From Candidatus Methanoperedens sp. (GTDB taxonomy: Archaea > Halobacteriota > Methanosarcinia > Methanosarcinales > Methanoperedenaceae), in assembly GCA_028717345.1 (NCBI GenBank), contig JAQUNZ010000021.1, forward strand, positions 1-36,527: a DNA stretch of 36,527 nt, written 5' to 3'. The notes under the pieces are model-generated. The model saw only the letters and a program-made list of their open reading frames with translations, did not search any database and was not told the origin of the DNA. Made by a program: the position numbers and the translations under genes. This document shows positions 1 through 36,527 of this stretch, piece after piece; positions within the stretch are counted from its first letter, which is position 1; every line of letters starts with the position of its first letter.

Positions 1-2
1 TC

Positions 3-224
3 GATGGTTTCTGGTCGGGAGAGGAACTTGAGTCTTTTTCAGTGAATATATCCCCGCCAGATGTATCTGCAGCAATTCTAAAACGGCTGGGAACACCGCA
101 ATTCTGGGATAGCAAAGATAATTTCAACAAGAAAATGGGCGGGTATTACGAGGAGATCAGCAGGCGCGCCATGGAAGCTGCATACGGGGAACAGGCGAAA
201 ACAGGGAAAAATAAGAAACACTGA
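3..224 (+). CDS. C-terminal end of an unidentified protein (partial)
   Basis: The frame is open from the left edge to a TGA at 222-224, so only the last ~73 residues are visible. The segment is hydrophilic, with an aromatic stretch near the start (FW), a GTPQFW motif and a Lys-rich end (KTGKNKKH). No family is recognised. A GTG at 42 could be read as a start, but the frame runs upstream without a stop and the composition does not change, so a 5'-truncated gene is the better reading. It is convergent with the next gene, with an 8-base gap. No function is proposed. Confidence 0.5.
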   Translation, partial: DGFWSGEELESFSVNISPPDVSAAILKRLGTPQFWDSKDNFNKKMGGYYEEISRRAMEAAYGEQAKTGKNKKH

Positions 225-232
225 CATTGTTG

Positions 233-616
233 TTATGGGTTTGTCGATTCACAACTTGTATCTTGTTTCGCTGTAGTCTCTTCTTTTGTTGAGAGTAATT
301 CTTCAATCTTTTCTTTCAACCTTTTCTCTCCAGCCTCAGACCACATTTGAATGAAAATATCCATCTTGTGTGAGAATTCTTCTTTCATATTATCTGCATT
401 CTCTTCATCGAGCAGTCCAGACCCCACTTTCTTTTCTATCTCTGCGTTATAAGCCGATATCATTCCGGCAGCGTAATTTTTGAAAGCAATCCTTTTCTTA
501 ACTTCATATTTATTGCTTATATTCCTTTGAATCCAGAGGATATTCTGTCTTTTCTTTTCATGAACCTGCTTCTGATGTTTTGGATTAGCCTCTTGATTTC
601 TATTTCGGTTTTTCAT
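233..616 (-). CDS. Small hydrophilic protein of unknown function
   Basis: 127 residues, very rich in Lys, Glu, Asn and Gln. It has no membrane segment, signal peptide or cysteine motif; the single Cys is near the C-terminus. Residues ~40-110 are predicted helical with heptad-like charge spacing (EIEKKVGSG, EKRLKEKIEELL), so a coiled coil or helical bundle is plausible. The ATG at 614-616 follows an AT-rich stretch holding a TATA-like element on the same strand, and no clear ribosome binding site is visible, so the transcript may be nearly leaderless. I do not recognise the family. Codon use and the lack of a competing frame make it a probable real gene. Confidence 0.5.
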   Translation of the reverse strand: MKNRNRNQEANPKHQKQVHEKKRQNILWIQRNISNKYEVKKRIAFKNYAAGMISAYNAEIEKKVGSGLLDEENADNMKEEFSHKMDIFIQMWSEAGEKRLKEKIEELLSTKEETTAKQDTSCESTNP

Positions 617-756
617 GATTGTTGAAGTTTATAATCATATTATGATGTTTATACTTATAAAGTTTCATTCCGTGCACATGCGAATTAAAGCTATGAATGC
701 AGAGTATCAAAGGAGTATGATCCTCCATGAATAATCAATATCTACATACAGGTTAA

Positions 757-817
757 CCTTAAATACAAAAACGCTTGTAATAAGAGGCTCTGTTGTTCAT
801 TATTAAAATATAAAAAA
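757..817 (+). promoter_or_regulatory. Candidate promoter of the Ehr/Hyf-like operon
   Basis: The 281 bases between the divergent small gene and hyfB hold two TATA-like archaeal boxes, at ~759-769 (TTAAATACAAA) and ~805-816 (AAAATATAAAAA). Either would place transcription initiation some tens of bases upstream of the chosen ATG at 898. This is assigned by consensus only. Confidence 0.35.
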
Positions 818-897
818 GCTGGGATTCAATATTCTGACATCAACTGTGTTTGCAATTAAATTCGCAGGGCGATAAAAACGATATTTTTTTGAGGTCT

Positions 898-2931
898 ATG
901 ATATACAATGATTTATTTTCAGGACTGATCATCTTTTTTCTTATCGGTGCAATACTCTCCATCGTTTTTAGTAAAAATGACAGGCTTGCCACTTATTGCT
1001 CATTCTTAAGCGCATCAATTGCATCTGTTTTAGGGATAATTTTTTCATTAGCCGTAATATTCGGTGAGAATTTTTTGTTTACAATTTCAAATCACACTTT
1101 TTTGAATTTCGGCTTTTTTGTTGACAGGCTTTCTGCATTCTTTATCCTTGTGATCTCTGTTGCGGTTTTCGCGGTTTCGATATATTCGATAGGATACACC
1201 AGAGAATACTATGGAAAAAAGAACATCGGTTACCTGGGTTTCCTATATAATATTTTCATTCTTTCAATGATCCTCGTTGTCTCGGCGAACAATGCGATAA
1301 TGTTCCTGATCGTGTGGGAATTAATGTCAGTTATATCATTTTTCCTTGTGATCTTTGAACATGAAAAACCCGAAACACGAAAAGCCGGATTTATCTATAT
1401 AGTAATGACGCATGTGGGGACAGGGTTCATTCTCCTTTCATTCCTTATCCTTGCAGGAGCAAGCGGAAGTTTCAGTTTTGAGAGTTTCTCTGCTTCAGGT
1501 TCGGCAATGCCGCCCCTGCTTAAAGATCTTGCATTCCTGTTCGCCCTCATTGGTTTTGGGGCAAAAGCCGGTATTGTGCCGCTGCACATCTGGTTACCAT
1601 ACGCGCACCCTGCCGCACCGAGCAACGTTTCAGCTCTCATGTCTGGAGTAATGATAAAAACTGCAATATATATGTTCATCCGCGTTTTCTTTGATTTCCT
1701 GGGTGCAGATGTCCCCTGGTGGGGATTCCTTGTGTTCGCGCTTGGCGCTGTTTCGGCATTGACCGGCATAATGTATGCAGTTGTTGAACCGGACTTAAAA
1801 AAGATGCTTGCTTTTAGCAGCATAGAGAACATCGGCATAATTCTTCTTGGAATCGGAGCATCCATGATATTCCTTGCATCAGGAAGCCCTGTTCTTTCAG
1901 CCATTGCAGCGATAGCAGCATTATATCACCTGCTCAACCATTCAGTATTCAAGGGACTATTGTTCATGGGCGCTGGCTCCATATTATTCTCAACACACAC
2001 AAAGAACATCGAAGAGCTTGGGGGGCTTATAAAAAAAATGCCTGTAATGGCGCTGCTCTTCCTCATAGGCGTTCTTTCAATTTCAGCGCTTCCTCCATTT
2101 AGCGGATTTGCAAGCGAATGGCTGCTTCTGCAGTCCATGCTATTAAGTTTCAACTCAACTGACTCCATAGTCAGGATCGTTCTCCCTGTTGGCGCAGCAG
2201 CTCTGGCGCTAACTGGCGCTCTTGCTGCTTTTTGCTTCCTGAAAACATTCGGGATAGGATTCCTTGCTCTTCCAAGGAGCGAGCACGCCCAACATGCAAA
2301 AGATCCAAACAAACCAATGCTTATCGGAATGGGGATATTTGCGATATTATCTATCTTGCTCGGGCTTCTGCCAGTCTATGTCGTTACATTCCTTGACAGG
2401 ATCGTTCGGGACTTTGCGGGAGCAAGTGCTTTTGATCAACCTATTTTGCCCGGATCACCTGGCATTTTAACAATACCATCTACCGCGATATCCATATCAA
2501 CTCCAGTTATCCTTGCAGCAATTTTGTTCTTCGTTTTGATACTGCTTGCCATGAGGTTCATAAAGAATCCAGGTGCGCAGAAAGTCTATGAAACCTGGGG
2601 ATGCGGACAGCCCATTTCAACTGCACGGAACGAATATACCGCCTGCGCTTTTTCAAAACCAGTGCAAATGTGGTTCAAGAACATATTCCGTCCTGTAAGG
2701 GAACTGAGGGCTTCATACACTGTTTCCCCGCTCATAAAAGAGTCTTTCAAGTTCGAGGTGCACATTGAACAAATATTCGAACGATACATCTATTCACCGG
2801 TGGTGGATGTAATGCTTGGTAGATCAAGGAACATCAAACGCATTCAGACCGGCAGCATACACGCATATCTCTCTTATATCTTCGGAACAATGGTAATCCT
2901 TATGATGTATATAATAATAGGAGGAAGCTGA
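898..2931 (+). CDS. Hydrogenase-4 component B-like antiporter subunit (NuoL/MrpA family)
   Basis: A ~677-residue polytopic membrane protein of the ion-translocating NuoL/MrpA/HyfB superfamily. Seen: about 14-16 hydrophobic segments; the TM5 glutamate in IVWELMS; the channel lysine in GAKAGIVPLHIWLP followed by the typical AHPAAPSNVSALMSG loop; and the HLLNHSVFKGLLF segment. After the antiporter core there is the HyfB/HycC-type tail with TWGCGQP and AFSKPVQ motifs. E. coli HyfB is ~670 residues, so this is full length. The frame extends upstream to a TTG at 850, but that adds a polar stretch. The ATG at 898, with GAGGT just before it, fits the family N-terminus, although the spacing is short. 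It is the first gene of a seven-gene complex operon and overlaps the next by one base. Likely role: proton or Na+ pumping driven by the peripheral redox arm. Confidence 0.88.
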   Translation: MIYNDLFSGLIIFFLIGAILSIVFSKNDRLATYCSFLSASIASVLGIIFSLAVIFGENFLFTISNHTFLNFGFFVDRLSAFFILVISVAVFAVSIYSIGYTREYYGKKNIGYLGFLYNIFILSMILVVSANNAIMFLIVWELMSVISFFLVIFEHEKPETRKAGFIYIVMTHVGTGFILLSFLILAGASGSFSFESFSASGSAMPPLLKDLAFLFALIGFGAKAGIVPLHIWLPYAHPAAPSNVSALMSGVMIKTAIYMFIRVFFDFLGADVPWWGFLVFALGAVSALTGIMYAVVEPDLKKMLAFSSIENIGIILLGIGASMIFLASGSPVLSAIAAIAALYHLLNHSVFKGLLFMGAGSILFSTHTKNIEELGGLIKKMPVMALLFLIGVLSISALPPFSGFASEWLLLQSMLLSFNSTDSIVRIVLPVGAAALALTGALAAFCFLKTFGIGFLALPRSEHAQHAKDPNKPMLIGMGIFAILSILLGLLPVYVVTFLDRIVRDFAGASAFDQPILPGSPGILTIPSTAISISTPVILAAILFFVLILLAMRFIKNPGAQKVYETWGCGQPISTARNEYTACAFSKPVQMWFKNIFRPVRELRASYTVSPLIKESFKFEVHIEQIFERYIYSPVVDVMLGRSRNIKRIQTGSIHAYLSYIFGTMVILMMYIIIGGS

Positions 2932-3881
2932 TGATCTCACAGATAATCATTTCATTTTTCCAGATAATTATCATACTGGCGCTTGCGCCTCTCCTCAGCG
3001 GAATTATCAAGAAGATAAAGGCGTTCTTCCAGATACGAAAAGGCGCCTCCGTCTTCCAGCCTTACTACGATATAGCAAAACTCCTGCGCAAGGATTCCGT
3101 GGTATCTGAGAACGTATCATGGATATTCCATGCCGCGCCTGTGATATCGTTTGCTGCGGTTTTAACAGCAGGTCTCATAGTTCCCGTGTTCATTTCAGAC
3201 ATGCCATTTTCATTTGCAGGCGACCTGATAGCGGTGATATATCTTTTTGCGCTGGCGCGGTTCTTTACAGCTCTTGCGTCGCTTGATGCAGGCAGTTCTT
3301 TCGGTGGAATGGGGGGAAGCAGGGAGATGTTCGTTGCTTCAATGGTCGAACCTGCCCTCATGCTTTCCATATTTGCTGTTGCCCTCAATGTGGGCTCCAC
3401 AAATCTCAGCCAGATATCACAGATCGTTTCAGCAATGGGGCTTTCCGCGATCTCTCCATACCACCTGCTTGCTTTTGTGGCATTTTTCATAATCGCGATA
3501 GCAGAAACCGGAAGGATACCTGTAGATAATCCTGCCACTCATCTTGAACTCACGATGATCCATGAAGCGATGATCCTTGAATACTCAGGGAAACAACTGG
3601 CAATAGTCGAACTTGGAGCCATGGTAAAGCAATTGCTCGTATTTTCGCTGCTTGCCAACATATTCTTCCCATGGGGTATTGCAAATGACGTGGGTTTTGT
3701 GAACATGGCGATAGCGCTTATTGTTTTTCTGATCAAGATAATTGTACTTGGCGCGCTTATGGCGATAGTTGAGACCTCAACAGCCAAATGGAGATTGTTC
3801 AGGCTGCCTGACCTGTTATCCGTATCACTCATGCTTTCCTTCCTGTCAATTGTCTCATTCATTATCGTAAAAGGAGGATAG
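2931..3881 (+). CDS. Hydrogenase-4 component C-like membrane anchor (NuoH family)
   Basis: 316 residues with eight or so membrane segments, homologous to HyfC/HycD/EchB and complex I NuoH. This subunit joins the peripheral electron-transfer arm to the membrane arm and forms the quinone- or proton-channel-like entry. Visible: the N-terminal IRKGASVFQPYYDIAKLLRK motif typical of the family, the acidic loop AETGRIPVDNPATHLELTMIHE with its conserved Glu/Asp residues, and a C-terminal IVETSTAKWRLFRLP segment. Length matches E. coli HyfC (~320). Its ATG overlaps the TGA of the preceding gene, with a strong AGGAGGA ribosome binding site, indicating translational coupling. Confidence 0.9.
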   Translation: MISQIIISFFQIIIILALAPLLSGIIKKIKAFFQIRKGASVFQPYYDIAKLLRKDSVVSENVSWIFHAAPVISFAAVLTAGLIVPVFISDMPFSFAGDLIAVIYLFALARFFTALASLDAGSSFGGMGGSREMFVASMVEPALMLSIFAVALNVGSTNLSQISQIVSAMGLSAISPYHLLAFVAFFIIAIAETGRIPVDNPATHLELTMIHEAMILEYSGKQLAIVELGAMVKQLLVFSLLANIFFPWGIANDVGFVNMAIALIVFLIKIIVLGALMAIVETSTAKWRLFRLPDLLSVSLMLSFLSIVSFIIVKGG

Positions 3882-3884
3882 ACT

Positions 3885-4544
3885 ATGGAAGAAGTTATTT
3901 TTGGCTCCAATATAATGCAGTTATTTATTGCGCTCATACTTGTTTCTACCTTTATGATCCTTGGCTCAACACGCCTGTATTCATGTGTGAGAGCATTTGG
4001 TATCCAGTCATTCCTGCTTGCATCCGTGGCAGGGGTGGTGGCATTATCCACAGGAAAAATAGACATCTACATCGTCGCCATCCTGACACTTGCAATTAAG
4101 TCAATACTCATACCTTATATTTTCATATACATCATTCGCGAAATAAAAGTAAAAAGAGAGATTGCTCTGTATGTTGGAATATCCCCTTCTCTTATTATTG
4201 GTGGCATCCTTGTTGTTATTTCATATTATCTAATAAGGTCGATAAACGTAATAACAGACCTTTCAAGTTTTGCTCTGTCTGCATCCATGTCCCTTGTTTC
4301 TATCGGGCTTTTCATAATGATAAGCCGTAAGAAAGCCATAATGCAGATGCTTGGCATTCTTATAATGGAGAACGGGCTTTTCCTCGGTGCGATATCCCTG
4401 ACAAACGGTATGCCCCTTTTGGTTGAACTTGGGATATTCTTCGATGTGCTGATCGGAGTACTTATCATGGGTATCCTGATATTCAGGATAAACAAGACAT
4501 TTGAGACGATAGATACCGATATGCTCAAAAATTTAATAGGATGA
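3885..4544 (+). CDS. Hydrogenase-4 component E-like membrane subunit
   Basis: 219 residues with about seven hydrophobic helices, matching HyfE in size (~216) and topology. The C-terminal half resembles a NuoK-like subunit (LLVELGIFFDVLIGVLIMGI, with buried Glu and Asp). HyfE-type subunits occur in Hyf, FHL-2 and Ehr complexes and belong to the membrane arm. The gene starts three bases after the NuoH-like gene with AAAGGAGGA upstream. The assignment rests on length, topology and operon position more than on invariant residues. Confidence 0.82.
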   Translation: MEEVIFGSNIMQLFIALILVSTFMILGSTRLYSCVRAFGIQSFLLASVAGVVALSTGKIDIYIVAILTLAIKSILIPYIFIYIIREIKVKREIALYVGISPSLIIGGILVVISYYLIRSINVITDLSSFALSASMSLVSIGLFIMISRKKAIMQMLGILIMENGLFLGAISLTNGMPLLVELGIFFDVLIGVLIMGILIFRINKTFETIDTDMLKNLIG

Positions 4545-4548
4545 TACC

Positions 4549-6003
4549 ATGATAGAATATCTTCTTCTTGCACCCCTTCTCACCAGCATATTATGCTTTT
4601 TCACACGAACAAAAAAACAGGTCGAGACAATAAGTGTATTGGGTTCGATCATTACACTTCTCCTGGGTCTTTTGCTTGTGGTTGATGTTTACAAGTACGA
4701 AGTCATAGTAACCTGGCAGAACGCCCTGTTCGCTGATGCCTTCAGCGCATACATCGTGCTTATCGTATCAATAGTAGGATTTGTCGCTTCACTGTATTCA
4801 GTAGGTTACATGGGGCATGAGCATAAGCACGGAGTCATTGATGATAAAAAATTGAGATTGTATTATTCCCTGTTCCATATATTCATGTTCACCATGCTTC
4901 TCGTTGGCGTGACGAACAACCTTGGTCTCTGGATAGCGATAGAGATGACCACGCTTGTATCTGCGCTTCTGATGATCCTTTATTCCAGGAAATCATCTAT
5001 TGAAGCCGCATGGAAATATATGATCATCTGTACGGTCGGGATCACGTTCGCCCTTTTTGGCACAATACTGACATATTTTGCAGCTGTAAATATCCTCGGA
5101 GAAACCGGGGATGCCCTTAACTGGACTTCGCTTATCGCAGTTGCAGACCAGTTCGATCCCACGATAATGAAACTTGCATTCATCTTTATCCTTATCGGCT
5201 ACGGGACAAAAGCAGGGCTTGCACCCATGCACACATGGCTTCCAGATGCGCACAGTGAAGCGCCAACTCCGGTGAGCGCGTTATTGTCAGGCGTGCTTCT
5301 GAACTGCGCCATGTATGGCATTATCAGATTCTATACAGTTGCATCAAAATCAACCGGAGAAGCTTTCACAAGCAACCTGCTAATCATTTTCGGGCTGCTG
5401 TCGCTTGGGATAGCGGTTCCGTTCATCCTACTGCAGGAAGACTACAAGCGACTTCTTGCCTACTCAAGTGTAGAGCACATGGGAATAATCGCACTGGGTA
5501 TTGGATTTGGCGGTGTATATGGTATATTCGGCGCGATCCTTCATATGTTCAACCATGCAATGACAAAATCCCTGATGTTCTTTGGAGCAGGAAATATCCT
5601 TCTCAAGCACGACACAAAAGAGATATTCAATGTTAGCGGCGTGGTGAAATCAATGCCAGTCACCGGCGCCATGTTCGTGGTTGGGACGCTTGCTATCACG
5701 GGTTCGCCGCCCTTTTCCATATTCATCAGCGAATTTACCATACTTGCATCAGGTTTTTCTCAGGGTCATATAGTTGCTGCGGTATTGTTCCTTTTGTTCA
5801 TAATAATGATATTTGCGGGATTCTTCAATAATGTCAGCAGAATGGCTTTCGGGAATCCAAAACCAGGTATAGAAAAAGGAGATATGGGCAGGTGGACGCT
5901 TGTGGCGATGGGAATCCTGATGGTATTTATTATCGTGCTTGGGGTTTACATTCCCACGCCTTTCTATGAGATGATAATGAGAGTCGTGGAAATCGTGAGA
6001 TGA
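4549..6003 (+). CDS. Hydrogenase-4 component F-like antiporter subunit (NuoN/NuoM family)
   Basis: 484 residues, 13-14 membrane segments: a second antiporter-like subunit of the complex. Key residues: the TM5 Glu in IAIEMTTLVSALL; the channel Lys in GYGTKAGLAPMHTWLPDAH followed by SEAPTPVSALLSG; and the late segment MFNHAMTKSLMFFGAGN with conserved His and Lys. E. coli HyfF is ~526 residues, so this is slightly short but complete. The operon has HyfB and HyfF homologues but no HyfD, so it encodes two antiporter subunits where E. coli hyf has three. It begins four bases after the HyfE-like stop, with the ribosome binding site (AGGATGA) spanning that stop. Confidence 0.9.
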   Translation: MIEYLLLAPLLTSILCFFTRTKKQVETISVLGSIITLLLGLLLVVDVYKYEVIVTWQNALFADAFSAYIVLIVSIVGFVASLYSVGYMGHEHKHGVIDDKKLRLYYSLFHIFMFTMLLVGVTNNLGLWIAIEMTTLVSALLMILYSRKSSIEAAWKYMIICTVGITFALFGTILTYFAAVNILGETGDALNWTSLIAVADQFDPTIMKLAFIFILIGYGTKAGLAPMHTWLPDAHSEAPTPVSALLSGVLLNCAMYGIIRFYTVASKSTGEAFTSNLLIIFGLLSLGIAVPFILLQEDYKRLLAYSSVEHMGIIALGIGFGGVYGIFGAILHMFNHAMTKSLMFFGAGNILLKHDTKEIFNVSGVVKSMPVTGAMFVVGTLAITGSPPFSIFISEFTILASGFSQGHIVAAVLFLLFIIMIFAGFFNNVSRMAFGNPKPGIEKGDMGRWTLVAMGILMVFIIVLGVYIPTPFYEMIMRVVEIVR

Positions 6004-6007
6004 TGAT

Positions 6008-7573
6008 ATGCCAGAAGAATTAATTGAGACAATAAAAAAAGAATTCAGGAATCTGATTCTTGATGGAACAGTTTCAAATAATGAGACTTATCTCACAGTA
6101 AAGAAGGATGCGGCGGTACGCATCTGCGACTATCTGCATCATACGCTTGATTTCCCTCTTATTTCGATATTTGCAACAGACGATAGAGCAAAAGACGGAT
6201 GCTTCAAGATACATTACGTATTCTCATGCAAAGGGGATGTGTTCATAATAATAAAAATAAAGGTTGAAGAAACCACTCCAAGATTCGCAACACTCACGCA
6301 TAAGATCCCGGCTGCCAACTGGTATGAACGCGAGATACAGGATATGTTCGGGCTTGCACCTGTTGGTCATCCTGACCCCAGGCGACTGATTCATTTCGAA
6401 GACTGGGCGGCAGGGCTTTACCCGTTGCGAAAGGATTTTGACATCAGGACAAAACCTGACCGCGTGAAGGGCGAATATACATATCGAAAAGTTGAGGGCG
6501 AGGGAGTATATGAAATACCAGTGGGACCTGTCCATGCCGGAGTTATTGAGCCGGGACATTTCAGGTTCAGCGTGGCTGGCGAGCCGATACTTAACCTTGA
6601 GATCAGGCATTTCTATACGCACAAAGGCGTGGAAAAATTATTCGAGAGCGTGAGCCTTGATAAAGCGGTGTTCCTTGCAGAAAGGATATCAGGCGATAAC
6701 TCGGCAGCGCATGCAGTTGCGTTTTGCCAGGCTGTTGAGAAGATAGCAGGCATCGATATTCCTCCGAGGGCTAAATACATACGCACCATCCTTCTTGAAC
6801 TTGAAAGGATGTACAACCACATGGGCGACATTGCAGGCATCGCAACCGATGTTGCTTATCCCTTTGGCGCGGCGCATGCTAACTATCTTAAGGAGCGGGT
6901 GATGCAGCTTAATGAAAAAGTAACAGGGAGCAGATTCCTTCGCGGAATGAATGCTATCGGGGGAGTAAGGCGTGATATCGGCGATAAAAAGGATATGATA
7001 TTAAAAGAACTTGATCTGATGCAAAAGGATTTCAAAGAACTTATGGAACTTCTGTTCAATTCGCCATCCGTTGCTGACAGGATAGAAACTACAGGGCGCA
7101 TTACAGGCGAGATAGCAAAAGGACTGCATGTCGTAGGACCCGCAGGACGCGCCTCAGGTATAGACAGCGACGTAAGGCGCGACCATCCGTATGCAGCATA
7201 TTCTGAACTCACATTTAAAGTGCCGGTATTAAAGACCGGGGATGTAAATGCAAGGACACGGGTGCGAGCGGATGAGGTATATGAATCAATGGCTCTAATC
7301 AGGCAGGCTCTGTCCGATCTTCCGCATGGTGAGATCAGGACAGAATTGAAAACCATCCATGACGGCTGCGCACTGGGATATTCAGAAGCGCCCAGAGGTG
7401 AAACATTATACTGGGTCAATATTTCAAACAACAGGATAGAGCGGTGCAAAGTGCGCGATCCTTCGTTCTGCAACTGGCTTTCAATTGAGTATGCTGTGCT
7501 TGATAATATAGTTCCTGACTTCCCGATCATCAATAAAAGCCTGAGTTTATCGTATTCCGGCAATGATATGTAG
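6008..7573 (+). CDS. Hydrogenase-4 component G-like large subunit lacking [NiFe] ligands (fused NuoC-NuoD)
   Basis: 521 residues. An N-terminal NuoC/30-kDa domain (to ~150, with ANWYEREIQDMFGL and GHPDPRR at 103-126) is followed by the NuoD/[NiFe] large-subunit domain. In true group 4 hydrogenases the nickel is held by CxxC pairs in ERxCGxCSxxH and DPCxxC. Here the first reads ERISGDNSAAH (225-235), putting Ser228 and Asn231 at the ligand positions. The second reads RDPSFCNW (483-490), putting Ser486 and Asn489 there; Cys488 is one residue out of register. All four ligands are therefore absent and the C-terminal PSF motif is complex I-like. This matches the Ehr (energy-converting hydrogenase-related) class, so hydrogen chemistry is not expected. 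The redox partner at the equivalent of the quinone pocket is unknown. Confidence 0.9.
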   Translation: MPEELIETIKKEFRNLILDGTVSNNETYLTVKKDAAVRICDYLHHTLDFPLISIFATDDRAKDGCFKIHYVFSCKGDVFIIIKIKVEETTPRFATLTHKIPAANWYEREIQDMFGLAPVGHPDPRRLIHFEDWAAGLYPLRKDFDIRTKPDRVKGEYTYRKVEGEGVYEIPVGPVHAGVIEPGHFRFSVAGEPILNLEIRHFYTHKGVEKLFESVSLDKAVFLAERISGDNSAAHAVAFCQAVEKIAGIDIPPRAKYIRTILLELERMYNHMGDIAGIATDVAYPFGAAHANYLKERVMQLNEKVTGSRFLRGMNAIGGVRRDIGDKKDMILKELDLMQKDFKELMELLFNSPSVADRIETTGRITGEIAKGLHVVGPAGRASGIDSDVRRDHPYAAYSELTFKVPVLKTGDVNARTRVRADEVYESMALIRQALSDLPHGEIRTELKTIHDGCALGYSEAPRGETLYWVNISNNRIERCKVRDPSFCNWLSIEYAVLDNIVPDFPIINKSLSLSYSGNDM

Positions 7574-7581
7574 GTGAAAAA

Positions 7582-7920
7582 ATGTTCGATATCCTTATTA
7601 AAACTCTCAGGACAGGAAGGGTGACATCAAAATACCCCATAAGACAGGACATAGCGCCAGAAGGATTTCGCGGGAAACCTGAACTGCTTCCTGATAAATG
7701 CACTTTTTGCGGTGAATGCGCGAGAGTATGTCCGCCCGGTGTGATATGGCTCACGAAAGAAAAGGGAGAGGAAAAACTCACATTATCATTTTGCGGATGC
7801 ATTTTCTGCGGCATGTGTGAAGAGGTATGCCCTGGCGGAGCTATTAGATTATCACAGGAATACGAACTCGCCTCAAAGACAAAGGATGACCTTCTTACAA
7901 TAATCCGGAGGTCAGTATGA
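7582..7920 (+). CDS. Hydrogenase-4 component H-like 2[4Fe-4S] subunit (NuoI family)
   Basis: 112 residues with two CxxCxxCxxxC motifs: Cys40, 43, 46, 50 (CTFCGECARVCP) and Cys73, 76, 79, 83 (CIFCGMCEEVCP), enough for two [4Fe-4S] clusters. An extra Cys71 precedes the second motif. It wires electrons between the input site and the NuoB-like subunit. It is much shorter than E. coli HyfH (~180), lacking the C-terminal extension, as in many archaeal Ech/Fpo-type homologues. AGGTGA precedes the ATG, and the stop overlaps the next gene by four bases (ATGA). Confidence 0.9.
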   Translation: MFDILIKTLRTGRVTSKYPIRQDIAPEGFRGKPELLPDKCTFCGECARVCPPGVIWLTKEKGEEKLTLSFCGCIFCGMCEEVCPGGAIRLSQEYELASKTKDDLLTIIRRSV

Positions 7921-8405
7921 CGGTGGATGATGAAATGGAAATCATGGGGCAGCGCCTCAACAGGAAGATAAGGGCTCTCTTCGGGCGTTCGCTTTCAATA
8001 CGCGAAGTGGATGCGGGTTCTTGCAATGCCTGCGAGGTAGAGGTAAACGCGCTTGCAAACCCGGTATATGACATGGAACGCTTCGGTATCCATATCGTAG
8101 CATCTCCGCGCCATGCAGATATGCTTCTTGTGACTGGACCTGTCACAAGGAATATGGAACTTGCGCTGCTTAAGACTGCAAATGCGACCCCTGAGCCCAA
8201 ACTTGTCGTAGCCATGGGGTCTTGCGCATGCAACGGCGGCATTTTCGGGGAAACATATGCCAGCGGCGGCGGAGTAGACAGGTTTATGCCTGTGGATGTG
8301 TATATTCCTGGATGTCCCCCCAGACCGCAGGCAGTGATATTCGGTCTGATGGTGGCTGTTGATAAGCTCGAGCAAAAAATAAAGAAATCGGAGGTAAAGG
8401 TATGA
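7917..8405 (+). CDS. Hydrogenase-4 component I-like small subunit (NuoB family)
   Basis: 162 residues of the NuoB/HyfI/EchC family, which carries the terminal N2-type [4Fe-4S] cluster next to the large subunit. The ligand pattern is intact: Cys36 and Cys39 (GSCNACEVE), Cys103 (MGSCACNGG) and Cys133 (PGCPPRP). Electrons can therefore still reach the pocket that has lost nickel in the partner subunit. Strong GGAGGT ribosome binding site; overlaps HyfH-like upstream and the stress protein downstream by four bases each. Confidence 0.92.
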   Translation: MTVDDEMEIMGQRLNRKIRALFGRSLSIREVDAGSCNACEVEVNALANPVYDMERFGIHIVASPRHADMLLVTGPVTRNMELALLKTANATPEPKLVVAMGSCACNGGIFGETYASGGGVDRFMPVDVYIPGCPPRPQAVIFGLMVAVDKLEQKIKKSEVKV

Positions 8406-8836
8406 CAAAATATGAGATACTTGTAGCTACGGACGATTCGGAATATGCAAGAAAAGGAGAAATAGCAGCCATGAAGATAACACAATCCTACAATATCCGT
8501 ATGGCGGCTATCTATATTGCCGTGGGCAGCAAAGACTCGGAACGCGAGGAGCGCATAGCAAAGGGTGAGAAGACACTGAACCGCGTTGTAGAAGAGGGGG
8601 CAAAGATGGGTGTGGAGGTTAACAAACTGCTTGTGGGTGTCAGCATGCAGCGCATGCCTCAGGTAGGCGCTATGGCTGATACGATAGCGCGGGCGATCCT
8701 TGATGCAGCCGAAAAATACCAGGTGCATACCATCGTACTTGGAGGAAAAGGGGAATCTGAGATAAATCCGGAACTTGGCAGCGTGGCTCTGGCAGTGGTG
8801 AAAAAAGCCAGATGTACTGTTCTTGTCGCAAGATAA
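8402..8836 (+). CDS. Universal stress protein (UspA family)
   Basis: 144 residues with the single-domain Usp fold pattern: an N-terminal beta strand ending in VATDDSEYA (conserved Asp11) and a C-terminal nucleotide-binding loop with GGKGE (114-118) and GS (126-127). The loop is close to the G-x2-G-x9-G(S/T) consensus but one residue shorter. ATP binding is therefore possible but not certain. The ATG overlaps the TGA of the NuoB-like gene, with GGAGGTAAAGG upstream, so it is made as the last cistron of the Ehr-like operon. A regulatory or stability role for the complex is inference from this coupling alone. Confidence 0.88.
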   Translation: MTKYEILVATDDSEYARKGEIAAMKITQSYNIRMAAIYIAVGSKDSEREERIAKGEKTLNRVVEEGAKMGVEVNKLLVGVSMQRMPQVGAMADTIARAILDAAEKYQVHTIVLGGKGESEINPELGSVALAVVKKARCTVLVAR

Positions 8837-8884
8837 CGTATATATCCTTTGATAATTATTATTATCATGCAAAGGTGAGACCGG
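8837..8884 (+). promoter_or_regulatory. Candidate promoter and ribosome binding site of the acetyl-CoA synthetase gene
   Basis: The 48-base gap has a TATA-like GTATATATCC at ~8838-8847, an AT-rich stretch, and AAAGGTGAG six bases before the ATG at 8885. The acs gene may thus be transcribed separately from, or in addition to, the upstream operon. Confidence 0.35.
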
Positions 8885-10837
8885 ATGGTAGAAACTACAA
8901 TAGAATCATTACTTGAAGAAAAGCGCGTATTTCATTCTTCTCCTGAATTCAGCAGGAAAGCTTACATAAAAAACCTTGATGAGTACAGGAAAATATATGA
9001 AAGTTCCATTAAAGACCCGGTGTCATTCTGGGCACAGAAGGCTGACCAGATATCGTGGTACAGGAAATGGAAAAATGTCTATTCATGGGATTCTGAAAAG
9101 GCAATATGCAAATGGTTCGAAGGGGGGAAACTGAATGCTTCGTACAACTGCCTTGACAGGCATCTTTCAACAAAAGGCGACAGGGTAGCCATAAAATGGG
9201 AAGGGGACGGCGGAGATACTGCCACATACACATACAGACAGCTATATGATGAAGTATGCAGGTTCGCGAATGTTCTTAAGAAAAGAGGCATCAAAAAAGG
9301 CGACAGGGTAGCGATATATCTTCCGATGATACCGCAGCTTGTGATCTCAATGCTGGCATGTGCCAGGATCGGTGCAATTCACAATGTGGTATTCGCGGGA
9401 TTCAGTGCAGATGCGCTTCGTGAGCGTGTCAATGACAGTGCCTGCAAGATCGTCATTACGGCTGATGCGAGTTTCAGGGCTGGAAAGACAGTTCCCTTGA
9501 AAGAGAATGCCGACAGGGCGCTAGTAGATGGTTCTGTAGAGTATGTTATCGTTTATGACCGCGCGAGAAGCGCGGTCTCGATGAAAAAAGGAAGGGATGT
9601 CTGGTGGCATGAGGAGATGAAGAACGCCTCAGGTGAATGCAAACCAGAGGAGATGGACGCAGAAGACCCGCTTTACATACTTTATACCAGCGGAAGCACG
9701 GGCAAGCCCAAAGGCGTGCTGCATACCACAGGCGGATACCTGCTTTTTGTGCTTCAGACTTTCAAATGGATATTTGATTACCGCGACAGGGATATATTCT
9801 ACTGCACCGCAGACATAGGATGGGTCACGGGTCACAGTTACATCGTTTATGGACCTCTTGCAGCAGGCGCGACAGAAGTGATGTTCGAAGGCGTCCCCAA
9901 TTACCCCAGACCCGACAGGTTCTGGGAGATCATTGAAAAGTACAGAGTAACGATCTTCTATACCGCTCCCACCGCGATCAGGGCGCTTGAAAGAAGCGGC
10001 GACCAGTGGCCAAAAGGAAGAAACCTCTCAAGCCTGAGGCTGCTGGGTACAGTGGGTGAGCCCATAAACCCTGAGGCATGGATGTGGTATTACAACCTGA
10101 TCGGGAACAAGCGCTGCCCGATAGTGGATACCTGGTGGCAGACCGAAACCGGGGGCATCCTGATAACCCCGCTTCCAGGCGCCACGCCGCTCAAACCCGG
10201 CTCTGCCACGCTGCCTTTCCCAGGCATCGAGCCGATGGTGGTGAAACCCGACGGCACAGAGGCTGCGGTTAATGAAGGCGGGCAGCTTGTTATTAAGAAG
10301 CCCTGGCCCGGCATGATGCGCACGGTCTATGGGAACCATGAACGGTTCATAGAGAAGTATTTCACTGCTTTCCCCGGACTTTACCAGACAGGCGACAGCG
10401 CAAGGAAGGATGAGGATGGCTATTACTGGATAATGGGGAGGATAGACGATGTGATAAAGGTCTCAGGTCACAGGCTGGGTACTGCGGAGATAGAGAGCTC
10501 CCTTGTGTCCCATCCTGCTGTTGCAGAGGCTGCGGTGGTCGGGTATCCGCATGATATAAAAGGAGAGGCGATCTATGCTTTTGCCTCGCTTAAAGAAGGT
10601 GTGAAAAAGACCGCAGAACTCAAGGCTGAGCTTATCGAGCACGTCAGGAATACCATTGGTCCCATTGCCAAGCCTGAGAAGCTCCAGTTCGCTGATGCCC
10701 TGCCCAAGACGAGGTCAGGGAAGATCATGAGGAGGATCCTGAGGAAGATAGCGGCAGGGGATATACATGATCTGGGGGATACTACGACGCTGGCTGATCC
10801 GAGTGTGGTGGAGGTTCTGGTTAAGGAGAGGGAGTGA
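8885..10837 (+). CDS. acsA: Acetyl-CoA synthetase, AMP-forming
   Basis: 650 residues, the usual Acs length. It activates acetate with ATP and CoA to acetyl-CoA, AMP and PPi in the cytoplasm. Domains: N-terminal ACS domain (~30-90), the AMP-binding core, and a mobile C-terminal domain. Motifs: the P-loop [11 protein letters not shown] (267-277); [10 protein letters not shown] (415-424), whose double Trp shapes a small acetate-sized acyl pocket; the hinge [13 protein letters not shown] (518-530); and [11 protein letters not shown] (607-617) with catalytic Lys613, the usual lysine-acetylation target. AAAGGTGAG precedes the ATG. It could equally accept propionate at lower rate. In a methane oxidiser it links acetate to the acetyl-CoA pool; the direction in vivo is inference. 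Confidence 0.95.
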
Positions 10838-11017
10838 GGGGGATAACGGTGTGTACAGGCCTCGTACATCGTACGGGGTATACCGGTAACTGCTCTCTGC
10901 GCTCGTTTTCGTGCATCCGTTGGAACATCTTGAATCAGAATAAGAATAGTGGCGCTAAAAACGGGGCACGTTTGAAGATCAACTCATAAAAGATATCACA
11001 ATTAGACTTTAGTAAGT

Positions 11018-11059
11018 TTTAAGTTTATAAGAATCCCCTTATGAAAGGGATGGTACGAA
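11018..11059 (+). promoter_or_regulatory. Candidate promoter of the zinc-ribbon/PH-like gene
   Basis: A TATA-like TTTTAAGTTTATAA lies at ~11017-11030, about 30 bases before the start codon, so the transcript would have a very short leader. An imperfect inverted repeat (ATCCCCTT/AAAGGGAT) at ~11033-11051 overlaps the ribosome binding region. The remainder of 10838-11010 shows only short palindromes around GTAC and no gene. Confidence 0.35.
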
Positions 11060-11842
11060 ATGGATATAGAAAACCAAAAAATAAAATGCCCTGTATGTGG
11101 GAGTAGTACCGATTATATTGAGAAGAAAAAATTATTATTTGGTAAATCTAAAAAATATATTTGTCAGCGTATTGAATGTCTTACTGAGTTAAATATTAAA
11201 GAACATGGTTTAGAGCTTAAAAGAAGCAAGCAAATAAATAACGAGATTTGGAATAAGTATAAATTTCAAACTTTGACTTTTAGAGAATGGAATAGGATAG
11301 CTGAAGGGGGTATTTCCGACAAGGAGCAAGAAGAGAAAGATAGGATATTGGTATTAGATAAAATAAAAAACGGAGAAGTTAATTTACGATTTATCAACGA
11401 AGTACCAATCATCTTGAAAAAGAATGAAGTACCATATATAATGATACCTTCAGTAGAATTTCATGAAGATCGAATGGTTAGACATGCCGTTGGAGGGGCT
11501 GTTAGAGTTATGAAAGGAGTTTATCTTGGTGGTACTAGATCAGAGTCCCATCCTGAAAGAAGACATATCGACACAGGGAGTTTAATACTAACTAACAAAC
11601 GTTTGGTATTTTCAGGAAGTAGAAAAGGCATAGATGTTGATTTAAGAAAAATAATATCCATTGATCCATATAAAGATGGTATCGCTGTGAATAGAAGTAA
11701 CAAAAAGAACACTGAATGGTTTATTGGAGGCATGGAGGACATATCACTTAGTATGCAAATTGAAGAAAGAAGTCAAAGTTATAAATTAGATGGATTGATT
11801 CTAAAATATATGATTGAGAGTGCAATTTCTAAGATGGGATAG
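11060..11842 (+). CDS. Zinc-ribbon protein with a C-terminal PH-like domain, function unknown
   Basis: 260 residues. The N-terminus has a zinc-ribbon pattern: CPVCG at ~10-14 and a second pair (CQRIEC) at ~35-40. A charged linker follows. The C-terminal ~120 residues have the strand pattern of bacterial PH/GRAM-like domains: GSLILTNKRLVFSGSRKG, then DLRKIISIDPYKDGIAV and EWFIGG. These domains usually bind membranes or partner proteins, but no partner is identified. The gene is clearly more AT-rich than the operon before it, as is the next one, suggesting recent acquisition. It is separated from the following gene by ~50 bases on the same strand. Confidence 0.65.
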   Translation: MDIENQKIKCPVCGSSTDYIEKKKLLFGKSKKYICQRIECLTELNIKEHGLELKRSKQINNEIWNKYKFQTLTFREWNRIAEGGISDKEQEEKDRILVLDKIKNGEVNLRFINEVPIILKKNEVPYIMIPSVEFHEDRMVRHAVGGAVRVMKGVYLGGTRSESHPERRHIDTGSLILTNKRLVFSGSRKGIDVDLRKIISIDPYKDGIAVNRSNKKNTEWFIGGMEDISLSMQIEERSQSYKLDGLILKYMIESAISKMG

Positions 11843-11893
11843 CTATTTGAAATAAGAATAAATCTAATGTAGCTAACCACAAACCACATTCAC

Positions 11894-12532
11894 ATGAACA
11901 ATCATTCACATGTTTATATTGAATTTGAAAACAATGTTTTAAATTTGAGGCGTTTATCGTATGGAATGCGGTATCTCGATGAGAAGAAAAAAGAATTTAT
12001 CAAATATTTGAAAGAACAAAAAGGAGAGACATTTCCAGAAGATGTTTTTGCTCAAGAATTAAAAGACACAATCTACCTACAAATAGAGGTATCTAATATT
12101 CTACTTAGAAAATACATCGAAGATTTTGGGTATAAAAAATGTGGAAGCTTTGAAAAGTTTTTAAAACAATATAAAAATGAGATAGATTCTTATACGATGA
12201 ACTATCAAAGGAATATGCCACAGCTATCTGTTTTAGATATAAATAGAGACTTAAGAAATCAGAGTATTCATTCGGAACCTACATATAGACTAATCAAATC
12301 TTCAAAAAAACCGATTCAAATACTCAGTGAACAAGTTGTTCGAATAACTAATACCTCTGGAGAAAAGGAAATAGTTTTACTTCATGATTTGAATAAAAAT
12401 GATATAAAACAATTATTAGACGAAACATTTAAAAAAATGGCTCCAGCTAACACTCACACTAGCTTCATGCTTTACGGAGAAATACTTAGAGAAGAAATTT
12501 TAGAGTGCATCCGTCAAATAGATTTGATATAA
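11894..12532 (+). CDS. Helical protein with a HEPN-like RxxxxH motif, function unknown
   Basis: 212 residues, AT-rich, predicted mostly helical. The segment DINRDLRNQSIHSEPT contains Arg121-Asn122-x3-His126, the arrangement of the HEPN-domain RNase signature (R-polar-x3-5-H, usually with Asn after Arg). Many abortive-infection and CRISPR-associated HEPN proteins have this motif after a long helix, and one precedes it here (~50-105). This is a motif-level suggestion, not a family match. It follows the zinc-ribbon/PH-like gene and precedes an MNT/HEPN toxin-antitoxin pair, so a defence or conflict role is plausible. No ribosome binding site is obvious upstream of the ATG. Confidence 0.55.
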   Translation: MNNHSHVYIEFENNVLNLRRLSYGMRYLDEKKKEFIKYLKEQKGETFPEDVFAQELKDTIYLQIEVSNILLRKYIEDFGYKKCGSFEKFLKQYKNEIDSYTMNYQRNMPQLSVLDINRDLRNQSIHSEPTYRLIKSSKKPIQILSEQVVRITNTSGEKEIVLLHDLNKNDIKQLLDETFKKMAPANTHTSFMLYGEILREEILECIRQIDLI

Positions 12533-12710
12533 TAGTAACTGCGCTGGTTTATTCGTGCCCTCAAAAAGATAAAAGCCAAAATAACAAATAAATGACATAA
12601 ATCCTTATGCACCCTCGCTGGGATGCCTCGTTTTCAAAACGGGGTCGTATGACTACTGCGAATGATGGGTGTTGCGTGCATGAAAAAACATTCAAAACCA
12701 ATATAACTGC

Positions 12711-12780
12711 GCCCTCCACAAATGCGCCCCCTACTACCCACATATCATAACCCGCCTGGCGCCGGCACTCCCCCAGGATC
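12711..12780 (+). repeat. GC-rich intergenic repeat, copy 1 of a dispersed family
   Basis: A C-rich island in an otherwise AT-rich 327-base gap (12533-12859). It shares ATATCATAACC, then a GCCxGGCGCCGGC core and an adjacent CTCCC, with 13661-13730. No coding function: the minus-strand frame through it has no family match and atypical composition. The rest of the gap contains no recognisable gene. Confidence 0.5.
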
Positions 12781-12859
12781 ATATTATAGACGCCGAAGCT
12801 GTTCATCATTCTGTTAAGAGTTAATATTAAATCTTTCACGGCTAATATATAAAATAACA

Positions 12860-13192
12860 ATGAAAGAGATAAAAAATGCCGAAAGCATTATAAAAAAACA
12901 AATTTCTGAAATATTCCATAATGTAGGCTATTCAGCAAAGAAGATCATTCTTTTTGGCTCCAGAGCCAGAACGGACTTTACCAGTTCCAGCGATTATGAT
13001 ATACTCATAATAACTGAAACTACTTTTGAGATCAAGGAGAAAATGAGCCTGTCCAAAAGGATAAGGGAATATCTGGCAAAATCGGGATTCGATGTGGATG
13101 TACTAATAAAATCAGACGCAGAGGTTCAGGTTTTAAAAGAAAAACCGGGCAGCATTGTAAGGAACGCCATGAAAGAGGGCGTTGCGTTATGA
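12860..13192 (+). CDS. MNT-type nucleotidyltransferase (antitoxin of an MNT/HEPN pair)
   Basis: 110 residues with the minimal nucleotidyltransferase signature: a GSRARTDF turn (33-40) followed by SDYDILI with Asp45 and Asp47 as metal ligands; a third acidic residue is likely in FDVDVLIK. This is the full length expected for the family. In MNT/HEPN systems the MNT protein neutralises the HEPN toxin, in characterised cases by AMPylating it. The stop overlaps the next start by four bases (ATGA), the usual pairing. The ATG at 12860 follows a TATA-like ATATATAAAA at ~12845, implying a short leader. Confidence 0.85.
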   Translation: MKEIKNAESIIKKQISEIFHNVGYSAKKIILFGSRARTDFTSSSDYDILIITETTFEIKEKMSLSKRIREYLAKSGFDVDVLIKSDAEVQVLKEKPGSIVRNAMKEGVAL

Positions 13193-13596
13193 TCGATGAT
13201 TATATCAGGAAATGGATCATCAAAGCAGATAATGATTTTAAGGTCGCAGAGCATGAACTTACCCAACCAGAGAATGAAATGGTTACTGACGCTATATGTT
13301 TTCACTGCCAGCAATCGGTTGAGAAATTGCTGAAAGCATACCTTGCCTCAAAAAATATCGATTTTGGAAAGACCCACAATCTTGAGTTTTTATTAGAACT
13401 CTGCAAGAAACAGGACACTATTTTTGAAAATATATATGTGGGGGATCTATCATTTTACGCAGTTGAGGTCAGATATCCTGATGAGTTTTACATTCCCTCG
13501 GTGTAAGAAGCTAAAGAGTGTTTTAGAATCGCTTCAACTGTCAGGGACACTATGATGAAAGAACTGAATTATACGAGAGATGCGCCTCAGTCATAA
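13189..13596 (+). pseudogene. HEPN-domain protein interrupted by an in-frame TAA
   Basis: The first 105 codons (13189-13506) give a typical HEPN protein of the kind paired with MNT: FHCQQSVEKLLKAYLAS (~42-58), KTHNLEFLLELC, and the RYPDEFYIPSV segment. At 13504-13506 a TAA ends it. The same frame then continues for 29 codons beginning EAKECFRIASTVRD, which is exactly the helix that normally closes this family, before a second stop at 13594-13596. A single G-to-T change (GAA to TAA) would explain this. The truncated protein lacks the last helix. No RxxxxH motif is visible in it. It may be inactive, which would relax the need for the upstream antitoxin. Sequencing error is the main alternative. 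Confidence 0.75.
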
Positions 13597-13660
13597 CGGC
13601 GCCTTTGCCTTAACCCCGCATTCTATCATTTATACGTAAAGCACTCACGTCCAGCCAATC

Positions 13661-13730
13661 CCCGCCCCCCCCCCGAAATTCGCCCCCGGCTGCCCATATA
13701 TCATAACCAGCCCGGCGCCGGCGCTCCCTA
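13661..13730 (+). repeat. GC-rich intergenic repeat, copy 2 of a dispersed family
   Basis: It contains a ten-base C homopolymer (13665-13674) and then a segment matching copy 1 at 12711-12780: ATATCATAACC followed by CCCGGCGCCGGCGCTCCC. Orientation is the same. It fills the space between the MNT/HEPN and DUF433 modules. No gene was found in 13597-13846. Confidence 0.5.
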
Positions 13731-13846
13731 TGATAGTGTGATATCCATTGAAAGCATATTTAAGTAAGTAGAAAGATAATAATTAGATAACAGGCTATTA
13801 AAGCAAAAGCTCAATCCTTAGTTTTAATCTTTCACCGGAAAACATC

Positions 13847-14101
13847 ATGCCACCAAGAACTCTGGGACGATACATTGTCGCCGATCCTGCTATCTGCCAC
13901 GGCGAGCCAACCTTCAAAGGAACGCGCATACTTGTAAAAGACGTTCTCGAACAGATAGCCAGCGGCATGGCATGGGAGGCAATTATCGAAGAATGGCGCG
14001 GGTCATTGAGAAAAGAAGCTATCGCCGAGGCTATTCGACTTGCCAGTGAAGCGCTTGTCACACATATACCTGAACTAACATCGGAGCCAGCCTTTGCATG
14101 A
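13847..14101 (+). CDS. DUF433 antitoxin-like protein
   Basis: 84 residues with the standard DUF433 pattern: YIVADPAICHGEPTFKGTRI at the N-terminus (the conserved 'GxPxxxGTRI' element), then VLEQIASGMAWEAIIEEW, and a C-terminal helix. The family has a winged-helix/HTH-like fold and is usually the antitoxin of a pair with a DUF5615 PIN-like toxin. Its TGA overlaps the ATG of such a toxin (14098), but that toxin is cut short here. Full length (typical 70-85). Confidence 0.85.
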   Translation: MPPRTLGRYIVADPAICHGEPTFKGTRILVKDVLEQIASGMAWEAIIEEWRGSLRKEAIAEAIRLASEALVTHIPELTSEPAFA

Positions 14102-14157
14102 ATGTCCTGGACGAAAATATACCAGAAAACCAGCGGCAGCTACTGCGAAGTCGTTGA
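14098..14157 (+). pseudogene. Truncated DUF5615 (PIN-like) toxin remnant
   Basis: 19 codons beginning at an ATG that overlaps the DUF433 stop: MNVLDENIPENQRQLLRSR, then TGA. The start closely resembles the N-terminus of DUF5615 toxins (MxxLxDENIPxxxxxxLR), including the first acidic pair of the PIN-like active site. The rest of the ~120-residue toxin is missing. Downstream bases (14158-14220) show no continuation in any frame and hold TATA-like elements for the next gene. This leaves an orphan antitoxin. Confidence 0.7.
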
Positions 14158-14256
14158 CGTGTGCCTCGAAGCACAAGAGAGATATGTTTAATACAGTAAC
14201 ATTTAATACCAATAAAGGTTATGTATATTATTGACAAAACCATCAAAATAGGCTTT

Positions 14257-17200
14257 ATGAAAACCGATCAACGTTCTTATCTTGGGGAGAAGTTCAAAAA
14301 TCGAGTTACCTTTGATCATGTTGAGCGCAAATTATACGGACACGACATCTCGGCAATACCGGGAATGATAAAGCCGCTTATCGGCAATACTACGCCTGAT
14401 GCAGTCGTCCAGCCGCAGACTGAAGAAGAATTGATAGAGCTCGTTAACTGGGCACAAAAACAGAGGATACCGCTCACTCCCAGAGGAAAAGCAACTTCAG
14501 GCTATGGGGGCGCAATTCCGGTCAAAAAAGGCATTGTTGTTGATTTCTACCGTATGAAGAACGTGCTGGATGTGGATAAAGATAAACTGATAGCGACAGT
14601 GCAGCCCGGCATATCCTGGGAGCAGCTTGACCGCAGGCTTGCGGATGTCGGACTGACGCTGCGGCTCTATCCCACAAGCTACCCGTCGTCCACGGTTGGA
14701 GGGTGGCTGGCGCAGGGAGGCGCCGGGATCGGAAGTTACGAGTACGGCTATTTCGGGGAGAATGTGATCTCTGCAAGGGCAGTGCTGCCAACGGGTGAGG
14801 TCAGGGAATTCACAGATAAAGACCTTGCTCTTGTATCTGAAGCTGAAGGAATAACAGGACTTATCACCCAGGTCACGCTGCGCGTCCAGCCTCTGGAAGA
14901 TGTGGATGTGGCAGCGATAGCGTGCCCTGATGCCCGCGATCTCCAGAAACTTGTTAATACCATTATTGACGCAAAACTTCCCATCTGGTCAATGGTGTTC
15001 ATCAACCCGCGCATGGCAGAGATGAAGAACCGAGCGCCAATGATGGAACATGCAGGTCACCCTGCTGAGGAACGTGTTCTCTTGCCTGCTGCTTATGTGC
15101 TTTCGCTTGCTTTCCGTAAGGTTGACAGCGATAAAATCCATTCATCTCTTCACGAAATGATAAAGTCCTGCGAGGCAGAGATATTGAGCGACCGCATCGC
15201 AAAGCATGAATGGGAACACAGGTTCAAGCTCATGGTCGTAAAAAGGCTCGGTCCGTCTCTTGTCCCTTCCGAGGTGATCATACCGCTATCTGCTCTTGGT
15301 GATGTAATGGGAGATATAGAGTGCAAGGTAGACCAGCCAGTGGTCAAGGAAGGTGTTATTATCAAAAACGGCACCGGGGGAGTCCCTGAAGTAGTCATAC
15401 TTGGTTTCATACCTGCCGACCAGCGCAGGTTCAGTTACAATTTCGTGTTCGGTCTTGTTCTTACAATAATGAAGATCGCAGAAAGCCGTGGCGGTAGACC
15501 TTATTCCACAGGTCTGTACTTCTCAAAGAAAGCTGACAGGATACTTGGCAAAGAAAAGGTCGAAAGGCTTCGCGCTTATAAGTCAGGGATCGATCCGAAA
15601 GGAATAATGAACCCGGGAAAAGTTATCGGGAATGAGCTTCTCGGTATTGCCCTTCATGCCGCCGGGGCGGTTGAGCCACTGATACGCCCGTTCGGTAACT
15701 ACGTTACCACGCGCATCGGGGAGCGCCCTGAAGAAAAGATACGCGACATCCCGGAAGATGTTGCATGGTATGCCTACTCCTGCTCGCAGTGCGGATACTG
15801 CATCGACGAGTGCGACCAGTTCTACGGGCGCGGCTGGGAGAGCCAGAGCCCGCGCGGGAAGTGGTACTGGCTTCGCGAGTACATGGAAGGACGCGTGCAA
15901 TGGGACCAGAAGATGGTTGACACTTTCCTGGTATGCACCACATGCGAGATGTGCGACCGCCGCTGTTCTGCCGCGCTGCCAGTCGAACCTTCATGGATGA
16001 AGATGCGGGGTAAGCTTGTTGACGAGGATAAGCGGATGACCTTCCCGCCTTTTGTGATGATGGGTGAGGCGCTTCGCGCCGAGGGCGATATCTGGGCAGG
16101 GTACAGGAAAGACCGCGCTGCCTGGTTCCCGCAGGACCTGCTGGGCAAACACGGCGCGAATCATAAGTCAAAGAATGTTTACTTTGCAGGCTGCACAGCC
16201 AGTTACGTTGAAAAGGACATAGGCATGGCAAGCGTGCGACTGCTTGATAAGGCAGGAGTGGACTTCACTTATCTTGGAGAGAAAGAGAGCTGCTGCGCAA
16301 CCCCGATGCTCGCGGCGGGAAGATGGGATATTTTCGCGGAGACCATGAAAAAGAACATCGCGGCAGTAAAATCTGCTGGTGCTGATACCGTTATAAGTTC
16401 CTGCCCTGCATGCGACATGATGTGGCGCCAGGTTTACCCTGTGTGGGCAAAGAAACTGGGCGTCGAATACGGCATAGCTGCAAAACATTACACCGAGATA
16501 GTATCTGAAAAACTGAAATCAGGCGAGTTCAGTTTCCCGGACAGAGCTGGAAAGCCTGTTACTGTGACATGGCACGATTCATGCCATATCGGCAGGGCGT
16601 CCGGGGTATATGAACCTCCGCGCGACGTGATAAAAGCCATCCCGAACTTGAAATTCGTGGAAATGAGTCACCATCATGAAAAAGCGCACTGCTGCGGCTC
16701 AGTGTTGACCCTGATAAAGGAGCCGCCTGTGGCGGCGGATGTCGGCAAGATACGGCTTGATGAAGCAGTAGAGGCTGGCGCTGAAAAGGTGCTTGCGCTG
16801 TGCCCATGCTGCCAGTTCCAGCTCAGGGTGAGCAGGGATAAGAAGAATGTGCCTGTGGACGTGGTTGACCTTGCAAGGTTCGCAGCAACGTCTCTGGGAT
16901 ATGAATTCCCGGATCCCAATCCCGATGTTCAGGCTCAGTGGGCTGTATTTGAGGCTTTTGTGGCGCTTATGACACCGCAGGGCTTTGCAGACCTTTTGGG
17001 CACGATGTGGCCAGAGCTTATCGATGCCATGCCATTCGGTATGGGAAAGATGATGCGCGTGATGGGAAAAGTGCCGGGCGCGCTTACGCTCATGAAACCC
17101 ATGTTTCCGGCGCTGTTCCCTGTGCTACTGCCCATGATGATGCCGAAGCTTATGCCAACCATGCTTTCGCGGGTGAAAGCAAGTATCCCGATGCCTGGTT

Positions 17201-17322
17201 ATATGGCAGAGCAGATGCCTGAACTGATGCCAAAGGTAATGGATAACCTGATGCCGCACATGATAAAGGATGTTGTGCCGCTTGTGACTCAGCCCATGAT
17301 AGATTATCTTGGAAAACGGTAA
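14257..17322 (+). CDS. FAD-linked oxidase / Fe-S / CCG-domain fusion protein (D-lactate or glycolate dehydrogenase type)
   Basis: 1,021 residues from the ATG at 14257. The frame extends to 14221, but a TATA-like ATTTAATA at 14201 would put initiation near or past that codon, and the family N-terminus fits 14257. Numbering below is from 14221. FAD-binding (PCMH) domain ~55-225 with PRGKATSGYGG and STVGGWLAQGGAGIGSYEYG; FAD-oxidase C-terminal domain to ~470. Two [4Fe-4S] motifs: Cys521/524/527/531 and Cys572/575/578/582. Two CCG (heterodisulfide reductase HdrD/GlpC-like) domains: Cys658, 691-692, 728, 731 and Cys788, 824-825, 861, 863-864. The last ~105 residues are Met/Pro-rich. It should oxidise a 2-hydroxyacid and pass electrons to Fe-S and CCG sites, possibly to a membrane carrier. 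Substrate is not determinable. It stands alone, convergent with a zinc-ribbon gene. Confidence 0.88.
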   Translation: MKTDQRSYLGEKFKNRVTFDHVERKLYGHDISAIPGMIKPLIGNTTPDAVVQPQTEEELIELVNWAQKQRIPLTPRGKATSGYGGAIPVKKGIVVDFYRMKNVLDVDKDKLIATVQPGISWEQLDRRLADVGLTLRLYPTSYPSSTVGGWLAQGGAGIGSYEYGYFGENVISARAVLPTGEVREFTDKDLALVSEAEGITGLITQVTLRVQPLEDVDVAAIACPDARDLQKLVNTIIDAKLPIWSMVFINPRMAEMKNRAPMMEHAGHPAEERVLLPAAYVLSLAFRKVDSDKIHSSLHEMIKSCEAEILSDRIAKHEWEHRFKLMVVKRLGPSLVPSEVIIPLSALGDVMGDIECKVDQPVVKEGVIIKNGTGGVPEVVILGFIPADQRRFSYNFVFGLVLTIMKIAESRGGRPYSTGLYFSKKADRILGKEKVERLRAYKSGIDPKGIMNPGKVIGNELLGIALHAAGAVEPLIRPFGNYVTTRIGERPEEKIRDIPEDVAWYAYSCSQCGYCIDECDQFYGRGWESQSPRGKWYWLREYMEGRVQWDQKMVDTFLVCTTCEMCDRRCSAALPVEPSWMKMRGKLVDEDKRMTFPPFVMMGEALRAEGDIWAGYRKDRAAWFPQDLLGKHGANHKSKNVYFAGCTASYVEKDIGMASVRLLDKAGVDFTYLGEKESCCATPMLAAGRWDIFAETMKKNIAAVKSAGADTVISSCPACDMMWRQVYPVWAKKLGVEYGIAAKHYTEIVSEKLKSGEFSFPDRAGKPVTVTWHDSCHIGRASGVYEPPRDVIKAIPNLKFVEMSHHHEKAHCCGSVLTLIKEPPVAADVGKIRLDEAVEAGAEKVLALCPCCQFQLRVSRDKKNVPVDVVDLARFAATSLGYEFPDPNPDVQAQWAVFEAFVALMTPQGFADLLGTMWPELIDAMPFGMGKMMRVMGKVPGALTLMKPMFPALFPVLLPMMMPKLMPTMLSRVKASIPMPGYMAEQMPELMPKVMDNLMPHMIKDVVPLVTQPMIDYLGKR

Positions 17323-17328
17323 ACTTCT

Positions 17329-17487
17329 TTATTCATCAAGGCATTTTACATCTTTCGAGTGGCATTTCGGGCAGCGCACGTTTGTGCCTATGCCCTTGAA
17401 TTTCTTGCCGCAGGCATTGCATTCATATTCGTGCATGTCAGTCCCGCTGCTAAGTTCTACGCCGAACGAATCGCCTACACTGCACAT
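17329..17487 (-). CDS. Small zinc-ribbon protein (52 residues)
   Basis: Minus-strand gene with ATG at 17485-17487 and TAA at 17329-17331. The product has CNACGKKF (Cys23, Cys26) and CPKCHSKDVKC (Cys39, Cys42, plus Cys49), a two-knuckle zinc ribbon of rubredoxin/FmdB type. The start is well supported by AAAGGAGGTG a few bases upstream on the minus strand. It lies tail to tail with the FAD/CCG oxidoreductase, leaving six bases between the stops. Function unknown; proteins like this are often regulators or metal carriers. Confidence 0.75.
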   Translation of the reverse strand: MCSVGDSFGVELSSGTDMHEYECNACGKKFKGIGTNVRCPKCHSKDVKCLDE

Positions 17488-17635
17488 AGCACCTCCTTTT
17501 TCGTTATATTACAGGTGTTCCCAAATTATAATCATTTTTCATGCTATTTCTACTTTTTCCAGACGATGTTATCGCAGGGATAGAAACTTGACTTCGCCAG
17601 TTAGCCTATAAAAGGGAAGCTACATTTCAGAAGTT

Positions 17636-17962
17636 TTGGTGAAAACTTTGCGTGAAAATGTAACATTCCCTATAGGCAATATTGTAATGCTCGACAGAAT
17701 TCAAAAAGATTATGGTTACTTCGATTTTATGTTTGGTAATCTGAATCTTGAATCAGTTGCGAAACGGTTCAAGGAAGTTGTTCTTGAAACCAGGATAATA
17801 AAACTCCCTTCGGGTGAACCTGCTAAATTGAGGATCGAGATCGTCGACGGGAGTTTTGCGGATATATGGCTTTCAGCTTCTGGTAAATATTCATATCATT
17901 ACGCAAATGCTTTCATTTTCTGCATTACTAAATCATTATCAAAAAAAGCCATGCAGGAATGA
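17636..17962 (+). pseudogene. Truncated small toxin-like ORF (TumE/DUF6516-type pattern)
   Basis: Up to 108 codons from TTG 17636 (GTG 17639 or an internal ATG are alternatives). The segment RIEIVDGSFADIWLSASGKYSYHYA resembles the DGSxxDIW...YxYHW core of small TumE-like toxins. In that family the next element is a 'RxDNxPH' motif, but here the frame turns into unrelated sequence (AFIFCITKSLSKK) that overlaps the last 35 bases of the convergent ATPase gene. I read it as a gene whose 3' end was lost. The family assignment is by pattern memory only and could be wrong. Confidence 0.4.
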
Positions 17963-19271
17963 AAATAATATATCCATCATCTCGCAGGAGGTCCTTTGTT
18001 ATTACAAGCCCGCGGGTCTTAAACTCTTCGCAGAAATTTAATAATCCCTTTATATCCTTTTTCCCAATATTATCAGAATATTTGACTTCTATCGGAATTA
18101 CCTCTTTTTTCAAAGTTATCACTATATCGACTTCATTCCGAGTCCTGTCAAGCCAGTAAAATATCCTGGGAAATAACTCTCGTTTTTTCAGGGAAAGCAT
18201 GTGGAAAAAAACAATGTTCTCGATGATCTTTGTTTTTTCAAGGTCATCTATTTCCTTCAAAAGAAGGGAATTCCGAAGCCCGCAGTCCACAAAATACAAT
18301 TTTTTTTCCTTTCTTGTGGAAATTACCTGTTTTTTTGAGTACAGATAAGCGGTATATATCAAAAAGCACTCCTCAAGATATGAAATATAATTCTTGACCG
18401 TGTCTACCTTTATATTGAGAATATCGGCAAATGCAGAATAGCTTATTCTCTGGGACATATGATCTGAAAGAAGGTCTGCCAGGTCGCTCAAAATTCTCGG
18501 TTCTTTTATGTCCTTCAGGTCAAGGATATCCCTGTTTATCGTAAGGGTTTTATACAGTTTTAAGACTTCGTAAGCCCTCTCAATATCTTTTATGTCAAAA
18601 ACTTCGGGAAAACCTCCTTTTAAGATATATTCATCAAGCTTGATGATCAGGTCATTTTTTTCAAGTAACAATTCATCATGCACTCTCTTGATGCCGCTGA
18701 AATTTCCAAAATCTGCGCTCATTGCCCTGCCTGTGAACTCAGAAAATTTTAGCGGCAGTATTAAATGAAAATTTATCCGTCCGAGCAGGCTTTCACCGCC
18801 GCCTTTTAAGATTCTCAAAGAAGATGAGCCTGAGACTATGAATTTTATTTTTAACCCCATGTCATGCCAGTATTTTATGATATTACTCCAGTCATCAAGC
18901 TTATGGATTTCATCCAGAAAAATATATGTTTTTTCGGACAATATGTCAATGGGCTCCCTGATCATGGTGTTTGAGAAATCCCTGATAGCTTCATCGAAAT
19001 TATGCTCTAAATTAAGGCGTATCTTGGGATTATCGAATGATATGAACAATATATTTCTTTCACTCACGCCCTTTTTGAGCAGATGTCCTATAAGCTCATA
19101 CATGAGCGTTGTTTTGCCTGATCTCCTGGGCCCTAAAAGGCAGGTGATTTTCTTTTCTTCAAGTTCGTCTTTGAGTGAATCGAATTCAGAGCGCCTGATA
19201 TTGCCCAGTTTTGACTCACTGACGCGTTTAGTTTTCCACCAGGGGTTCTGGATTATTATCTCTTCCAGCAT
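17928..19271 (-). CDS. AAA ATPase of the DUF4143 family
   Basis: 447 residues. N-terminal P-loop domain (AAA_14 type): Walker A GPRRSGKTT (47-55), Walker B YIFLDEIHKL (116-125), arginine-rich sensor region SGSSSLRILKGG. A winged-helix segment follows, then a C-terminal DUF4143 domain with WLDRTRNEVDIVI and IPIEVKY, the D...E-x-K pattern of PD-(D/E)XK nuclease folds. This is a very common archaeal family, often multi-copy and linked to mobile regions, with no settled function. It is flanked by a truncated toxin-like gene and a 409-base empty stretch. Start ATG 19269-19271; no strong ribosome binding site. Confidence 0.88.
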   Translation of the reverse strand: MLEEIIIQNPWWKTKRVSESKLGNIRRSEFDSLKDELEEKKITCLLGPRRSGKTTLMYELIGHLLKKGVSERNILFISFDNPKIRLNLEHNFDEAIRDFSNTMIREPIDILSEKTYIFLDEIHKLDDWSNIIKYWHDMGLKIKFIVSGSSSLRILKGGGESLLGRINFHLILPLKFSEFTGRAMSADFGNFSGIKRVHDELLLEKNDLIIKLDEYILKGGFPEVFDIKDIERAYEVLKLYKTLTINRDILDLKDIKEPRILSDLADLLSDHMSQRISYSAFADILNIKVDTVKNYISYLEECFLIYTAYLYSKKQVISTRKEKKLYFVDCGLRNSLLLKEIDDLEKTKIIENIVFFHMLSLKKRELFPRIFYWLDRTRNEVDIVITLKKEVIPIEVKYSDNIGKKDIKGLLNFCEEFKTRGLVITKDLLRDDGYIIFIPAWLFLIMI

Positions 19272-19680
19272 AATTCCAATATAGAGTATATGTTATAGAT
19301 ATAACTTTCCATTATAAAGTAAATGTTCATCGCTTTTTATCGTACTTCCTCTGCGCCGCCCATAGCGCAGGCACATCCTTGCTCCTCACATCGCTCGTGA
19401 GCCTCTTCCTTATCCTCACCAGCGCCGGCGTATTTATCGCAACCCCTGATATTATTGCCCTGCCCCTTCGCAAGCGAAGGAAGCTCTGAAATCAGCTCCC
19501 TGCTCGCGCTACATTCAAGGTAAAGAATTACTTGAGAAGAACAGGTCATGCAAAATATGGGTATCGAAAATTTCAGTATCAACAAGGTGTAATTATCCCC
19601 ACTTTTATTGTAACACTTTCGCCCCGCGCATACCACACTCTTTTTATCCCATACAAACAATACCCGTACAGGAAGGTCTA
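19272..19680. other. Intergenic stretch without a recognisable gene
   Basis: 409 bases between the divergent ATPase and sbcD genes. Near the ATPase it is AT-rich and should hold that gene's promoter. The middle (19340-19500) is GC-rich, with an AGCGCCGGCG core resembling the other GC islands and a perfect 7-base inverted repeat (CCTTCGC/GCGAAGG) at 19465-19480. GGAAGGTC at 19672-19679 serves as the sbcD ribosome binding site. A minus-strand frame of 139 codons crosses it but has implausible composition. Confidence 0.5.
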
Positions 19681-20880
19681 ATGCGCATACTCCACACATC
19701 CGACTGGCACATAGGTCACAAGATATACGAACGCAGCAGAATAGACGAACACACAAACTTCCTTAACTGGCTTCTCAAAACCATCACTGAAAAAAAAGTG
19801 GAAGTCCTCCTTGTATCAGGCGACATATTCGACTCATCGATCCCTTCGGCAGAAGCGACCGATATATACTACCAATTCCTCCATGACCTTTACACCCGGA
19901 CAGGCGCCCATGCGGTCATAATAGCAGGCAATCACGACTCAGCCGTGCGCCTTGCAGCCCCTAAAGAATTCCTGAAAATGGCTGGCATACACGTAATAGG
20001 AGGTTTTCGAGAATCGCCAAAAGAATGTGTTGTATCATTCACTAAAAACGGTGAAACTGCCTCATTTGCAGCCGTACCCTACCTTAACGAAGGCGACATT
20101 CTCTCTCATGTATCACTGGAAGGCGAAGTAGAACGTAACCAGAGGTACAGGGAAGCTGTTAAAAAAATATACACAGAGTGCATGTCATCCATGCCTGATG
20201 ACAGCATAAAGATACTGATGGGACATTTTTTCATGCAGGGAATCGAAGGCAGCGGCACCGAACGGTTTACAACTGTCGGGGATACGCAGCCCATACGGAC
20301 AGGCGACCTGCCTGAAGGCGCTGATTACATAGCTCTAGGTCACCTTCACCGCCCTCAGCATATAACAGGCAACGGCTGTCCCATAATATATCCTGGCTCA
20401 CCCATACCCATGAGCTTTAAGGAGGCAGAATACGAGAAAAAAGTATTCATAATAGACACAGACGGCACCGGAACATGCAGTGTTGGTGCCATCCCGGTGC
20501 CAGTATTCAGGGAGCTTGTCAGGGTTGAGATGACATTAGAAGATGTACTTAATTCTGCCAGTTTCGGGAACTGGAAGGACAAATACATTGAAGTCAGGGT
20601 CAGGCTGGAAAAACCCGAGGTTGGTTTAGGTGACAGGATTCGTCAGGCATTTGACAGCAGGGGAGGCAGGGTTCTGGTCGTGGAATCCGTATTGTCTGAC
20701 CGGGAAGATGGCGAATCCATATCCGCGAGTGATATTCAATCCCGCTCACCTGCCGATATGTTCAAGGACTTCTTCAATGAAAAATATGGGGAAAACACTA
20801 CGCCTGACGATCTTGATGAACTGCTTAAGACGTTTAACGAATTAATAGAAATCAGTAATAGACAGGAGCGTGAGCCTTGA
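19681..20880 (+). CDS. sbcD: DNA double-strand-break nuclease SbcD/Mre11 family
   Basis: 399 residues. Calcineurin-like phosphoesterase motifs in order: TSDWHIG (Asp8, His10), SGDIFD (Asp48), AGNHDS (Asn84, His85), MGHFF and LGHLHRPQ. These bind two Mn ions for 3'-5' exonuclease and endonuclease activity at DNA ends. A C-terminal capping/SbcC-binding domain follows, ending in a helical tail. It is closer to bacterial SbcD than to canonical archaeal Mre11 in its start and overall length. The start is supported by GGAAGGTC. It overlaps sbcC by four bases, so the two are made together as a complex. Confidence 0.92.
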   Translation: MRILHTSDWHIGHKIYERSRIDEHTNFLNWLLKTITEKKVEVLLVSGDIFDSSIPSAEATDIYYQFLHDLYTRTGAHAVIIAGNHDSAVRLAAPKEFLKMAGIHVIGGFRESPKECVVSFTKNGETASFAAVPYLNEGDILSHVSLEGEVERNQRYREAVKKIYTECMSSMPDDSIKILMGHFFMQGIEGSGTERFTTVGDTQPIRTGDLPEGADYIALGHLHRPQHITGNGCPIIYPGSPIPMSFKEAEYEKKVFIIDTDGTGTCSVGAIPVPVFRELVRVEMTLEDVLNSASFGNWKDKYIEVRVRLEKPEVGLGDRIRQAFDSRGGRVLVVESVLSDREDGESISASDIQSRSPADMFKDFFNEKYGENTTPDDLDELLKTFNELIEISNRQEREP

Positions 20881-23800
20881 AGATACTTTCCCTGCGCCTC
20901 AAGAACATCAACAGTTTCAGGGACGTAGTGCCTCTTGATTTCGAAGACGAGCCGCTGTCAAGCTCCTCACTTTTTGCCATAACAGGTCCTACGGGTTCAG
21001 GCAAGACAACACTCCTTGATGCCATAAGCGTAGCATTATACAACAAAACACCGCGCCTTGACGGTAACGGGAACAAAAGCCCGGCGAATCTTCTCAGCCA
21101 GGGAGCAGATGAGGGGTTTGCAGAGGTTGTATTCAGCGTTAATGGATCGCGGTATCTTGCCGAATGGCGGGCAAAACGGAAAAAGAACGGTGAGATTAAA
21201 ACCGAAGTGAAATTAACCAGCCATGATACTGGGAAGCTAATAACAAGCAGAGGTAAAGGAAAAGGCAAGCAGGACATGGCTGGAATGTCAGTCGAGGAAG
21301 CCGTTTCAAAAATACTCGGTATAGATTTTGTCGCATTCAAGCGTTCCATCCTGCTTGCACAGGGGGAGTTCGCCTCTTTCCTGAAAGCTGATGCCGAGAA
21401 CAAGCGCGAGATACTTGAAGCCACAACAGGCATGAGCATTTATGAGCTTTTGAAAGATACCCTGAACCAGCAGGTCAAACAGGTAACAAGCGCGTACGAA
21501 ATTGCAGGGGCTGGACTGGAAGGCATACAAGCGGTCACCCCGGAGCAAATTGAAGCGGTCTGTGTTGAACTGGAATCGGTTGAGGAAAAACTCCGTAAAC
21601 TTGGTGAGGCAAAGGCTGTTCTTGAAAAGGAAAAAGAAACAGAGCAAAGACGCACTGATGCACACGGGAAACTTCTGGAAAACAGGAAACAACAGCAGTT
21701 GCTCCAATCAAAGAAAGAGGAAATCGAAAATATCAAGCGCGAGATAGAACTGGCGGATAAAGCAGCAGGTATCCGTTCTGAAATGGATTCCTATTCTTCG
21801 CAAAAGGAACAGCTTGAAAATCTGAGGTCGCAGCAAGTTGAAGTTAAAAAAGAAGTAGAAGAAACCGAAAAAGGTTTTGTCTCTGCAAAATCCGAATACG
21901 AAAGCCAGAAAGCGGACTTTGAAAAAGCAAAAATTGAGGCTGATGGGAAAAGAAAGGCATACGATGAGGCATCAAACCTTGAAACAAAAAGTAAGGAACT
22001 TCTTGGTGAAGCAGGAAAAAAATACACGGAAGCCGACTCAGTCCAGAAAAAAGTAAGACAGGTTGATAATGCGATCCGGCAGAAAAAAGACGAAATTTCA
22101 GCGCTTGAAAAAGCATCAGCCGCTGCAAATGAATTCCTTGAAAATAATCCACTGCCCGAAAACCCTGAAAACGTTCTTGCAAAGGCTTCGGAAACAGCAA
22201 CAGTTATCAGGGAAAAGAAAAAAACCCTTGTTGATAGAAAAGGTTCCCTTAAAAAGACAGTATCTGAAATTAAGGAACTTGATGATGAATTTGAAGAACT
22301 CAATAAGAAATCAAAATTATTACTCACAAAAAAAAGCGAGAATCTCTCAAAACTTGAAAATAACAGGACAACTCTGGAACCTCTAATCAGTGAAGGAGAT
22401 TCAGAATATTGGCGAAAAATCAAATCGGCATGGAGTGAGCTTCAGGCTGCTGGAAGCAAATTCACAGAACAATACGAAACCCTTTATCGGTTATTTAATA
22501 CTGAAGCGCCAGCAGGTTCACAGAAAGAGTTCATTGACATGCTCAACCTCTATAAAGAAAAAACAGAACGGCTGGCTCTTGAAATAGCAGCAGCAGAGGA
22601 AAAGGTGAAACGCTGTGAAGCAGAGGAAAAACTGGTCTCTATCACCCATCAGGCTGTTATCATGCGCATTGAACACTTAAAAGATGGAGCCCCCTGTCCC
22701 GTATGCGGCTCTGACAACCATCCGTGGTCAGGAAAAACCGAGTATGATACTGAAGAATGGATTGCGAAATCGCGCGAAAACGTGGAAAATGCAAGAGCAG
22801 AATTTGATAACCTGGCAGAAAAACGTAACGAAACGCTTCAGGAACTCTCAGAGATCTCAAGGAAAAAAACAGTTGAATGCGAGAAAATAATCGGGCAAAT
22901 CGAACTCCTGTTGAAAGAAAAGACATGCGTTGAAAATGACCTTAAACTTGTTGGGCAGCATGAAGAGGCAAACATCTCACAGGTTGACTCTTTGAATCGC
23001 CATAAGGAAAAGCTGAGTGAAGAAAAACAAGGACTTGATGAAGGAATAGAAGCGCTGGAAGGTGAAATAAATGAGGAAAGGTCGGTTTTCACAGAACTCA
23101 TGCCTCCTGCTTTCAGTAGCGAGTCAACAGATTCAGCCCTTGCAAAATTCAGGACACTTATTTCAACAGCCAGAAAGCACGCCAGGGAACTTGAAACGAA
23201 CAAACATAATATTTCAGCGTGCGAGAGGTCTATTCAGGAAAACAGCGAGCGGTTAAAAGAGGAAACTGAACGGTTAAATACGTTACTGGAATCTGCAAAG
23301 CAGTATGAGGATGAGGGGAATAAACTCAGTGTGCAGGCTCTTGAAATGACAGACGGAATTGGTGCGGATAGTGCAAGAAGTGCCCTTGCCGCACATCTTG
23401 AGACAATGGAGACACGGTACAATAACCTGAGGGAGAAGTATAATGATAGTAAAGATACGCTTACAAGAAGTGAAGAGAAATTACGCGGGATAGAAACCGA
23501 GGTTATGAGATCATCTGGGAAACTTGATAAGGCACAATTGAAGTACATGAAAGCGCTTGGCTCCTCAGGCTTTGCTTCCATAGATGAACATATATCCGCA
23601 TTTCGTGAACCAGCATGGCAGGAGCAAAATAAACAGGTTATCGAAAAGTATGAAAAAGAAGTTCATGCCACAGGGGAGAATATTAAAACACATGAATCAG
23701 TGTTTGCCGAAAAGCCCTATGCTCCTGATGAACTTCGAGATATTATTGAAAGGGAAAATGCACTTATTAAATCCATCAATGAAAGCATTTCCGTTAAAGG

Positions 23801-24380
23801 CGGAATGCTGAAACATATCGAAACCCTGACTGAAAACCTGAATAAAATACAGGAGCAGGAGAAAGAACTTGAATCTATTCGGAAAGAAATGGAACGGTGG
23901 CAGAAACTGGAAGAAGTTATGCCAGCCAACAGCCTCAGGGACTTTGCTTTAAAGACAATGTTTGACCTTCTCATCAGGTTTGCCAACCGCCAGCTCTCGG
24001 ACATCACTTCACGATATACCCTCAAGGCTGTAGATATGCGGAACATGGTCGTAATAGACCGCTGGAATGCGGGCGAGGAACGACCTGTTGAAACTCTCTC
24101 AGGGGGCGAGTCATTCCTTGTTAGCCTGTCGCTTGCTCTGGCATTATCCGAGTTGAGCAAAGGACGATCCAGGGTTGAGTCGCTGTTCCTTGACGAGGGA
24201 TTCGGGACTCTTGATCCCGAAACCCTTGATGCTGCACTGTGCGCGCTTGAGAGCCTTCGGCTTTCAGGAAGGACGATCGGGGTGATCAGCCATATTGACC
24301 AGCTCACACGGCGCATACCTGTAAGGATAGAGGTCAGGAAGACAGGCAACGGTACATCAAAAATTAATGTGAGGGGATAA
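20877..24380 (+). CDS. sbcC: SbcC/Rad50-family ATPase
   Basis: 1,167 residues, the expected length. N-terminal half-ATPase with Walker A GPTGSGKTT (37-45). A long heptad-rich coiled coil runs from ~190 to ~1000 and is interrupted by the zinc hook CPVCGS (Cys607, Cys610), which dimerises two molecules. The C-terminal half has the ABC signature LSGGESFLVSLSLALALSE (~1073-1091) and Walker B LFLDEGFGTLD (~1103-1113). Translation seems to start at a TTG overlapping the sbcD stop (TTGA), with AGGAGCG upstream; no ATG or GTG is better placed, and the N-terminal MKILSLRLKNINSF matches the family. It tethers DNA ends and drives the SbcD nuclease. Confidence 0.93.
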   Translation: MKILSLRLKNINSFRDVVPLDFEDEPLSSSSLFAITGPTGSGKTTLLDAISVALYNKTPRLDGNGNKSPANLLSQGADEGFAEVVFSVNGSRYLAEWRAKRKKNGEIKTEVKLTSHDTGKLITSRGKGKGKQDMAGMSVEEAVSKILGIDFVAFKRSILLAQGEFASFLKADAENKREILEATTGMSIYELLKDTLNQQVKQVTSAYEIAGAGLEGIQAVTPEQIEAVCVELESVEEKLRKLGEAKAVLEKEKETEQRRTDAHGKLLENRKQQQLLQSKKEEIENIKREIELADKAAGIRSEMDSYSSQKEQLENLRSQQVEVKKEVEETEKGFVSAKSEYESQKADFEKAKIEADGKRKAYDEASNLETKSKELLGEAGKKYTEADSVQKKVRQVDNAIRQKKDEISALEKASAAANEFLENNPLPENPENVLAKASETATVIREKKKTLVDRKGSLKKTVSEIKELDDEFEELNKKSKLLLTKKSENLSKLENNRTTLEPLISEGDSEYWRKIKSAWSELQAAGSKFTEQYETLYRLFNTEAPAGSQKEFIDMLNLYKEKTERLALEIAAAEEKVKRCEAEEKLVSITHQAVIMRIEHLKDGAPCPVCGSDNHPWSGKTEYDTEEWIAKSRENVENARAEFDNLAEKRNETLQELSEISRKKTVECEKIIGQIELLLKEKTCVENDLKLVGQHEEANISQVDSLNRHKEKLSEEKQGLDEGIEALEGEINEERSVFTELMPPAFSSESTDSALAKFRTLISTARKHARELETNKHNISACERSIQENSERLKEETERLNTLLESAKQYEDEGNKLSVQALEMTDGIGADSARSALAAHLETMETRYNNLREKYNDSKDTLTRSEEKLRGIETEVMRSSGKLDKAQLKYMKALGSSGFASIDEHISAFREPAWQEQNKQVIEKYEKEVHATGENIKTHESVFAEKPYAPDELRDIIERENALIKSINESISVKGGMLKHIETLTENLNKIQEQEKELESIRKEMERWQKLEEVMPANSLRDFALKTMFDLLIRFANRQLSDITSRYTLKAVDMRNMVVIDRWNAGEERPVETLSGGESFLVSLSLALALSELSKGRSRVESLFLDEGFGTLDPETLDAALCALESLRLSGRTIGVISHIDQLTRRIPVRIEVRKTGNGTSKINVRG

Positions 24381-27300
24381 TGGATTACAGGGAACTGATT
24401 ACAGGATTGAAAGGAAAGCAAAAAGACGCTGTGGAACATACGGGCGGACCACTGCTGATTCTTGCAGGTGCAGGCACGGGAAAGACAACAACGATCACAG
24501 CTAAAATTGCATATCTTATAAAAGAAAAAGGAATTGACCCGGCTTCGGTTCTTGCCCTTACATTCTCAAAAGAGGCGGCAGGGCACATGAAGAAAAAAGT
24601 TGAAAACCTTCTTGGCGGTGCATCGGAAGTTCATGTAAGCACATTCCATTCATTTTGTTCCGAAATAATAAGGGAAAATGCAGAAAAATGCGGCGTGACA
24701 CACGATTTCTCGATTCTTGAAGACGTGGATACAGCCATTATGCTTCATAGTGACCCTGGCGTTGACGTGAAGGATGCAACCCTTTTCTCAAACACTATTT
24801 CAAAAGCAAAAGACCTGAATATTACCATTGAAAAAATGAATGAATTCCTCGGCGAGAAAAAACAATTGCTACTTGAACTGGAACCTGATGAGAGAAAGTG
24901 GGAGCATGCGTTTCATGAAAATACAATACGTCTTAACACTTTCCACCTGCTTTCCGATACCGAGAAAAAATCGCGCAAACAGGATAAACAGGACTGGATT
25001 TCCTTTATCGAAGAGTATTCGGAATACACAAGGTACAACAACCTTATCCATGCATGGCTTCGGTACGAGAAACGCAAAAAACTTCGAAACGCCTTTGATT
25101 ACGGCGACCTGAACAAAAAAGCACTTGAGTTCCTGAATACCTATGGCGCCGAATCGCTCACCAGCAGGTACAGGTACATTATCATAGATGAATTCCAGGA
25201 TACAAATTATGTCCAGTTCGAACTTATAAAACTCCTTGCAGGCACTGAGAGGAATGTAACTGTTGTTGCTGATCCAAACCAGACAATCTATGCTTTCAGG
25301 GGTGCATATACCAACAATATACAGGAGTTCATAAAATATTTTAACATCCCGGCTGAAGATATTGTTTCCCTTGATCTCAGTTTCCGCTCAACCAATAAAA
25401 TCCTCAGGGTTTCCCATGAATTGATTCGGAAAAACTATTCTGAAAATGATATGGGTATGTGCATACAGCTTCACAACCACAAAGGTGAAGAGGGCAGCAA
25501 CGTCACTGTTTCGCTGGCAGTGGATGAGAATGAAGAAGCACGGTACATTGTCGAGAAAATAGAGGAATGCCTCAATGACGGCATCAAACAATCTGACATT
25601 GCAGTGCTGTACCGCACCCATGCACAGGGGCGAAGGATAAGGCAGGCGCTTGAAAGGAGGGGGCACAGCGTAAGAGTAAAAGATGACACCGATTTCCTGA
25701 AACAACCTGAAATCAAGACTACACTTTCATACCTGTATGTTCTTGACAATATCACAAACCCGAAAGCACGTGGCACCGAGGCATGGTGGCGGCTTGTACA
25801 CTATAACCATACACTTGATACATCGGATTCTATCAGGATTGGCGAGTACCTGAAACGGCAAAGGGTTTCATTCCAGGAGGCGATTTACAACCATCTTGAA
25901 AATCTTGGGCTTTCTGATAATGGAAAAAGGGCGATAACACAGATGAAGGAGCGGTTTGACAGGCTCAAGGAAAAACTCGTGCTTGATGTTTCAAAAATTG
26001 TTATCGAGGTGCTGGATGCATCGGGACTCAGCCGTCGTTTTACCGATGAATTCACAAAAGAAGGACGTGAAGCCCTGATGAATCTTCGCAACCTGCACGA
26101 AATGGCAGTGAAATTCGAAAAGTTCCAGGGCAGGGAAGGAAAAGAACTGGGTAAGTTCATTGCATACCTTGAGATACTGGATGAGATGGGGAATAACCCG
26201 TCAAGCGCCAGGATTGTGGATGATGATGCAATAAACCTGATGACAATCCATTCGTCAAAGGGGCTGGAGTTCAGGATAGTTTTTTTGACGAATATGGCAA
26301 AAGACAGGTTCCCCCTGTTTCGCGGAGGTGCGGAACCGCTAATCCCTGAGGAACTGATGGAGCATTACCGTGACATAATGCAGCAGGAGTTCATCTCTAA
26401 ATCAAAACGCTTGAATGCGATCCGGGAGAGGAAGCGGGAAATAAAACTGGAAGAAGAGCGGAGATTGTGTTATGTTGCTATGACACGCGCAGGTGAAAAA
26501 CTGTTCATGACTTTTGCCTCGCAGTACGACGGCAGGGAGCGGCTTCCGTCTGAGTTCCTTGCTGACATCGGGATAGTAGGTGGTGAAATGGATATTGCCT
26601 CAGGTTCGGGTGATATTACGTTTATTGTTGATGATGGAATTAAGGCAAAGGACATCATTAACGATAGTGAGCTTGAACGTATTAAAGCACATATTAAAAA
26701 ACTTGTGGTGGAGTCGCTTGATTCGGGTAATTTCGAGGAGAATCTCGGACACCTGCTGACATACCATGCGTTGAAGGAGGGCAATGAAATTGATTATCTT
26801 GATACCATAAACCGCAATTGGGCGCAGCTTAATCCCTCGGAAAAGGTAGCGGAAATTCTCAAGCGAAACCAAAACGGGGAAGGTTTGCCTGTGCCGGAAG
26901 ACATCGTATTTAGCGTTTCTTCGATTAACACTTATAACAAATGTCCCAGGATGTACGAACTCCAGGTTGTACTTGGCATACCAACGCGGGATATGGAAAC
27001 GCCTGACAGCGCCTTGAATACAGGAAAGTTTGTCCACAAGGTTGCAGAAGTTGCGGTAAAGATGAAAATATCGACAAGAGAGGAGTTGGATGATATTGTC
27101 CGCTCCTTAACCGGGGAGGATAAATGGAAATGGGTAGATACGGAAAAAGCAAAGCCCCTGCTTGATGTTTTCTGGGCGCGCAACAGGGATAGGATTAACA
27201 ACAACCTGATGGTTGAGAAGAAGTTTACTGTACCGCTGGGTGAGTACCAGTTCAAGGGTTTCATTGACAGGATTGACCTGATACCAGACAGAGAGCGGGA

Positions 27301-27634
27301 AGTGGAAATTATCGATTACAAGACAGGGAATGAGCCGGCGCCTGATGAGAGGTCACGACAGCTTCTTCTGTACGTTCACGGGTTCAGGCACCTGTTTCCT
27401 GAGTACACGGTGCGACGGCTTACGCTTGAACTATTGTCAAAGGAGAAGCCAAGGGTGTATGAGCTTGAAGGAGATGAGTATAAGGGCGAGCGTGTGGAGC
27501 CGCTTGATAACAATGCCCTGTCTGAGATGGAGAAGACGGCAGGGTGTATTATCCATGACCACAGGTTTGGTTTCAGGAAGGTTGAGGATGAGAAGCAGTG
27601 CAGGAATTGCGGGTATCGGTTGTATTGCGGGTGA
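24380..27634 (+). CDS. UvrD/RecB-type helicase fused to a PD-(D/E)XK Fe-S nuclease
   Basis: 1,084 residues. SF1A helicase motifs: GAGTGKTTT (30-38), IIIDEFQDT (~267-275), ADPNQTIYAFRGA, DLSFRST, TIHSSKGLEF and CYVAMTRAGEKLF. The C-terminal ~240 residues are a RecB-family nuclease: a leading Cys in NKCPRMYELQ (~855), the catalytic EVEIIDYKTG (~974), and CRNCGYRLYC at the very end (Cys ~1074, 1077, 1083). The 1+3 cysteine layout is that of AddB/Cas4 [4Fe-4S] nucleases. One polypeptide therefore combines translocation and end cutting. Its ATG shares one base with the sbcC stop, so it belongs to the same end-processing operon. It is analogous in role to AddAB/RecBCD; the operon partnership is inference. 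Confidence 0.9.
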   Translation: MDYRELITGLKGKQKDAVEHTGGPLLILAGAGTGKTTTITAKIAYLIKEKGIDPASVLALTFSKEAAGHMKKKVENLLGGASEVHVSTFHSFCSEIIRENAEKCGVTHDFSILEDVDTAIMLHSDPGVDVKDATLFSNTISKAKDLNITIEKMNEFLGEKKQLLLELEPDERKWEHAFHENTIRLNTFHLLSDTEKKSRKQDKQDWISFIEEYSEYTRYNNLIHAWLRYEKRKKLRNAFDYGDLNKKALEFLNTYGAESLTSRYRYIIIDEFQDTNYVQFELIKLLAGTERNVTVVADPNQTIYAFRGAYTNNIQEFIKYFNIPAEDIVSLDLSFRSTNKILRVSHELIRKNYSENDMGMCIQLHNHKGEEGSNVTVSLAVDENEEARYIVEKIEECLNDGIKQSDIAVLYRTHAQGRRIRQALERRGHSVRVKDDTDFLKQPEIKTTLSYLYVLDNITNPKARGTEAWWRLVHYNHTLDTSDSIRIGEYLKRQRVSFQEAIYNHLENLGLSDNGKRAITQMKERFDRLKEKLVLDVSKIVIEVLDASGLSRRFTDEFTKEGREALMNLRNLHEMAVKFEKFQGREGKELGKFIAYLEILDEMGNNPSSARIVDDDAINLMTIHSSKGLEFRIVFLTNMAKDRFPLFRGGAEPLIPEELMEHYRDIMQQEFISKSKRLNAIRERKREIKLEEERRLCYVAMTRAGEKLFMTFASQYDGRERLPSEFLADIGIVGGEMDIASGSGDITFIVDDGIKAKDIINDSELERIKAHIKKLVVESLDSGNFEENLGHLLTYHALKEGNEIDYLDTINRNWAQLNPSEKVAEILKRNQNGEGLPVPEDIVFSVSSINTYNKCPRMYELQVVLGIPTRDMETPDSALNTGKFVHKVAEVAVKMKISTREELDDIVRSLTGEDKWKWVDTEKAKPLLDVFWARNRDRINNNLMVEKKFTVPLGEYQFKGFIDRIDLIPDREREVEIIDYKTGNEPAPDERSRQLLLYVHGFRHLFPEYTVRRLTLELLSKEKPRVYELEGDEYKGERVEPLDNNALSEMEKTAGCIIHDHRFGFRKVEDEKQCRNCGYRLYCG

Positions 27635-27636
27635 TG

Positions 27637-27735
27637 AATGACTGAATGGAAGGCGCGGGCGTAGTCACGGAAGCGCTCGATGAGACCGTATTGCGCGTAG
27701 CCGAGATGAAAGTCGCTGGCGTGGATGAAGTTCAT
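27637..27735 (-). pseudogene. 5' fragment of an archaeal mre11-like gene
   Basis: Reading leftward from an ATG at 27733-27735, the first ~33 codons encode FIHASDFHLGYAQYGLIERF and continue RDYARAFHSVI, an unmistakable N-terminus of an archaeal Mre11-type nuclease (first phosphoesterase motif DFHLG). It is distinct from the SbcD upstream, which starts RILHTSDWHIG. Similarity ends within three bases of the helicase stop codon (27632-27634), and the rest of the frame is merely antisense to the helicase. The gene was cut by the rearrangement that placed the sbcDC-helicase operon here. No ribosome binding site is seen. Confidence 0.75.
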
Positions 27736-27842
27736 GGGGTGTTAATTGGCTGTTAGGGTTAAAAAGGATTAGGAGAGCGGTGTGAAAGTGAAAACATATC
27801 AATATGTCGACTTCGTTGTGATTTCGTTGAGTTAGTTGGTAA

Positions 27843-27985
27843 TTCTCGTAATGGCCCTACATCGCGATTATTTATATGGTGCTCTTTTTTCCCCGCCCCG
27901 CCATCATTATACTCCCCAGTCCCCCCCCATCCACACGCCTGCGGTGCGGCTGGCGGATGAGCGCGGGTTTGCGGAGGAGCCGGGA
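27843..27985 (+). repeat. GC-rich cassette-flanking repeat, copy A
   Basis: It begins with TTCTCGTAATGxxxCTACA, passes a C-rich tract (eight C at ~27921-27928) and ends in a G-rich block. A 32-base stretch at 27936-27967 is identical to 28740-28771, in the same orientation. It lies immediately before the DUF2281/MazF pair. The rest of the 27636-28081 gap is AT-rich with a short promoter-like stretch and contains no gene besides the mre11 fragment. Confidence 0.7.
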
Positions 27986-28081
27986 TTCATCTGATGATTT
28001 ATAGACAAGTTAGGAACATCATCTTTATTATGCGGATGTTATCCAAAACTTAAATAAAGACAGGCACCAATATATCGAGCA

Positions 28082-28330
28082 ATGCATATTACAGACAGTC
28101 CTGATACAAAAGAAATTCTACTGCATAAAACATTAGATTATTTAAGTCGCCTACCTCAGGATAAAGTTATTGAAGTTGCGGAATTCGTTGAATTTCTATA
28201 TCAAAAACATGAAGAGTATATTCTGAAAAAAGGAATTCATAAGATGGTATCCAATTCAAAATCTTTTGAGTTTTTAAAAGAAGAAGATGAATTATATACC
28301 TTAGATGATTTGAAAGTGCGGTTCAAATGA
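28082..28330 (+). CDS. DUF2281-type antitoxin
   Basis: 82 residues. The N-terminal half (LLHKTLDYLSRLPQDKVIEV then AEFVEFLYQKHE) matches the DUF2281/antitoxin pattern of small helical proteins found before MazF or PIN toxins. The C-terminal half carries a flexible acidic tail (EFLKEEDELYTLDDLK), as expected for toxin wrapping. The last codons overlap the toxin start by four bases (ATGA). It is the intact parent of the truncated copy at 29966. An AT-rich promoter region precedes it. Confidence 0.8.
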   Translation: MHITDSPDTKEILLHKTLDYLSRLPQDKVIEVAEFVEFLYQKHEEYILKKGIHKMVSNSKSFEFLKEEDELYTLDDLKVRFK

Positions 28331-28659
28331 ACAAAGGCGAAATTATTCTCATTACATTCCCTTTTACGGATTTATCAGGCAGCAAACTGCGACCAGCTTT
28401 AGTTTTAGCCGCTGACAAAGAAGATATCACCGTGGCGTTTATAACAACAAACCTGCAGCAGGTCAATAATACTGATATGTTTTTACGCAAAAGTTCTATT
28501 AATGGTTTAAAGAAAGATTCGCTTGTGAAAATGAATAAAATTGCTACGCTTGATCATAGTTTGGCAATGGGTAATGTTGGACAATTAGGCGAGAATGAAT
28601 TAAAAGAAGTTGACAGGAAATTAGTAATTCTTTTCAATATTAAGAATTTATCATTATGA
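28327..28659 (+). CDS. MazF/PemK-family endoribonuclease toxin
   Basis: 110 residues. Family signature: KGEIILITFPFTDLSGSKLRPALVLA split by the usual loop (residues 3-27), and a C-terminal KMNKIATLDHSLAMGNVGQL segment. MazF toxins cleave single-stranded RNA at short motifs; the conserved Arg in KLRPALVL is the expected catalytic-site residue and the following Ser/Thr-rich strand (AFITTN) is present. Full length and apparently intact. Coupled to the DUF2281 antitoxin by a four-base overlap. Confidence 0.88.
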   Translation: MNKGEIILITFPFTDLSGSKLRPALVLAADKEDITVAFITTNLQQVNNTDMFLRKSSINGLKKDSLVKMNKIATLDHSLAMGNVGQLGENELKEVDRKLVILFNIKNLSL

Positions 28660-28675
28660 GTTGATTCAACAAAAT

Positions 28676-28790
28676 GTTCTCGTAATGACTCTACAATACG
28701 GTTTTTGTAAACTGTTTTTCCCAGCCCCCCTCACCCACGCGCCTGCGGTGCGGCTGGCGGATGAGCGCGGGGTTTGCGGAGGGCGCCGGA
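28676..28790 (+). repeat. GC-rich cassette-flanking repeat, copy B
   Basis: Same order of elements as copy A: TTCTCGTAATGACTCTACA, a C-rich tract, then the 32-base block (28740-28771) identical to copy A and a GGGCGCCGGAG end. It lies between the MazF gene and the PIN gene, so the DUF2281/MazF unit is bracketed by direct repeats ~830 bases apart. Confidence 0.7.
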
Positions 28791-28911
28791 GATTTATAAT
28801 ATCTATAATATGCCTCTTCACTTGTACTTTTTAGTGCATGTGCTCCTGGTTGCTTTTTTCGATACAATAGTTTTAAATATTTACATGTATTTTATGCTAA
28901 TTACACAAATT

Positions 28912-29379
28912 ATGCAAATTATTGTAAATGCCACATTTCTAATAAATACATTGAGAACGGAAGCCGAAATATTACGGAAAATGAAGCTCTCAACCATAAA
29001 AAATGTAGCTGCTGAAATTGAAAACGAGCTTGGAATAAACATTAATGATTTCAATATCCAGATAATTCAAACCGGATCTGGAAAAATTAATCTGAGCAAT
29101 GATAAAAAAGGGAGGCTTTCAACAACTGACATTAATCTATTGAAAACATGCCATATACATCGAAAAGGCTGCATCCTGATAAGTGATGATCTGCTGTTAA
29201 AAAATACAGCATCGGAAAATGACATAAAGTGCTATACCACACCTGAGTTTACTGCATATCAATTAAAAAAAGGTGTAATTACGAAACAACAATGTGTTAA
29301 ATTCATGAATATTTTAAAGAAAATATATATTAGACAGAGGGATATTGAAAAGATATTGAAAAGAATAGAAAGTTGGTGA
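28912..29379 (+). CDS. PIN-domain toxin-like protein
   Basis: 155 residues from the ATG at 28912. The frame runs up to 28774, but that part is a run of hydrophobic AT-derived codons crossing a TATA-like TTTTAAATATTT (~28871), so initiation just before 28912 is preferred. PIN pattern: IIVNATFLI (6), a helix with Glu35 (NVAAEIENEL), Asp73 (LSTTDINLL) and ISDD (Asp92, Asp93). The first position is usually Asp but here is Asn6, so metal binding may be weakened. Spaced four bases from the next gene, its likely antitoxin, with the toxin first. Confidence 0.65.
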   Translation: MQIIVNATFLINTLRTEAEILRKMKLSTIKNVAAEIENELGININDFNIQIIQTGSGKINLSNDKKGRLSTTDINLLKTCHIHRKGCILISDDLLLKNTASENDIKCYTTPEFTAYQLKKGVITKQQCVKFMNILKKIYIRQRDIEKILKRIESW

Positions 29380-29383
29380 ATAT

Positions 29384-29671
29384 ATGGGAACAAATATTAA
29401 TGTGACGCTTCCCGATTTGATCGCGGGATACCTCAAACGAAAATCAAAAGAAGAATATCTGCCGATATCTGCCATTGCCAGGAAATACATTGCAAAAGGA
29501 GTAACAGAGGAACTTATTATCGAATACCACAGGAAAGGCTATTCGATCTCCAGGATAGCTGAAAATATTGACGTTCCTATTGGTAAGGTAATGGATGTGC
29601 TTTCAAGGCTCAATGAAGAGAGTGACATAGAAAAAACTCTTGAAGAGATTGAACTCAGTTCGTATGATTGA
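29384..29671 (+). CDS. Small DNA-binding antitoxin-like protein (UPF0175/RHH-like)
   Basis: 95 residues. The N-terminus (INVTLPDLIAGYLKRKSKE) has a ribbon-helix-helix-like strand followed by a helix. The middle holds an HTH-like IIEYHRKGYSISRIAENIDV and PIGKVMDVLSRL. The tail is acidic. This is the layout of UPF0175-type antitoxins that accompany PIN toxins. It follows the PIN gene with a GGTGAATAT spacer and is presumably co-transcribed. Family-level confidence is moderate; the TA partnership is inferred from position. Confidence 0.6.
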   Translation: MGTNINVTLPDLIAGYLKRKSKEEYLPISAIARKYIAKGVTEELIIEYHRKGYSISRIAENIDVPIGKVMDVLSRLNEESDIEKTLEEIELSSYD

Positions 29672-29749
29672 TTACTTCAGTAATATACCAACTCCGATAC
29701 AATTCGTAAAGAACCCTATAATATACAGCTTTTACTGAACACACTTTCT

Positions 29750-29869
29750 CCCGCCCCCTTATTTCAATATCCATCCCACCCTCCCCCACCACTCATAATC
29801 TCCCCCGCCCCCTTCACACGCGCGCCGACGGCTGGCGGATGCGCGCATGGTTGGCGGACGGCGCCGGGG
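29750..29869 (+). repeat. GC-rich cassette-flanking repeat, copy C (diverged)
   Basis: Several C-rich tracts, then GGCTGGCGGATG and GGCGGACGGCGCCGGGG, diverged versions of the blocks in copies A and B. It follows the PIN/antitoxin unit and directly precedes the decayed DUF2281 copy. Nothing coding is seen in 29672-29869. Confidence 0.6.
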
Positions 29870-30093
29870 TTCATCTGATGATTTATAGACAAGTGAGAAA
29901 CCTCATCTTTATTAGGCGGATGTTATCCAAAGCTTAAATAAAGACAGGCACCAATATATCGAGCAATGCATAGATTATTTAAGCCGCCTACCTCATGATA
30001 AAGTTATTGAAGTTGCGGAATTCGTTGAATTTCTATATCAAAAACATGAAGAGTATATTCTGAAAAAAGGAATTCATAAGATGGTCTCCAATT
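29870..30093 (+). repeat. Partial duplicate of 27986-28256
   Basis: The 96 bases before the start codon and most of the 5' half of the DUF2281 gene are repeated here at high identity (only a handful of differences), with one 47-base deletion after ATGCA. Similarity stops at 30093, inside the antitoxin gene. The toxin gene is absent from this copy. Both copies are in the same orientation, ~1.9 kb apart. Confidence 0.85.
29966..30093 (+). pseudogene. Decayed copy of the DUF2281 antitoxin gene
   Basis: The start codon is kept (ATG 29966), but the deletion of 47 bases relative to 28087-28133 shifts the frame and gives a stop after ten codons. Beyond the deletion the sequence still encodes, in another frame, the parental VIEVAEFVEFLYQKHEEY stretch. 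The 3' end is lost at 30093, where AT-rich sequence leading to nreA begins. It cannot make a working antitoxin. Confidence 0.85.
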
Positions 30094-30208
30094 TTTTAAT
30101 AAATATATATTGTATCTCGGATAATACCAATACGAATCAACACGAATCGAAACATCCGTCTCAAATAACCGCATTTATTTTATATCCTGCCGTATCATTA
30201 ATCATTAT

Positions 30209-31471
30209 ATGGAAAACCCGGAATCCATCTTTACAGGCAACAGCGATGCCCTGTGCATCATTTGCAGAGGGGCAAAATTATTATGTGGCAAACAGCGATG
30301 CCCTGTACTTGTCAAGTTCTATTCCCGCGCAAAGGTCAAGCCGCTCACAGACAGCCTGAACATCGATGGCTCATCTCCCCCTGGCGTTTTCGTGGGGAGG
30401 ATCGGGTATCCGTATGTATCTGTAGGTCCTCTTATTCCCCCTTCGCACGGCGATACCGCTCTTCTTGACACGCCTGAGATGTGGCTTGGAAAGAGCATCG
30501 ATGACATAGTGGACTTTCGCTCCCAGCTTGTGCGGGGAAAACATCTTGTTCATATTCGAGATCTTGAAGGCAGCCGCATAATAGAAGCCACTCGCGAGAT
30601 GGCGCTTTGTTCATCTCCAATTGACGTGGAGGCTGAGTTCCTTAAAAAGCCAAAAGCAAGGCTTGTGCTTGATGATGAAGTGCAGCCATTCGGTCCCACG
30701 GCGCCGCTAAAGAAGATCGATGTTGGGAATACTAAATTCGACCGGAGGATGGAAAAAGCCAACAACGATACCGATCTTCTTGCGAAGGATGCAGTTCTGG
30801 GGCTTTATAAAGACGGCACCCTTATTTCAAGCATCCAGAAGGCTTTTTCTGTGGGCTCTTTCGGTGAAGGAAAAGCACGGCGGTTCGTTCCCACCAGGTG
30901 GAGCATCACAGCGGTTGACAGCATGATAGGCGCGAACCTGATGGAGAAGATGAAGGATTTCCCGCTCATAAATGAATACCTTGTCTTTGAGTCATGGCAG
31001 CTTGATAACAGGTTCGTGGTGCTTATGATGCCAAAACCATGGAGTTATGAACTCATTGAGGCATGGTACCCGAATACGGTGTGGAACCCGTTCGGGAAGG
31101 ATGTGGCTATAATGTCCTCCTCCGAGGGGTATGAAGGACGGACAACATATGCAGAGATAGGCGGCTGCTACTATGCTGCGCGGCTTGCGGTGAATGAGCA
31201 TCTTGTTAAAGAGAAGCGGCAGGCACGCGTGGTGATATTGCGGGAGGCGCATCCGGGTTACATAATGCCAGTCGGAGTGTGGAACGTTAGGGAGAATGTG
31301 AGGGCAGCGCTGAAGGCGACGCCGAGGAAATGCGCTTCGTTGAACGAGGCTTTTGAGTATATTTCGACAAGGCTTGTAATACCTAAAGAGAGATGGATAA
31401 AAGAGAGCACTATATTGAAGGAGACCCTGTTCCAGCGGGGGCTTGAGGATTTTTTTCAAGATACTACATAA
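30209..31471 (+). CDS. nreA: DNA repair protein NreA (archaeal Nre family)
   Basis: 420 residues. The N-terminal zinc-binding CxxC-x6-C-x4-C element reads CIICRGAKLLCGKQRCP (Cys16, 19, 26, 31), the hallmark of the Nre family; the body contains family-like segments such as VGRIGYPYVSVGP and PFGPTAPLKK. The extreme C-terminus carries a PCNA-interacting motif QRGLEDFF (Gln409, Leu412, Phe415, Phe416), as known for archaeal NreA. Nre proteins act in DNA damage tolerance with PCNA; the mechanism is unsettled. The ATG at 30209 starts 15 residues before the zinc element, matching family length. The 115 bases before it are AT-rich and probably hold the promoter. Confidence 0.9.
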   Translation: MENPESIFTGNSDALCIICRGAKLLCGKQRCPVLVKFYSRAKVKPLTDSLNIDGSSPPGVFVGRIGYPYVSVGPLIPPSHGDTALLDTPEMWLGKSIDDIVDFRSQLVRGKHLVHIRDLEGSRIIEATREMALCSSPIDVEAEFLKKPKARLVLDDEVQPFGPTAPLKKIDVGNTKFDRRMEKANNDTDLLAKDAVLGLYKDGTLISSIQKAFSVGSFGEGKARRFVPTRWSITAVDSMIGANLMEKMKDFPLINEYLVFESWQLDNRFVVLMMPKPWSYELIEAWYPNTVWNPFGKDVAIMSSSEGYEGRTTYAEIGGCYYAARLAVNEHLVKEKRQARVVILREAHPGYIMPVGVWNVRENVRAALKATPRKCASLNEAFEYISTRLVIPKERWIKESTILKETLFQRGLEDFFQDTT

Positions 31472-31525
31472 TTACCGATAGTTTGATAATGCAAAATGCA
31501 TTTAAGGGGTATAGGTGCAAACAAA

Positions 31526-31708
31526 ATGAAAAGAGACCTGATGGATATCCTGTGCTGCCCTATGTGTAAGGGCGACCTCGTGCTTGAGGTCACGGACGAA
31601 AATGAAAAAGAGATCGTGAAGGGAACACTTTACTGCGGAAAGTGCAAAGAGTATTATCCCATAGACGACGGCATCCCGAATATGCTGCCGCCTGAGCTAA
31701 GGGAATAA
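31526..31708 (+). CDS. Trm112/UPF0434-like zinc-binding protein
   Basis: 60 residues from ATG 31526 (an upstream ATG at 31496 adds ten residues that do not match the family). CCPMCKGDL near the N-terminus and YCGKCKEYYPIDDGIPNMLP near the C-terminus give the CPxC...CxxC zinc site and the 'YPIxDGIPxML' end of Trm112-type proteins. Archaeal Trm112 activates several SAM-dependent methyltransferases acting on tRNA and release factors. No methyltransferase gene is adjacent. It lies 54 bases after nreA on the same strand. Confidence 0.85.
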   Translation: MKRDLMDILCCPMCKGDLVLEVTDENEKEIVKGTLYCGKCKEYYPIDDGIPNMLPPELRE

Positions 31709-31734
31709 ATTTTTTTCTTGGAAAAAAATTTATT
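31704..31734. terminator. Bidirectional terminator-like perfect inverted repeat
   Basis: A perfect 14-base inverted repeat (AATAAATTTTTTTC / GAAAAAAATTTATT) with a 3-base loop fills the space between two convergent stop codons (31706-31708 and 31735-31737). It gives a T-run on both strands, which suits archaeal T-tract termination in either direction. Confidence 0.7.
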
Positions 31735-32763
31735 TTAGAGTTTCCCCATCTTTTTCAGAAGCTCGGCATTCAGCACACTTGCTCCAGCCGCGCCCCTGAT
31801 GGTATTATGCCCCATGCAGATATATCGTATCCCCGGGCGGATGCGTCCAACTGACACAGTCATCCCGCCTCCGATGTTCCTGTCCATTCTGGGCTGCGGT
31901 CTGTCTTTTTCTTCCTTTACCTCTATCACAGGTGTCGGCTCAGTTGGCAGGTCTGATAGTCCGGGATCAAAATCCAGGAACGCCTGTTTGACTTCATCCG
32001 TGGTTGGATCATCAGCCATCTCCACCCAGAGCGCTTCAGTGTGCCCGTCCATTACCATGACGCGGTTGCAGCTTGCGCTGACTGCAAAAGGTGCATCGGT
32101 TATTTCGCTGCCGTTGAACTCGCCAAGCAGTTTCTTTGTTTCGGTCTCAACTTTTTCCTCTTCCTTTTCAATATACGGGATTACATTATCAAGTATAGCC
32201 ATCGAAGCCACGCCATCATATCCTGCTCCTGATATTGCCTGCATCGAAGCAAGGTATATTTTTTCGATACCGAACTTCATGAGAGGTTTGAGCGTCACTG
32301 TGCTCATGATAGTTGTGCAGTTGGGATTTGTCACGACATAACCGTCCCATTTGCGGTTGTCCTGCTGCACGTCGATAAGTCCGAGATGCTCAGGATTCAC
32401 TTCAGGTATGACAAGCGGGATGTCTTTCACCATGCGCAGGGCACTTGCGTTACTTGCAACAGCAAAACCTGCTTTTGCAAAATCAGGTTCTACTGTTTTT
32501 GCAAGGTCGGTGGGAAGAGCTGAGAATACGATATCTGCTTTGACTTTTTTAGCATCGACAGGTACAACTTCCAGGTCAATGACTTCTTCAGGGATCTTGC
32601 TCTCAAGCCTCCAGTTCGCAGCATCGCCATATCTTTTTCCCGCGCTCCTGTCAGAAGCAGCAAGTGAGGTTATCTCGAACCATGGATGCCTGCTTAACAT
32701 CTCTATGAATCTCTGACCTACGTTACCTGTCGCACCAAGTACTCCTGCTCTTATTTTTGCCAT
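31735..32763 (-). CDS. asd: Aspartate-semialdehyde dehydrogenase
   Basis: 342 residues of the archaeal/fungal class. It reduces aspartyl phosphate to aspartate semialdehyde with NADPH, the branch point to lysine, threonine and methionine. Seen: the Rossmann loop GVLGATGNVGQRF (7-19), substrate-loop NASALRM, the active-site TNPNCTTI (Cys149), and a C-terminal GHNTIRGAAGASVLNAE. AAGGTCAG lies just before the ATG. Downstream, on the same strand side, is a terminator-like repeat; upstream is a small ferredoxin gene transcribed in the same direction, 36 bases away, so the two may form a unit. Confidence 0.95.
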   Translation of the reverse strand: MAKIRAGVLGATGNVGQRFIEMLSRHPWFEITSLAASDRSAGKRYGDAANWRLESKIPEEVIDLEVVPVDAKKVKADIVFSALPTDLAKTVEPDFAKAGFAVASNASALRMVKDIPLVIPEVNPEHLGLIDVQQDNRKWDGYVVTNPNCTTIMSTVTLKPLMKFGIEKIYLASMQAISGAGYDGVASMAILDNVIPYIEKEEEKVETETKKLLGEFNGSEITDAPFAVSASCNRVMVMDGHTEALWVEMADDPTTDEVKQAFLDFDPGLSDLPTEPTPVIEVKEEKDRPQPRMDRNIGGGMTVSVGRIRPGIRYICMGHNTIRGAAGASVLNAELLKKMGKL

Positions 32764-32799
32764 GACTGACCTTACGTTATTATAATATCAGATTCTTTT

Positions 32800-32973
32800 T
32801 TATTCCAGTGAAATCGCACTGTTAGGGCATGAATCAACACATGTGCCGCAATCAGTGCATTCTTTTTCATCAACGTGCGCCTTCTCATTTTTCAGTTCTA
32901 TAGCTGTTGCAGGACATTCATCAACACATATTCCACAGCCGGTACATTCATCATTGTTTACTTTTGCTGCCAT
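32800..32973 (-). CDS. 2[4Fe-4S] ferredoxin (57 residues)
   Basis: Minus-strand gene from ATG 32971-32973 to TAA 32800-32802. Two CxxCxxCxxxCP motifs: [12 protein letters not shown] (Cys10, 13, 16, 20) and [12 protein letters not shown] (Cys39, 42, 45, 49), the classic bacterial-type ferredoxin. It is acidic and the usual length. AAAGGTGA lies a few bases upstream of the ATG, a strong start signal. As a low-potential carrier it could serve formyl-methanofuran dehydrogenase, CO dehydrogenase or the Ehr-like complex, but nothing here says which. It precedes asd on the same strand. Confidence 0.92.
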
Positions 32974-33079
32974 TTAGGTCACCTTTTGCACTCCCATTGA
33001 ATAAGTCTAATATAAAATTAACGGTTTACATCATAATAAATGGAAGTCTAAATATAACCCATGAGCTTTTTATGGCTCT

Positions 33080-34225
33080 ATGTTATCCAGAAGAGTTGAT
33101 CATTTCGTAGAGTCAGTGATCCGCGACATGACACGGTTATCGATAAAACATGATGCCATCAACCTGGCGCAGGGATTCCCGGATTTCCCTGCGCCTCTTG
33201 AACTCAAGCGGGCTGCGGCTGATGCGATCATGGGTGATTTTAACCAGTACTCCATAACCTGGGGTGCAAAAGACCTGCGCGAAGAAATATCCCGAAAAGC
33301 CCTCAAATACAATCATATTGAGGCTGATCCTGATACCGAGGTCACTGTAACGTGCGGTTCTACAGAAGCAATGATGGCTTCCATGCTTGCTCTTATAAAC
33401 GATGGGGAGGAGGTGGTGGTATTTGAGCCGTTCTATGAGAACTATGGTCCTGATGCAGCAGTCTCAGGCGCAGTGCCGCGCTTTGTGCCATTGAACGATG
33501 ACGGCAGCATCGATGAGAATGCCCTGGTGTCAGCTTTCAATAAAAAAACCCGTGCACTGATACTCAATACCCCCAACAACCCGTGCGGAAAAGTGTTCAC
33601 CAGGGATGAGATGAAATTGATCGCAGACCTGTGCGCTGACCACGATGTTATCGCTGTAACAGATGAAATATACGAATACATCCTGTACGACGGGAAAAAA
33701 CACATCAGCATCGCTTCACTTGATGAAATGAAGGACAGGACGATTACAATAAGCGGTTTCTCAAAGACATACAGCGTCACAGGCTGGCGCATAGGTTATG
33801 CGGTTGCACAAAAGGAACTCACCTCTGCTCTTCGAAAGGTGCATGATTTCCTCACGGTGGGCGCGCCTGCGCCGCTCCAGCATGCCTGCGTAACGGCATT
33901 GCAGTTCCCTGATTCATATTACAAAGAGCTTGCGAATATGTATGGCGGAAAGAGAAAACTGCTTTATGATGCCTTGATAAAAGCAGGATTCGAATGCAGA
34001 CTGCCCGATGGAGCATATTATATTCTTGCAGACATCCCTGAATACTTTGAGATGGATGATATGGCATTTGCCAGGTATCTTGTAAGCGAAATAGGTGTGG
34101 CTGCTGTCCCCGGAAGCAGTTTCTTCAAGAGTGAGTCAGGAAAGTATAAGCTTCGTTTTACTTTCTCAAAGAAGGATGAAACGCTATTGGAAGCTACGAA
34201 AAGGCTTGAGAAGTTAAAACTGTAA
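33080..34225 (+). CDS. Class I/II PLP-dependent aminotransferase
   Basis: 381 residues, fold type I. Motifs: NLAQGFPDFPAP (28-39), TCGSTEAMMA (91-100), NTPNNPCGKVF with the PLP-contacting Asn (163-173), TDEIYEY (194-200) and the PLP-binding SGFSKTYSVTGWRIGY (225-240, Lys229). The QGFPDF start is typical of the subgroup including kynurenine/glutamine transaminase-like and methionine aminotransferases, as well as archaeal aspartate/aromatic aminotransferases. The exact amino donor cannot be read from sequence. It is divergent from the ferredoxin gene, with ~106 bases between. Confidence 0.9.
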   Translation: MLSRRVDHFVESVIRDMTRLSIKHDAINLAQGFPDFPAPLELKRAAADAIMGDFNQYSITWGAKDLREEISRKALKYNHIEADPDTEVTVTCGSTEAMMASMLALINDGEEVVVFEPFYENYGPDAAVSGAVPRFVPLNDDGSIDENALVSAFNKKTRALILNTPNNPCGKVFTRDEMKLIADLCADHDVIAVTDEIYEYILYDGKKHISIASLDEMKDRTITISGFSKTYSVTGWRIGYAVAQKELTSALRKVHDFLTVGAPAPLQHACVTALQFPDSYYKELANMYGGKRKLLYDALIKAGFECRLPDGAYYILADIPEYFEMDDMAFARYLVSEIGVAAVPGSSFFKSESGKYKLRFTFSKKDETLLEATKRLEKLKL

Positions 34226-34350
34226 AAAGTGACTGCTCACTTCAGATGACCGATTCATGCTCCCGAAAAATGAGCCAAAGACAACCAGAGTTGATTTCTG
34301 ATGATGGGCACCATAAATATATATAGCAATGTGTAAAAAAGGTCGATCAA

Positions 34351-34467
34351 ATGGCAAAAATATTCATTTCACATAGTAAACAGGATAAAGAATTATTAGA
34401 AGACACTAAGGAAATTTTTAAAGAAACTAAAGTTGAGTATGTAATTTATGATAATGAGAAAAGGTGA
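34351..34467 (+). pseudogene. TIR-domain N-terminal remnant
   Basis: 38 codons with their own TATA-like element (AAATATATATA, ~34315) and a ribosome binding site (AGGTCGA). The product begins AKIFISHSKQDKELLEDTKE, the first strand and BB-side helix of TIR domains (xxIFISHSxxDxEL), and then stops at TGA 34465. The rest of a TIR domain, including the catalytic Glu, is missing, so NADase activity is excluded. It is probably the stump of a TIR-effector defence gene cut by the decayed sequence downstream. Confidence 0.65.
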
Positions 34468-34583
34468 ACAATGGCGTTTTCAATACTTTTTCCATCTTTC
34501 AGATTGTTGTCTCTTAACCAGGTTCTTGCCTGTTCCCTTGTGAATAATTTTGCCCTTTTTTCTCGACTCCTATAATATTTGCT
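34446..34583 (-). pseudogene. Decayed coding fragment, unidentified
   Basis: A 45-codon minus-strand frame with no start codon (bounded upstream by TAG at 34584-34586) reads ...AKLFTREQARTWLRDNNLKD..., a protein-like composition unlike the AT-rich background. The 'F(T/S)xExAxxWL' pattern is seen in some phage structural and protease neighbours, but this is too short for assignment. It overlaps the end of the TIR stump. I include it as a probable relic, low confidence. Confidence 0.3.
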
Positions 34584-34612
34584 CTACATTATAGAAGTTT
34601 CAGCAAAATTGA

Positions 34613-34903
34613 TTACACTCCCCCTAAATCTATCTCAGCGAATCTATCTATATCAGTTCTGTGACCCCAGATATCCCCGATCATTAATTTTATGTTTCTC
34701 ATTTTAAGGAAAGTTTTTGTGGTGTTTGAAATTGTTTTTTGATATGAAGATGGAAGTTGTATCCTCTTCAATTTCGGACTTCTTTTTACAAGTGAGAGAA
34801 TATTTTTTTCAGACGGTCTGAAACAAAAGTGGACATTTTCTTCATTAGCCTCAGTATCTTCAAGGTCTTCTTCAGAGCCAATAATTCTGAAAACAACTTT
34901 CAT
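34613..34903 (-). CDS. DUF1699 family protein
   Basis: 96 residues. The segments VHFCFRPSEKNILSLVKRSP, then KLKRIQLPSSYQKTISNT and IGDIWGHRTDIDRFAEID, match the pattern of DUF1699 proteins known almost only from Methanosarcinales and relatives. Function unknown. The length is usual for the family. The ATG at 34901-34903 is preceded on its strand by a long AT-rich region with TATA-like elements (~34925-34945), shared with the divergent small ORF at 35058. It is useful as a lineage marker. Confidence 0.8.
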   Translation of the reverse strand: MKVVFRIIGSEEDLEDTEANEENVHFCFRPSEKNILSLVKRSPKLKRIQLPSSYQKTISNTTKTFLKMRNIKLMIGDIWGHRTDIDRFAEIDLGGV

Positions 34904-35057
34904 AATAACGTATTTGACAATACTACTATTTATATTTTTTTATTTTTTAAGATTTGTTTTTTAGATTTGCGTATAGTTAAAAAAAACAAAAACAAAATGT
35001 ATATTAACAATAATAACCACAAAAATAAAAATATAGATTTTGGAGAAAAGACTGACA

Positions 35058-35282
35058 ATGCTAGAAACACCACGGGAGAGAGTAGCTTTATTAAAAAAAG
35101 GTTTTGACATCTCGACAATAGAAAAACTTTATTTGATATACAATAACATAAAATTAGTGCAAAAGCCTGTGCTTTTTGATATCTCTGTCAGGAAACTTCC
35201 TACAAATCTGTGCAAGGCTTCACAATTTGAAGGCATAATGATTAGTTGTTTATTTAGCTGGATTTTACCAAATGACACCTAA
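35058..35282 (+). CDS. Small ORF upstream of purQ, methanogen-like N-terminus
   Basis: 74 codons. The first ~45 residues (LETPRERVALLKKGFD, IEKLYLIYNNIKLV, then KPVLFD) look like small proteins I have seen in Methanosarcinales with the pattern 'LETPxERVxLLKxG...IExLY...N.IK'. The C-terminal 30 residues look less protein-like and overlap the purQ start by 11 bases. GGAG lies 12 bases before the ATG. Unknown function; it could be shorter than drawn or a decayed copy. The preceding 34904-35057 is AT-rich promoter sequence. Confidence 0.45.
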   Translation: MLETPRERVALLKKGFDISTIEKLYLIYNNIKLVQKPVLFDISVRKLPTNLCKASQFEGIMISCLFSWILPNDT

Positions 35283-36057
35283 AATTCTTGTCCTCACAGG
35301 CTATGGTATAAACTGCGATACTGAGACGCAGCACGCTTTCAATCTTGCAGGGGCTCAGGCAGAAAGGATACATCTTACAGATCTTCTCAATGGCAAAGTG
35401 AAGCTTTCTGATTTTCACATCCTTGCGCTTCCAGGAGGATTCTCTTTTGGGGACGATATAGCTTCTGGTAAGGTTCTTGCCAACATGATAAGGTATAATC
35501 TGGGGGAAAAAGTACAAAAGTTCATAGAAGAGGGGAAATTGATAATAGGCATTTGCAATGGCTTCCAGGTGATGGTAAAGATGGGATTATTGCCTGCTTT
35601 TGGTGGAGATTATTCAAAGCAGGATGTTACCCTCACATTTAATGACTCGGGGAGATTCGAGAACAGGTGGGTCCATATGAAAACCACTAAGGGATCAAAA
35701 TGCGTATTCACGAAAGGGATCCAGAGTATATACCTTCCGGTACGCCACGGTGAAGGTAAGTTCGTCGTCAAATATCCCCAGGTGCTTGAAAGGCTAAAAA
35801 AGAACCATCATATCGTATTTCAGTACGTTGATATGAACGGAAATCCTGCGGGATATCCTCATAATCCCAACGGCTCAATTGAGAACATTGCCGCAATATG
35901 CGATGAAACTGGCAGAGTATTCGGAATGATGCCACATCCTGAAGCTTTCATGCACAAGACCAATCACCCTGCATGGACCCGGGAAGAATTACCTGAAGAA
36001 GGCGCAGGCATGGCGATATTCAGAAATGCTGTTGAATATGTGAATGAGAATCTGTAG
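35272..36057 (+). CDS. purQ: Phosphoribosylformylglycinamidine synthase subunit PurQ
   Basis: 261 residues, class I glutamine amidotransferase. It supplies ammonia to PurL for FGAM formation in purine synthesis. Seen: TGYGINCDTETQHAF (9-23), PGGFSFGDDIASGK (54-67), the nucleophile elbow GICNGFQV with Cys95, and the C-terminal MMPHPEAF carrying the catalytic His and Glu. Length fits archaeal and large bacterial PurQ. No purL or purS gene is visible here. The start has no clear ribosome binding site. It lies 339 bases before mcrB on the same strand. Confidence 0.95.
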   Translation: MTPKILVLTGYGINCDTETQHAFNLAGAQAERIHLTDLLNGKVKLSDFHILALPGGFSFGDDIASGKVLANMIRYNLGEKVQKFIEEGKLIIGICNGFQVMVKMGLLPAFGGDYSKQDVTLTFNDSGRFENRWVHMKTTKGSKCVFTKGIQSIYLPVRHGEGKFVVKYPQVLERLKKNHHIVFQYVDMNGNPAGYPHNPNGSIENIAAICDETGRVFGMMPHPEAFMHKTNHPAWTREELPEEGAGMAIFRNAVEYVNENL

Positions 36058-36396
36058 ATATTTCATGATATTTTGCAAGCTTCGAATTATTTTATAATGT
36101 ATTATCATGAACGATTCGCAAAATTTAAGTACTATAAGGGAATAGGTTGGGCTACAAGGGATTGTAACGGCAGACCGATACAATAAAAAAAAAGTTGTGC
36201 TTCCAAAATGTGGTGGCAAAAATGTTATTGGTTAAAAATGTCGTGGGTTAAAAATGTGGTGATTCAAAAATATGAACGGAGAAATAGAACGGAAATGTTT
36301 TTTTCTGAGTTCTAGTCCGAGAGATTATTAATCCCTCTTTTGTATCGATCCAAGTGACCAATTTCTTGGATAGAAAACAATAGGAGGTAAATAAAC
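36058..36396 (+). promoter_or_regulatory. mcr operon upstream region with long leader
   Basis: 339 bases without a gene. TATA-like elements lie at ~36089-36098 (ATTTTATAAT) and ~36121-36131 (AAATTTAAGTA). If the second is used, the leader is over 200 bases. The stretch includes a short-period repeat (36205-36280) and an interrupted dyad around 36319-36339 (AGAGATTA/TAATCCCTCT). A strong TAGGAGGT at 36381-36388 precedes the mcrB GTG by eight bases. Which TATA is used cannot be told from sequence. Confidence 0.5.
36205..36280 (+). repeat. Short-period repeats AAAAATGT in the mcr leader
   Basis: Five imperfect units with an (A)AAAATG(T) core at ~36205, 36218, 36234, 36250 and 36266, spaced 13-14, then 16, 16 and 16 bases; the last is AAAAATAT. 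The bases between are G/T-rich (GTGGTGGC, TTATTGGTT, TCGTGGGTT, TGGTGATTC). The regular spacing suggests binding sites or an unfolded leader element. Confidence 0.6.
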
Positions 36397-36527
36397 GTGA
36401 CTGACACAATAGACCTATATAGCGACAGAGGAGCAAAACTCAAGTCAGGCGTGGACATTGGAGCCATAAGCCCGATGAGAAATGCCGCTATAAAAAGTAT
36501 AGTCACCGGTATAAAGCGAACAGCAGC
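36397..36527 (+). CDS. mcrB: Methyl-coenzyme M reductase beta subunit, 5' end (partial)
   Basis: The first 43 complete codons are present, from a GTG start behind TAGGAGGT; the gene runs off the window. The N-terminus ([20 protein letters not shown] then [20 protein letters not shown]) lines up with McrB of Methanosarcinales (SDTVDIYDDRG...LAPTRNAAI...TKR). McrB is part of the alpha2-beta2-gamma2 enzyme that makes methane in methanogens or activates it in ANME archaea; mcrDCGA should follow. This is the best lineage marker in the window. Confidence 0.9.

Follow-up and report, generated by a model that had tools for sequence, protein, structure and literature searches.

What does a complex built like hydrogenase-4 do in a methane-oxidizing lineage, if its large subunit carries none of the [NiFe] ligands? 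The question arises from a locus of the genus Methanoperedens at positions 898–8405 of the DNA that we analyzed (the window, meaning the whole stretch of 36,527 nt), where seven collinear genes on the + strand follow one another with intergenic gaps of –4 to +8 nt. The first-pass annotation had called this operon complete; all seven subunits are there, but an eighth, constant member, the gene for a universal stress protein, had been missed. The order is hyfB-hyfC-hyfE-hyfF-L-I-B-usp, as follows:

898–2931, + strand: hyfB, NuoL/MrpA-type antiporter-like subunit, 677 aa (NCBIfam NF005086, 706.7 bits, over the cut-off)
2931–3881, + strand: hyfC, NuoH-like subunit (PF00146, E = 1.1e-44)
3885–4544, + strand: hyfE-like membrane subunit (NF008556, E = 3.1e-26)
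4549–6003, + strand: hyfF, second antiporter-like subunit (NF005044, E = 3.1e-171)
6008–7573, + strand: large subunit, a fused NuoC-NuoD, 521 aa (PF00329 and PF00346)
7582–7920, + strand: NuoI/HyfH-like 2x[4Fe-4S] subunit (dicluster ferredoxin), 112 aa (profile matches, ligand alignment)
7917–8405, + strand: NuoB/HyfI-like small subunit with the N2 ligands C36, C39, C103 and C133
8402–8836, + strand: universal stress protein, Usp (PF00582, E = 2.8e-10), overlapping the preceding gene by 4 nt
8885–10837, + strand: acs, AMP-forming acetyl-CoA synthetase (TIGR02188, 1019 bits, over the cut-off)

The open reading frame of hyfB opens at a TTG at 850.

The complex is genuine and intact, and purifying selection on its genes is strong. 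Gene order is conserved in Methanosarcinales, and usp is found in the operon of all relatives whose contigs extend far enough. All genes of the operon gave dN/dS values of 0.04–0.14, which, together with the conserved replacement motifs described below, rules out a pseudogene or a decaying complex. Profile matches and ligand alignments bore out the subunit inventory originally proposed, namely two antiporter-like, NuoH-like, HyfE-like, NuoI-like and NuoB-like proteins with intact Fe–S ligands (C40/43/46/50 and C73/76/79/83 in the NuoI-like subunit, C36/39/103/133 in the NuoB-like one). Residues of the ion path are also retained (E141, K223, K254 and E407 in hyfB; E132 and K221 in hyfF).

Upon alignment of the large subunit to HycE and MbhL, all four [NiFe] cysteines proved to be absent, so that neither of the two CxxC motifs required of a group 4 [NiFe] hydrogenase (Hyf or Ech) is present. 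The codons of the replacing residues are:

6689–6700, + strand: S228-G229-D230-N231, in place of the first CxxC
7550–7561, + strand: S515-Y516-S517-G518, in place of the second CxxC

The first pair, S228/N231, is the one that had been named at the outset. The second had been given as Ser486/Asn489, and this assignment must be revised: those residues lie in 'DPSFCN', which aligns with 'AATYAN' of HycE, whereas the second CxxC of HycE (DPCYSCTD) aligns with 'SLSYSGND', making S515 and G518 the replaced positions. The anticipated lack of ligands held for every sequence compared, with a cysteine at any of the four positions in 0 of 110 Ehr (energy-converting-hydrogenase-related) large subunits, and the replacement motifs are invariant, forming the pocket SGD / NKSxxxSYxGxD.

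Ordinary hydrogen chemistry was thus excluded, as had been surmised: the four ligands are absent, and neither HypD, needed for [NiFe] maturation, nor any further [NiFe] large subunit was found in this MAG, which is 95.9% complete. HypD is also missing from 21 of the 29 Ehr-bearing Methanoperedens genomes. A hydrogenase with unusual ligands might be imagined, given the group 4 architecture and the retention of the proton-path glutamate (E181) as in group 4 hydrogenases; with four cysteines replaced, no C-terminal extension on the large subunit and no HypD in the MAG, this idea is largely refuted and almost certainly wrong.

To which class, then, does the complex belong? In trees built without MbxL, the large subunit falls in the Ehr clade, outside HycE/HyfG, MbhL and NuoD/FpoD (support 100/99 against HyfG), in agreement with the initial assignment and not among active [NiFe] hydrogenases. 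The subunit set is likewise that of Ehr, comprising two antiporter-like subunits, NuoH- and HyfE-like proteins and a NuoB-like small subunit. On these grounds of sequence, the complex is an Ehr of the Methanosarcinales type, predicted to sit in the membrane and translocate ions, as a relative of hydrogenase-4/formate hydrogenlyase that is not itself a hydrogenase. Compared with the six genes ehrABCDLS of Methylacidiphilum (PMC6688271), the operon is longer by a NuoI-like subunit and usp; since some bacterial relatives have a ferredoxin part as well, we did not take the former as excluding Ehr. The Ehr complexes of Geobacter, Nitrospira, ammonia-oxidizing archaea, Methylacidiphilum and Methanomassiliicoccales share the clade, the membrane subunit set and a ligand-less large subunit, but most bacterial and nitrososphaeral members lack the intact NuoI-like part that those of Methanosarcinales keep, with usp added. 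The gene order B-C-E-F-G-H-I and the fold are those of hydrogenase-4 and formate hydrogenlyase (Hyf, Hyc), which differ in having [NiFe] ligands, the C-terminal extension and HyfA/D/J. In a structure comparison from which plasmid-derived rows were excluded, the best match of the large subunit was HycE (7z0s_E, TM 0.96), followed by NuoCD.

A ligand-less 'Ech' is not new to this lineage: both CxxC motifs had already been reported missing from the 'Ech' of 'Ca. M. nitroreducens' BLZ1 (McGlynn 2017; PMC5371075). The 'Ech hydrogenase lacking EchD' of Ca. Methanoperedens BLZ1/BLZ2, elsewhere named and modelled as a hydrogenase (PMC4683180, PMC5690323), is probably the same complex, as judged from genomes of the genus and published descriptions, because no other Ech-type large subunit occurs in 31 Methanoperedens genomes (29 of which encode Ehr) and because the large subunit includes the NuoC (EchD-like) portion as a fusion.

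The surroundings of the operon offered few clues to a partner. The complex had been described as lying next to acs and mcr; acs does lie downstream, but there is no mcr in the window, nor were mcrA and mcrB (MCR alpha and beta) found in this MAG, although they were found in most genomes of the genus. With acs directly downstream in just six loci, limited to a few species, a functional link is weak, and acs is probably not part of the complex. No conserved partner oxidoreductase stands beside the operon in relatives. That Ehr might work within a formate dehydrogenase–Ehr complex, as has been suggested for Margulisbacteria and their relatives (PMC6349859), would fit the greater abundance of Geobacter Ehr on formate (PMC7894505); genes for formate dehydrogenase, NuoE and NuoF are absent from the window, though, and with no conserved partner in relatives we consider this arrangement highly improbable here. 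An input module of the NuoEFG or FpoF type was found neither in the window nor conserved near the operon, but a shared FqoF encoded elsewhere could still play that part.

The Fe–S chain may take its electrons from ferredoxin. All Methanosarcinales loci have the NuoI-like subunit (fused to NuoB in two) and retain all twelve Fe–S ligands, eight in NuoI and four in NuoB; their loss in many other Ehr complexes makes this conservation suggestive of use. A link between ferredoxin and ion pumping is plausible, and we give about an even chance to a ferredoxin-driven, ion-pumping Ehr whose acceptor is something other than protons. Electrons from reduced ferredoxin, or from some other soluble donor of low potential, would enter at the NuoI-like subunit and pass on to the N2 cluster in the NuoB-like one, from which they would reach the non-proton acceptor in or close to the large subunit's altered pocket; a conformational change at the large-subunit/NuoB/NuoH junction could then drive H+ or Na+ through HyfB and HyfF. 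The machine might also run in reverse, with the ion gradient driving ferredoxin reduction, and Usp may act as a sensor of energy status that regulates the complex. In favor of such a pump count the retained ion-path residues, the low dN/dS and the fold nearest to HycE, while the four absent ligands with their invariant replacements, and the missing HypD, speak for its not being a hydrogenase. There is also a place for it, as the Methanoperedens lineage has no Rnf and the fate of its ferredoxin is unclear (PMC4683180). Against it count the lack of a conserved partner oxidoreductase and the weak transcription, in nitrate-dependent methane oxidation, of the BLZ1 'Ech' that is probably the same complex (RPKM 52–80; PMC4683180).

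If electrons do leave N2, the acceptor might be a quinone. Like complex I and Fpo, the complex has a NuoD fold, an N2 cluster and antiporter-like subunits, and an oxidoreductase that passes electrons from ferredoxin to menaquinone (or methanophenazine), at a quinone site like that of complex I, would suit both the NuoD/NuoB/NuoH architecture and the second-best fold matches to NuoCD. However, Ile180 and Gly229 occupy, in 110 of 110 Ehr sequences, the positions of a His and a Tyr in NuoCD and in the organism's own FpoD, the two residues that bind the quinone head group in complex I. These invariant replacements argue against a complex I-type site, so that this reading is rather unlikely, even if menaquinone use is thought likely for Methanoperedens (PMC7327174), and the acceptor of a ferredoxin-driven Ehr would probably not be a quinone bound in that manner. 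An Ehr that reduces a disulfide or a small sulfur compound in the vicinity of N2, the mechanism put forward for Pyrococcus MBS/Mbx with its site-differentiated proximal cluster, is very doubtful. MBS, a solved, ligand-less group 4 relative whose ion-pumping arm has two antiporter subunits, is reported to reduce sulfane sulfur (PMC7684303), but its N2 loop around the first two cysteines contains the stretch CTGCGG in place of the ordinary hydrogenase CxxC spacing of Ehr, and MbxL is a more distant, far weaker sequence match than HycE.

A different possibility emerged from the relatives. Redox centers are lost in a graded fashion among related Ehr complexes, a pattern new here, ending with ten loci in which three or four N2 ligands are replaced and the ferredoxin domain is gone; these loci keep the ion-path residues and the same pocket, and their neighbors have no common theme. 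On the careful tree, the loss of N2 ligands took two changes, with a single clade not rejected (AU p = 0.52). The same tree suggests a single loss of the [NiFe] cysteines, whereas a quick tree with the motif columns masked gives three changes; in the masked-column analysis, holding the five four-cysteine rows together gave a better likelihood.

Since the loci with replaced N2 ligands keep the pocket, it may not serve electron transfer, which counts against the ferredoxin-driven reading. An ion transporter independent of redox chemistry, serving pH or Na+ homeostasis in the manner of Mrp and gated through a pocket ligand and/or Usp, stays a rival, though an unlikely one. The fixation of usp in the operon and the pH-homeostasis role suggested for Methylacidiphilum Ehr (PMC6688271) agree with it, and the Fe–S clusters would here be regulatory or a retained inheritance. 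Conservation of all twelve Fe–S ligands in Methanosarcinales at low dN/dS is nonetheless hard to reconcile with a complex that carries no electron flow. We regard as quite unlikely a still broader version, whereby Ehr at its root would be no electron-transfer enzyme at all, its Ser/Asp/Tyr pocket binding a non-redox ligand that drives or gates ion transport, with Methanoperedens an intermediate. If this were true, the family would record how a hydrogenase became an ion transporter with no cofactor, Methanoperedens representing a stage at which the Fe–S chain is kept and Usp has been added as a regulator.

Whichever reading holds, the graded loss of redox centers is a natural experiment that bears on the requirements of ion movement in complex I-like machines. 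For the re-oxidation of ferredoxin in Methanoperedens, several papers have invoked Ech. Should the sole 'Ech' in the genus be an Ehr without hydrogenase function, carried by nearly every species, then models in which it produces H2 will have to be corrected, and an ion pump linked to ferredoxin would become a direct candidate for this re-oxidation.

The energy-converting-hydrogenase-related (Ehr) operon of the window is real, complete and conserved, with a function assignment that stays putative. Its eight collinear genes are separated by intergenic gaps of -4 to +8 nt, and each of them has a dN/dS of 0.04-0.14 when the window is compared with two close relatives. The first-pass annotation had placed the complex at 898-8405; its coordinates are correct and its seven genes stand, and one more gene, usp, belongs at the 3' end.

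Features of the Ehr region
898-8836, + strand: Ehr operon, in the order hyfB, hyfC (NuoH), hyfE, hyfF, large subunit, NuoI-like, NuoB-like and, as eighth gene, universal stress protein (usp)
6008-7573, + strand: large subunit, a fused NuoC-NuoD protein of 521 aa
Within the operon, + strand: NuoI-like dicluster ferredoxin, 112 aa
Starting 48 nt after the operon: AMP-forming acetyl-CoA synthetase (acs)

Trees, which had been proposed as a check on the hydrogenase-like but ligand-free character of the large subunit, placed it in an Ehr clade, apart from HyfG/HycE, MbhL and NuoCD/FpoD. The best structural match of its AlphaFold2 model (mean pLDDT 92.1, but below 50 for residues 174-180, the loop preceding E181) was HycE (TM 0.96, 2.0 Å), followed by NuoCD. 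HycE has both cysteine motifs and a C-terminal extension, whereas the window protein has neither.

As for the ligand positions, alignment bore out the first proposed pair, S228/N231, since RVCGIC of HycE pairs with RISGDN. The second pair had been misplaced at S486/N489: the DPSFCN segment aligns instead with AATYAN of HycE and EPTFPN of MbhL. What pairs with the second motif of HycE, DPCYSCTD, is the stretch SLSYSGND at the extreme C-terminus, which puts S515 and G518 in the ligand positions. The last residue of the window protein aligns with the Arg of DPCYSCTDR, which we take to be the HycE cleavage site; HycE runs on past that point, whereas the window protein has no cleavable C-terminal extension. 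In a comparison of 110 Ehr large subunits that have no cysteine ligands, 108 retain S228 and 103 retain D230; every one of the 108 rows reaching S515 has it, and G518 appears in 107. E181, G229, D388 and R390 are invariant. Together with the dN/dS values, these conserved replacement residues rule out decay of the operon.

The large subunit is present in 29 of the 31 Methanoperedens genomes compared (73-87% identity; one copy is divided between two contigs) and was not found in the other two, G023 and G024. Outside the genus, identity was 77% in a sister genus of the same family, 71-72% in two further genomes of the order and 65% in a Methanosarcinaceae MAG. The gene order hyfB-C-E-F-L-I-B-usp is constant in loci whose contigs are long enough; acs lies immediately downstream in six loci only. 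HypD occurs in nine of the 31 genomes, precisely those with a real [NiFe] large subunit, and 21 of the 29 Ehr-bearing genomes, the window's MAG among them, have neither. No canonical Ech large subunit was found among the 31. MCR alpha and beta, present in most genomes of the genus, were not found in the window's MAG (G000) or in G001, both at least 95% complete; for the window's MAG this most likely reflects a gap in the assembly, the alternative being real loss.

In the mechanism we propose, electrons would enter through the NuoI-like subunit and pass to N2, the Fe-S cluster of the NuoB-like subunit, accompanied by ion movement through the antiporter subunits. The sequence of the window complex supports such a route, because the NuoI-like and NuoB-like cysteines are all present and the NuoL/NuoM Glu/Lys path is retained in both antiporter subunits. 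Donor, acceptor and coupling ion are candidate assignments at most. A quinone site of the complex I type appears disfavored: NuoCD of complex I and this genome's own FpoD carry His and Tyr at two positions where Ehr has invariant Ile180 and Gly229, a replacement that argues against it.

Comparison of Ehr relatives revealed a graded loss of redox centers. All four cysteines are retained (stage a) in Thermincola, Clostridiales, Peptococcaceae and two acidobacterial loci (L044, L058, L113, L096, L100; motif RICGxC...ELCYxCxDR). These large subunits have no C-terminal extension, carry the NKS motif of Ehr and are probably hydrogenase sisters of Ehr. Of their ferredoxin parts, which are fused to NuoB, those of Thermincola and Clostridiales are intact, whereas the three other loci have an altered or degenerate version. 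Stage (b), lacking [NiFe] ligands but keeping the ferredoxin part and N2, comprises Methanosarcinales, Methanomassiliicoccales and some Bacillota. In stage (c), most other bacteria and Nitrososphaerota, N2 is kept and the ferredoxin part lost or degraded. In stage (d) the N2 ligands are replaced too, mostly by Asp, Asn or Thr (4/4 in six loci, 3/4 in four).

Stage (d) loci, by NuoB-like gene (L092, L093, L095, L101, L108; L071, L074, L075, L077, L111)
Two Methanoregula, a Methanosarcina MAG, Altiarchaeales, Dehalococcoidales
A group with Levybacteria, Daviesbacteria, Thermoleophilia and two further bacteria

No ferredoxin part was found in these ten loci; the ion-path residues and the large-subunit pocket motif are retained, with one HyfF position changed from Glu to Lys in four. 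Such complexes apparently hold few or no redox centers, and their origin may be either single or double. A limited literature search found no description of this series.

Several loci differ in layout. The NuoI-like and NuoB-like parts form one protein in two Methanoperedens genomes (L122, L129), like the fusion in Bacillota and a Methanomassiliicoccales MAG (L044, L048, L058, L076, L078, L103); in Nitrospira moscoviensis (L063) the NuoI part is reduced to an N-terminal remnant. The Altiarchaeales locus L101 has a second Ehr-like hyfB-C-E-F set (14865-19570) behind the first, and Methanomassiliicoccus L040 an extra complex I/Ech-like set downstream, beside the Ehr operon.

Other genes in the window
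12860-13506: nucleotidyltransferase-HEPN pair (MNT-HEPN type toxin-antitoxin)
14221-17322: GlcD-like FAD oxidase fused with 4Fe-4S and two CCG (HdrD/GlcF-like) domains, 1033 aa; possibly a dehydrogenase feeding the respiratory chain
19681-27634: tandem SbcD-like nuclease, SbcC/Rad50-like ATPase and UvrD helicase with PD-(D/E)XK nuclease domain; a putative archaeal AddAB/SbcCD-like block for repair or defense
28082-28659: MazF/PemK-like toxin gene with a small ORF upstream

Published accounts call Ehr function unknown in Nitrospira, ammonia-oxidizing archaea, M. tuberculosis and Methanomassiliicoccales. The Methanoperedens Ech was described as lacking EchD by Arshad 2015 (PMC4683180) and likewise in the BLZ2 announcement, and Chadwick 2022 again gives Ech as present in ANME-2d; the missing separate EchD fits the window complex, where NuoC is fused to the large subunit. 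McGlynn 2017 (PMC5371075) already noted that both CxxC motifs are missing from the BLZ1 homologue, which may serve ferredoxin oxidation. The core claim of the first-pass annotation thus confirms published work, extended here to the genus. To this the present analysis adds a correction of the ligand positions, evidence from across the genus and from HypD, a Usp gene as constant member of the operon, the absence of the quinone ligands, and a stepwise loss of redox centers among Ehr relatives.
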